Shown here piece after piece: positions 1 to 64,000 of a stretch of DNA of 64,000 nucleotides. The notes beneath the pieces are model-generated. The model had not been told where the DNA came from. It worked only from the letters and a program-made list of their open reading frames with translations, and ran no database searches. Position numbers and translations under genes: made by a program. The stretch is from contig NC_089443.1 in NCBI RefSeq assembly GCF_026210795.1, positions 3,844,001 through 3,908,000 on the forward strand, read 5' to 3'. Position 1 is the stretch's first letter. The number at the start of each line of letters is the position of its first letter. Source of the DNA: Rhizophagus irregularis (taxonomy: Eukaryota; Glomeromycota; Glomeromycetes; Glomerales; Glomeraceae).

Positions 1-3000
1 AATTCTAATGACAATTGTGTAATATAAATCATAAATTTCAAATATTCTAAAAAATGATATTAATTTTAGGTTTAAAATCAGACATGAAAAAGTAACGTAT
101 GGAATTAGCTGATCATCATCACTTATTTGAAGCCACCAAATTGAAGTGGTAATAGGTAATAAGTATACAAATAAGTCTATAATTATATAAATAGTACAAT
201 TAGTTAGTAATTTCCTTTATTAAAATTCTCTCTAAGATAATATAAATTACTTACCGAGTATATTTCCAATATCACGAAACCATTTAATAGGATCATAAAT
301 AAATTGACGAACTTCAAAATTCAGATAATAAAATCCGAGTATAATTGAAGTAATCAAAAGTTTTTTTCGAATCTCTATATATTCACTCTGAGGAATTTTA
401 GCAGCTGCATTAAAACATACAAGTAAAGTTATAAATCCAAGCCAAATTAATAAATGATAATATTTTCCATAAGTATTCCATTTAAAATTAATTAATGCTT
501 CTCCTTCCCATGTTTTATAGATATCTCCACTTATTGTTTTAACAAATGGACTAGGTTGAGGTTTAATTAATTCCCAAAACCAATTATAATTTCGCGGGTA
601 ATTAACAAATTTAACATAAGGGATCATAAAAGTAATTGATGGTGTTTTTCTATTTCTTGGTATATTTTTTGAAAGAATGTCAACTACTTTTAAATAAATA
701 GAAAATGCATCACTGGCATAAATATTATTAACAAAATGATATTTTGATAATATATAAAATGTAGCAAAATAAATTGGAAAAAGGAGTAAAATTACTAAAA
801 TTTGAATAAAAAATAGCATTTGAAATAATATATTATGATTTCTTTTTAATTTGTCCATTTTTATATTATATTTTAACCACAAAATAGATCTAGTTAAATT
901 AATTATTTGAGGATATCGAAAAAAGGAATGTAGATGTAGATTATTATTCTGAGGTTCTATATTATAAAAAGGAGAATCTATAATCATTATTGTTTCTAAT
1001 GAATATCTTAAAACATATTCTGGACAATATTCATACAATAATGGCATTGTAGAAGTAATAATACTCAAAAACATCCTATTATTCCTTAAATCTTCTTTGA
1101 AGCGAATTATACATTTTTTATAGATATCATCTACTAATTCTAATTTATATTCTTTAATTGCAAATGTTAATAATTCAACACCATATGTTAAAAGAACTTC
1201 CTTATTATCTTTTACGTATGAAACCCATTCATCACTTATTTTAAAACTATCATAATTAGGTAAAGGTAAAGTATGTTTTGAAAATATTTTTTCATAATAA
1301 CGTAATAAATCTTTCCTATAGTATGACTCCATATAATAAAAATATCTTAAAGAAATGGATTTGTTATTTTCACTAAAATGATAAATAAATACGCCTATTG
1401 TTGTTATTAAAACGATATCATCAAAATTTAATAACTTGACTCCATGCAAAAAGATATTTTCACGAATATTAAAATTTTCAACCCTTGTGCAAATTAAATC
1501 CCATTCACTACTAACATTAATTTTTATAAAAACTGATAATTCAATTTCTTTATAATTAATATTGTTAATTTCCCATTTAATTAAATTTTGAATTAAAATC
1601 AATTTTCGTTTTTCTTCAAAATCTGATAAGACTTTTTTAAATAATGTATGTATATTATCCATATAGGGATTAAATAAATGAATATTTAAGTGCTCGTATA
1701 TTTCATACTTGACTCTAAAATAGTTAAAATAATTATTATTATAGTATTCATACCAATTATCAATAATTTCATCGGAATTATTATTATTATTTAATTCATC
1801 ATAATATTTGAATAATGAATTTATATTTGATATCATTTTTTCCAAATTAATCTTCAAAACATCTCCATCTAGAATTCCAAATGCGCAATTGCTTGCAGAT
1901 TGAATGTTATTTGGAAGAAATTCTTTTGGTGATTCATGTTGTTTTAAATGACCAAAACATAATTCTCTACAATCTTTCATGATTGAATCCCAAAATTCAT
2001 TATTTGGTATATTACTGAATAAAGGAAATAATAGATGAAATAATAGAGGACATAACACTGGATGTATAATAAGCGTACGTAACTGAATAACTAAATAGTA
2101 TAAAGAAATGTTAATATTGTACAGTATATATAATTTTTTAACTTAAAAAAAAATAACAATACCGTTCACAGAAGTAGTAGAGAATTCTAGTTCGTTCGAA
2201 TAAATAGTAATTTTATTCTCGATCCTCATACAAATAAATTTCTCATTACCGGAAATTCTAATATCAGACTTATGCAAATAAAAGTTAGGTACAAAATATT
2301 TTCAAATAGATTTGGAATAATTTGATAAAATTTATATTACCGTATTATAATAATAGCTATATTTCATCTCCTCATCATTACCAAATATTTTTATACTTTT
2401 TTCAGTAAAAAGATCCCATTCATAAATGGAATTATTTGAAAATAAATAAAGTTTATCATATTTTGATATGCTAATAAATTCAATATCCTCTGGTATCTCG
2501 CATAATTTTTTACACTTCCATTTGTTATTTTTAGTTCTTGTGGAATATATCAAGATAATTTTTCGCATAACATAATCTCTGTTAAAATTATTATATAAAA
2601 TAAGCTCATTCTTCAAGTTAAAGGTACAATAACTATAATAATCACCAAAGTCACAATCTAATTTGATTTGTTGATCGTTATTCATGTCGTATATTTCTAA
2701 TAAAATATAATTGAATAAATGATAATTAATGTAATTAAATATCAATGCTTTAGTTTACATAAATTCATAAGAGTAATTAATAGCATTATTACTTACTTAT
2801 TTTACCACTTTCACCTAATTTTTTGGTGGCATATATATAAGCAAGTCTCTTATCATCGGAAATACGTATGTGTCCTACTTGATCAGAAATTTTGATAGAA
2901 AATTCCAATTTAAATTGATTCTTGTCTACATCCCAACCAACGATTGAATGATCATCTTCACTATAAGTAACGAGGTATTTTCCATTTGGTGATGTCTCTA

Positions 3001-3160
3001 TCTCTGTAATAGGTTTCCCATTATGCGGCTTATTATTAATTATATTGTTATTTATATTGTTATCGATTCTATCGTTATTAATGTCAATTCCATTGTTATT
3101 GATATCAATTTTATTAATATTGATTTTATCAATTTCGATTTCTACCGTAGCGTCGCTCAT
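1..3160 (-). CDS. WD40-like/ion-transport fusion protein, copy 1 (3' part beyond window)
   Basis: A multi-exon minus-strand gene, truncated by the left window edge. Exons deduced from splice signals and by comparison with copy 2: 2797-3160, 2341-2696, 2163-2268, 255-2090 and <1-176. The phases agree at every junction. The N-terminal exon has an Asn/Asp/Ile-rich low-complexity stretch, then a WD40-like blade (SPNGKYLVTYSEDDHSIVGWD). Exon 2 has a second one (YLFSNNSIYEWDL). The long exon is a soluble helical region followed by hydrophobic segments (for example the FIQILVILLLFPIYFATFYI region and the LLIWLGFITLLVCFNAAAK region), then the LNFEVRQFIYDP turn typical of TRP/VIC-type channels. The pore exons lie outside the window. 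It is likely a membrane cation channel with a cytosolic N-terminal sensor-like domain; the function is inferred from architecture. It is a tandem paralogue of the gene at 5950-9858. Confidence 0.8.
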
Positions 3161-3555
3161 CTGATAGTTCTTTTTTCCTTTATTAATTTAATTGTTTTAA
3201 AATGGTTTGTTATTTTGTGCAAAAAAACGAGCGTTGCAACCTTGCAAGATATATATATATTTATTTATGCAGGGGAAATATTTAATGTATAATAAAGTAA
3301 TACGAGGTAGGACTTAGGAGTTAGTACAACTTTTTTTTTTTGTAATTCGATGATACGACGCCATCTACGTTCACACGATTAAATGTATAATAAACCTTAT
3401 GAGCTAGCTCTTTCACTCTTATCCAAAAAAGGAAGGATCTACACATTATTGGTTAGCGGGCGCCTAGGCGGCTAGGGTATTAAAAGTCGAGTCACTCGAG
3501 TCGTACAGTAAATAAAAAAGTAATTTCAGCCTGTTTTCTTTTACTACTGTATTTA
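3161..3555. other. Intergenic, upstream of channel copy 1
   Basis: AT-rich upstream region with a short GC-richer patch around 3440-3510 containing a small palindrome (gtcgagtcactcgagtc). No gene is seen. Confidence 0.5.
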
Positions 3556-5057
3556 TTTCTACCCCACGTGATTTTGCGGCGCATCAGCCTCATTTGCTTA
3601 ATTGCTTTCTTCGCTTCTCGACAAAAAATTGATAAGTTCGTTTTTAAGTTCGATTTTACATAAAACACGTATCTCCTAATAAAATAAGTTTAATAAATAA
3701 CATCTAAATAAATATAACTCCTAATAAAATAAGTACAATAAACAGCAAACAGCACAAATAAAATCACACCCAAATAAATATAAAACCGCGTCTCTCCTAA
3801 TAGATATAATAAAACAAGTACAATAAATAATACCTAAATAAACGTGTATATGTATAATGCACTTAATATTGTTACAAAATATACCACAAATATGTAAGCT
3901 AATTCAATAAAAACAATTATTTGAATAATGCTATACTTGTTAAGCAATTTTATTTAGTCTTAAATTACGCTCTAATATTTATATAAAGAAGGCAAACAAA
4001 AATAAAAACAGTTAATATAGTAATTAAAAATAAACCAACAATAAATTTTATTGAATAATTATTTAAACTCGATGTTTTCAGCTTGAAATTTTCATACGCA
4101 GTTATACAGTTATATCACAATAATTCTAGCAGTTTACTATGCGTGCATTTCGAGGGTATGAAGGTTCTATCTAACATTAATTTTTACGTAAAACATAAAT
4201 TAGGGAGAGTTTCGAAAGTTACAATAAAATTCTTTCCTCATATCAGAATCATCTTTCCCAAAAAATTATAGATGCAGCCCGTGATAATAAAGTGGATCCT
4301 GCTCCGCATCTTACGCGTTTTATCGCAAATGCCCTGTTGGACCTTTCTTCCGCAAGTTGGTCTGCTCATGTCTTGTGCGAGGCTTTATTCCTGCACAATT
4401 TTCCGATATATTTTCCGACCTGGCAGTGCCGCGCTCCTCTATATGCAAAGTTATCTCTGCTATACATAATAACTTTATTCACAAGCTGCGCAGACGCGTT
4501 TGAGACGCCCGTAACTATGAAAAAAGTCGCTGGGAACGTTCCGTTATCATTTCTACCACTCTTAAAACTCAACCAAGGCCTTCTAATTTGCCTAAGTCTA
4601 CGTATTTGCCTGTCTCTACTTTACCACCTCCAACCCAAATCGAGCTGTCACGTGACGCAGACAAGGATTGGATTAAGAACTTGGTTTGATCACTTTTCGG
4701 GTTTTCTGGGTCGTCTAACGGTGCTATAGCAGAACTGGGTATCGATTTTAAAATGGATGCACTTTTCGTTGTCTGATTAGCATAGTTGCATCTACTGTGC
4801 TTGAAATATATCACGGGGGATGATCTAGGGAGTGTTTAATTATTTAGTTTAGATTTTTATTTTTACTTTAATCACTCTTTAGGAGACTATATAGTAGTTA
4901 GTTTATTTTTTATTATTTCTTTTATTGTAATTTGTTTAATTGTAAATGTTTTTAATAAATTTAATAAAGATAAAGGCGCTATGCCATGTTTGCTGAAAGT
5001 TACAATAAATAAATAAATCAATGAGGCTGATGTGGCACAAATAACGTGGGGTAGAAA
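3556..5057. mobile_element. Decayed DNA transposon with ~40-bp terminal inverted repeats
   Basis: The left end (3556-3594) begins TTTCTACCCCACGT and contains CATCAGCCTCATT. The reverse complement of 5018-5057 begins with the same bases and also contains CATCAGCCTCATT, giving about 40 bp of imperfect terminal inverted repeat. The interior holds AT-rich direct repeats of a CTAATAAAATAAGT-like motif (3670-3830) and a distinctly GC-richer segment at 4260-4810 with decayed coding sequence. I cannot see a convincing target-site duplication, so the superfamily is open (a MULE is one possibility). Confidence 0.6.
4240..4696 (+). pseudogene. Frameshifted ORF remnant inside the 3556-5057 transposon
   Basis: Two adjacent plus-strand frames look coding in sequence. 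The first reads through about 4240-4390 and includes DAARDNKVDPAPHLTR and IANALLDLSSASWSAHV. The second continues from about 4390 to the TGA at 4694-4696 and includes IPAQFSDIFSDLAVPRS and PPPTQIELSRDADKDW, with one in-frame TGA near 4500. GC content is well above the flanks. It is most simply a dead transposon-borne protein gene with a frameshift and a nonsense change. I do not recognise the family. Confidence 0.4.
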
Positions 5058-5949
5058 AGTGACAATACTGGGGACGTCTCTGATTGCAGAATTTTTTCGG
5101 ATGATACTGAGATCTCCGCAAAATACTAAGCCTCTTTTTTGGAGTCAGTTTTACAATTTATTCTCGTATAATCTGAATATAAATATTTGTAAAATTTTTA
5201 TGAAAATTTATTTATATATACAAAATTTAATCTCCAAGTTACAGTACATCACGTACAGTATCAGGTGATTTAACATGATATAATTTGAAACCTACACTGG
5301 GCGTGTAGCCGTGTAGCCCTGGTAAGATCGAATTTCTTTAGTTTAATTTTCTTTCTTTCTTTCTTTAATCGCTTTAATCAGTAGACGTCTCATCTTCGGG
5401 CGGTTTATTTTACTAAATCTTAATTAGTCTATTCATTAAAACTTTGGGTACAACAATACTCAAATTTATATAATATATTCTACTGTGATGAATTGGATTC
5501 GCGCAGTTGACGCAGCATACATCGCTTTAAATTTCCGCGCGTGTGATTGAAAGTAGATAGGCGCGATATTTCATAATGGCACTTAATATTATTATATTTT
5601 ATATATAAGAGCGCATATCTATGGCTCAAGGTTGCGCACAAAACTTTTACAAATAGACTTGAACATTATCGTTACTTTCATTTATATAGAATATTAAAAG
5701 GTTCTATCAACGCGTCAATTGTTTTTATTGGTTTCTTAATACAAGGTGTACTCTATGATATAAATAGTAACCTTAAAATACATTTTTTAAAATATTTAAA
5801 TAAAACTTTTACTATATAAATTAATTAAAAACCGATCAAACTTTATACTAAGAATACATACTCTATAATTCTAGTTAAAAATTAAATAAGTAAGGAAAAA
5901 ATAAAATCATTCCTAAATGATTTAAAACCTATATAATTCCCAAAATTGT
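5058..5949. other. Intergenic, 3' of channel copy 2
   Basis: Contains a (CTTT)n run near 5350-5366 and a short GC-richer patch around 5490-5560. No gene or RNA gene is recognised. Confidence 0.5.
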
Positions 5950-8900
5950 CTAATTTTCATCGATATGAAGTTTGTTTAACAAATCTCGTTTGAGTTCTGG
6001 TAATACATTGTTATTCCATTCTTTCTTTTCAATCATTTGTTTAATTTCTTTTCGAGCCTTATCCACACTGGCATAATAATGACTTAAAAAAAATAATGAA
6101 TCTTTATTAATAAAAATAAAAAAAAAAAATTATCAAATGAATATTAAAAATGTAACATACATTATTTCAGGGAACCATGATTTCCAACGTCTCTGATTCG
6201 GTAATAGGTAAAATAATTCAATTTTAGCTAAATGCTAAAATAAGTTTTGAAAATTTTAAATAATTAGTATATAATATATAATGTAAAGATTTAATTAAAA
6301 AATAACAATTATAACATAATAATATTACCTCCGCTTTCCTTAATAAATATGAATCACCATCTTTTATCGCTTCACCAAATAGTGTGATAAATACATTTAA
6401 AATATATATGGTCATTATAAATGTGAACAAAATCATTAATATCATAAGTGATGGATTTTTTTCATATGGCCAATTGGATAACGAACTTGTATCACCTATA
6501 AGATAAAAAAAAAAAGTTAATTAAATAATTAATTATTAATATTTTTAATTATTTTTTTTTCAAAATAAGTAATAATATACCTGTAAGTAATAAACATGTT
6601 GCGAATAATGAAGTCAAAAAGGTCGTAAACATGTTTGTGTTCTCATCAGGAGTTTGTAAAATAAATAAATTGGAATAAAGGCTGGTTACATTTTCAAATA
6701 CTTGATAGGTAGATGCCAAATTCCAAGGATTATTAGGGTCATCATTAACTATACGTTCATTTAAAGGATAATCCATTTTTGGTGATAATAAAATATAAAA
6801 TGCGTACGCGAAACTTGTCAAAATAACTATTATAAAACATAAAAAGAAAAACATGACCCTTTTTGCAATTCTAATAACAATTGTATAATATTCATCATAA
6901 ATTTCAAATATTCTAAAAAATGATATTAATTTTAAATTTAAAAACAAGCATGAAAAAGTAATAAATGGGATTATCTGATCATTATCATTTGTTTGAAGCC
7001 ACATTATTGAAGTATAAATGGGAAATATATATACACATGCATCTATAATTATAAGTAATATATTAGTATTTTTTGCTTAATAAAATAATTTATTCTAAAT
7101 TGATTAAAAAAAAAATTTTTATATACCAAACCAGTTCCCAATATCCTTCATCCACCTTTCAGGTTTATAAATCAATTGACGAACTTCAAAACTTAAATGA
7201 ATAAATCCAAGTATAATTGAAGCAATTAAAAGATGATTTAGAACATCATCACCAATATATTGTTTAGGAATTTTAGCAGCTGCATTAAAGCATCCAAGTA
7301 AAGCCATAAATCCAATCCAAATTATTGAGTGATAAATTTTTCCATACATGTTCCATTTAAAATTAATTAATGCTTCACCATCCAATGTTTTATAGATATC
7401 ATTACTTATTGTGTTAACAAATGGACTAGGTTGAGGTGAAATTAGTTCCCAAAACCAATTATAATCTTTTGGATAATTCACAAAATTAATATAAGGAATC
7501 ATGAAAGTAATTACTGGTGTTGTTTTACGTTTTGAAAATAATTTAATAATTTCAAAATAAAGAGATAATGCACCATTTGTATAAAAATCATTAATATAAA
7601 GGTATTTTGATAATATATAAAACATAACAAAATAAATTGGTAAAAAGATTAAAATTATAAATAAACTTAAAAGTTGAATAACAATGAATAGTATCAGATG
7701 AGTTTCAGATAATTTACCAATCCACATATTGTATTTTAACCATAAAATAGAATTAGTTAAATTAAGTATTTGAGGATATTGAAAAGAATCAAGATGTAAT
7801 TTGCTATGTTGATATTTTATATCATAAAAATGATAATCTGTAATCATTAATATTTCTAATGAATATCTTGAAACATAATCCGGAAAATATTCATTCAATA
7901 AAGGCATTGTAGAAGTAATAATACTTAAAAACATTCTATTATTTCTTAAATCTTGTTCAAAATAATTGATACATTTTTTATAGATATCATCAATTAATTT
8001 CAACCTTTGATCTTTAATTGCAAATGATAATAACTCAACACCATATTTCAAAAGACTTTCCTTATTATTTTTTACATCCAAAACCCAACCATCACTTATT
8101 TCAAAACTACTACAATTTGATAAAGGTAAAATAGATTTTGAAAATATTTTTCTATAATAATGTAATAAATCTCTCATATAATATGATTTCATATGATAAA
8201 AATATCTTAAAGTAATGGATTTGTTATTTTTGTTAAGATGATAAATAAAAAGACCAATTGTTGTTATTAGAACAATATCATCATTATCAAATAATTCAAT
8301 TCCAAGTAAAAAGATATTTACAAAAATACTAAAATTTTCAACACGTTTGCAAATTAAATCCCATTTATTAAAATCAACATAACTAAAAATTTGCAATTCA
8401 ATTCCACTATCATTAATATTGTTAATTTCCCATTTAATTAAACCTTGAATTAAAGTCAGTTCTCGTTTCATAATAAAATTTGATATAACTTTTTGAAATA
8501 ATGCATGTATATTATCCATATAGGGATTAAATAAATGAATATTTAAGTTTTCATATGTTTCATATGATTCATTATCAAAATACCAATATTCATTAGAATC
8601 ATCATCTTCAGAATTTTCGAATATAAAATTCATATTAGAAGCATTTTCTTCTAGTTTAATCTTCCAAATATACCCATCTAGAATTATAAGTGCATATTTG
8701 GTTGTGAATTGAATGTTTTTTAGTAAATTTTCGATTTGAAATTCTTGGTCATTCTTATTTAAACGATTTAAACATTCTTTCCAACAATGTTCCATAATAG
8801 AATTCCGAATTTTACTATTACTTAATAGAGGAAGCAATAAAGGAAGTAATAAATGAATTAAACCAGTACGATATATAATGTCATATAATTGTATATCTAA

Positions 8901-9858
8901 CGTAAGAAAAGAATTAAAAGATTAATATAAAATAATAATAATAAAAAATAAAAAGCTTAATAAATTTATAAAATTATTTACCATTATTTATATTTAAAGA
9001 AACAATAGGTATTTCTAATTCAACAGAATAAATAAAAACTTTATCCTTGATTCTTGTACAAATAAACTTTTCATTACTGGAAATTCTAAGTTCAGGCTTG
9101 AATTATAAAATAGACGAATAATGATTAGTAATTATAAAATTTTTAAATGAATTTGAACGAATAAATTAATATATTTTTTACCGTATAATATTTCATTTCC
9201 TCATCAGTACCAAATATTTTTATTCCTTTTTCATTAATAAGATTCCATTCAAAAATAGAATTATTTGAAAACAAATAAATTTTATCGTATTTTGATATGC
9301 TAATCAAATCAAAATCCTTAGGCATCTTGTGGATTCTTTGACATTTCCATTCATTATTTTTAGTTTGTGTGGAATAAACTAAAACCAAATTATAATCATC
9401 GTTTCCACTATATAAAATAAGTTCAGATTTCAAATTGAATGTACAATAACTATAATATTCACCAATATCACAATCTATTTTTATTTTATGGTTATTCATC
9501 ATATCGTATATTTCTAATTGAATTAGTTAAATAAAAAAAAAAATATTAATCGAATATTTTATAAGGGTTACTAATATAAATATTATTAATTACCTAAATG
9601 TCCAAATTCTATATAAGCAAGTTTCTTATCATCAGAAATGTATATTTGTCGTATATTATCATTAGGAATTCTGATATGACAATCTGATTTAAGTTGTCCC
9701 TCATTTATATCATCGATATTCCAGCCGACAATTGAGTGATCTTCTTCACTATAAGTCACAAAGTATTTTTCATTTGGCGATACCTCTATCTTTGTTATAA
9801 GTTTACCGTTATGTGGTTTACTAAACTTATCATCGATTTTTACGAAAATTTCACTCAT
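5950..9858 (-). CDS. WD40-like/ion-transport fusion protein, copy 2 (complete)
   Basis: Complete eight-exon gene: 9594-9858, 9182-9513, 8982-9096, 7127-8896, 6581-7042, 6329-6495, 6161-6234, 5950-6082. These sum to 3318 nt, 1105 aa. The start chosen is the ATG at 9856-9858 (MSEIFVK). An ATG further upstream would add only a low-complexity hydrophobic run, and the chosen one lines up with copy 1. Domains: two WD40-like blades (HSIVGWNID; YLFSNNSIFEWNL) in the first ~200 residues, a soluble helical region to about 640, then six membrane segments at roughly 645-672, 765-787, 795-815, 830-874, 887-910 and 1000-1024. A re-entrant pore-like stretch, FLTSLFATCLLLTGD, lies near 968-982, just before the last segment. 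The C-terminus is basic and hydrophilic (KARKEIKQMIEKKEW). The order matches TRP/voltage-gated-like channels. Ligand and ion are unknown. The predicted location is a membrane; no signal peptide is seen. Confidence 0.85.
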
Positions 9859-10258
9859 TTGACTGATTTGATAATAGTAATATATGTGTATATGTATGTA
9901 TATACAATATATACTGTATACAAATATTTTTTTTTTCAAAAAAAAAATTCATTGCTATTTTATTTAAAGTTAAAGTAACACGAACTAATTATAATTAATC
10001 TTGCGTAATGTTGTACTAACCTTCCATTATAGCACAAACTGTCCATAAATAGATTAATTTTCCTAACCTAGTTTGGTTTAGAACATGGCGCATAGGATTG
10101 CATTGGCTGGCTGAGAGCACTTTTTCCCGACTAGGTTATCAAAAGAAATTTTGCCATTTCTTTTTCTACAATTATTCATATGAAGGGAATTGTACTTTGT
10201 TATTACTTGAACAATTACGGATACAATAATTAATAAATTTGTGATAATACTTTAAACT
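9859..10258. other. Intergenic, upstream of channel copy 2
   Basis: A TATGTGTATATGTATGTATA-type simple repeat at 9878-9925 sits directly upstream of the start. The rest is AT-rich with no recognisable gene. Confidence 0.5.
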
Positions 10259-10639
10259 AAGGCGACGCCGGGTCGGTAAATCACAAATTCAAAATTTTAT
10301 TTTTTTTTCGTATATTAAAAATAGGTGATAACCGCATGTATTACAGAAATCAAAGAAAATTTCTCATTCTTGATAAATGAAAAAAAAAAGAATAGCAATT
10401 TTATTTATTTATTTTATTAAATATTTTACAATTGATTTCCTATGCCAAAAATTTAATAATTATGATATCATTTATCATTTAAGTGATTTAACCTAAAACT
10501 TTTATGAAAATTATGGATCGGATCGCTAAATTTTATTGGTTAAAATTGGTTAAAAAATTTTGAATTTTTAAAAAAAGTAAAAATCCGGGCGGCCGGCAAA
10601 TTGTGATATGAAAACCGAATTTATAACTTTGCGTCGCCT
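10259..10639. mobile_element. Short non-autonomous element bounded by AGGCGACGC ends
   Basis: The left end reads AGGCGACGCCGGGTCGG and the right end reads ...TTTGCGTCGCCT, so the outer nine bases are inverted copies. Inner parts also pair loosely (AAATCACAAATTC near 10279; CAAATTGTGATATG near 10597). There is no coding capacity. MITE-like; the superfamily is not determined. Confidence 0.45.
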
Positions 10640-10660
10640 AATTTTGGGGGAATAAAATAT

Positions 10661-11230
10661 GGGTCGCGTTTACGTAACTCACCGACAACTACTTCACCGA
10701 CAAACGTTTCACCGACATATATATAAAATTAAATATAAATATCTTTACATAATCTTTATATGAAATGGGGATTTTTTTTTTGTTAGTAACACGTATTTCT
10801 TTGTTAGGTTTTATAAAATACAAAAAAACTACTACTATAGATTTCCTTAGGGAATAGCACATACTTTTTACAATAGTTATTTTTTTTTTTAATAAAATGT
10901 ATTAATGTTTTGTTATGATCAAAAACTAAAAAGTTCATTATATATATATTTTTTTGTTAGTTTTTATTATTTTAATGAAATTTATAATAACATATATAAA
11001 AAAAATAAAAAAAAATACAATAGATATAACTATATGTTATTCTATCTACTAACCCGTCTAAGATGGAAGTAAAGTATCAATACTTATTAAATCTAAACTA
11101 AATATCTAAAAAAAAGTTTTATAATAAAATATCTCATACTCAATATGTCGGTGAAATAACCCTGTCGGTGAAACGTTTGTCGGTGAAACGTTTGTCGGTG
11201 AAGTGATTGTCGGTGAAATGAACCAGACCC
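10661..11230. mobile_element. Non-autonomous element with (TTCACCGACA)n inverted termini
   Basis: The left end starts GGGTCGCG and carries three TCACCGACA copies (10679-10720). The right end carries five TGTCGGTGAA copies (11144-11219) and ends AGACCC, the inverted version of GGGTCT. The ends are inverted arrays of an 8-10-bp motif spaced about 16-18 bp, as in elements whose transposase binds tandem subterminal sites. The interior is AT-rich and non-coding. Confidence 0.6.
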
Positions 11231-11789
11231 GATTATTAATAACCAGGATGAGCATCATTAATTAATTAATCGTGACATTCTCCGAATATCGGAATCCAAG
11301 AAATCTTACTTTCAAGACAAATATTATACAGAAAAATCAAATAATGATAATCAAAGAAATTAAACTTATTTGTTTTCTTAAATTCATAAAAAATAAGAGA
11401 TGTTTGACAGCTAGTCCGCGGTTTACTACGGTTTGGCATCGGTTTATTTGAGTCGGAGCTATAAGTGAGCTATAAGTTTGGTCAAAATTAATAAAATTTG
11501 TAGAAAAATATTTTTTTTTGAATCTGACAAAATTATAGTTTGACAAAAATAATAGAAAAATGTTGTGATGCTAGTCAACGGATCAATCCGGATCGAAGCA
11601 CTAATCACTTACTCATTGCTATAAATGCAGATCACTGATAATGTATTCTCTACATAATTTTTCTAAAAACATTCATTACAGAAAGTAAATTATTTGAATG
11701 ACCAATAAAAAAAATATAAATAAGCTTCATTCATCCTGGATTTTTTTTTTGTAAAAATAAATAAATATTATATTGTTTGTAAAACGAAA

Positions 11790-11912
11790 ATGGATCGCTA
11801 CAATCGAAGACGTCAAAGAATTCAAAAACAACGAAATCGAAGGCGTGAATTAATAGTGACGCCACGTTACAAACCTTCCTCAGCCAAATCTTTCTCAGTA
11901 AAATATAAATGA
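11790..11912 (+). pseudogene. Truncated copy of small Arg-rich protein (family A, left arm)
   Basis: The ORF encodes 40 aa, starting MDRYNRRRQRIQKQRNRRRE. It matches the first third of the intact 60-aa copy on the opposite strand at 21727-21909, then shifts frame after small deletions around 11848-11870. The DNA downstream still matches the intact copy (AAACCTTCCTC..., ATAAATGATTCATTC...), so the rest of the gene is present but out of frame. Confidence 0.5.
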
Positions 11913-13250
11913 TTCATTCATTCTCCAACTTTTTTTCAATGGATTGACTTTCCATTAAATCAAATTTAAAATTCTTATTCATCTTGCTTTACACCAATAT
12001 CAAAATAGCAATTTATTTAACAGTTACCCATTCGTTGATTCCATTTTACATAATGACATGGTCATGATGGAGTGGCCATGTGGAATAGTCGTGCACCCAT
12101 CATGTTTCTTTTGTCTACAATATTGTTTATATAGAATCACTTTTGTTTCATTTTATAATTATTGCTTAGTAATTTTTTTTATGGCGTTCAATACCAAGAA
12201 ATACAGCAATGTAAAATACAACCAGATTCCTACATAGTTATACCTTTTTACATATAATCACATCATAAATAAATGTAAAAAAAAACACTTATATAAGATT
12301 GCTATATAAACTTTTTAAAAAAGGAATTATATTGATGTATGTAATTTATTTAATAATAAAATAAGATTTTATTCAAGCTTTTTTATCAGATTGATGCAAA
12401 AATATTAAAAAAATAAAAAGTGTAGTAATAAAAAAATTAAATTCCATTTACTTTAAGTGCAATATTGAAGTATCAAGCTAAGATCATATACATTTGATTT
12501 TAAAACTCAGGGGTACAACCATGATTTCCAAAATAGGAGAATAAAAAACCTTTTTTCGGCCAAATAAACTGCAAGGGTCTAGGGTTTTAGTTATAAATAA
12601 ATAAACTGCGGAATATGCTAGGTCAATCGCTCCAAAATAGGAAAAAAATACATACACGTATGGGTAACACGATCTTTCTAATATTTATGAAACTTTAATC
12701 ATTTCACGAATTTAACGCTATACATAAATCAAGAATGTAATAATTTAAGAAAAGGTATGTTTGAAAAGCATATGGCCATATCTTACATATCTAAATTATA
12801 CATGAGATTGGGAAATTGTACCTAGTTTAGTTACTGTATGTTGCTAATCATTTTTTTATGATGACATTGAACATTGTTATACCATTCACACTGCACAATT
12901 TTTCTAAAGAAATTCTCGACAAATCTGTTGATCTTACAAATAGGTTTTTTAAGCATAATTAAATTGTAGGAGATCTGTGCTAAAGATAGTTAAAAAAAGG
13001 AATGAATTAATTAATTAAAAAGTGCAAAGAATTTGTCGAACTTCCTTTTTAGTAAACATTCCCTGATGCGTGGTGTAAGAAGAGTTGTAATGCAAGTAAA
13101 TGTCATTCCTCCAATTATTAAATTTAATAATAAGGGATGACACTTTTCATAAAAATGAGCCATCAAACGTTAAACAAGGTAAAAAAAAATGTATAAAAGG
13201 TCTCCAAAAATCGCTTTTATTTTTTCAAAATTTTACATTATTTGTAAAAA

Positions 13251-13424
13251 ATGGTTCGATCAAATCAATTCCAAAGTCAAAGGGGACGGAGATTAAGAAG
13301 GAGAATTATAAATTATTATAGACGCTCATCGAATGATGACACGCTCAGAAGGATTTCAAATCTTCCTCAAATAAATTCAATTAATCCGTTCGTAAACCAA
13401 CTATTCAACGGGGCTCCTTTCTAA
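13251..13424 (+). CDS. Small Arg-rich basic protein, family B (left arm)
   Basis: 57-aa ORF, not recognised. The N-terminus is strongly basic (QRGRRLRRRIINYYRR), followed by SNDDTLRRISNLP and a conserved hydrophobic end, NPFVNQLFNGAPF. The mirror copy at 19422-19598 encodes 58 aa with the same start (MVRSNQ) and the same last 18 residues. The single indel between them is three bases and keeps the frame, so coding may be constrained. RRISNLP and FNG are shared with family A. It could be a nucleic-acid-binding or secreted/processed peptide precursor, but no signal peptide is visible. Function unknown. Confidence 0.5.
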   Translation: MVRSNQFQSQRGRRLRRRIINYYRRSSNDDTLRRISNLPQINSINPFVNQLFNGAPF

Positions 13425-14260
13425 AAATCTTCGTATTATTAATATTCACAAATATTTGGTTTACATTATGTATAATTTGATTTAAAAAAATTTTACCTTT
13501 TTTTTTTAACGCGTTTATATATGACGCGTTTTTAAACTTTTTAAATTATATGAAAAGATATCTTTCGGTAATGCCGTTTATTATATATCGATAGTTATAT
13601 ATCGATAGTTTTTCTTCATAAATATTCGTACTTACGTTTTATACGAAAATGATATATCATTTGACGTCAAATCCGTTATGGTTGTCGCATATCCGCGGAT
13701 AGTCGATCCTGGGAGAAAATTTACTTTTTTATTTTCGATATAATAATATAGCTATATTTTTTTTTTCATTCTAAACGCAATTTTAGTTTATTTAAAAGGA
13801 GGGTCGTTTTTTTTTCGGTTTATTACTAATTATATGTTAAACTTTTCATTAAGAATATATAATTTAATAAGGAATAATAATCTACAGGCTTATCTTCGTG
13901 TCATTTCGTTGTAAATCTTTTTTTTTTATGTTTATGTTGTTTATTTGTTTTAATATCTTGTAACAAATAAATAAATTGGGTTTATATTTGAATATAAACA
14001 TTTTTATTGAAGTGGCTTAGTTACTCTTTATGCAATATACAGTATACAATATAAATTGTAATACATCATTTTATGAGATGAAATAAATACCAGTTAATGT
14101 AGATCATGCTCAAATAAACTATAAATAAACTAATATTAATAATGAAAATATCGGTCAAATAGATCCTATAGGGCCGTGCGATAATATCAAGATAACCTAT
14201 TAGTGCTATCAACGTATTTTCAATACTAAATTAAATAATTATAAATGAGTTTAAAATTTA

Positions 14261-15549
14261 TACGCAGGTGCGAAGCAACGCACCCCCGCTGTTTCCTTTC
14301 TTGATTATGTATCACTTTTTACTTGTTTCACTGATGATTTGTAACACTGCTTATTTTATTTGGTGTTATATTATGCTATTTTTCGTTTACAATTTTTTTT
14401 AATAAAAAAAGATACCGAGTAAATAAGCGCGACGGACTTTAACGGTTTCCGTTTTCCTAGTTTAGATACTTCTCAATAAGAAAAAAATGTTTTTCTTTAG
14501 TATTTTCAAAAAAGCGAGGTATTACGTTGTTCTTTGGGTTTTCATGTATTTGTCTAATCTTTCATTATTGCACAAAGGCTAATAATGCATGGTTTGTCGA
14601 ATTTTTAAATTTCGGAAAGTTTTATGCTTCTATTTTCAAAGTGTGCGCAGATAAATTACTTTCCGAGATGTAATTTATTAATATCAGAAAATAAAGTTAA
14701 AAAATCAGAATGAATCTAAAATATCCGGTATTCAATTCATAATTGGCATAAATTAAACTATAAAATACTGATTTTAATTAGGTGATTATAAAACATGTAG
14801 TGTATGCTTAACGTTGTATGTATTGTATGCTTATGTATTTTTGATTGTGTCCATACATGTATGGATATTAAAATGAACGTTTGCTATGTATGGCATACTT
14901 ATTTTCGCCATACATAAAGATTAGTATTTACAAAAAAAAAAATTATTTTTTATTATAAATAAATATTTCTTAATGTATTATGCAAATATTTACAATATTC
15001 ATAGATGATGACTCAAGGAATTAAATTTCATTTTCAGATATAGTTTCATCATCAGATATAGTCTCAATATCTGAAAGAATAATAGAATTTACTTTAGACA
15101 TAATAATAAACGTAATAGAAATATTTTAAATGAAAAGAAAGAGATTGTAGTAATAAAAACGCGATAGAAATATTTATTTTAAATTTTTTTAAATGAAAAG
15201 TAATAAACATGGTAGAAATATTTATTTTTAAATAAAAAGAAAAAAAAGATTATAATAATACACGTTGAATTGTATTAGCCAGTACACAATCATAATGAAA
15301 AATGTGAAATAGTTATATTTGGTAATAAAATACATGAAATTACCACATTTATCATACAATACATACATAATTGAAAAAGACCATACATTACATACATTAA
15401 AAAGTTTTAATAATACAATACATACAAAGCTAACCATACAATACATGTTTGCTATATACCCATTTTAATTTGGTTGATGGTACACCCAATATCACGTGAT
15501 AATAATTGATCGGCAAATTTACTAGGGTGTGTTGTAACGCCCCTGCGTA
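14261..15549. mobile_element. MULE-like element inserted in the left arm
   Basis: The ends are TACGCAGGTGCG..CAACGCACCC (left) and, read inward from the right, TACGCAGGGGCG..CAACACACCC. The flanking nine bases are similar (AAAATTTAT / AAAATTATT), suggesting a drifted 9-bp target duplication. The matching place in the right arm (about 18630-18680) has no insert. The interior has TGTATG/CATACA-rich segments near 14800-14910 and 15340-15450 but no long ORF. Confidence 0.5.
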
Positions 15550-16170
15550 AAATTATTAAAAATGATCAGCGAACTTCTTTAAGTTGGGAATTAATAGATA
15601 GGTTACAAATGTATGCACCTGGTTTTCCTGTTGTTCTTAGTAACACATGTTTGATACGTGATCTCGAGTTTGAACCCCTGGTTACATTTCCGTTTGAACA
15701 CGGTTAACCAGCAGACCGCTAGAGATTCTTTATTACGATTTTTCAAAAATATTTAATCTACATCATGAAATAATTCCACATGGATTAGTTCAAAAATATA
15801 TTGAATTCCAATCCCATGTATCCTACGCTTGTGGATCTACGCCGAAAATACCACGTGTTTTTGTCACAGAACTATTCGGATTTCCACAATATCGATGTGG
15901 ATTTCCAATTTTAAGTGGAAAAAATTTCCTGAGGTAATTAAAAACCATTAATAGATAATAGTATTATTATATTTGCTAAGATTTCAGTTTATGATTAAAT
16001 AAATCGTTAATTTAATTGATGATGGAAGAATAAAATTTTTTTTTTAAAATATTATTTACGATTGCCCTTTGCCCATTCTTAAATTGCTAAAATACTTTAT
16101 AGACAAATCAATTTCATTTGTAGAATCAATTCCGATTCTTATTATAAAGTTGTTGGAAATATGTCAAGAC

Positions 16171-17389
16171 TAGTGTTTCGATCCGTTGCCGGGTTCAACC
16201 GGATAAACCCGGATAATTTTTTTTTTTAGGTATCCGGATAATTACGGTTTTTACCCGGATAAATATCCGGATAAAAAATGGTCGGATTGACCCGGAATCC
16301 GGATAAAAAATAAAAAAAAATTTTAAAAAAATTTAAATCATAACATTTCATATATTTTCAGATGAGTTAAAATATTATATATGATTACTTTAAATATTTT
16401 TTTTTATTGTTTTAATTATTCGTTAACCACAAGGAAAAATTTTAAGTTATGTCACAAGATTTGTCACATAATTTGAATTTAATATATTAAATTCGCGGCA
16501 TTTATTATTGATTTGTTTTCAGATATAATGTGTTCTGTGGGTGGTGTTATTCCATGCTTAACAACAGATCCATCATATTTATAACTTTTTGTACATTTTC
16601 TCCATTATCTGATATAAACTGACAATATGCACGTATTTCTCCATTTTCACTTTGTTTTCTAACAAAATATTCCCATACCCAACTCACTTTTGTTTGTGGT
16701 TTAGTCATTGTAGTTAGTTTAAAGGGATTTGGATTATTTGATATTTGACTTGTTAATTCAAGTATAGTTAACTTATTTTACTAGCACTTATCATCCTTTA
16801 TTTTCCAAGTGTCCTAGATAATTTTTTAGGTCATCCTCTTTTTAGTATTAGAGTAATTTCTGTAACTTCATCTCTGGACTCTTCATTTTCACTTAGAGTA
16901 ATATAATCTTGAACGTTACTGTTTTCCATAATTTTATGAATTATTTTCCACTATTCAAAAATATGTTTCAAGTGAAATTACAAAAAAATCCAAGAAAATG
17001 ATTACAGTATTTATTTATTTTGGTTAGGGCTTAGGACTACATTAACTAACTGTACTTAAATTTATAAATAAAAAAATAAATGCTATAAATAAATTTTTAT
17101 ATCAATCCCACGAAATTTAATTGTCATAAATTTAATAAATGCCACGAATTTAGTAGTTAATTAAATGCCATATATTTAATTAATTAAATGCCACATTAAA
17201 TTAAATGAATGCCACGAATTTTATTTATTAAAAATGATCTACAGTAAAAAAAATTTAAATAATTTTATCCGGATTTCGGTTTCTACCCGGATATATCCGG
17301 ATTTTTATCCGAGTCGGATAATCCGGATAGAAACCGGATATTTTTTTTAATTTATCCGGATGACGGTTTCTGCCCGGATCGAAACACTA
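16171..17389. mobile_element. hAT-superfamily transposon remnant with 8-bp target duplication
   Basis: TGTCAAGA occurs at 16163-16170 and again at 17390-17397, directly outside the element: an 8-bp duplication, the hAT hallmark. The left end reads (C)TAGTGTTTCGATCCG and the right end CGGATCGAAACACTA, so the terminal inverted repeat is 15 bp. Subterminal zones are packed with (A)TCCGGATAA motifs in both orientations (16190-16310 and 17265-17375). At 1219 bp it is too short for a full transposase and holds only its N-terminal remnant. Confidence 0.85.
16500..16929 (-). pseudogene. N-terminal remnant of hAT transposase (AT-hook and BED-finger-like)
   Basis: On the minus strand, from an ATG at 16927-16929, the frame contains EESRDEVTEIT, then an AT-hook-like RGxPKKL in which the expected Arg codon is TGA. 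A second ATG (16706-16708) opens TKVSWVWEYFV and EIRAYCQF, matching the start of a BED zinc finger (aromatic, W, YF, then Cys). After a frameshift, the neighbouring frame continues DGSVVKHGITPPTEH. It is broken by stops and frameshifts, so the element is non-autonomous. Confidence 0.6.
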
Positions 17390-18319
17390 TGTCAAGAAAC
17401 ACAAATTGATGTAAAAGGTTTAAAGCAACTGAGAAATTGATGTTGGAAATTCATTTAAAGGTTCTAGAAATCACAAAAATAATATTGATTGTTATAAACA
17501 TATTTATTTATACTGTATAGCCATACTGGAAATATATGATTGCCGATTTTATTTCCTGAAAATGAATATCCGTCTGAAGATGAGCGTATGCGACTAATGA
17601 TACAATCTGACCAATGTATGCTTTTTTTGTTCTGCTATTAGTTCAATGGTATGTATATTTTTTTCTGTACTGCGTTACAAATATCACCCTAATTAATTTC
17701 TTAAATGGTTAAACAACAACTTATTTTAATATTTAGCTTAAAGAAAAATGTCCAAATATCATAGTGATCAAGTTAAGAACATTAAAGCCACGTTAATTGA
17801 ATAAAATTCCTAAATTTTAACTCAAAGACTGATCCTAGTATTGTAAGAAATCAGATAATGCAAAGTGATATTTGTGTCATCTGAATTCTGCAAGTAGTAC
17901 GTACTTACAGCATCATTTACAAAAGACCGATCAGCAACAGCTCTTTTCAATTATTGGTGTAACTTTGGATCCTGAACGAATAGATTTCCTTGATGAAAAA
18001 TATGAAGGTAAAGATTCATTAAAACAAACACTATTACTTTATTGAAATATTTTTAATTTATTAAAAAATGTTTATTGTGAAGTTGATGTACAATTAATAT
18101 TATTTAGTGAATTTTAGTTTTATTAAATTTATATTCATATGTCAAAATGAATAAAATGATATATTTAAATAAATATTTTCACATAGTATTTCATTATGAA
18201 TTCTCCATAATGATATTCAGTTAATGTTTTTCTCCATGATAAATTAAATAATTTCTTCGTAGTACTGTAACGAATTCGAAATCTGCGTATCCGCTTCATG
18301 TAACTTCGGCACAGGGTAT

Positions 18320-18640
18320 TTAGAACTTAGCTGATATAATAATAATATTATCTATAAATAGTTTTCTAATTAGAAGAAAAATTTTTTTTTTAATTATTTT
18401 TTGAGAAATTAAACCAATTGTCAATTTTAATGCAATCTTATTTCTAACCGTCTGCTGGTTAACCGTGTTCAAACCGTGTTCTGTAACCAGGAGAGCATAC
18501 ATGATGATCGATTATTGTTAGAACAAGGTAATTATCAAACATGTGTTACTAATAACATTATCTGGAAAAATAGTGCATACATTTGTACCAATCTATAATT
18601 CCACAGTCGTTGATCATTTTTTGAAAGCAAAATTTTTATT
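18320..18640 (-). pseudogene. Mirror fragment of the degenerate gene at 15550
   Basis: Reverse-complement match to about 15555-15800: shared blocks around ATGTATGCAC, AACACATGTTTGATA, CCTGGTTACA and GTTAACCAGCAGAC. It is the inner end of the right arm. No intact frame spans it. Confidence 0.4.
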
Positions 18641-19421
18641 TCGAAATAATTTGTTGAAAGAAATTTTATATTTATTTAATTTATAAAAATAAAGTATTGG
18701 AAATTCGATAGTTCTAATAGGTTATCTTAATATTATTTATACCTGAATATGTATTATCTAGTATCTATTATATACGTTATATTTCATAAAGAGATGTATT
18801 ACAATTTATATTGTTTACTGTTTATTGCATGAAGACACTTCAATAAAAATGTTTATTCAAAAATATCAACCTAATTTATTTAATTACAAAATATCAAAAC
18901 AAATAAACAACGTAAAGAGAAAAAAAAGATTTACACCGAATAATATTCCGAATGACATTGCCGTAATTTACATAATTTTTATCGTAATAACGGGTTTGCA
19001 CTATTTTACAATTTTAATTAGTAATAAACCGAAAAAAACGACATTCGTTAACTAAAATCGCGTTTTTTAGAACGAAAAAAAAAAAATATAGCTATATTAT
19101 TATATCGAAAATAAAAAAAAAGTAAATTTTCGCCCAGGATCGACTTATCCGCGGATATGCGACAACCATAATGGATTTGACGTCAAATGATATATCATTT
19201 TCGTATAAAACGTAAGTACGAATGTTTGTGGAGGAAAACTATCTATATATAATAATGTACTGAAAAGATATCTTTTCATATAATTTAAAAAAAAGCTTAA
19301 AAACGCGTCAAAAAAAATAAAGTAAGATTTTTTTAAATCAAATTACATGAACGCGTTGAAAAAAAAGTAAAGTTTTTAAATCAAATTACATATATAATGT
19401 AAAAAAGACAATTTGAAGGAT

Positions 19422-19598
19422 TTAGAAAGGAGCTCCGTTGAATAGTTGATTCACGAACGGATTAATTGAATTTATTGGGGGTAGTCTCAAGATCCTTCTG
19501 TATGTGTCATCATTCGATGCGCGTCTACGATAATAATTTATAATTTTTCTTCTTAGTCTACGCCCTTTCTGACTTTTGGATTGATTTGATCGAACCAT
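19422..19598 (-). CDS. Small Arg-rich basic protein, family B (right arm)
   Basis: 58-aa ORF from ATG 19596-19598. The basic N-terminus contains SQKGRRLRRKIINYYRRR, then SNDDTYRRI, and the tail INSINPFVNQLFNGAPF is identical to the left-arm copy at 13251-13424. Most differences from that copy are conservative (R/K) or frame-preserving. Upstream blocks are also shared between arms. Function unknown; no known domain is recognised. Confidence 0.5.
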   Translation of the reverse strand: MVRSNQSKSQKGRRLRRKIINYYRRRASNDDTYRRILRLPPINSINPFVNQLFNGAPF

Positions 19599-20746
19599 CC
19601 TTTACAAATGCAAATTTTGATTTAACGATGAAAAAAAACAAAGACGATATTTGGTTACTTTTATACATTTTTTTCATCTTGTTTAACGTTTGATGACTTA
19701 TTTTTATGAAAATTATCATCCCTTATTATATTAAATTAAATTGAAGGAATGAAGGTAAAGAAAAAATTTGCATTTACTTGCATTGCAACTCTTCTTACAT
19801 CACGCATAGGGAATTTACTAAAAAGGAAGATCGACAATAAAGATATTTCTTTGCACTGTTTAATTAATTTAATTCATTCATTTTTTTAAACCATCTTTAG
19901 CATTGATCTTCCCATTAATTTAATTATGCTTAAATACCTGCTTAAAAGATCAACAAAATTTGAAATTCAACCGGCCAATTAATTACTTTGCAGCGAGTGA
20001 ATAGAGAAAATTATGTTCAATGTAGTCATATATATGATTAATATTATATAATAATAAATGATTAGCAACGTACATAATTATGGAATTCCAAAATTAAGTA
20101 CAATTTCACAATATCATACGTAATTTAAATACGTAAGAATCTAATGATGTTATTTTTGAATTCTGAAGGTCATATGCTCTTTAATAATTTCACAATTTAA
20201 CGCCATACATAAATCAAGAATACAATGATTTAAGAAAAAGCCAAAAGGTATGTGTTTAAAGTTTCATAAATGCAAGAAAATGTCAGCTCGTGTAACCCAT
20301 ATGTATAACCTCTTTTGGAGCGATTGAATATATTTCCGCAGTTTTTCATTTCATTTGTCTTTAAAAATAGAACTAAACATGAACCCTGCAGCAGTTTTGT
20401 AACCGAAAAAGTTTTCTAACTAGATTATTCTCCTTATTTTAGAAATGGTGTACATTCGCAAAAGCCCGAAGATTATTAAACCGAGTTTTAACCTTTTTTA
20501 TATTGAATCAAATGTATATGATCTTACCTAGATACTTCAATTAACATTTCGTTTACTATTCAGATATAAAAATGACTATCATATTGCAGAAATTCGAAAT
20601 GCTGTGATTTAATTAAAGAGTTTCCCTGACTTTCACGTAATGTGTTATTTTATAGTTCTTTTTTTTTTCCAACTCTTTTAATTAATTAATTAACCCGAAG
20701 TCATTAATTATACTTAACTAACCAATAACGCATCGTTAAATGTTAA

Positions 20747-20997
20747 CCCTATAAAAAAGGAATGTTTAGAATATATACGTAAAATATACAATATACATAA
20801 AATGTCTATAGAATGTCCATAAAATATATAAAAAATATACAAAATGGGCTCACTGTATATAAAATGTACAAAAAAGTATATGAGTCCCCTTTGCATATAT
20901 CCTATGTATTCTATGGACATTCTATAGACATTTTATGTATAATGTACATTTTATGTTTATTTTATGTATGTTTTCTGAACATTCCTTTTTTATAGGG
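20747..20997. mobile_element. Palindromic MITE with TAA target duplication (PIF/Harbinger-like)
   Basis: 251 bp. The ends are CCCTATAAAAAAGGAATGTT and its complement AACATTCCTTTTTTATAGGG (the outer bases pair). TAA stands on both sides (20744-20746 and 20998-21000). Inside, ATGTCTATAGAATGTCCAT (near 20801) pairs with ATGGACATTCTATAGACAT (near 20914), so nearly the whole element can fold into one hairpin. Both strands therefore show similar spurious ORFs. A 3-bp TAA duplication fits PIF/Harbinger-type MITEs. Confidence 0.75.
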
Positions 20998-21726
20998 TAA
21001 GTGGCGTCATTATCCTAATTATTACACAATAAACCAAAATTAGTAAGTGCATGCAAGCATGTAGACTATTTTTATCTAATTATGCAGCAGGCATGTAGTA
21101 TTTAATCACCCTATTTTTTAATCGAACACTGCGTCTCAATTCAACTGGCGATAAATTCAAATAATTCCGATAATATTGCATTTTAAGTATTTTAAGTAAA
21201 CGGAATTCAATTTTTCATTACTATATTTTTTTTATTTTTTTTAATATTTCTTTTACATTTATTTGCATCAATCAAGAAGGATTGATAAAAATGCTTGAAT
21301 AAAATCTTATTTTATTATTAAATTACATACATTAATATAATTCCTTCCTTTTTTAAAAGGCTTAAAATAATAATCTCATATAAGTGGTTTTTTTTTTACA
21401 TTTGTTGATGATGTGATTATATGTAGAAAGGTATAACTATGTAGGGAGCTGGTTATATTTACATTGCTGTATTTCTAAGTATTGAATGCTATAAAGAAAA
21501 CTACCAAGTACTAATCACAAAATGAAATAAAAGTAATCATATATAAAAATATTTCGAACTTCAATGATAAAGAAATATGATAGAGTTGTGACCATTTCAC
21601 ATGACGTACTAATTATGCAAAATGAAGATCAATGAGTTCCAAAATAGGGTAACTGGTAAATAAATTGCTATGTTGATTAATGAATGAGAACGTACTTTAA
21701 AATTTATTTAAAAATTCTTATTTCAT

Positions 21727-21909
21727 CTAATAGAAAGTAGATCCATTGAAGAAAAATTGGAGATCGAATGAATCATTTATATTTTGCTGAGGAAGATTCT
21801 GTCGAGGAAGGTTTGAAATCCTTCTTAACGTTGCGTTGTTATTAATCCTTGCACGCCTTCGATTTCGTTGTCTTTGAATTCTTTGACGTCTTTGATTGTA
21901 ACGATCCAT
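21727..21909 (-). CDS. Small Arg-rich basic protein, family A (right arm, intact)
   Basis: 60-aa ORF beginning MDRYNQRRQRIQRQRNRRRA, then NNNATLRRISNLPRQNLPQQN and a C-terminus ending LQFFFNGSTFY. The organisation is the same as family B: an Arg-rich head, an RRISNLP centre and an FNG(A/S)(P/T)F-type tail. The two families are probably paralogues. The left-arm counterpart at 11790 is frameshifted. No domain is recognised; nucleic-acid binding is only a guess from charge. Confidence 0.5.
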   Translation of the reverse strand: MDRYNQRRQRIQRQRNRRRARINNNATLRRISNLPRQNLPQQNINDSFDLQFFFNGSTFY

Positions 21910-22200
21910 TTTCGTTTTATAAACAATGTATATTTCTTAAATAATATTTTTAATTTATTATTATTTTTTTTATTTTTTAAAAAAAAAAATTCCAGGATGA
22001 ATGAAGCTTTATTTATACTGTGTTTTTTTTTACTTCATTGTTATTGGTCATTCGAATAATTTACTTATTTAAAAATAAGAAACAAAATAAGCTTAATTTC
22101 TTTGATCATCATTATTGATTTCCTGTATTATATGTCATAAAGGTAAAATTTTTTGGATTCCGATATCCGGAGAATGTTAATTCTCATTCTTATTATAATC

Positions 22201-23825
22201 GATCCAAAAGCTGCTAAAAAGCCATCAATTGTAACCATTATGAAGATATAAAGATTTACTTTTATGGTTATATATTACTTATAGAAATATAGAATTTTGT
22301 AACATATTTCCTTTCGGCTAAACGGATAATTTTAGAAAAAGCTCGGCAATCTCGGGAACTTTAAGAAATTTTTACAATGTAAAATCCGTTACTTTCTTAA
22401 ATTTACTTTATTTGTTAAAGATAGTTAAATTAATTTTAACTCCAGCCTGAATTAAAGATTTAACTTAGTTTAGTCGGCAAGTTAACCTAATTAATGAAAA
22501 TAATTTAACCTATTAAGGTTATTTTTATCATTATATACGCATTAATTTATTTATAGAAACTTTCAAAAAAGATTCCCATTTAATTGTAATAATGGTATGT
22601 AGCCGATTATTCCCATTATAATGAAAATTTGTGGCAAAATCTGTTATAAAGAATAAAGAAGCTTGGCATGTGATTACGTAAAATAAACTTTAATACTAGC
22701 CGATATTATGTGGCTGATTACTGATGGAAATTCTCGCCTATTAGTCCCTTTGTCCTACAAAAGATTTCGGAAAAAAAACTTCCCACAAAGTTGCCGAAAA
22801 AAAACCATGTTGATTCCAATCATTTTTGGAATCCAAAATTCCTTACAATTAAAAACAAAGTAGTTTTTTATAAATAATCATTTTGTGAATTACTATGTAT
22901 TTTTGGATTGTCACTTTTTTTTTTTTACTAATAATAATTCACCGGACCATTGTATATTGCCATTTAAACTCGTGATTTAGTGATACCAAATTAACGATTT
23001 ATCTTAAAATAATGTGTTTTTTTTTAGCCTTTTAATTAAATATCTTTATTAAGGTGAGTTTCATTAACAATTCATTAAAGTGTTTCATTTACAATTGCAA
23101 CAATCAGCTGAAACTAAAAGTCTAAAACACTAAATGCCAAACTTTGTTTAGTCTACACATTTTTTTAAAAAAAGAAAAATCATAACGAAATCATAGCGAA
23201 GGATGGGAAAATATTTTATTGTCAATGTTAGGGGTAAATACATGCGCCAAAAAGATATAATATATAATTCACATAATATCACCGCTTTTTTTTATTTTTT
23301 TTTGTGTGATTTGATATCTTAGATATCTAAAGTTATAATTAGTAAATTTATTTTTTCGTCTCTGATTTTTTTTTTCATTTATTTGGATTTTTCAACCATA
23401 TACTTGCTCTACGACATAGAATATCCTCCAACTGACTAGATTCGAATTCTCAATAAATTTTAAAAAAGTACGAGCTTTTGTTCTGTCTCGGACAGATCGA
23501 AGGGTGCTCTGTTTATCTTCGCAAAGATGACGATATGAGTATAGATTAATAGCATGTATTCAATGTACGGCATTCATTATTTAATTTCGCGTGAGCACGA
23601 TCATTCTTTGTCAGTTTTTTAAATTTTAACGCGTTCATTTTATTATTTTTTAAAAAAATAAGAATCAAATAAATAGAATTTATTATTTTTTTTTTATAAA
23701 GAAAAGAAAACAAAAGAATTTTAACAATTTTAACAGATAATTTAGCGTTATTAACAACTAAAAATCCTTCATTAGAAGTTTTTTTACATTTTACAAAAAA
23801 AAAATAATTTTGTAACCCTCATTTT
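22201..23825. other. Intergenic, 3' of ILV3
   Basis: AT-rich sequence with homopolymer runs (for example near 22915 and 23285). No ORF with coding character, RNA gene or clear transposon end is seen. Confidence 0.5.
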
Positions 23826-26294
23826 CTACTCATCAGTCACACAGCCTTCAGTAGCAGTTTTAACACACTTAATGTATTTGTATAAAGTACCTTTGGTAGC
23901 TTTATAAGGTGGTGCTTTCCAAGTAGAACGTCTCTTTGAAAATTCTTCTTCACTTATATCAACACTTATAGATTTCTTATATGTATCAATTGTAATACGA
24001 TCACCATCTTTTAACAAAGCAATTGGACCTCCCAATTGTGCTTCAGGTGTTATATGTCCAATAATAAAACCCTATTAGAGTTAAATTATTAATAGAAATA
24101 TTTAAGTTTGGAATAAATCATTTATTTATTTATTTCACAACTTACGTGACTGCCACCAGAAAATCTACCATCAGTTAATAAGGCAACATCTTGTCCAAGT
24201 CCCGCTCCCATAATTGCACTTGTAGGTGTCACTGTAATATATTCAAAAATTCTTACATGAATATATATTTCTTTAAACAAAATATAACTCATAGTAATAC
24301 TTACACATTTCGGGCATTCCAGGACCACCTTGAGGACCTTCATATCTAATAACGATAACTTGTCCTTTCTTAATTTCACCATTTTCAAAAGCTTTCAACA
24401 TTTCTACTTCGCCTTCAAAAACTTTTGCGACACCTTCAAATTTCAAACCTTCTTTACCAGTAATTTTTGCTACGGATCCATCAGGAGCTAAATTACCATA
24501 TAAAATTTGTATGTGTCCTGTTGATTTTATTGGATCTGATAACGGATGAATTACATCTTGATCTTCAAATGAAAGTTTTGGAACATCTGATAAATTTTCC
24601 GCTAAAGTTTGTCCTGTTACTGTTAATATATCTCCATGAATTAAATCATTTTCCAACAAATATTTTAATACCGCTATATATAATCAGTTAAATAAGGAGA
24701 GTTAGATATATGAGATGTGAAAATAAAAATAAATTACTATAATTTATATAATTTATTATTTTTACCTGGTATTCCACCAATTTTATGTAAGTCTTCCATA
24801 ACATATTTTCCACTAAAAAGAAAAAAAAACAAAGTAAATTTGAAATCCTTTTTTCCCCCCATTTCTAAAATAATTTACCTTGGTTTCAAATCAGCCAAAA
24901 ATGGAATTTTATCACTAATTTTCTGAAAATCATCCAAATTCAACGGTACATCAACAGATTTAGCAATGGCAATTAAATGTAATACAGCATTAGTAGAACC
25001 ACCTAATATCATTGTAAGAACAATTGCATTTTCAAATGCTTTACGTGTCATGATATCTCTTGGTTTAATATCCTTTTCTAACAAATTTCTAATAGCCCAA
25101 CCAGCTTCTAAACATTCTTCAATTTTTTCTGGATATTCTGCTGGTATTGAACTACTATATGGAAGTGACATTCCCATCGCTTCAGTAGCCGATGCCACTA
25201 TTAAAATAAATTAATATTTACATTTAAATAGAATATCTTAGCCAAAGCATCTTTTTTTTAAAAAAAAAAAAAATTTAATATTACTTGTATTAGCAGTGTA
25301 CATTCCACCACAAGCACCAGGTCCAGGACATGCGTTTCTTACAATATCATATCTTTCTTCTTCAGTAATTTTTCCAGAAACATAAGATCCATATGATTGA
25401 AATGCTGAGACGACATCTATATTCCCTTTTCCACAAATTCCTGGACGTATAGTACCACCATAAATCATCAATGATGGACGATTATGACGTGCCATTGCAA
25501 TTAAACAACCTGGCATATTTTTATCACATCCAGGTATTGCTATATTTGCATCATACCATTGTCCCCCCATAACCTTTTAAAAAAATATATATATTAAATA
25601 ATAAATTATATAAAACAAATAACGTTAATTATGATCTTACCGTTTCTATTGAATCAGCGATCAAGTCTCTGCTTTGTAATGAATAACACATAGCTCTTGT
25701 ACCCATACTAATAGCATCGCTAACGCCAACCGTATTAAATCTATATCCAATCATTCCAGCCTTTGCTACACCCTCTTTTACTTTATTTGCTAAATCCAAT
25801 AAATGCATATTACATGGGTTACCCTCGTACCATCTATAATAAAAATCAATTTTTTTTTAAAAAAAAAAACTTGATAAATGGGATACATTATAATGATATT
25901 AATAAAACCTACACACTACTGATTCCAACTTGTGCTTTATCCATATCCTCAAGTTTTAAACCTGTTGCATATACTACAAGAAAAAGAAAGTTTTAATACA
26001 TTAATTAAGGTGCGTCAAACACACGAAATGGAATAATGTTTTATTTCTTACACATTGCTTGAGAAGCTCCTTGTGATTTTGATTGAGTAATATTTTTACT
26101 ATATTTATTTATTTCTGTAGTGCTACTACCGCTATACCTTCTTATTTTATGACTATAAATGATTTTTTTTTTTTAATTAATTAAGGTAAAATATTTAACA
26201 TTACTTTTTTTATAATAAATCATAGTTACATTTGAACTTGACCGGCTATTTGACCTGCCACACCAGAACTTTTTCTTACAAGGTTAGACATCAT
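23826..26294 (-). CDS. ILV3: Dihydroxy-acid dehydratase (mitochondrial)
   Basis: Dehydrates 2,3-dihydroxy-3-methylbutanoate (and -pentanoate) to the 2-keto acids, the third shared step of valine, isoleucine and leucine synthesis. Ten exons: 26230-26294, 26052-26152, 25913-25973, 25641-25833, 25285-25573, 24879-25197, 24766-24812, 24305-24673, 24146-24231, 23826-24071. They total 1776 nt, 591 aa, the usual family length. The N-terminus ([20 protein letters not shown]) is basic and Ser-rich, fitting mitochondrial import. Iron-sulphur cluster cysteines are visible in EGNPCNMH (C83), [10 protein letters not shown] (C156) and [15 protein letters not shown] (C228). Family signatures [11 protein letters not shown] and [14 protein letters not shown] are intact. 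The first of two adjacent ATGs is taken as start. No frame break; clearly functional. Confidence 0.95.
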
Positions 26295-27011
26295 TATAAG
26301 ATTCCTACTTTTATTGAGAATTAATAAAGATCGAATATTTAATGACTTATCGAAAGAAAGTAGTAAAAGTAATAATATGACCCATTACCTTGAAAAGATT
26401 ATAAGATTGAAAATCGCGGATTTCAAGAATGATTTTTTTGGGAATGAATATGAATTTGTAAAGAATTTTCAAGCGGAATTATTTTAGAATTTATTTAATT
26501 AATTATAAATTTAATTTAAAAACGTATGAAAATTTTATTGTTTATTAATTTTCTTTTTCTTTTAAAAAACAGTAGGATAATATTTAAATTTTGAATTGAA
26601 AAAAAAAAAAAAATTTTTTTTGTCGATTAGATATCTGTTATCATGTTGGATCTAAACTGGAATAGACAATGAATCATGTGATTTTTGTGATTTCACGCAC
26701 ATAACTGCCGTTAAACCAAATTTTTACATAAGCAATATTTTTGCCATATATGTTAAATAAGGTTTATAATGTTATACAGCATAAGTAATTATTAAATAAA
26801 ATTTTAATTTAATAAAAAAAAATGAAACGTCTATCATAAGTAAAGTGTTTTTTTACAAAGTTATATATATTATATATATATATAAAAAAAAATATCATAC
26901 AAGTAAAATGAAGTAAAAAAAAGCTATATCAATAATATCATTATTGTTATTACAATTATTACTGGTTTTTAAGGAGATAGATATAATTATTATTATACAT
27001 GTTAAATGCCG
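26295..27011. other. Intergenic: ILV3 promoter side
   Basis: AT-rich spacer holding the ILV3 upstream region and the 3' side of the next gene, with a poly(A)/poly(T) junction near 26599-26620 and a (TA)n run at 26864-26882. No gene is seen. Confidence 0.5.
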
Positions 27012-28052
27012 TTATACAGTTGAATCCGTTGAATTGACATTTGTATTTGCATTTGTATTTTTTGTTGTTGCTTTTGTTATATCTGTTGCTGTATTATTTG
27101 CATTATCTGTTGAATTTATTGGTGATAATTTGCCATCATCATCCATCCTTATAACAATTATATTTGATGAATCTTCCTGAGAATTCGATTCTCCTTCTTT
27201 TTCTTCTTTTTGATGAATTTTATTAATCATGTTCGCACCAAATTTCCCCTTTGAACGTAATTTGGCTAATTGTTGAGCCATTTTTAACTTATTATCATCA
27301 TCCACATTATAAAACCATTCACCCAAGATAACTTCACCTAAAATAAGAAGTAAAGCAGCCTCAGGTACACATTCAAATACATAAAATACCCATTCATAAT
27401 ATATAGGAGTGGATTCTTGTGAGAAGGAAACAAATGTTCTATAAACTAATTCAATTAATAATAAAGCAGCTGAAATGAATAATACCAAAGCTTTCAACTG
27501 TTTTCTAATTGCTACTTCACCATATTTTAAAGCAAAATGAGCTACTAATAATATATAAATAACTATTAAACATAAAAATCCTAATGAAGAAGCTTGACGA
27601 AATATTGAGGTTAATGAAATATTTTGTGTTGCAAGTGCTTCTCCTATTGCTCCTATTATTGAAAATAATGGTGAAATTAATTTTAAAAATATTATTGAAT
27701 TTTGTTCACATTTTGGTAAAGAAGAAATTGTCCTTTCTCCAATTAATAAGTGAAGCCAATCTGTTAATAATTTATATAAAGCTTCAAGTATAACAAAGAA
27801 TCCTCCTAATAATAAAACGTTTGAAATAATTCCTAAAAGTGTTAAATCAGGATTTGGTGACCATGCAATACGAATAATGAAAAGAATAGTTCTTAATAAA
27901 CTGAATACTAATAAATATAAATATATCGCTCTTTTAAATTTAATATATTTGACAAAGTGAAGTAATGTCATTAATGTGAACGTTATGAAAAAACAAATTG
28001 ATGGTATTAATGTCGGTGTTTGAATAAGAGAATCTTGTGTTGTAGTCGACAT
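27012..28052 (-). CDS. Seven-TM membrane protein, RTA1/DUF7702-like
   Basis: Single-exon gene, 346 aa from ATG 28050-28052 (MSTTTQDSLIQTP). The open frame extends further upstream, but that stretch is Asn-rich untranslated-type sequence. About seven hydrophobic helices are visible, starting with PSICFFITFTLMTLLHF, then a helix in the AIYLYLLVFSLLRTILFII region, one in LLGIISNVLLLGGFFVILEAL, LISPLFSIIGAIGEAL, LGFLCLIVIYILLVAHF, ALVLFISAALLLIELVYRTF and FECVPEAALLLILGEVIL. The tail is hydrophilic, with KEEKEGESNSQEDSS and an Asn/Thr-rich end. The topology and the ELVYRTF / EWVFYVFECVPE spacing resemble fungal RTA1-like and DUF7702 proteins, known as lipid-translocation or stress-resistance membrane proteins. 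The family call is moderate; the substrate is unknown. Confidence 0.65.
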   Translation of the reverse strand: MSTTTQDSLIQTPTLIPSICFFITFTLMTLLHFVKYIKFKRAIYLYLLVFSLLRTILFIIRIAWSPNPDLTLLGIISNVLLLGGFFVILEALYKLLTDWLHLLIGERTISSLPKCEQNSIIFLKLISPLFSIIGAIGEALATQNISLTSIFRQASSLGFLCLIVIYILLVAHFALKYGEVAIRKQLKALVLFISAALLLIELVYRTFVSFSQESTPIYYEWVFYVFECVPEAALLLILGEVILGEWFYNVDDDNKLKMAQQLAKLRSKGKFGANMINKIHQKEEKEGESNSQEDSSNIIVIRMDDDGKLSPINSTDNANNTATDITKATTKNTNANTNVNSTDSTV

Positions 28053-29106
28053 TTTACTATTATTATTGTTGTTGTTGTTTTTTAACGTAAAGAAAATTCT
28101 TGATAGAAGATATAACCGAATGTAGAAATATTTAATATGTTTTTTTAAGTATATTTGTGACAAAACCTTAAAATAATATTTTTTTTAAAAAAAGGAGAAA
28201 TATTTTTTTTTTAAAAAAAAAAGAAAAGAAAAAATTTCCTTTTTTTTAAGTTTCTTAAAGTATTTATTTATTAAAAAAAAATCCCGAAAATTACGAAGGT
28301 CAAGAATAATAATTATCTGAACTGAAAAAAGGAAAATGTAGTTCAAAATTCTTGGCACACATGGTCCATATTTATACGATTCCTAATTTGGGTATTGCCA
28401 AGACTATTTTTTTGGAAATTTTTGTTGAAATCTTTCAATGCCAAGACAAAAATCATTGGAAAATTATGTGTTAATGTCGTGCAAGACTTCAAAAAACTAT
28501 ACTGTAAACATAATAATATAAATCCATTTAATCTTATTATATTATCATATTTATCTTACTGCGGATTTATACGAGTGCTAATATAAATAAGCGTAAAACT
28601 ATTCCTTAATTTTAATCGTAAATTCTAAATATATATAAATTAACAAATCGCGCATAAATCTTAAAAAAAAGATTTTTATTTAGAAAATTATGATTTGTAA
28701 AATTATTTATAGATTTTTTTTTTATCCCTTTTAATATTTAATCCTTTATTTTCTTTATTTAAATGACCTTTTTGTCGTGATCGATTTAAAAAAGATCAAA
28801 ATGTTTTTGAATATAATATAACTATAAATTTTCTCTGATTATGTTTTATTATTAGAGCGTCCATTAAAAAGACTAGATAATGAAGTAACACGAAATTTTT
28901 ACAATATTACCATTACTACGTTGACTTTAACGAAAAGTCTCGATCAGATCTACGTAATGATCTACGCACTAATACTATTCAAAAAATTTTGTACTACATC
29001 ACTAGTCCGTTTCTTCTTTTTTTAATTAATTATTAATTAGAATGTTTGAGAAAGATTAAAATATTATTTTTAGATTTATTAAACTCTTTAATTTTGAGGA
29101 TTAGAT
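28053..29106. other. Intergenic between divergent genes (RTA1-like and KEX1-like)
   Basis: A shared upstream region for two divergent genes. It has a poly-purine/pyrimidine cluster (28180-28260) immediately upstream of the minus-strand gene. No further gene is seen. Confidence 0.5.
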
Positions 29107-32100
29107 ATGAAGTGTAGTTTAAAACTTTTGGCTCTAGGAATAGGGCTACTTTTATCAGCTTTTTATAGAATTACTGATGCTGCCGATGGTAAAACGCAAT
29201 AAAGTTTTTTAATCGTAGTTTAAATGTTTCGATCTTAGTTTCTTATGAACCTTCGTTAATTTTTTTTTAGCCTCAAAATATTTCGTGAGTTCTTTACCTG
29301 GTCTACCAGATAATTCAAATTTGAAACTTCATGCTGGGTAAAATTTTATGTGATTTTATTTTATTAACGTTAATTTTATTAATGCTAAATTATTATAATT
29401 TATTTATTTAGACATATTACAATTGATGGAAAAACAAATTCAAATGTTTTTTTTTGGTTAATTCATAATCGACATATTCCTAATATACCCAAATTTGTAA
29501 GATTAATTGAAATTTAACGTAAAATTTTTGTATTTGTTTTTAATTTATATATTTATGCTAATTTGTTTTTTTTATTTAATTACTTGTCTAATTAGGTCAT
29601 TTGGCTTAATGGAGGTATGTAGTTTAAATATTGATCTTTTTTAATTTAATTTACAAGTCCTAATTCTGTATTTTTATATTAAATTGTTTTAAATTGATTT
29701 GAATAGGTCCCGGGTGGTAAGTTTAGGGAGGGAAAGGATGATAAGGAGGGTAAGGAGGGCAAAGATCTTTGATAACTTTTAATTCATTGATTTCAATCTT
29801 TTTTTTTTTTTCTTAATTAATTTAGTTCAAGGTAAGTTTATACGTATTTTTGAAGCAAAGTATATGATTAATTATTTTAATTAATTTAATTATTTAAATA
29901 TTAAATATCTTTAACTTATTTAGTATGGACGGACTATTTCTTGAGAATGGACCTTGGAGAATGAATCATGATCAAACTTTAAGATTAACTGATGGATCAT
30001 GGGATGAATATGCCAATGTATTATATGGTAAAAAATAATTGTGTGCTTTTAATATTAATTCATTAAAAAGAATTGAGTTATTAATATTAACATCGTTTGT
30101 GTTTAATGGTTTATAGTGGATTTTCCCGTAGGAACAGGTTTTAGTTTTGCTAATAGTAATAGTTATCCGAAAAATATGACAGAGGTATTTTATTAAGAAA
30201 TTTAAGAAATGATTATTATGAATTAATTTTAATCAAAATTTTATTTGTTTATATTAGATAGTATCACATTTCCTATTGTTTATTGATAACTTTTTTGACA
30301 CCTTTCCTGAATATTCCAAGGACCATGTAAGTTATATTATCTAAAGAGATTGTTAATATTATTAAAGTTCATTCGTTAATTTTTTATACTTAATATTAGT
30401 TGTATATAAGCGGGGAAAGCTTTGCTGGTACATTTATTCCATATATGGCTTCTTCTATTTTGAAGAGAAATCATGAAAGGAAAACCCCTGATTATAGAAA
30501 GGTATTTTGATCTTCAATAATATCAAGTTTCTTTCTAAAGTAAAATATTTATGAATTATCTTGGTTTTTTTTAGTATAATTTAAAAGGTATCGCTATTGG
30601 TAATGGTTGGATCGATCCAGTTTCGCAGGTATGGATCAACAACAAAAAGATGAATTTACTAAGCAATTAATAACCATATATTAATACAAAATATTATTAT
30701 ATTTAGTACAATGCTTATTACACTTTTTCAGTTGAAAAAGGATTATTAGATGGAGAAGATAAGGTAATTATTATTTTTTTTTTATTCTAATTTTTAAAAA
30801 ATTTTATTCTAATTTTTTCAAAAATTTATTCTTGTTTTTTTTCTTAATTTTTTTTTTCAGGATACGGCTGAAAAACAATTGAAAAAATGTATGAAAGAAC
30901 AGAAAAAGAAACCAACTATACATTTAGATATATGCGAACAAATTCTTCAAACTATTCTAAAACATTCCATTCAAAAGTAGTAATATCATTAAGTCAAATA
31001 CTGTTAATGTGTCGTATTACATTTATTGAAAAAAAATTTTTTTTTTATGTTTTAGAGTTGGAGAAAATGAGACATGTATAAATCAATATGATATTAGAGA
31101 TCATTCAGATTCTTATCCTTCTTGTGGGTCTAAATGGCCTTATGAACTTTCCGATATTACACAATATTTAAGAGTAATTGAATTTTCTTTCACACAATAT
31201 AAGAAGTTTTAGTTTTGATTAAAAAAAAAATTAATAAAATTTTTTTTTTTTCGTAGAGAGCTGATGTTATTGGAGCTATTCATGCAGAAAATCAGCAACT
31301 TGGATGGGTTGAATGTAATCATGGAGTCGGAAGAGGTTTTGATAATGATAATAGTCCGCCTTCTGTTACCGTAAGTATCTGCAATATTGTTAAAAGGATT
31401 TTTTTTTTCATATATATGGCCGCTGATTTATTTATTTATTTTATAGCTACTCCCCGCTTTGTTAAAACAAATCAATGTATTGTTATATAGGTATGTTGAA
31501 TTTACTTATTACTCGTAACTTGTTCAATTAATTTATATAAATTTTTTATTTGATAGTGGAGATCAGGATTTAATTTGCAACACAAACGGAACAAATGATA
31601 TGTTAGAGAATTTAGAATGGAACGGACATAAAGGATTCCAAGTAGATAAAATTTGTTAAATAATTTATAATTTAATTTAAGAATAATATATATCCTAACA
31701 AAAGTTTCTAAAATTTAGAATCTTACAACACTACCATATTTTGTAAATCACACAAAAGCAGGATACATATTATCAGAAAGAAATTTAACATATGTAGTGG
31801 TTTATAATTCGAGCCATATGGTACCTTATGACAAACCAGTAGTTAGTATGGATATGATGTATAGATTTATGGGATTGAATCATCATCTTGTTAGTAAATG
31901 GCCTTCTAGTATTGGATTTGAGGTAAGCAAGCTTTTCAGTAAGAATGAAAGCAGGAGCGTAATGAAGAGATTATACTAAATTTCTTTTATTGAAATAGAA
32001 TTCTGATGATGATATAAGTACCGATACATCCTTTAATGAAAAGATTGATAAATACTATAACGCGTTAGTATTATTTGATGCATCATCTTAGACTTTTTAA

Positions 32101-32572
32101 TCATTAATATTTCATATATTAAAAAAATTTTTTTTTTTTTTTTAATAGTGGAACGTTTACGCTTGTAATCGTTATACTCGCAATAGTTGGATTGGGAGCA
32201 ATTATATGGCGTAATAGATCAAGAAGACGTAATAGAAATGCAAGTCAAGCTATGAAAGCTGCTGTTGAAAGTCAAATGGGTGAAATGTATGTAAATTACT
32301 CTTTTTACGCATTCATGAAAAATACTTTGAATTATCAAACTAAAAATTAATTTTTGATATATAGGGATGAATTGGTGATAGAATCACCATTATTCCAATC
32401 AGATGATGTAGATCATTTTGGAGATAGTGATCCAGAAGATGATAACCATGGATCAACAAGTAATGCTAGCAGAAATAAGATCAGAGAACGAAATCAAGGA
32501 AGTAGATATCAAGATAGTGAAGATAATGATAGAGAAGAAAGAATGAGATTAAGGTCTAGTGATGATAGATAA
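29107..32572 (+). CDS. KEX1: Kex1-like serine carboxypeptidase, membrane-anchored
   Basis: A late-Golgi carboxypeptidase that trims C-terminal Lys/Arg from Kex2-cleaved precursors. Twenty-one exons: 29107-29188, 29271-29337, 29412-29496, 29596-29614, 29707-29716, 29826-29831, 29924-30027, 30117-30184, 30258-30326, 30400-30501, 30575-30628, 30707-30763, 30861-30976, 31056-31173, 31257-31370, 31447-31490, 31557-31641, 31719-31922, 31999-32063, 32149-32286, 32365-32572. They total 1815 nt, 604 aa. A signal peptide (LLALGIGLLLSAFY) and the entry motif YFVSSLPGLP are visible. WLNGGPGCSS is assembled from tiny exons. The catalytic triad is Ser177 in SGESFAG, Asp in GDQDLICN (about 374-376) and His433 in SSHMVPYDKP. 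A C-terminal TM helix (about 492-510) is followed by a basic stop-transfer run and an acidic cytosolic tail, the Kex1 layout. Confidence 0.93.
29596..29831 (+). other. KEX1: Cascade of micro-exons (19, 10 and 6 nt) in KEX1
   Basis: Exons 4, 5 and 6 are GTC...GGAG (29596-29614), GTCCCGGGTG (29707-29716) and TTCAAG (29826-29831). Each is flanked by AG and GTATGT/GTAAGT. Only this splicing rebuilds the universally conserved WLNGGPGCSSMDG loop; the phases are 1, 2 and 2. Confidence 0.85.
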
Positions 32573-33214
32573 TTATTTCTATCTTGCTTCTTTTTTTTTA
32601 AAAAAAAACTTATTTATCTAGAAAAAGCGAATATTTTAGTTTAATATAAAATAACTTTTTTTAAGAAAAAAAAAACAATTTAAAAAATAATATATTTATC
32701 ATATCTTTGTATTTTTTTTTAAAAAAAAATTAAAATATTTTAACTAGTTATCAATTTAGACATTAATAATTATTGTATTTTCGTGAAAATAGACCCTTTA
32801 AGGAATTTTAATTTAATGAAAAAAAAAATTTGTTAATAATCATGATATTTTGGTTTTGGCATTTTGAGCGAACCTGTGAAAGCGTTCTTTGATCTCGATA
32901 AAAATCTATTATCAATTAATACTTTTTAAATGTATTTATAAATAACTTCAAGATTTTGATCACGGATTTGACCTCAAGCTCTTTTTAACCCTTTTATTAT
33001 GAATAGTCTTTTTTAAGAGCAAAGAAATGTATGATCAATTATTTTATCAATCTTGACGGAAAATATTTTAATATAATGAGTGATTTATTATATATGTTTT
33101 ACAAAAAAAATAAATAAAAAAAATAAATTGCATTTTAAAAGAAAATATTAAATGAATAATTTTATTGTTTTATTACAGAATTAACTTGAACTAATGAACA
33201 ACAAGACGTTAAAT
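32573..33214. other. Intergenic, 3' of KEX1
   Basis: AT-rich sequence with long T and A runs. No gene is seen. Confidence 0.5.
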
Positions 33215-33420
33215 AGGTGGAAGGATAAGAGGAGAAAGAAGAGGTGATGAGGGAGGTGGTGGGGGGAGGGAGAAAGAAGAGGTGATGAGGGAGGAGGTGG
33301 GGGAGGGAGAAAGAAGAGGTGATGATGGAGGTGGCGGGGGAGGGGCGATGAGGGAAGGGAGGAAGTGGCGAAGGAAGTGGCGAAGGAGGTGGCGAAGGGA
33401 GTAAGGTAAAGTGAGTTGGA
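33215..33420. repeat. GA-rich minisatellite
   Basis: Almost pure purine on the plus strand. Repeated GGGAGGGAGAAAGAAGAGGTG-type units of about 40 bp appear three times, then shorter GGAAGTGGCGAA units. Two further GA-rich patches follow at 33487-33550 and 34250-34310. It could adopt triplex or G-rich structures. Confidence 0.7.
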
Positions 33421-33664
33421 ATAAGTTAATAATTAACTTCTTATTTTCAGGTTTATAATATTTAGAAAGACTTGATATTATTTCAGGAGAAAGGAGAGAT
33501 AAAAGAGATGATGGGAGAGGAGGAGGTAAGTCAAATTGACTTGGCGAAGGAGGATGTTAAATTGTCGATGAGAATAAATTGAATTGACTTGGTGAAGGAG
33601 GTTTTTATTTTCAGTTGGATAATCTTGGAATGATATCATGATTTCACTTTGAATCTTATTTCCA

Positions 33665-34360
33665 TCAACCTAGCAGAAAGGAATGCTTCTATATCTATAC
33701 CGCAGCGGCCTAGGGAGAGTATAATATGAGCAGAGAAGACAGAAATATCCACTTGCAAACTACTAGCAAGGAATGCTTCTATATCTATATCTGCGACATA
33801 GGAGAAAAAAGAGGTATATTATGAGCAGAGAGGACAGGAATATCCACTTGCTAAACTACTAGCAAGGAATGCTTCTATATCTATATCTCTGCGACATAGG
33901 GGAAGAAAGAGGTATAATATGAAGACAAAGGAATGCTTCTATATCTATATTGCAACGGCCTAGGTGAAGAGGTATAATATGAGCAGAAGACAGACACTTG
34001 CAAACTACTAGCAAGGAATGCTTCTATATCTATATTGCAGCGCAGAAGACAGACACTTGCAAACTACTAGCAAGGAATGCTTCTATATCTATATTGCAGC
34101 GCAGAAGACAGACACTTGCAAACTACTAGCAAGGAATGCTTCTATATCTATATCTCAACGGCCTAGATGATGGAGAAGGGAGAGGTATAATATGATCAGA
34201 GAAGACAAAGGAATGCTTCTATATCTATACCTCAGCGGAATAGGTGATGGCGAGATAAAAGAGATGATGGGAGAGGAGACGGAGAAAAAAGTGGAAAAAG
34301 GAGTAAGGTAAAGATATTTCATATATCAATAACAAGGGATGCTTCTATATCTATATCGCA
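33665..34360. repeat. Tandem repeat with AAGGAATGCTTCTATATCTA core
   Basis: Nine copies of the core start near 33676, 33768, 33865, 33929, 34012, 34073, 34132, 34207 and 34335. The central three units are near identical and about 60 bp apart (CAGACACTTGCAAACTACTAG precedes the core). Outer ones are 65-130 bp apart with GAGCAGAGAAGACAG spacers. No open frame spans it. Confidence 0.75.
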
Positions 34361-35939
34361 ACGGCCTTGGTGATACAAGCGGAGAAAAGAATTAACTTGA
34401 ACTGATGACGTAAATAGGTGAAAAGGATGAGATGTAATACTAAGATGTAATATTATAGAATAAGATTGTAAATATAATTATCTATTGAAGTGTCTGAACT
34501 AATGAATAATTTAAAAATAATTAATAATGAAACTTAAAATGATTGATACATACTTGTCATCTTTAAAATAATCTTTCGCTATATCGGTTAATTTCTTTAC
34601 ATATTTCGAACGGTTCATTTTTTATGTATAAATTAGGTTATGCAAAATTAGACTGTTTATTGAATAGAACGATATTATAAGAAAGTTTGGTGTTTTTGTG
34701 AAAAAAAGTTTTGTAAAAAAAAAAAAAGACTCCTGTGATCGTCAATTCTAATTTATGAACAAATTACACAAAAACCAGATTTAACCTATATTTGGTTCAA
34801 ATAGCTATATATTAAAAGGTTAGTTTGATAATGGCAGTCGGTATTATATAATGCCGTCATGAAAGGTCATCGGATAATAATTTCCCCGTACGTATGACAA
34901 TATGCACAGTTTTTTTTTCTTTGATTCTAGAAGTTTTGAAAAGAATTGTTCTTACATAATATAAATATTAGCAAATTTCAGACACGGAAAAGCCTTAACC
35001 AGAGATGAAAAAAGTTTCTAATCGCGTTAATCGCAATAAAAGTCTGATAACTATATTTGTTTGATAATATTTTTTTTAAAGTTTTAATTTTTTTTTTTTT
35101 CGAAACATTAAAGGAGGTCGGGACATTAAACAAACAATTACGTTAAATTAAAAGACGAGAACTACATGATTACATGATTACATGGGAGTACAACGACTTT
35201 GATGCATTTACTATCAGAGAACGATGCATTAGGGTTGTACTAATTTAACGTTTATCATCAAATTATTCATGCATACTAAAATCTTTTTTAAGTTAAGTAA
35301 AAATGCGGGATATTATGGAAAACGTAAAGAAGGTTTCATTTTTTATGAAATTCAAAATTTTTGGGATGGCGTTTTTTTTTTTTGATGTTTTACAAAGAAA
35401 AGGAATAATTACAATTGGCAAGTACGATAATGTATTTAGGCTATTTAGGCGCAATTTCCATTTTAAATTTTTTATTGAACATTACTTTATTAGTAAAAAT
35501 TAAAAACTTCGGTTCAGGTTTTTTTAATCATTTTTGTTTAATTAAAAATTAAAATTGAAATTTTCGAAATTTAGAATCAAAAAAAAAGATGCACGGAAAC
35601 TTTCGAATGCATTTTGTAAATAGAATTATAGAATTCGATATTATGAAAATGAATGAGTCATCATAAAATTATGCATAGAGATATGTGAGAGAATATGTAA
35701 GAGTTTAAAAAAGTTTATCATAATCTGATGCATGATATTTTTTAAAATGCGAATGGTATTTTTTGTATTTTTTGATATCGTTTTTTAATTACGTAATATT
35801 AGAAGTAACATACGCATATTACATATATTACATGTATAATGCTTAATCGTGAAGAATTATCATAATTTGTTCACACTCCCTATGCTATTTTGTCTATTGA
35901 CCATATATGTCATGAGGGTGATAAATAACACTTGAACAG
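34361..35939. other. Intergenic
   Basis: AT-rich. Short ORFs here lack coding character. No RNA gene or transposon end is recognised. Confidence 0.45.
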
Positions 35940-36069
35940 TTGAGTTATTTGTGCTTTAATATTGTAACATTTTGAGCTATTTGTGCTTTAATATTGTAAC
36001 ACTTTGAGCTATTTGTGCTTTAATATTGTCACACAATAAATAACATTTGAGCCATTTGTGCTATAATTG
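35940..36069. repeat. 32-bp tandem repeat, about 3.5 copies
   Basis: TTGAGCTATTTGTGCTTTAA followed by TATTGTAACACT recurs at 35940, 35972 and 36004, exactly 32 bp apart, with a degenerate fourth copy near 36047. Confidence 0.8.
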
Positions 36070-37430
36070 TCATATTTAATGCAATATGCATCGGGGTGAT
36101 ATATAAAACATCTTGTTTAATAACATATAATAACGAAAATAGTAAGTTTAATTATAACGAATAATTATAGTTTCTTTTTGATGATTTTTCGATAATAAAT
36201 TTGAGTAAATTTGAATCGGAGCTCTTTCTTTTTCCTTTTTTCCTTTTTAGCCATTTTGATAACAAATTCTTGTCTTATGAAAAATGGATCACAACTTTGC
36301 AGTTTTTAGAAAAACAATCATTTCCTTGAATTAGCTTAATTCATTGATTGATAAATATTTAGTCGTGTACGGCCCGAAATTTTCATGGCTTCCGATAATA
36401 AACACGAAAAAAAAAATTTTTTTTTTTTTTCAAACAATATTCAAACAGAAAAGTCTTTGTTCAAAAAAAAAAAAATTTTTTTTCAACAGATTAGATTTCA
36501 ATATTTTTTTTTTCTTCCAAAGAAACAAGCCATTTTTAATTTCATCTACATCTTTTTTTTTCATTGCTTTTTTTGAGACAATTAAAAAAAAAAAAAAACG
36601 GTTAATTGTGATTTGTACTAATGTGCGTGCCTGTGGGAAACAATTTATGTGCACAAAATTAAAAAGTAAGCCATCGTGTAAAAGATAAACAAGTTTTTTA
36701 ATTCATTATTTTGAACGTTAATTTCAGATTTAGCTTAAATTCCATGAAAAAAAATAATCACTGCGGAATCTAAAAGTAGTCATATGAAATTATTCAAATT
36801 ATCAATATCCGGTTGTGTGACATTAAATAATGATCATCTGACAATATTGACATTGGGAAATAACCGGTTAGTTGCTTTTTTTTTTGTATACTAGAAATGG
36901 TCAAAAAAAAAAAATCCTCCGGAGTAAAATAAAATTAGCAATTTTTTTTTTAAGCTTTTTTGTTAAATTTAAACTAAATTTTTTATATAACTAAAATTCT
37001 ATAATAATATCATTTATTGAAATTTTCCAAATAAGTTAAATACAATCTTTTAATTACTGATTAAGATAATAAAAGCCTTTTATCATTCTCCCGGATGACT
37101 CATAATAAAATTTAATATAATTTTATATGACCCATATGATCATATGACTAACGTAAGATAACGCAAGGGGTACCTATTTTACATCAACAGTTTTATTATT
37201 AGCATTGGTGTATACATAATAACGATAGTACAACTTCTCTCTATTATTAGTTTTTTTTTTCTGTGCAATCATATGCTATTAAATAATTAGTTATATGTAT
37301 ATGCTGTATATGCTACGCATTTTCTTAGTTAAAAGTATAATGACTCATTTTTTTTTTAATCGTTTAGATTAATTAAAAAAAGATAACTTTATTTGTTGTT
37401 TATTTTTGAACGACCAATGCTTATTATTTT
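36070..37430. other. Intergenic with long A/T homopolymer runs
   Basis: Alternating poly(A)/poly(T) tracts at 36405-36600 produce spurious Phe/Lys-only ORFs on both strands. No gene is seen. Confidence 0.5.
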
Positions 37431-38275
37431 ATTATTATTATTATAGTCTTTGTAATTCATTTTTATACCTAAAGATTTTAATGGAATCTTACGTGTATAT
37501 GATACACGTATGATTCCATTTCTCATGATGATCTGTGACTTGTACCAAACAATGTGCAAGACTGCTACAACGTGTCTTGTAAAATTAATATGTCCATTTA
37601 AGGTCTCCTTATTTTCCCGCGTAAAACAAGTTATTGTAAATTACAAAAAAAAAAAAAAGAAAGAAAAAAAAAACAAATAACAAATAAAAAAAAAAGGAAA
37701 AGAAGAGAAAAAAAAAAATTTATCCTTGTTTGACAATGTGATCTTTTTTTTTTTTTGAAATTAAAAATTAAATGAAAGGAAAAAAAAAAGATTGATCATC
37801 GGTCATTAATAAAAATTTCTTCTCCTCGATTCTCCTTAATAATATTAACAAATTTTAGAGCATAATAATTATACAAGAAACGTCATCAAAAGGAGAACTA
37901 TTTAATTAACTATAGAAAAAATGAAAAAATACTAAAAATAGTTATTTTAGAAATAATAAAAAAGTGGTATGAAAAATATTTACAGCTTAATCGTATAACG
38001 ATTGTACATGTATCATAGCACATGATTGCACAAGGGCAACGATATGCGAAAATGACTCAATGACTCTTCATTTTATTATGTCTCCCGGTTTAAGTAATTT
38101 TTCTTTGTGGGTTTTGATCTGCAAAGTACAAACTTTAAAATTATATGTATATATATTATTTACATCTAATCTATGTACCACGGGATCATGGGAACGTCTT
38201 TTTTTTTTTTAACCTTGTGGGTACACCGTGTACGTGTTTGATTCCCCGACTCGTTTTTTAAAATGAAAAATAAAG

Positions 38276-38287
38276 TATAAAAAGGCT
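38276..38287 (+). promoter_or_regulatory. TATA box of hemocyanin-like gene 1
   Basis: TATAAAAAGGCT, 359 bp before the ATG. The same word followed by (C/T)CAATTTTCCC(T/C) is kept upstream of all four paralogues, and a GATTCCC(C/T)GAC block precedes it. Confidence 0.6.
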
Positions 38288-38634
38288 CCAATTTTCCCCT
38301 CCAGAAAGTTTCCTCGTAATTCTACCAATCTTTTATTTTTTATAACAGAAAACTACTCAAACAACTCTTTTTTTTGTTATTATTTTTGATCGTTTAATTA
38401 CGTTTTTTTTTACTTGCAAATATTAAAAATATATATATATATATATATATATATTTTTCACAACCATTCATTCTCTTTTTTTTTTGACCGTTTCGCTACG
38501 GTTTCAAAAAATTTTTAATATTTGCAACATTTGCAACGATTTATTTTATTTTATTTTTTTCTTTTGTCACAAAAGAAATTTCAAATTTCAAATTACTCTT
38601 TGTTTCTTAAAAACTCAATCTTTTTATTGACAAA

Positions 38635-40832
38635 ATGTCTCTCGCTAAAGCAAGAAAAGGATTAAAGACTGAAAAGAAAGGTGGAAAAGTATCTCCTGAT
38701 CAAAAACTTCTCAACCAATTCTTTGAAACCCATGATAATCATAACAAGTCAGATAAAAATTTTAAATTCAGTCATGTATGTTAATAAATTTGATATAAAT
38801 ATATACGATTATTCGATGTCATTATCATAACTAATTTAAACCTTTTCTAACAGTTTCACCCTGGACATGCTGAGGATGCCTTTAAACTCTCTGCGGAATT
38901 TATGGAAATCGCAAACAAAAATCCTGATAATGCCATCGAGAAAGTTGTTGAACACGCGAATAAAGCATCTGAAACTTCGAATCTCGAATTAGTTCGTCAT
39001 GCTTTAATGATGTTTATTTCTCATCATCCGTCTGCTCGTAACAAAAATTTGCGTATTCCTCCATTGATTAAGCGTTCTCCTGGATCTACTGTTCCCAAGA
39101 AGAAGCAAGTTTCAACTGCTGAAAAATTTAAGGAAACTGAAGGTGAAAACCCTGAATTATACATGAATTGGTATAGAGAAGATCCTAATCTCAATGAGCA
39201 TCACGAGCATTGGCATATCGTTTATGGTGCTACTGGTGTACCTGATCTTGATAATCCTTTGACAAAACGTGTTCATAAGGATCGACATGGTGAATTGTTC
39301 GTTTATATGCATCGACAAATGCTGGCAAGATATGATATCGAACGTATTGGACTGGGTTTATCTTTGGTTAAACCTCTTGATGATTATTCTGCCCCAATTG
39401 AGGAAGGATATCATCCTAACGAAAATTTGGTTGATGCAGAAGATAGAAATGATCCTTACTCTACATTTGGTTCTCGTGATCATAAGAAACAACTTCGTAA
39501 TATTCCTAGTAGTAAGGATAAAACTGAAGAACTCAAAACTGAAGACATGCAGACATCTCGTGAAAAGATCGAAAAAGCTGTTAATTGTGGTAAATTTTAT
39601 AATGATACCAAGATCGATATTGATACGTTGGGCGCTGTTCTCGAATCTTATCAAAATGGCAATGTTGAACATTTGATTGAATATTATGGTCTTAAATATT
39701 ATGGTGATAATATAGGTTTACATGGAAGTGGTCACCTTATTATAGGAAACATAACTGATGATCCTGGTGTGATGTCTCAAACACGCGTTGCTGCACGTGA
39801 TCCGGCATTTTGGAGATGGCATCGTCATATAGATAATCTGGTCAAAACATGGGAAGAAAATCAAGAACCAAATGACTTTTCCAAATCACTACCTGTAAAA
39901 CTTCAAGATGTCATTCTTGTATTCAAAGATAAACTGCCTATACACCATGGAGAAACCCAAGATGAAGAAGCAGCTGAATTTGGTAAAAAATCATTTGGTG
40001 GAGAAAATTTTTGTAAGGACGTATCAAAAAATGATATTGTTACAAATGAATTAGAAACAAAAATGAAAACTAGAGTGTGGACACATATTGCAGATTCAGG
40101 ATCAACTGAGGAGATAGATTTTTTATTCCCTAGGGAATTTTATTATTATTTCCGTGTTGAAAATACTTCAGCAAGTGAATTTATAGCTACATTCCGCGTC
40201 TTTCTAGTACCAGAGGAATTAGCTGAATCAAGAGTTCATTGGATTGAATTAGATAAATTCAAAGAAAGTTTACCTGCTAATTCTAAAACGGTAGTATGCC
40301 GTGATTGTGATATGTCATCAATCGTACGTCAACCTCCGCAGAAAACCGATGATGAATTAGACGATACAGCTCTTCCGATTGATACTACTCCAGATGCAGA
40401 AGGAATTAATACTAATGACACATTTTGTGATTGTGGTTGGCCTTTCCATTTATTACTGCCCAGAGGAAGGAAAGGAGGAATGAAATTTAAATTGTTAGTA
40501 TTTATTTCCGATTGGTCTGAAGATAAAGTAGAAGTACCAAAAGAAAATATTAGGTGTGGAAGTATTAGTTTCTGCGGTGCTCAAAAGCCTGCTGATAAAT
40601 ATCCCGACAATAAACCCATGGGTTATCCACTTGATAGACCTTTCAAAAATAATTCTTATAAAGAGGTAAGTAAATTTGAAAATCTTTCGAAATTTTGTTA
40701 TGGAGAAATTAATTTTTATTAATTTTTACCTTATTAATTTCACAGACGTTTGCTGGATTAAACAATGCTGTTATTAAAGATGTTAGCATTAAATTGGTTA
40801 AAGACTTTCCTGAAATCGTCGAAGGCTGTTAA
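38635..40832 (+). CDS. Hemocyanin/prophenoloxidase-like type-3 copper protein, copy 1
   Basis: Three exons (38635-38775, 38854-40665, 40746-40832), 679 aa. The architecture is that of arthropod hemocyanin/prophenoloxidase, not of the common fungal tyrosinase. An all-helical N-domain comes first. The copper-A site follows, in NWYREDPNLNEHHEHWH (H164, H168) and GELFVYMHRQMLARYD (H200). The copper-B site is in GLHGSGHL (H337, H341) and DPAFWRWHRHID (H370). An Ig-like C-domain carries DCGWPFHLLLPRG, close to the GCGWPQHM-type motif of prophenoloxidases, and PMGYPLDRPF. All six copper ligands are present, so oxygen binding or phenol oxidation is plausible. No signal peptide (basic start MSLAKARKGLK). 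First of four tandem copies; the last exon begins TFAGLNN in all. Activity is inferred, not shown. Confidence 0.9.
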
Positions 40833-41964
40833 CTAACCCATTTTGTAAATATATAAATATTTATTTTTCATATTTTTTCTTATAAATAATTTGCATGACA
40901 CGATCGACCTTTAAAGTGTGATTTCCTACATTTAATTACTTTTCAAAACAGCAAAAACAGCAAAAACAGCAAAAAAAAAAAAAAAACAACTACTATTTAC
41001 TAAATTCTAAGCCCCAAGTTTTTTTTTTTTAAGATAATTTTTCGTTTCTTTTTAAGATTTATTGTTATGTATAGCGTTTTTTTTTTATGATTTGATTTTC
41101 TAAAAGCTAGCTTTTTGTATATATGAACATTCTATTTTATTTTATTTTTTTCATTGGACATTATTTTTTTTTTAAATTTTCGCATCATTTATTTTTTTAT
41201 TTTTTTTTTTTTTCAATTAAATATTTCAATTGAAAAATTATGTAATTATGTATTCCCAAAGAAGTTTTTGGCCAAAATTTTTTTTGGAACATTATGTAAT
41301 TTTCTTTTTTATTAATAAAAAATCATAGAAAAATTGCAAAAAAAAAAATTTTTTATAAAATATAACTTTGAACTACGTGAAATTTTTTTTTTTTTTGAAT
41401 TATCAAATGTTTCGTTTATTTGGAAATATCATAATTCTGATAAATCCAATTTCTTACAAAATTGAAGACATTCAATTGGATTTAGCATGATATAAATGAT
41501 CATCTATTTTATCGAAACAAACATTTTTACAGGTATATGATGATATTATAACGCAGCGACAGCATATTCGTGATGCGTGTGACAGATCAACGAAACTACA
41601 AAACATTATCCAAATAAAAAATCTTAGAGAGGTGACGCAACTGCCAAAAAAAAACGCACACAAAAAAGTTTTTTATTATTAACATTAGTAATGATAATAC
41701 ATGGGTCTCGTGATCTACCAGATGTAGTGCTAAGATTGCCCATGATCATCGACAATGCACACGTGGGGACGAGTGGTTTTATATATTAGAATAGTAGTAC
41801 TTATATGTATATTTCACGGCTTTTAATAATAGTTCTAATAAAAAAATAATAATAATGATAATACAGCTTTCTTAATCAATATTGAAATTTTATTTTTCCT
41901 GCACAATCAGATGCTTAGTTTATGCTATGCAACTCATAGTTAAAAAATATAATGACTTATTGAA
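40833..41964. other. Downstream flank of hemocyanin-like gene 1, with a relic exon-like ORF
   Basis: Homologous to 46539-47340. Poly(T)-rich sequence covers 40980-41400. At 41533-41682, after a TTTTACAG acceptor-like site, an open frame contains RQHIRDACDRSTKLQNI and ends in TAA. In the copy at 47075 an 8-bp insertion breaks it. It is possibly a relic exon of a lost gene. Confidence 0.35.
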
Positions 41965-42226
41965 GTCATTTCAGCGAAGGGACATTTCGCCGAAGATATG
42001 GAATTTATTAATTTTCCTTTTCTTTTTCAGAAGACAAATGGATTATTTGCATATTGTAAGTCGCGTTTGTTTAATTTTTTTAATCAAAGAAAAATTAATT
42101 TATTCGGTCTTACAATAAGTTCAAAAAAAAAAAACAAAATTCATAAATGGGAAAAGGATTAGGTGAGATGTCTTCAATAAAACGCCCATTAGGCGAAAAA
42201 TCCCTTCGGCGAAACGTACCGTAACC
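41965..42226. repeat. CGAA-motif repetitive element, remnant
   Basis: Begins with CATTTCAGCGAAGGGACATTTCGCCGAAG and ends CTTCGGCGAAACGTACCGTAACC. It is a shorter relative of 47355-47932. Confidence 0.5.
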
Positions 42227-42423
42227 ATTTTTTAAAGTTAGGTTAATTAAAAAAGATAACTCAAGTTGTTTAATTTTCGCCAAATAAAAATTTTATTCAG
42301 TGTTTTTTTTTATTCCATGTTATTTCCGGTAAATGTATCATATTCACGGAATTTATAGCCTCAATTATCCAAGTTGCTTAGATTTTTAGTTATTTTTACA
42401 GAAATTGTGGATAAAATTTTTTA

Positions 42424-42830
42424 CAGGGGGATACGGTAAGTTTAATCGAAACCAATTTCGCTGAGACCATTTTGTCCGTAATGAGATTTCGGAGGAGGCA
42501 TTTTCACTTAATGAAAATTTTGTTGAATCCTTTCCTTGAATGATCCATTTTTATCATTTTACTGAAAATGGTCATGATTGTGAATTTATACGAATTTTAA
42601 AAATTATCAATACATTTTTATGTTCAATTTTGTAATTCTTAATTAAGAGATCAATTAATTTATTCTACCATCATCAGTTTTTTAAAAAAAGAAAAATTAA
42701 AGTTATGTAGCAATTATATAAGTTACTTGAATGTTAAAATGATGTTGTTCCGAGAAAGGGTATCCGGACTTTTCGCCGAAGCCCTTTTCACCGAAACCCA
42801 TTTCGCCAAGCCAATTTCGCCGAAGGGATA
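42424..42830. repeat. CGAA-motif repetitive element, remnant
   Basis: Starts GGGGATACGGTAAG..AATTTCGCTGAGACC and ends with the TTTCGCCAAGCCAATTTCGC..GAAGG array. It corresponds to the left half of 48204-48938. Confidence 0.5.
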
Positions 42831-42880
42831 ATATTAAATATTTGGGTAGTATCTGAGTCACCTTCAAGTCTTGTATACCA

Positions 42881-43740
42881 GTAGCCATTCCTATGAAGAA
42901 TTCACTAACGTTTTCTTCCTATATTCTGAATATAAAGAATTGTTGAGAGCTGTGCAGGCATTAGAAATTAAAAATTAAATGTAAAATTTTTTAAAGAAAG
43001 GCGTATTTTTTTCGTCATGTGAGGAAAATCCAAAATACTGATAATTTTTTTTTTAAAAAAAAAAGAAAGAAAATTCGTCATATAGGAAAATCCAAAAAAC
43101 TGAATTTTTTTTTTAAAAAAAATGACGATTCCTAAAAAGACAATGATTTCTCGTGAAGAATTTCATTGTAAATTATTTTTATAGTTTAATTAAATTTTAC
43201 CTGATCGGATTAGTTGCTATAAATTTGTTATACGCCAATCATTATGCAGCCTATATGGCTATATTAGAGTATAACCTTTCACAATTGAGAATACAGAGCA
43301 TAATTTACTGGCTAATACTATATAATTATGCAATACTACAAAATTCTATAGTAACAACAATAGTAACAAAATATATTATTTTGATTATTTTATGATTTGC
43401 ACAGAATTTAAGTCATCCGAAATTTGACCACTAACATTAAAGTATTAATGTACTGATATGTGTTACATGAAAAAATTTAAAAAAATTTTGAACAATATAT
43501 TCGAAAATTTTGATATGTATACAGCAAAAAATACAGAGTTTTGCCAAAATCACGCTATACTGAACTCAGCTAGGCTATATAATTACCGCCTATATTGAGA
43601 TTAGGGCCTGCGCCATTCCAAATCCTATATAAAAATCTTACCACACCCTGTCACTATATAAATAGTACTTTAAACGTGTAGTACAGGTGACATATAATGC
43701 AATTTAAATCCACTTGCGGGTGGTCTGAACGTCAAGGATT
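42881..43740. other. Intergenic between hemocyanin-like genes 1 and 2
   Basis: AT-rich. An AAATTCGTCAT/GGAAAATCCAAAA repeat appears twice near 43010-43110. A short ORF at 43153-43395 has no recognisable features. No supported gene. Confidence 0.45.
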
Positions 43741-43997
43741 TTTTAAAGTATTCATTTAGATTTATTTTATAGATATAGATTATTTACATCTAATCTATGT
43801 ACTACGGGGGTCTCTTTTTTTTTAACCTTGGGAAAATTGGAAGCACTATTGGAAGCATCTTTGGAACTAATAAAGCCATTTAAGCCTTCCAACCAAATTT
43901 TTATGCGATTTATGCAATTGGAAGTACAAATGCACATCACTGCTTGTGTGTGCACCATGTTTGATTCCCCGACTCGTTTATAGAATGAAAAATAAAG

Positions 43998-44009
43998 TAT
44001 AAAAAGGCT
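43998..44009 (+). promoter_or_regulatory. TATA box of hemocyanin-like gene 2
   Basis: TATAAAAAGGCT, 367 bp before the ATG, within a block closely matching the gene 1 promoter. An insertion of about 110 bp (about 43828-43945) separates the upstream CTAATCTATGTAC block from the conserved GATTCCCCGACTCG. Confidence 0.6.
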
Positions 44010-44364
44010 CCAATTTTCCCCTCAAGAAAGTTTCCATAATTCTACCAATCTTTTATTTTTTAACAACAAACTACTCAAACAACTCTTTTTTGTTATTATT
44101 TTTGAACGTTTAATCACGTTTTTTTTTACTTGCAAATATTAAAATAATATATATATTTTTTTTTCACAGAAAAATTTACAATCATTCATTCTCTTTTTTT
44201 TTTGACCGTTTCGCTACGGTTTCAAAAAATTTTTAATATTTGCAACATTTGCAACGATTATTTTATTTTATTTTATTTATTTTTTTTTATCACAAAAGAA
44301 ATTTCAAATTTCAAACTTCAAACTACTCTTTATTTCTTAAAAACTCAATCTTTTTATTGACAAA

Positions 44365-46538
44365 ATGTCTCTCGCTAAAGCAAGAAAAGGATTAAAGACT
44401 GAAAAGAAAGGTGGAAAAGTATCTCCTGAACAAAAAATTCTCAACCAATTCTTGGAAGCCCCTAAAGATAAACATAAAAAGAAAGATAAAAAATTTAAAT
44501 TCACTCAAGTATGTTAATAAATTTGATATAATATATATGATTATTCGATGTTATTATCATAACTAATTTAAACCTTTTCTAACAGTTTGACCCTGAACAT
44601 GCTGATGCTGCCTATAATATCACTGTGGAATTTATGGAAATCGCTAACAAAAATCCTGAAAATGCCATCGAAAAAGTTATTGAATACGCGAAAAAAGCAT
44701 CTGAAACTTCGGATCCCGAATTAGTTCGTCATGCTTTAATGATGTTTGTTACTCATCATCCGTCTGCTCGTAACAAAAATTTGCGTATTCCTCCATTGAT
44801 TAAACGTTCTCCCGGAGCTACTGTTCCCAAGAAGAAGAACATTTCATTGGCTCCTGGTCCCCTGGTATCTACTCATTCTACTGAAAAGATTAAGGAAACT
44901 GAAGATAACCCTGAATTATATATGAATTGGTATAGAGAAGATCCTAATCTCAATGAGCATCACGAGCATTGGCATATCGTTTATGGTAGTAATGGTGTTC
45001 CTGATGTTAAGGATCCTAAAATCCGTGTTCATAAGGATCGACATGGTGAATTGTTCGTTTACATGCATCGACAAATGCTGGCAAGATATGATATCGAACG
45101 TCTTGGACTAGGTTTATCTTTGATTAAACCTCTTGATGATTATTTTGCCCCAATTGATGAAGGATATCATCCTAACGAAAATTTGGTTGATGCAGAAGAT
45201 GAAGATGATCCTTACTCTACTTTTGGTTCTCGTAAACCTGGGTCAAAAAATCGTGATTATGGTAAAAAAGATGGTCCTTTCACACTTAAAGCAATGGATG
45301 CAAATCGTAAAAAGGTCGAAGAAGCTGTTAATTGTGGTAAATTTTATAATGGTGCCGAGATCGATATTGATACGTTGGGCGCTGTTCTCGAATCTTATGG
45401 AAAAGGTGATTTGATTAAATATTATGGTAGTTTACATGCAGGTGGTCACCTTACTATAGGACACATAATTGATGATCCTGGTGTGATGGCTCAAACACGC
45501 GTTGCTGCACGTGATCCGGTATTTTGGAGATGGCATCGTCATATAGATAATCTGGTCAAAACATGGGAAGAAAAACGAGAACCGAATGACTTTTCCAATT
45601 CATCACCTGTAAAACTTCAAGATGTCATTTTTGTATTCAAAGATAAACTACCTATACACCATGGAGAAACCCAAGATGAAGAAGCAGCTGCATTTGGTGA
45701 AAAAACATTTGGTGGAAAAAATTTTTGTACGGACGTATCAAAAAATGATATTGTTACAAATGAATTAGAAACAAAAATGAAAACTAGAGTGTGGACACAT
45801 ATTTCAGATTCAGGATCAACTGAGGAGATAGATTATTTATTCCCTAGGGAATTTTATTATTATTTCCGTGTTGAAAATACTTCAGCAAGTGAATTTATAG
45901 CTACATTCCGCGTCTTTCTAGTACCAGAGGAATTAGCTGAATCAAGAGTTCATTGGATTGAATTAGATAAATTCAAAGAATGTTTACCTGCTAATTCTAA
46001 AACGGTAGTATGTCGTGATTGTGATATGTCATCAATCGTACGTCAACCTCCGCAGAAAACCGATGATGAATTAGACGATACAGCTCTTCCGATTGATACT
46101 ACTCCAGTAGATAATAATAATGACCGATTTTGTGATTGTGGTTGGCCTTTCCATTTATTACTTCCCAGAGGAAGGAAAGGAGGAATGAAATATAAATTAT
46201 TAGTATTTATTTCCGATTGGTCTGAAGATGAAGTACCAACAATAAGTAGATGTGGAAGTATTAGTTTTTGCGGTGCTGAAGGAGCGGCTGATAAATATCC
46301 CGACAAGAAACCCATGGGTTATCCACTTGATAGACCGTTCAAAAATAATTCTTATAAAGAGGTAAGTAAATTTGAAAATCTTTTCGAAATTTTGTTATGG
46401 AGAGGAATTAATTTTTATTAATTTTTACCTTATTAAATTTCACAGACGTTTGCTGGATTAAATAATGCTATTATTAGAGATGTTTGCATTAATTGGGTTG
46501 ATGAGTTTCCTGAAATCGTCGTTGAAGACAGCTGCTAA
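44365..46538 (+). CDS. Hemocyanin/prophenoloxidase-like type-3 copper protein, copy 2
   Basis: Exons 44365-44508, 44586-46361 and 46446-46538; 670 aa. Very close to copy 1 with the same intron positions and nearly the same intron sequence. It keeps EHHEHWH and FVYMHRQMLARYD (copper A), SLHAGGHL and DPVFWRWHRHID (copper B), DCGWPFHLLLPRG and PMGYPLDRPF. Differences cluster in the loop after PKKK (extra APGPLVSTHS) and in the acidic inter-copper loop (DEDDPYSTFGS, then KPGSKNRDYGKK). The Leu/Gly loop before copper B is shorter. Expected to be a functional copper protein; cytosolic unless released by an unconventional route, as no signal peptide is seen. Confidence 0.9.
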
Positions 46539-47354
46539 CCAAACCATTTTGTAAATATTTAAATATTTATTTTTCATATTTTTTCTTATAACAATTTGCA
46601 AAGTGTGATTTCCTACATTAAAAAAAAAAACTAAGTTTTTTTTTTTTAAAAGATCCTAAGATAATTTGATTTTCTAAAAGCTAGCTTTTTGTATATATGA
46701 ACATTATATTTTATTTTATTTTATTCATTGGACATTATTTTTTTTAAATTTTATTTATTTATTTATTTATTTCAATTAAATATTTCGATCGAAAAATTAT
46801 GTATTCCAAAAAAAGTTTTGGCCAAAATATTTTTTGGAACATTATGTAATTTTTTTCTTTTTTTATTAATAAAATCATAAAAAATTGCAAAAAAAAATTT
46901 TATAAAATATAACTTTGAACTACGTGAAATTTTTTTTTTTTTTGAATTATCAAATGTTCGTTTATTTGGAAATATCATAATTCTGATAAATCCAATTTCT
47001 TGCAAAACTGAAGACATTCAATTGGATTAGCATGATATAAATGATCTTTTATTTTATCAAAACAAACATTTTTACAGGTATATGATGAGTTGATGATATT
47101 ATAACGCAGCGACAGCATATTCGTGATGCGTGTGACAGATCAACGAAACCACAAAATATTATCCAAATAAAAAATCTGAGAGGTGATGCAACTGCTAAAA
47201 AAAAACGCACACAAAATGTTTAAATAGTTTTTTATTATTGGCATTAGTACATATAATGATGAATTAATGATAATACAGCTTCCCCAATAAATATTGAAAT
47301 TTTATTTTTCCTGCACAATCAGATGCTTAGTTATGCTACGCAACTCGTAGTTAA
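46539..47354. other. Downstream flank of hemocyanin-like gene 2
   Basis: Duplicate of 40833-41960 with deletions in the poly(T) tracts and an 8-bp insertion near 47089. No gene is seen. Confidence 0.5.
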
Positions 47355-47932
47355 ATATCCGGACTTTTCACCGAAGTTCGTCTAACCGAAACCCATTTCG
47401 CAAAGCAATTTCGCCGAAGAATGTTTCACCGAAGTGCCATTTCGCTGATATACCATTTCCCCGAATGGACATTTCCCCGAATGGCCATTTTACCGATTTC
47501 GCCGAAGCCATTTTACCTAAGGACATTTCGCCGAAGCCATTTCGACGAAGGGACATTTCGCCGAAGATAGGGAATTAATTAATTTTCCTTTTCTTTTTCA
47601 GAAGACAAACGGATTATTTACACACGTTTGTTTGATTTTTTTTAATTAAAGAAAATTAATTTATTCAGTCTTTACAGTAAGTTCAAAAAAAGATAACAAA
47701 TTCGTCGTACTCATCAATTCCGAAATATTTTTTATTTTCTTTGTATCGAATTGTTAATGATTAAGGAAATATATTAATCACTACCATTTTTGGCGAGGTG
47801 TCCTTCGACGAAATGGACGATTCAGGAAAAGGATTCGGCGAGTTGTCTTTGATGAAACTCCCTTCGGCGAGATGAGTTCAGTGAAATGGGTTTCGGCGAA
47901 ATGGACTTCGGCGAAACGTACCGTAACCATTT
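47355..47932. mobile_element. CGAA-motif element (fuller copy)
   Basis: The left part is an array of TTTCGCCGAAG / TTTCCCCGAATGG / TTCACCGAAG units (47368-47570). The right part is an array in the opposite orientation (CTTCGGCGAAACG, GGTTTCGGCGAAATGG; 47786-47925) that ends ACGTACCGTAACC. The inverted arrays flank an AT-rich core, a non-autonomous-transposon design like that at 10661-11230. Confidence 0.55.
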
Positions 47933-48203
47933 TTTAAAGTTAGGTTAATTAAAAAGATAAGTTTTTTTCACCCTATAAAAAATTTATTCAGTGTTTTTTT
48001 TTATTCCGGATTATTTCCGGTAAATCATATTCACGGAATTTATAGCTTCAAAACATGGAAATTATCCAAGTTGCTTAGATTTTTAGTTATTTTTCCGCAA
48101 ATGGATCATATCATATTCACGGAGTTTTTACAGAAATTATGGATAAAAAAATTTTTTACAAGGTTGAACTATTCAACGCTTATTATCTTATTATTTTTAC
48201 TGT

Positions 48204-48938
48204 ATAGGGATACGGTAGTTACGGTACGTTTCACCGAAACCAATTTCGCTGAAGCCATATGGTTCGTAATGAGGTTTCGCCGAGGAGACTGAATGGATAT
48301 TTTGTCGAATGGATATTTTGTCGAATCCTTTCCCTGAATGATCCATTTTTACCAATATGAATTTTAAAATTATCAATACATTTTTATTTCCAGTTTTGTA
48401 ATTCTCAATTAAGAGATCAATTAATTTATTCTATCATCATCAATTTTAAAAAAAAGAAAATTAAAGTTTGTTTTTATGTAACAATTATATAAGTTACTTG
48501 AATGTTAAAATGTCAGTGTTCCAAAAGGGTATTCGGACTTTTCGCGGGTTCTTTTCACCGAAACCCATTTCGCCAAGCCAATTTCGCCGAAGGGATGTTT
48601 CACCGAAGTGCCATTTCGCCGAGTGGGCATTTCGCTGAGAAGACAAACGAATTATTTAACACACTATATTAAGTCACGTTTGTTTAAAAAAAAGATAGTT
48701 TAAGAGGATTTGTACTTTGAGCATGAGTTGTTAATGATCAAGGAAATATGTTAATCACTCACATTTTCGACGAAATGTCCTTCGACGAAATGGACGATTC
48801 GGGGAAAAGGATTCGGCGAAATGTCCATTCAATGAAATGCACATTCGGCGAAATGTTCTTTCGGCGGAACTCCCTCGAAATGACTTCAGCGAAATGGTTT
48901 TCGGCGAAATGAACTTCGGTGAAACGTATCGTAACCCT
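48204..48938. mobile_element. CGAA-motif element with GGTTACGGTACGTTTC-type ends
   Basis: The left end is GTTACGGTACGTTTCACCGAA; the right end is TTCGGTGAAACGTATCGTAACC, the inverted version with one change. Inside are arrays of TTTCGCCGAA(G) at 48540-48640 and of its complement at 48775-48915. It is the best-bounded member of the family. Confidence 0.6.
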
Positions 48939-49039
48939 ACGAAAGAAAGATATTTTAAATAAAAATAGGTTATAAAAGAATTCATTCTTTAGAAATTATT
49001 CATTTTTTATCGAGCACATTGTAAAAATGTTGATCGCTA

Positions 49040-49142
49040 CCATTTCAGTCAGCGAAATGGCTTCGGTAAAGGCCTAAAGGGTCATTCGGCGAAATATTTA
49101 TTCGGCAAAATTGACTCCCGAGTGGTTACGGTACGTTTCACC
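49040..49142. repeat. CGAA-motif element, fragment
   Basis: CAGCGAAATGGCTTCGG, CATTCGGCGAAATATT and GGTTACGGTACGTTTCACC are present. It is the truncated start of another copy abutting the upstream region of gene 3. Confidence 0.5.
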
Positions 49143-49974
49143 TACATTATTATTTGTTTGTAATTTGTTTTCTTCTTCTACTGAAAGAATTCAAGGGAAT
49201 CTTACGTGCATACGATATCTTCCATGATGATTTGTGACTTGTGCCCAAACAATGAAACAATATGCAAGACCGATTCCAATTATTTTGTAAAACTAATATA
49301 TCCATTTAAGGTCTCTTTAACTTCACGCGTAAAAACGAGATTGTATTACCCAAAAAAAACAAATAAAAAAAAAGAAAAAAAATTAATCATCGGCATTAAT
49401 AAGATTTTCCCCGATTCTCCTTTGTATTAGTATATTAACAAATCTTAATAATTATGCAGGAAACAATTGTAACATTATCAAGAATAAGGTATATTGTGTA
49501 GATTGTTTTTGTATCATAGCACAATTAGCACATGGATCGGATAAATATATTTGCGAAAACGTCAATATGACTTAATCAGTTAATTAATATAAACAAAGAA
49601 AGTTTATCATTTTACGGTTTAAGTAATTATTATAAAAAAAAGAAAGGTATAACAAAATCTACAAAATCTATCATTTTATAATCTTTCCTTATTTTAGTAA
49701 TTAATTATTTATAATATTTCCTTGTTTAAGTAACTAATAATTTTTACAACATTTTCTTGTTTAAGTAATTAATATAACAAAAAATTTATCATTTATTATA
49801 TTTCCCTGTTTAAGTTTAAGTAATTTTGGTTTTTCGATTTACAAACTTTAATTTATTATTGCAATTCTTTACATCTAATCTATTATCACGGGAGCGTCTT
49901 TTTAGCCTTGCAGGTGCACCGTGCTTTGATTCCCTGACCTTTTTTTTTTTTGATTGAAAAATAAAGAAATAAAG

Positions 49975-49986
49975 TATAAAAAGGCT
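49975..49986 (+). promoter_or_regulatory. TATA box of hemocyanin-like gene 3
   Basis: TATAAAAAGGCT, 207 bp before the ATG. The leader is about 150 bp shorter than in genes 1 and 2. Confidence 0.6.
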
Positions 49987-50181
49987 TCAATTTTCCCTCA
50001 AGAAAGTTTTCCTTGTAGTTCTGCCAATCTTATATTTTCATAATAGCAAAACTACTTAACCAACCCTTAATATTTGTAACGATAATTAATTCTTGATAAT
50101 TGATTTTATTATTTTTTCTTTTATCACAAAGTTCAAACTACTCCTTTTTTTTCCTAAAAACTCAATTCTTTTATTGACAAA

Positions 50182-52310
50182 ATGTCTCTCGCTAAAGCAA
50201 GAAAAGGGTTAAAAACTGCCAAAAAAGGTGGAATATTAACTGATCAACAAAAATCTGTCAACGAATTCTTAAGAGTCCCTAAAAGTAACAAAACTAGCAG
50301 TAGATTCAGTCCAGTATGTTAATAAATTTGATATAATATATTCAATTAATTTTGATGATATTATCAAAACTAATTTAACCTTTTTTTAACAGTTTAACCG
50401 TGACCAAATTAGAGAAGCCTACAATTACTGTGCAAAATTTATGAAAATCGCTAACGAAAATCCTGATAATCCCATCGAGAAAGTTCTTGAGTATGCAAAT
50501 GAAGCAACTGAAACTACTGATCCTGAATTAATTCGTTATGCTTTAATGTCTTTTATTACCCATCATCCGTCTGCTCGTAATCGAAATTTGCGTATTCCTC
50601 CCTTAATTCAACGTTCTCCTGAATCATGCGTTCCCCAAAAGAAACCAGGTCCCGTAGTATCTGATGAAAAAGTTGGGGAATCTGAAGGCGACATTGAATA
50701 TGGCATGAATTGGTATAGAGAAGATCCTAATCTCAGTGAACATCACGAACATTGGCATATCGTTTATAGTGGTCAAGGTATTCCTGATTATAAAAATCCT
50801 GATATCCGTGTTAATAAAGATCGACATGGTGAACTGTTCGTTTACATGCATAGACAAATGCTGGCAAGATATGATATCGAACGTCTAGGAATGAATTTAC
50901 CTTTGATCAAACCTTTGGATAATTATCGTGCCCCAATTGAGGAAGGATATAAACCTAACACAAATTTGCGTGATCGAAATGATGAAAGTGTAGGTAAAAT
51001 TGATACATTTGGATCTCGTGAACCTAATTCAGCACTTAAGTTAAATAAAATCAATGAATTGGAAAAAAAACGTAAAGTGCTCGAAAAAGCTATCGAAATG
51101 GGTAAATTGACGGATGATATTGAGATCACTGTTGATCTATTGGGCGCTTTTGTTGAACCTTCCAATATTCCAGGAATACAGGAAATGGTTGATAAACAAG
51201 GTGGTTTACATGGCGACGGTCACGGTGCTATAGGAGACATAAATGACGATGACGATCCTGGTGTGATGACTCAAACACGCGTTGCTGTACGTGATCCGGC
51301 ATTTTGGAGATGGCATCGTCATATAGATAATCTGATCAATACATGGGAAGAAAAACAAGAACCGAATGACTTTTCCAATTCACCACCTGTAGGGCTTCAA
51401 GATATCATTCTTGTATTTAAAGATAAATTACCTATAAACCATGGAGAAACTCAAGATGATGAAGCAGCTGCATTTGGTGAAAAAACATTTGGTGGAGAAA
51501 ATTTTGATACGGATGTATCAGATAATAAGTATGTTACACATGAATTACAAACGAAAATGAAGTCCAGAATATTTGTGTATACTGAAGATTCACAATCACC
51601 CGAGAAGATAGATTATTTATACCCAAGGGAATTTTATTATTATTTCCGTGTTGAAAATACTTCATCATGTCAATTTGAAGCTACATTCCGCGTCTTTATA
51701 GTACCAGAGGAATTAGTTGAATCAAGATGTCATTGGATTGAATTAGATAAATTCAAAGAAAGTTTACCTCCCAATTCTAAAACGGTAGTATGTCGTGATT
51801 GTGATATGTCATCAATCGTACGTCAACCTCCGCAGAAAACCGAAGATGAATTAGATGATACAGCTCTTCCGACTGGTACTGGTACTACAGTAAATAAGCA
51901 TAAAAGCTATTGTGATTGTGGTTGGCCTTTCCATTTATTATTACCCAGAGGAAGGAGAGGAGGAATGAAATTTAAATTGTTAGTATTTATTTCCGATTGG
52001 TCTGAAGATGAAGTACCAAGAATAAGTAGATGTGGAAGTATTAGTTTCTGCGCTTCTGAAGCGTCTGAAAAATATCCCGATAAGAAACCTATGGGTTATC
52101 CATTTGATAGACCGTTCAAAAATAATTCCTATGAAGAGGTAAGGAAAGAAAAATATTTCGAAATGTTTGTCATGGAGAAGAATTAATTTTTATTAATTTT
52201 TATCTTATCAAATTTCACAGACGTTTGCTGGATTAAATAATGTTGTTATTAGAGATATTTGCATTAATTGGGTTGATGAATTTCCTGAAGTCGTCGTTGA
52301 AGGTTGCTAA
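50182..52310 (+). CDS. Hemocyanin/prophenoloxidase-like type-3 copper protein, copy 3
   Basis: Exons 50182-50313, 50393-52138 and 52221-52310; 655 aa. With copy 4 it forms a second subgroup. The start MSLAKARKGLKTAKKGGILT is shared, as is an inter-copper loop (NSALKLNKINELEKKRKV) unlike copies 1-2. Ligands are kept: EHHEHWH, FVYMHRQMLARYD, GLHGDGHG and DPAFWRWHRHID. The C-domain has DCGWPFHLLLPRG and PMGYPFDRPF; the latter is even closer to the arthropod PFDR form. The stretch just before copper B (GVMTQTRVAVRDPAFW) resembles copies 1-2 rather than its near-twin copy 4. Likely a functional copper oxidase or oxygen carrier. Confidence 0.9.
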
Positions 52311-52818
52311 CCAACCGTTTTGTAAATATAACTTAATAATGAACATAAATTTAGGAAATTTGTTAAATATTTATTTTCATTTTTAAGGTTATGATCATTT
52401 TGATTAGTAAGTCATCGTCTAAAAAAGTAAAGTGAATTTTCGTACAAAGACAAAATTATTAAAAAATTTTACAACTTTACTAAATATTTAATAAAAACGT
52501 TTATTTACAAGAAAAAAGTTATAAAATAGTATTTTCGAATGAACGAAACTACTATATATAAAAATGTGTAGTAACATATAACTGCTTAAAAAGCCCATTA
52601 TTCTATTAAAGTATGTAATATATTTACAAACTTCGTGCATGTATTAAGTATTATCAGTTATTCTCATAAGTTCATGCAGTTGTTATTTAGGTCGGTTATC
52701 TCATATTACTATGTATTAGCATAATAATAAAATTATTGAATAGTAACGGGAGTTTATTATAAAAATTGCATAAACGGTCCTAATATATAATTATTACTAG
52801 GAAATGGAAACCGATGTA
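52311..52818. other. Intergenic, 3' of hemocyanin-like gene 3
   Basis: The first ~200 bp match the region after gene 4 (57222-57420). The rest is AT-rich with no gene seen. Confidence 0.5.
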
Positions 52819-53158
52819 AGTCCGGAACGAAAGATTTGTACAAAAATCCAAATATCTTTAAAAATTCAATTTGTACAAAAAATCTGGCATCCCTAAAAAA
52901 ATAATAATAAAAAATGAAACGTTAGAAACGTTTCTTTAAGGTTAAACAAGTAAGAAAAGCCCTTACAATTTACCTTTAAAAGTCCGGCATGTACAAAAAA
53001 CCTGTGTTCCTAGATAAAAGAAAATAAAAATGAAACGCTAAAAACGTTTCTTTAAAGCAAAACAAATAAAAAACAACTCACCAGTCCGGTATGTACAAGA
53101 AATCCAGAAACCCTAGGAAAAAAATAAGAAAGTCGTTTAAAAGAAAAACATACTTACT
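52819..53158. repeat. Irregular tandem repeat with AGTCCGG..TGTACAA
   Basis: Copies start at 52819, 52981 and 53083. Each has AGTCCGG, a TGTACAA word, and AATCC/AACC, then A-rich sequence. The first two also carry ATGAAACG(T/C)(T/C)A...AACGTTTCTTTAA. No coding frame. Confidence 0.6.
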
Positions 53159-53218
53159 AGCCGAAATCTAAAAAAAAAAGGTAATAAACTTTTTTACTTG
53201 TTTATTTTTGATGTACAG

Positions 53219-53510
53219 TAGCCCTGTTCATTTCTAGATCGTATCGGATTGACCGAAAAAATGTATAACCAATCAGATCATAGTTACAATTGAGCACAAT
53301 TTTGATTGATCGGATTGGTTTATATATCCATAATAGCTTATAGGGCAAAAACACGTAGTTGTTGTTTATTATGTTTATTATAAAATCGATCAGGGAAAAA
53401 CACCAATTTTTGTAGATCGGCTTGACTGACCGCTGACCGCATCAGTAACCAATTATTTTGGGGTACAAATTTGCGATCAATCCGGTCCGATCTAGAAATG
53501 AACAGGGCTA
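53219..53510. mobile_element. 292-bp MITE with TAGCCCTGTTCATTTC ends
   Basis: The left end is TAGCCCTGTTCATTTCTAGA followed by TCG; the right end is the exact complement, and the next bases (ATCGGATTGA / TCAATCCGGT) also pair imperfectly. The interior repeats GATCGGATTGGTT-like words in both orientations. There is no coding capacity. A target duplication is not certain; the TAG..CCTG ends are hAT-like. Confidence 0.7.
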
Positions 53511-54893
53511 GTAGCACGAAATTATACACATTCTGTGCGGACCAATCAGAAATGACGCGTGCGGACAACCGGAAATCGCCACGTGACACTAATTGTCATC
53601 GACCTTCGTAAAATTATATAGTCCTTCGCTACGCTCCGGACAATAATAATACTAGGAAGTAAGTTCAAATTCATTGGATGACGTCACTTGAGGGACAGCT
53701 AATATCACGTGATCGATCATTTGGTGGCGCACTGTGCCGCAAAAAAAAAAAATTTATATAAACTTCCCTATTATTAGTTTTTTTTCCTGTAGGATCTTAA
53801 TTATGCATAACAATTGAAACATCCCCAAAAAGAGAAATCTTAACTTATTATTAACTATTATCTGTGGGAAAAAAATGTAAAATATTAAAAATAATTATTT
53901 AGAAATAAAAAGTAGATTGTTTATGTATTTGTAGCTAGGGATGGCAAAAAACATATTTTAAAACAATTTTGGCGGTTTAAAACATATTTTAAATAAGTTT
54001 TAAAACATTAAGCACTAGCCTTTATTACGTAATTCATATATATTTGCAATAAAAATTTAAGCATCTTATTGTATAGTATAATTTAAATCTTCTGGAAAAC
54101 TTTACATTTCATCAAATGATCTTTTAATCGATCAATTAAATCAATAATGTCATTTTCACAATAATTACACTTTTGGCGAGGTGTACTTCTGTAACTTTTT
54201 CAAAGTGCTTACGGACGTCTTCTGATGGTGGTCTTCCACGAGAAATAATTTTAAAAAAGCTGTTTTGCAAAGAGATCACTAAAGGTTGCTTAAAAACACA
54301 GAAAAGGGTTAAAATATAATTTACGCAATAATCATGCCGATCAATGTTTTAAACCTACTTAATAAAATCTTTTTTGAATGATACTAGATCACAACATGAT
54401 GCAAGAAACGGTAATAATATTAATTTTTTTTTATTTTACAATCTTAGACTCCAAAAAAAAAAAAAGTTTTTTAAATCAATAAAAAAAACTGATTCAAAAC
54501 ATCTTGCTTTAAATCACGTGCAATCCTAATCATACTGTAGCACATGGATCGGATAAATATATTGACGAAAACAGCAACATGTTATCGGTTAATTAGGTAT
54601 GACAAATCTAGCATTTTATAATATTTCCTTATTTTAGTAATTAGTTATTTAAAATAATTCCTTGTTTAAGTAACTAGTAATTTTTATAACATTTTCTTGT
54701 TTAAGTAATTAATATAAAAAAAAAAATTTATCATTTTATAATATTTCCTTGTTAAAGTAATTTGGTTTTTTTGATCTACAAACTTTAATTTATTATTGCA
54801 ATTCTTTACATCTAAATCTATGATCACAGGAGCGTCTTTTTAGCCGTGCATACTTTGATTCCCTGACCTTTTTTTTTAGATTGAAAAATAAAG
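53511..54893. other. Intergenic before hemocyanin-like gene 4
   Basis: A GC-richer patch at 53530-53645. From about 53760 the sequence matches the upstream regions of the other copies (CTATTATTAG, GCATAACAATTGAAAC; later CATGGATCGGATAAATAT, shared with 49531). About 54100-54420 looks inserted relative to gene 3. No gene is seen. Confidence 0.5.
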
Positions 54894-54905
54894 TATAAAA
54901 AGGCT
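54894..54905 (+). promoter_or_regulatory. TATA box of hemocyanin-like gene 4
   Basis: TATAAAAAGGCT, 208 bp before the ATG. The leader is almost identical to that of gene 3. Confidence 0.6.
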
Positions 54906-55101
54906 TCAATTTTCCCTCAAGAAAGTTTTCCTTGTAGTTCTGCCAATCTTATATTTTCATAATAGCAAAACTACTTAACCAACTCTTAATATTTGTAACG
55001 ATAATTAATTCTTGATAATTGATTTTATTATTTTTTCTTTTATCACAAAGTTCAAACTACTCCTTTTTTTTTCCTAAAAACTCAATCCTTTTATTGACAA
55101 A

Positions 55102-57221
55102 ATGTCTCTCGCTAAAGCAAGAAAAGGGTTAAAAACTGCCAAAAAAGGTGGAATATTAACTGATCAACAAAAATCTGTCAACGAATTCTTAAGAGTCCCT
55201 AAAAGTAACAAAACTAGCAGTGGATTCAGTCCAGTATGTTAATAAATTTGATATAATATATTCAATTTATTTTGATGATATTATCAAAACTAATTTAACC
55301 TTTTTTTAACAGTTTAACCGTGACCAAATTAGAGAAGCCTACAATTACTGTGCAAAATTTATGAAAATCGCTAACGAAAATCCTGATAATCCCATCGAGA
55401 AAGTTCTTGAGTATGCAAATGAAGCAACTGAAACTACTGATCCTGAATTAATTCGTTATGCTTTAATGTCTTTTATTACCCATCATCCGTCTGCTCGTAA
55501 TCGAAATTTGCGTATTCCTCCCTTAATTCAACGTTCTCCTGAATCATGCGTTCCCCAAAAGAAACCTGGTCCCGTAGTATCTGATGAAAAAGTTGGGGAA
55601 TCTGAAGGCGACATTGAATATGGCATGAATTGGTATAGAGAAGATCCTAATCTCAATGAACATCACGAACATTGGCATTTCGTTTATAATAGTGATGGTA
55701 TTCCTGATTATAAAAATCCTGATATCCGTATTAATAAAGATCGACATGGTGAACTGTTCGTTTACATGCATAGACAAATGCTGGCAAGATATGATATCGA
55801 ACGTCTAGGAATGAATTTACCTTTGATCAAACCTTTGGATAATTATCGTGCCCCAATTGAGGAAGGATATAAACCTAACACAAATTTGCGTGATCGAATT
55901 GATAAAAATGCAGATAAAATTGATACATTTGGATCTCGTGAACCTAATTCAGTACTTAAGTTTGATAAAATTAATGAATTGGAAAAAAAACGTAAAGTGC
56001 TCGAAAAAGCTATCGAAATGGGTAAATTGACGGATGATATTGAGATCACTATTGATCTATTGGGCGCTTTTGTTGAACCTTCCATTATTCCAGGAAAAGA
56101 GAAAATGGTTGATGAACAAGGTGGTTTACATGGAACCGGTCACGGTGCTATAGGACGCATAACTGACGATCGTGGTGTGATGCTTGATCCACGCACTGCT
56201 GCACGTGATTCGGTATTTTGGAGATGGCATCGTCATATAGATAATCTGATCAATACATGGGAAGAAAAACAAGAACCGAATGACTTTTCCAATTCACCAC
56301 CTGTAGGGCTTCAAGATATCATTCTTGTATTTAAAGATAAATTACCTATAAACCATGGAGAAACTCAAGATGATGAAGCAGCTGCATTTGGTGAAAAAAC
56401 TTTTGGTGGAGAAAATTTTGATACGGATGTATCAGATAATAAGTATGTTACACATGAATTACAAACGAAAATGAAGTCCAGAATATTTGTATATACTGAA
56501 GATTCGAAATCACACGAGAAGATAGATTATTTATTCCCGAGGGAATTTTATTATTATTTCCGTGTTGAAAATACTTCATCATGTCAATTTGAAGCTACAT
56601 TCCGCGTCTTTATAGTACCAGAGGAATTAGTTGAATCAAGATGTCATTGGATCGAATTAGATAAATTCAAAGAAAGTTTACCTCCTAATTCTAAAACGGT
56701 AGTATGTCGTGATTGTGATATGTCATCAATCGTACGTCAACCTCCGCAGAAAACCGTAGATGAATTAGATGATACAGCTCTTCCGACTGGTGCTGGTACT
56801 ACAGTAAATGAGAATAAAAACTATTGTGATTGTGGTTGGCCTTTCCATTTATTACTACCCAGAGGAAGAAGAGGAGGAATGAAATTTAAATTGTTAGTAT
56901 TTATTTCCGATTGGTCTGAAGATGAAGTACCAAGAATAAGTAGATGTGGAAGTATTAGTTTCTGCGCTTCTGAAGCGTCTGAAAAATATCCCGACAAGAA
57001 ACCTATGGGTTATCCATTTGATAGACCGTTCAAAAATAATTCCTATGAAGAGGTAAGGAAAGAAAAATATTTCGAAATTTTTGTCATGGAGAAGAATTAA
57101 TTTTTATTAATTTTTATCTTATCAAATTTCACAGACGTTTGCTGGATTAAATAATGTTGTTATTAGAGATATTTGCATTAATTGGGTTGATGAATTTCCT
57201 GAAGTCGTTGAAGACTGCTAA
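55102..57221 (+). CDS. Hemocyanin/prophenoloxidase-like type-3 copper protein, copy 4
   Basis: Exons 55102-55233, 55313-57052 and 57135-57221; 652 aa. Nearly identical to copy 3 through the promoter, exon 1, intron 1 and most of exon 2, so it is a recent duplicate. Copper ligands are intact (EHHEHWH, FVYMHRQMLARYD, GLHGTGHG, FWRWHRHID). The loop leading into the last copper-B ligand is distinct, GVMLDPRTAARDSVFW, against GVMTQTRVAVRDPAFW in copy 3. It has DCGWPFHLLLPRG and PMGYPFDRPF. No frame break. The localised change near the active site may alter substrate access (inference). Confidence 0.9.
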
Positions 57222-58036
57222 CCAAACCGTTTTGTAAATATAAATTAATAATGAACATAAGTTCAGGAAATTTGTTAAATATTTATTTTTATGTTTAAGG
57301 TTAAGGAGTATAATGATCACTTAAATCATCGTCTAAAAAATAGTGAATTTTTGTACAAGATAAAAATTTTTTTTAAATTATTAAAAAAATTTACAACTCT
57401 ACTAATATTTAATAAAATCATTATCAATTATTATTCCTTTGTTACGAGAAACTTTTATATTATTTGATTACGAAATCATATAAAAATGTAGAGTAACATA
57501 TTAACTGCTTAAAAAAAAAATCATTTTATTAAGTATATATAGTATATTTACAAGCTTTGCTTATTACGGGAATCATGTATTAAGTACTATTACCATAAAA
57601 GTATAATATATTAGTTGCTTCAACTACTATTTATATTGATTTTTTTTATTAAATAAAATGGTTTATTTCGCATCATTTATTATTTTCGATTGAAAAATCA
57701 TGCATTCCAAAAGTTTTGGCCAAACCTTTTTTGAAACATCATAAAAATTTTTTTTTGTTTTAAAAAATATTTTTTTTATTAATAAAGAAAAAACAGAAGA
57801 ATTGAAAAAAATTTTTTTTTTTTTTAAAAAAGTAAGTTTTTTTTAAAAAAATTTCAATCTATATTACATTACAATTACAAATTAATACAAAATTATTACA
57901 AAATTATTATTAGGAAAAAAAAATTTAGACTTCAAATAAATAATAATAAATAAAATTTTTTTTTTTTTTCTGCTTCTGGAGCACCTTTTCTATTTAATTG
58001 CCGAAATTGAAGGTTAGTAACTCCTTCATTTTTTTT
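57222..58036. other. Intergenic, 3' of hemocyanin-like gene 4
   Basis: Contains a diverged version of the flank seen after genes 1 and 2 (GCATTCCAAAAGTTTTGGCCAAA at 57702). Poly(A)/poly(T) tracts follow to 57980. No gene is seen. Confidence 0.5.
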
Positions 58037-59757
58037 TTAACTATTTAAATATTCTTCCCAATTAACTTTAAAATACTTTTTTTTAAACCAACTGGAAGGT
58101 TTCTTTAACTTTCTTTGCCTGACTCCATGAATTTTAGTAATATAGTAATAATATCTTCCATCATCAAAATAGTCTATATAGGCAGGAAATTCATTAAATT
58201 TCGCATGTAAACTTTGCAATTCGATCGGTATATAATTTATTGAAGGTGGTTGTACGAACATTGAGGAAGAATCAGATTTAATAGATAAAGCAGGAGAAGA
58301 TTGAGATTGAGATTGGGAATTAATAGATGCGGTAGGATAATTAATAGAAGTTGAAGATGAAGAAGTTAAAAATGCGTTCGATTCTTTCTTCAACTTATCG
58401 ATTTGTCGGACAATTGGTGTAAAGCCAACCGAGTTGGGTATATTGGAGCGAGGAGAAGTATTAGGTTGAGATTGAATATTATAAACCGATGATCTTGGAG
58501 AAGTATTATTATATTGAGATTGAATATTATAAACCGATGATCTTGGAGAATTATTATTATATTGAGATTGAATATTATGAATCGATGATCTTGGAGAATT
58601 ATTATTATATTGAGATTGTATATTATAAATTGATGATCTTGGAGAATTATTATATTGAGATTGAAAATTATGAACTGACGTTCTTGGTGAATTAAGTTGA
58701 GAAGAATTATTAAGAATTGATGTTTGTGGAGAATTTTGAGTTGAATCAAAATTTTGTAAAGAGATTTGTTCACTTGGATCAACAGCTACAGTTTTAATAA
58801 TCGATTCTTCATTGAACGTAATTCTTGCTGAAAGGATCGTTGGATTCAATGATTCTTCATTGAACGTAATTCTTGCTGAATGGATCGTTGGATTGGATGA
58901 TCCTGTTGAAAGAATTGAAAGAGGAGGAGATGATTGTAACTTTGAAATAATGCATCCAGCGCATTCGCAGTCCGCACCAACATTACATGCAGGTTTGTAA
59001 TAATCCGAACCTGTAAGGTTTTTCTGATTTATTCAAGAGAATTTTGGTATTAATAAAAAAAGTATGAAAAGAAAAAAAGATTTAATAAAATAGTATATTT
59101 TATTACCTTTTCAATGCGTTTAATTACAACCTGTAAAAAAAAAAAATATTTTAATTCATGAGATTGAAAATAAAAAAAAAAATTTCAAATTAAATTAAAT
59201 CATACCATCTTTCCATTTTTAATACGTTTTGCGGTAACGATATGACTTTTTTGTCCTTGATGGCAACGTATTTTGAACTTTTTGAATTTGGTAATAATTT
59301 TAAAATACCATTTTTTATCATTTTGCACTTTTGGACATTTAACAATTTCGTAACTTTCTTGTGAAAGTTCATTTAATTCTTTAATAATTATAGGATCACA
59401 ACAAGGTTCAAATCTTTTTTGTTCGATATTTTGTTCGATATTTTGTTTGATATAAATAGGACCAACGGAATGTCTTCTCGTATCTTGAACTTTTTTAAAA
59501 GAATAAGATGATGCGGATCTACGCAGTCTATGTATTTTACCACTATCATCATGTTCATCAAAAGATAGCGGATGAACTTCAATATTTTCAGGTATTGAAG
59601 TAATATTAGAAGAACGTCTTGCGTTCGAAGAACTCGTTAATGATAATGAACTATCCGAACTGGAACTAATTGATTGTTGTTGTGATTGTTGATTGTTATT
59701 TTCTAAAGAAAGGCGTGAATTACGGGCATTTTTAATCGCAAGCCTTTTTAGAAACAT
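58037..59757 (-). CDS. Ser/Asn-rich protein with SPRSS repeats and a Cys cluster
   Basis: Three exons (59206-59757, 59107-59130, 58037-59023), 520 aa. The middle exon is only 24 nt (VVIKRIEK). Exon 3 is entered at the AATCAG acceptor; the nearer ACAG would shift the frame. Exon 1 is Ser-rich, then basic (FKIRCHQGQKSHIVTAKRIK). A cysteine cluster, CNVGADCECAGC (C205, C211, C213, C216), recalls the CxCGxxCxCxGC copper-sensing motifs of fungal copper-dependent regulators, but no copper-fist DNA-binding head is seen. A 16-residue block is duplicated (NPTI(H/L)SARITFNEES), followed by about six NSPRSS(I/V)(Y/H)NIQSQYN repeats with phosphorylatable Ser-Pro sites. The C-terminal ~80 residues are folded-looking (DYFDDGRYYYYITKIHG). 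Possibly a regulator. The family is not recognised. Confidence 0.65.
58440..58700 (-). repeat. 45/48-bp coding minisatellite (SPRSS repeats)
   Basis: Five to six tandem units of the form GATGATCTTGGAGAA + TTATTATATTGAGATTG, encoding NSPRSS..NIQSQYN. The units vary by whole Asn/Thr codons, so length changes stay in frame. Confidence 0.8.
58802..58897 (-). repeat. 48-bp in-frame tandem duplication
   Basis: Two adjacent 48-bp copies starting GATTCTTCATTGAACGTAAT, with very few differences. They add exactly 16 codons to the gene at 58037-59757. Confidence 0.85.
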
Positions 59758-61165
59758 CACAAGGAAAAGTATTTATTATTATAAATAAAAAAAAATAGAA
59801 AAATTAATTCTTTTTTGAATAAAGAGAAAGAGAAAGAAAAAAAAATATTTTTTTTTTTTTTGGATGAGACAATTAACATTTATATATATATTCCTTTGTT
59901 CTTTCAATCAGTTGACCATTTTTAGAAGTAAAACAATGGCTTTCAAATATAATCATTCAAAATAAATGGAACCTTGATACAATGTCTTTCAAATAGAAAT
60001 CATTCAGAAAAAAAAAAAAGATATACTATAGTATGAAAGGAAAACGGGCAAAAAAATAGGTTAAATTACGTATTGTTTATATTTTTCTTTCATTAATCTT
60101 ACCGATTAGTATGAACCTGTAACGCAGATTCCTTTTTTACTTTCAAAGTTTGCAGATCGAGAATAATTATATAATATTCTAGAAAAAAGGATTCCTAATA
60201 AGGGAACGAGAATCTACATGATGCATTTAAACGTTTAACGAACGTCCGAGGGGAGAATTTTCAAGATTAAAAAATTTCCGTACAATGAATAAACAGGTAC
60301 TTAGTAAACAATGCATTAAAAATGTGTTGACGATCGATCAGCATTTTCAATCACATGGTGTATAAACCATGATGTTACGTTCTATGTTTTATTGTAGGAA
60401 TTTAATCAGCGAGAGAGTTATTAGAAATTTTAAATTTTTTAATTTTTTATTCGTAAAAAAGTTTGAGCGGTTGATGCAATTTTTCATGTTATCATAAGCC
60501 CATAACTTTGTTATTAATAATAATTACTTATGTTCCTTTATATTACTAAGTAATAAATTGTGCTTCTCAGGACAGGTAGTATCAGCCGCTGTACTGGCAG
60601 GAGTGATCGAGAAAGCAAAAAAAGAGAGTAACATTATCAAATTATAAACTTGTGAAATTCATCCAAGGGGGAAATCAAAGCTCATGTTAAAGATCATCTA
60701 AAAAAATTAATTATTGCGTAATTTGGTAAATTATAATGGAAATCAATTTCGAATGATGATTCTGGAACAACCTTATAACGACAAATGTCCATGCATATGC
60801 AACAAAATATTGCTGGTAAAACCCTCAATAGCAAATGTCTAAACTTTTAAAGCAATTCATATTGCTATTTATTTTCCTGTATTTTACATATTCAGTAAAA
60901 TTATTTTAATGTTGTATAACCTTCAATAGAAAATGTCTAGCCATTATAATAAAAATTTTATGGAGACATGTCAAATGATCTTATATTTTCGGTTCCACAG
61001 ATGCAAAGGTACAAACAAAAGATAAATTCCCATCTAGTGTAACAGGCAACTTAATTTTATTTTAAAGATAAAAAGCGAGATAAATCATAGTTTCTTATTT
61101 TTTTTAAAAAATATATATATATATATTTTAAATAATAAAATTTAAAAAATACTCTCCAAGTTCCA
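59758..61165. other. Intergenic between Cys-cluster gene and channel copy 3
   Basis: A short duplicated word, CTTTCAAATA(T)A(G)A(A)ATCATTCA, near 59940 and 59984. A brief coding-like stretch at 60570-60645 (GQVVSAAVLAGVIEKAKKES) has no start or splice context that I can support. Otherwise nothing is recognised. Confidence 0.4.
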
Positions 61166-64000
61166 ATGGATTTTGTTGGCATAAGCATTAGTGAAAATAA
61201 CGACGATATCAATAAAAATATTGTCAACTATACCGATACCGATAGCGATGACGAAGTAGATAAACCGAAACAGCGTATCGATAAACCTATTCTAGAAGTA
61301 TCCCCAGATGGAACATTTCTTGTTACTTACAATCCTAAGGATCACTCAATCGCCGGTTGGAATGCTAAAGATATAGAGGAGGGACAACTTACTAATACCA
61401 ATTGTCCTAAAATTCCTGAAATAGATAAAGATATAGACCAAATACGTGTTTCCAATGATAAGAAACTTGCGTATACGGTTTATGAAGAAAACAACAAATG
61501 TTACCCAAGTAAGAAGTATTTAATTATTTGATTCATGTATTTATTTAATACATTATCTAATATATATTAAATTTATATTTCATTAGAAATAATTGATCTT
61601 AATAATAATAGTAAAGAAATTGAACTAAATTTACATTTGAAAACAATTTATCAAAATTGTTCGTGGCATTATGATTTTAATATAAATAATGAATTTATTT
61701 TATATGGTAATTATTGGGTTATAAACAGTAAATATAAATACCAAAAGCATAATTTTCTTTGGATTTATTCTACAGAAACTAAAGATAACAAATGGTTTTG
61801 TAAAAAAATTTACCTGATACCTGAAGATTTTGAAGTAATAAATATATCAAAATATGTTGTCAATAATAAACTTTATTTATTTTCAAAAAATTCCATTTTT
61901 GAATGGGACTTTGTTGAAAACCATGGTATGAGAATATTTTATATTAGTAAGGAGGAGTTTAAGGTAATTAATACTCATTAAAATTATTTTTTTTAAATGT
62001 ATATTATATTTACGTTATATAATTAATAATAATATTCTTTATTTTTTAATAGTCACGTGACAGTGAGAGTGACAGTGAGAGTGACAGTAAGGATCTTAAA
62101 AATAATATCAGAATTTCCCGTAAGGATAAATTTCTTTTTATAAGAATTATGGATAAAATTATTATTTATTCTATCGAATTAGCTATTCGTATTGTTTCTT
62201 TGGATATAAATGGTACTATTTTTATTTTTATTTATTTATTTTTTTTTATCAATTATTAATTACAATTTTCCTTTTTCCATTATTCAGATACTTCACTTTA
62301 TAAGTCGACGAAATATCATGGTTTATTTCCCTCATTACCCTTATTATTTCCACTATTAAGTAGTAAAATTCAAGATTCTATTATTGGAGCAAATTATGAA
62401 ATTATTGAAACTACAGAAAAATACGCATTTGGAATGTTAGATGATAATGTTTGGAAGATTAAATTAGAAGAAGATATATCAAAAATAAATTTTCCATCCC
62501 AAGATTCTGATGTACAAATTATTGAAGACAGTAATGACCATTTCGATGAACACTTAAATATTAATATATTTAATCCACATATGGGTAAAATACATGATTT
62601 GTTTCAAAAAGTATCAAATTCTGGAAAAAAATATAGGAATATGTTAGATCATACGGATCCACATCAAGATTTATTAAAACGGGATATAATAACTGATAAA
62701 TTACGATGGAAAATTCAAATTTGTGGACTCGATAAAATAGTGTTAAACGTTTATAAAAAAGTGAATGTTAATGATAGCAAATGGGAATCAACTGGCTATG
62801 GGGAAACAGAATTTCACATTTTGGATACTCGAAAAATTAAATTACTTGAAATTGAGTTATTAAATGATGATGATATTATTATAATTACAACCATAGGTGT
62901 TTTGATTTATCATTATTATCATCATCATAAAATTAAGAAATCTATTTCTTTAATTTATTGGAATTATATGGAGTTGACCAAACCTTTAATAAATTTAATT
63001 CCTGAAAGTCGCGAAACGTTTATAGATTTGAAAGAATTTAAAGAATTATTAAAACCTTATCATGATACTTCACAACATAATTTACCTTTACCGAATGATT
63101 ATAGTTTTAAAAAATGTGAGGATTGGAAGTCATATATAAGAGATGGTAATAAGGAAAGTTTTCTGAAATATGGTGCTGAATTATTAAAATATGCAATTGA
63201 AGAACATGATTTAGAATTAATAGAAAATATCTATTCAAGGTGTATAAATAATTTTAAAAAAGATTTAGGAAACAATAGGACGTTTTTAAGTATTATTACT
63301 TCTAACATGTCATCACTTAATGAAAATTATCCGGGATATGTTTCAAGATATACAAATGAAACAAATATGATTATAGATAAACCTTCTTATAAAGAGGGAT
63401 ATCAACGTAAAGGAGATCATCTTAATCCTTTTCAACTTGAAGTAGTTGATTTTTCTCGATCCATTCCATGGTTAAAATATAATGTATTTTTATACAATTT
63501 AGAAAGCAGTCATAAAAATATATACAAGATATTTAATATCATTCAATCATTAGTAATGATCTTACTTTTTCCCATTTTTTATATATTAAAAAAATATCTT
63601 TTAATTAGTAATATTATTGAAAAAGAGAGTATTTCTGCTGAGTATTTTAAATTCCATGAATATTTAACAGCAAAAAATACAAAAAAAACACCATCGATTA
63701 TGTTTATGGTTCCTTATTTTAAATTCATTAATTATCAACAACGTGATAATTGGTTTTTAGAATTATTTTACCCTCAAACTAATCCATTTGTTGAAACTAC
63801 AGCGAACAAGGATATCTATGATACATGGAATGGTGAAGCAATAATTAATTTTAAATGGAACACTTATGGGAAATATTATTATTCAATAATTTGGATTGGA
63901 TTTTTAGCTTTACTTGGATGTTTTACTGCTGCTGCAACAATTCCTCAACAATATATTGATGATGATGTTCGAAAAAATCTTTTGGTTGCTTCAATTGTAA
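61166..64000 (+). CDS. WD40-like/ion-transport fusion protein, copy 3 (3' part beyond window)
   Basis: Paralogue of the genes at 1-3160 and 5950-9858, on the opposite strand. Exons 61166-61508, 61587-61963, 62053-62212 and 62288->64000. Intron positions and phases match the other copies, and exons 1+2 total 720 nt as in copy 1. WD40-like blades: SPDGTFLVTYNPKDHSIAGW and LYLFSKNSIFEWDFV. An acidic Ser repeat (RDSESDSESDSKD) is unique to this copy. The long exon stays open to the window edge. It contains NPHMGKIHDLF, the QSLVMILLFPIFYILKKYL segment, then SIIWIGFLALLGCFTAAATI, where copies 1 and 2 have their second membrane helix. Pore exons are outside the window. A cation-channel role is inferred. 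Confidence 0.8.

What the first reader, a model, noticed from the sequence alone, without database searches (positions are those of the whole stretch)
38635..57221. Four-gene tandem array of arthropod-type hemocyanin/prophenoloxidase-like proteins in a fungus
Seen directly: four intact genes with identical three-exon layout. Each has all six type-3 copper histidines in hemocyanin-type contexts (HHEHWH, FVYMHRQMLARYD, LHxxGH, FWRWHRHID) and a C-domain with CGWPFHLLLPRG, similar to the GCGWPQHM region of arthropod prophenoloxidases. Fungal phenol oxidation is usually ascribed to ordinary tyrosinases and laccases, so an expanded hemocyanin-type set without signal peptides suggests an under-described system for oxygen or phenol chemistry.
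Basis: partly seen in the sequence, partly recalled or inferred. Interest (0 to 1): 0.85.

Follow-up and report, generated by a model that had tools for sequence, protein, structure and literature searches.

The report
Fungal hemocyanin-type copper gene array
A fungus carries four side-by-side copies of a gene for a copper protein built like horseshoe-crab hemocyanin and insect prophenoloxidase; relatives of it also turn up, rarely, in bacteria, some of them beside or fused to a protease gene, which hints that protease-controlled phenoloxidases may be older than arthropods.

Summary
Four intact three-exon genes (38635-57221) encode 652-679-aa proteins with Hemocyanin_M and Hemocyanin_C far over cut-off and all six type-3 copper histidines. 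The AlphaFold2 model superposes on Limulus hemocyanin (VIA Z 33.9, rmsd 2.3, 491 residues). Two more members lie on other contigs; the only classical tyrosinase trace found is a decayed stretch.

"Arthropod-type" misleads as an origin. Fungal beta-subclass (cytosolic, hemocyanin-type) proteins were described in 2013. In my tree the arthropod rows form their own clade, and array+arthropods is rejected (AU p 0.02). Bacterial relatives with intact sites exist in at least 14 of 84,980 species genomes and on Rhizobium plasmids, although that 2013 survey found only the alpha subclass in bacteria. Some sit beside or are fused to proteases (4 of 14 within 4 kb, 0.42 expected; families chosen post hoc), one in a subtilase-MBL-hemocyanin row near a Shedu gene.

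The youngest fungal pair has 37 nonsynonymous and 2 synonymous differences in its catalytic block but keeps all ligands; the other pair does not show this contrast clearly. Best reading: latent intracellular phenoloxidases, perhaps diverging in substrate. Chemistry, expression and physiology are untested.

The parts
38635..38775 (+). gene 1 exon 1 (47 aa, Lys-rich N-terminal tail)
   Evidence: gene model
38854..40665 (+). gene 1 exon 2: N domain, Hemocyanin_M, Hemocyanin_C
40746..40832 (+). gene 1 exon 3
44365..44508 (+). gene 2 exon 1
44586..46361 (+). gene 2 exon 2; ligands are residues H126, H130, H161, H284, H288, H317 of this exon (codons start at 44961, 44973, 45066, 45435, 45447, 45534); first residue F is at the placeholder position (Limulus 49)
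   Evidence: structural alignment range starts at model residue 1 = Limulus 49
46446..46538 (+). gene 2 exon 3
50182..50313 (+). gene 3 exon 1
50393..52138 (+). gene 3 exon 2
52221..52310 (+). gene 3 exon 3
55102..55233 (+). gene 4 exon 1
55313..57052 (+). gene 4 exon 2
57135..57221 (+). gene 4 exon 3
49664..52633 (+). duplicated block holding gene 3; 93.3% identical to 54604-57557 (gene 4)
   Evidence: blastn of the window on itself
38235..42829 (+). duplicated block holding gene 1 and downstream intergenic DNA; matches 43958-48596 (gene 2) in separate pieces at 84-90%

Best explanation
The array encodes intracellular, latent (gated) beta-subclass type-3 copper phenoloxidases. Each subunit has the three-domain arthropod hemocyanin/prophenoloxidase fold: an N domain whose placeholder Phe sits over the copper pair, a helical dicopper domain, and a beta-rich C domain. 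Shown: fold, complete ligand set, the Glu that is catalytic in mosquito PPO8, the placeholder Phe, tandem duplication, and amino-acid change concentrated in the catalytic block of the youngest pair. Inferred: the protein binds two coppers and O2, oxidises o-diphenols (perhaps monophenols) to quinones once the gate opens by a protease, damage or another trigger, and the copies are diverging in substrate preference. The setting I think most likely is quinone or melanin chemistry released in damaged or ageing hyphae or spores; nothing here tests that. Family origin: an old, patchily distributed family shared with bacteria, not a gene taken from an arthropod.
For: Pfam domains. PDB sequence relatives led by Limulus hemocyanin II, E 1.6e-64. 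AlphaFold2 model pLDDT 80.9, pTM 0.86. Foldseek's best hits are hemocyanins and PPOs; VIA Z 33.9, rmsd 2.3, 491 residues with 1oxy and about 30 with insect PPOs, against about 10-11 for alpha tyrosinases. Six His and four C-domain cysteines in 6 of 6 fungal and 14 of 14 bacterial rows; Glu at the LGxxxE column in 4 of 4 array rows and 14 of 14 bacterial rows; placeholder Phe in 4 of 4 array rows and 14 of 14 bacterial rows. The AgPPO8 residue in this segment is Glu364 by numbering, and its mutation severely impaired both activities (PMC4700666, passages). Gene 3 vs 4: 37 nonsynonymous, 2 synonymous differences in the catalytic block, 10 and 11 in the rest, Fisher p 5e-5; against neutrality P 0.008.
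Against: No activity, metal content or expression was measured. Limulus hemocyanin has the same ligands and Glu and starts the structural alignment at the same Phe position, so sequence does not separate oxygen carrier from oxidase. Overall dN/dS of the two young pairs is near 1 (0.73-1.22 by method), which also fits relaxed constraint. The catalytic-block test is post hoc: for genes 3/4 the narrower loop+CuB-front region alone gives P 0.059, and for genes 1/2 block against rest is not significant (Fisher p 0.23; block P 0.056; loop+CuB front P 0.034). The same PPO8 paper argues that the placeholder Phe need not move for activation, so gating by it is uncertain. Copper coordination was not measured on the model: ligands were checked by alignment, not by distances.
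Confidence: 0.58

Rival explanations
1. Oxygen carrier or store: a fungal hemocyanin that binds O2 reversibly inside long hyphae.
For: Closest solved relative by sequence and fold is Limulus hemocyanin; placeholder Phe conserved in the array.
Against: Aguilera 2013 has oxygen-carrying arthropod hemocyanins evolve from a beta-subclass tyrosinase, and the array lies outside the arthropod clade. Fast change around the active site of the youngest pair would be odd for a carrier. No secretion signal seen (by eye).
Confidence: 0.1
2. Non-oxidative or single-metal biosynthetic enzyme like AsqI, the zinc cyclopenase of Aspergillus.
For: The fungal protein of this fold with a solved structure is such an enzyme (PMC6053404); fast active-site change fits new substrates.
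Against: AsqI has lost copper site B (His346, Leu350, Tyr387), whereas the six fungal genes here keep both sites. No biosynthetic cluster among 10 window ORFs scanned, which gave part of a dihydroxy-acid dehydratase, an RTA1-like protein and a WD40-like piece; other window genes, split by introns, were not scanned.
Confidence: 0.17
3. Acquired from an arthropod by horizontal transfer, as the word arthropod-type suggests.
For: High similarity to chelicerate hemocyanin.
Against: Six arthropod rows form one clade with 100/100 support that excludes the fungal genes; array+arthropods held together is rejected, AU p 0.0197. The best bacterial row is as close to gene 2 (39.0%) as the chelicerate rows (38.3 and 36.4%). 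Fungi other than AsqI and crustaceans were not in the tree.
Confidence: 0.04
4. Acquired from a bacterium by horizontal transfer, rather than inherited from an early eukaryote.
For: Without AsqI the six fungal genes sit beside the Brevibacillus and a Chloroflexi row (83/93 and 81/92); bacterial relatives exist.
Against: Those supports are below the reliable level, and holding fungal+arthropod rows together is not rejected (p 0.328). With AsqI included the seven fungal rows lie on one side of a branch and bacteria+arthropods on the other (82/80). Aguilera 2013 infers vertical descent in unikonts.
Confidence: 0.35

Closest known systems
[quoted passage not shown] 2013, PMC3658974; passages and section 5 read)
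   Same: No signal peptide seen, Phe placeholder, CuA spacing unlike the alpha subclass; fungal members already listed there
   Different: Its Table 1 lists no disulfide bridges for fungal members; here the four C-domain cysteines that align with arthropod ones are kept in 6 of 6 (bonding not shown). It found only the alpha subclass in the bacterial genomes it examined; bacterial relatives are shown here
Chelicerate hemocyanin (Limulus subunit II, 1oxy/1lla)
   Same: Three-domain fold, six His, Phe49 position, CGWP segment
   Different: Secreted oxygen carrier (recalled); separate clade
Insect prophenoloxidase (3hhs, 4yzw, 8jib)
   Same: Fold, catalytic-type Glu, C-domain cysteines, ligands
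   Different: No activating cleavage shown for the fungal proteins; separate clade
AsqI / PngL cyclopenase-type proteins (5yy2, PMC6053404; passages read)
   Same: Fungal, same overall fold (Z 27.6)
   Different: AsqI lost site B and is a zinc Lewis-acid enzyme; long branch
Bacterial pro-nuclease/protease pairs and canu (Tuck et al. 2025, PMC12799240; abstract, introduction and passages read)
   Same: A proenzyme beside its protease; an MBL protein and a protease stand beside the Rhizobium hemocyanin-type gene
   Different: Its text has no occurrence of hemocyanin, tyrosinase or prophenoloxidase

Membership tests
[quoted passage not shown]
   4 of 4
[quoted passage not shown]
   6 of 6 fungal rows
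[quoted passage not shown]
   array 4 of 4; the two dispersed paralogues have Leu in that column, but their N-terminal alignment is unsure
[quoted passage not shown]
   N terminus read by eye; no predictor or localisation data
Arthropod hemocyanin/PPO clade | Falls inside the arthropod clade | tested here: not met
   arthropods one clade 100/100; array+arthropods AU p 0.0197
Arthropod hemocyanin | Reversible O2 binding, hexamer | not testable with these tools
   needs protein
Prophenoloxidase | Glu of the LGxxxE segment (AgPPO8 Glu364) | tested here: met
   array 4 of 4. In the two paralogues the alignment puts a different Glu in the column than the one in their own LGxxxE (LGGDIE, LGSDIE), so there it is unsure. 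Role from PMC4700666
Prophenoloxidase | Proteolytic activation and phenol oxidation | not testable with these tools
   needs protein
AsqI-type cyclopenase | Site B lost, one zinc at site A | tested here: not met
   site B histidines kept in 6 of 6; metal not tested
Alpha-subclass tyrosinase | CuA pattern H1(n)-H2(8)-H3 | tested here: not met
   gene 2 CuA His at exon-2 residues 126, 130, 161; pattern
Bacterial protease-proenzyme conflict module (for the bacterial relatives only) | Protease gene beside or fused to the proenzyme gene | tested here: inconclusive
   within 4 kb in 4 of 14 loci plus the Rhizobium plasmids; 10 of 14 have none of the three families; families chosen post hoc
Bacterial protease-proenzyme conflict module (for the bacterial relatives only) | Anti-phage activity | not tested
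   no assay; a nearby Shedu gene, a LmuA-like MBL gene and, at another locus, a restriction-enzyme gene are circumstantial

The most novel reading that the evidence does not exclude
Bacteria hold a rare, mobile immune module in which a complete prophenoloxidase-like proenzyme is paired with, or fused to, its activating protease (subtilase, trypsin-like, caspase-like or CHAT). The protease-triggered phenoloxidase logic of arthropod immunity is therefore older than animals. The fungal array is a eukaryotic offshoot of that family, rebuilt as a tandem set whose active sites are diversifying.
Probability: 0.27. Interest if true: 0.92.

Novelty: new variant of a known kind. Interest (0 to 1): 0.62.

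Why it matters
Arthropod phenoloxidase and hemocyanin are textbook proteins. Complete three-domain relatives with intact copper sites in bacteria, some beside proteases, extend the beta subclass beyond the eukaryotes it was reported from in 2013, give material to root the family, and make testable whether protease-gated phenol oxidation began as bacterial immunity. For fungal biology, the array is a set of candidate latent phenol oxidases in a genome where the only classical tyrosinase trace found here is decayed.

Tried and rejected
Viral contigs gave no relative; phage records gave none; plasmid searches with two further queries returned only the same two Rhizobium plasmids. NCBIfam gave only tyrosinase-type hits far below cut-off. 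The N domain alone finds PDB relatives only weakly (AsqI E 0.015, below two designed proteins). PADLOC has no hit for the Rhizobium hemocyanin-type protein. Papers: five exact phrases on bacterial hemocyanin or prophenoloxidase gave 0 papers; searches joining type-3 copper and conflict-system terms gave 7 and 3 papers, of which I looked into three for my terms: PMC8195603 and PMC10907252 and PMC12799240 (one search counts) have none of hemocyanin or tyrosinase. Hemocyanin with Rhizophagus: 2 papers, judged from the listing only. Searches were read as listings apart from the papers named in this report. PMC4219462 and PMC12387763 (passages) concern tyrosinases of other fungi. PMC10234402 has no occurrence of tyrosinase or hemocyanin in its main text. 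All this covers only the held open-licence library; supplements were not searched. Four samples of further genomes found no bacterial carrier beyond those, so I have no independent loci for the protease test. Gene conversion from a diverged copy as cause of the gene 3/4 block is disfavoured because silent differences there are few (2 over 126 synonymous sites). AsqI's long branch makes less safe. A 5' leader fold was not notable (z -1.06). Alpha tyrosinase: only a stretch on C3 with 7 stop codons in the match; an intact one split by introns could be missed.
Full report
What is there. Four genes in tandem, same strand, starts 5.7, 5.8 and 4.9 kb apart, each with a short first exon, one long exon and a short last exon, GT..AG introns at the same two places. 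The products are 679, 670, 655 and 652 aa. Hemocyanin_M and Hemocyanin_C are far over cut-off in 4 of 4, and the tyrosinase profile is matched too. Genes 1/2 are 82% and genes 3/4 94% identical; the two pairs share 67-70%. The duplicated blocks extend into flanking DNA, for example 49664-52633 against 54604-57557 at 93.3%. The window lies in a 146.7-Mb, 32-contig assembly. That agrees with Rhizophagus irregularis (32 scaffolds in PMC10234402, passages), but no tool names the organism.

The rest of the family in this genome. PF00372 and PF03723 each find six places: the four genes and one locus each on C18 and C10. The two dispersed genes are 92% identical to each other and 36-39% to the array. 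I read them as six exons, with no intron shared with the array by reading the two sets of models, and they have no Phe in the placeholder column. PF00264 finds the four array genes, the C18 gene and one stretch on C3 whose match holds 7 stops; the C10 gene was not listed. The C3 frames, read as they are, show fungal-tyrosinase-like pieces such as HHCNVDRL (likeness recalled), so it looks like a decayed alpha tyrosinase. Cu-oxidase gives 21 exon-level matches, so multicopper oxidases are present.

Fold and site. The best PDB sequence relative is Limulus hemocyanin II (E 1.6e-64), then scorpion hemocyanin and insect phenoloxidases; AsqI is far weaker (1.3e-27). An AlphaFold2 model of gene 2 exon 2, from 4 fungal and 12 of the 14 bacterial rows (A2), has pLDDT 80.9 and pTM 0.86. 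Foldseek ranks Limulus hemocyanin first; its 46 matches at E <= 0.001 are hemocyanins, PPOs, AsqI and hexamerin-type storage proteins. VIA gives Z 33.9, rmsd 2.3 over 491 residues for 1oxy, about 30 for PPOs, 27.6 for AsqI and 10-11 for alpha tyrosinases. The 1oxy alignment starts with model residue 1 (Phe) at Limulus residue 49, the placeholder position (name for Limulus recalled). Six His and four C-domain Cys are in 6 of 6 fungal and 14 of 14 bacterial rows; Glu at the LGxxxE column is in 4 of 4 array and 14 of 14 bacterial rows, and is ambiguous in the two paralogues. In mosquito PPO8 this residue is Glu364 by numbering, and its mutation severely impaired both activities (PMC4700666, passages). 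AsqI has lost site B (PMC6053404, passages). Ligand distances were not measured.

Relatives in bacteria. A scan of 84,980 species genomes with A1, by two peptide patterns confirmed by tblastn, found 14 distinct loci encoding relatives at 31-38% identity over most of the query. It is a lower bound, since members without an exact pattern match are missed. They fall in Chloroflexota, Cyanobacteriota, Bacillota, Pseudomonadota, Acidobacteriota, Bacteroidota, Planctomycetota and Actinomycetota. Five records not labelled MAG (L010, L012, L016, L021, L022) lie on contigs of 177-967 kb, so contamination is unlikely for those. Two Rhizobium indicum plasmids carry another: one as an annotated 'tyrosinase family protein' gene, the other annotated only in part. 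PF00372 rings in 14 of 14 of these genomes at 62-155 bits and in 0 of 14 control genomes. Sampled groups give 2 of 292, 1 of 349, 2 of 397 and 1 of 392 genomes. Each count includes the genome used as centre and no genome new, so without centres they are 1, 0, 1 and 0: the gene is rare and patchy. Aguilera 2013 states that only the alpha subclass was present in the bacterial genomes examined. My searches of the held library named no paper on bacterial hemocyanin-type proteins.

Tree. With 26 rows (AsqI left out) the six fungal genes are one clade (100/99), the six arthropod rows one clade (100/100), and array+arthropods is rejected (AU p 0.0197). Fungal+arthropod against bacteria is not rejected (p 0.328). 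With AsqI (27 rows, a very long branch) the seven fungal rows lie on one side of an 82/80 branch. So an arthropod donor is unlikely, while descent from an early eukaryote and transfer from bacteria both remain open. The PDB rows are retyped and partial, half of the inner branches are weak (12 of 24 open), and crustaceans and other fungi are missing.

Protease neighbours of the bacterial genes. L018: one 1158-aa open frame with Peptidase_S8 and the hemocyanin domains. L010: S8 gene 1.2 kb upstream. L014: Trypsin_2 gene about 0.1 kb upstream. L015: caspase-domain gene 0.65 kb downstream (E 2.4e-8). Weaker: L019, two genes upstream with CHAT matches below cut-off (E 1.9e-4 and 0.016); L011, an Endonuclease_NS protein with a trypsin match below cut-off (E 0.027); HExxH motifs, by eye only, in upstream genes of L015 and L021. 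Rhizobium: S8, MBL and hemocyanin-type genes in a row (4-base overlap, then 114 bases), the MBL matching PADLOC LmuA (8.5e-44), with SduA (4.6e-138) nearby. Pfam was run on 33 of 87 neighbouring ORFs of the 14 loci; L009, L012, L013, L016, L017, L020 and L022 gave no protease match in what was scanned. As a control I counted S8, Trypsin_2 and C14 in the 14 genomes: 88, 128 and 20 matches in 66.6 Mb. A match within 4 kb is expected at 0.42 of 14 loci; 4 of 14 have one (L010, L014, L015, L018), P 0.0006, and 10 of 14 have none. The three families were chosen after some neighbours had been seen, so this P is optimistic. The Rhizobium locus was examined after the idea arose and fits it. Tuck et al. 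2025 (PMC12799240; abstract and passages) show bacterial pro-nucleases activated by partner proteases, a working precedent.

Evolution of the array. dN/dS of the six pairs is 0.52-1.22 depending on method and pair. For genes 3/4 the catalytic block (alignment columns 161-388) has 37 nonsynonymous and 2 synonymous differences (against neutrality P 0.008), the rest 10 and 11 (Fisher p 5e-5); the narrower loop and CuB front alone give P 0.059. Of 44 differing columns 33 lie in the block and none is a ligand. For genes 1/2 the loop and CuB front show pN 0.195 and pS 0.081 (P 0.034), but the whole block gives P 0.056 and block against rest p 0.23. Regions were chosen after looking, and no correction was made for several tests. 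Reading: copper binding is kept while the surroundings of the site change, as expected if copies are gaining different substrates; relaxed constraint is the alternative.

Mechanism, with likelihoods. Latent intracellular phenoloxidase 0.58; AsqI-like biosynthetic enzyme 0.17; oxygen carrier 0.10. The step from sequence to oxidase is inference from the family. The trigger (protease, wounding, ageing) is a guess drawn from arthropod PPO and from the bacterial neighbourhoods; the PPO8 paper doubts that the placeholder Phe must move. No protease was seen among the 10 window ORFs scanned (the window was not fully annotated), so any activation in the fungus would probably act in trans.

Verdict. The fungal genes themselves are new members of a known subclass; the newer elements are the bacterial branch with complete sites, its partial protease company, and the focused change in the youngest fungal copies.

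Noticed in passing
L018:1-3474: One open frame joins a subtilase (Peptidase_S8) to a hemocyanin-type protein in a Chloroflexi MAG.
   Followed up: partly
L026:8165-13665 (Rhizobium indicum plasmid pPR13E04): Row of subtilase, MBL protein (LmuA-like) and hemocyanin-type gene, next to a Shedu gene and kinase/phosphatase genes on a plasmid typed as conjugative.
   Followed up: partly
L013:3887-4282: A stand-alone stretch resembling the hemocyanin N domain (by eye; no Pfam hit) overlaps the start of the full gene by 4 bases in Desmonostoc; a possible regulatory or gating subunit.
   Followed up: no
L030 (G000:C3:4387746-4388015, minus): Decayed alpha-type tyrosinase stretch with several stops, the only classical tyrosinase sign found in this genome.
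   Followed up: partly
L008 (C10 paralogue): Tyr replaces the non-ligand first His of the HHEHWH motif; the ligand His are kept.
   Followed up: no
window 247-9948: Two similar minus-strand sets of WD40-like and multi-helix proteins look, by eye, like another tandem duplication; similar WD40-like pieces recur at 61139-61981.
   Followed up: no
L021:957-7656: The Sandaracinobacteroides hemocyanin-type gene lies near an MvaI/BcnI-type restriction-enzyme gene and directly before a flavin amine-oxidase gene.
   Followed up: no
window 24001-36000: GC skew switches from -0.28 to +0.36 without a clear cause.
   Followed up: no
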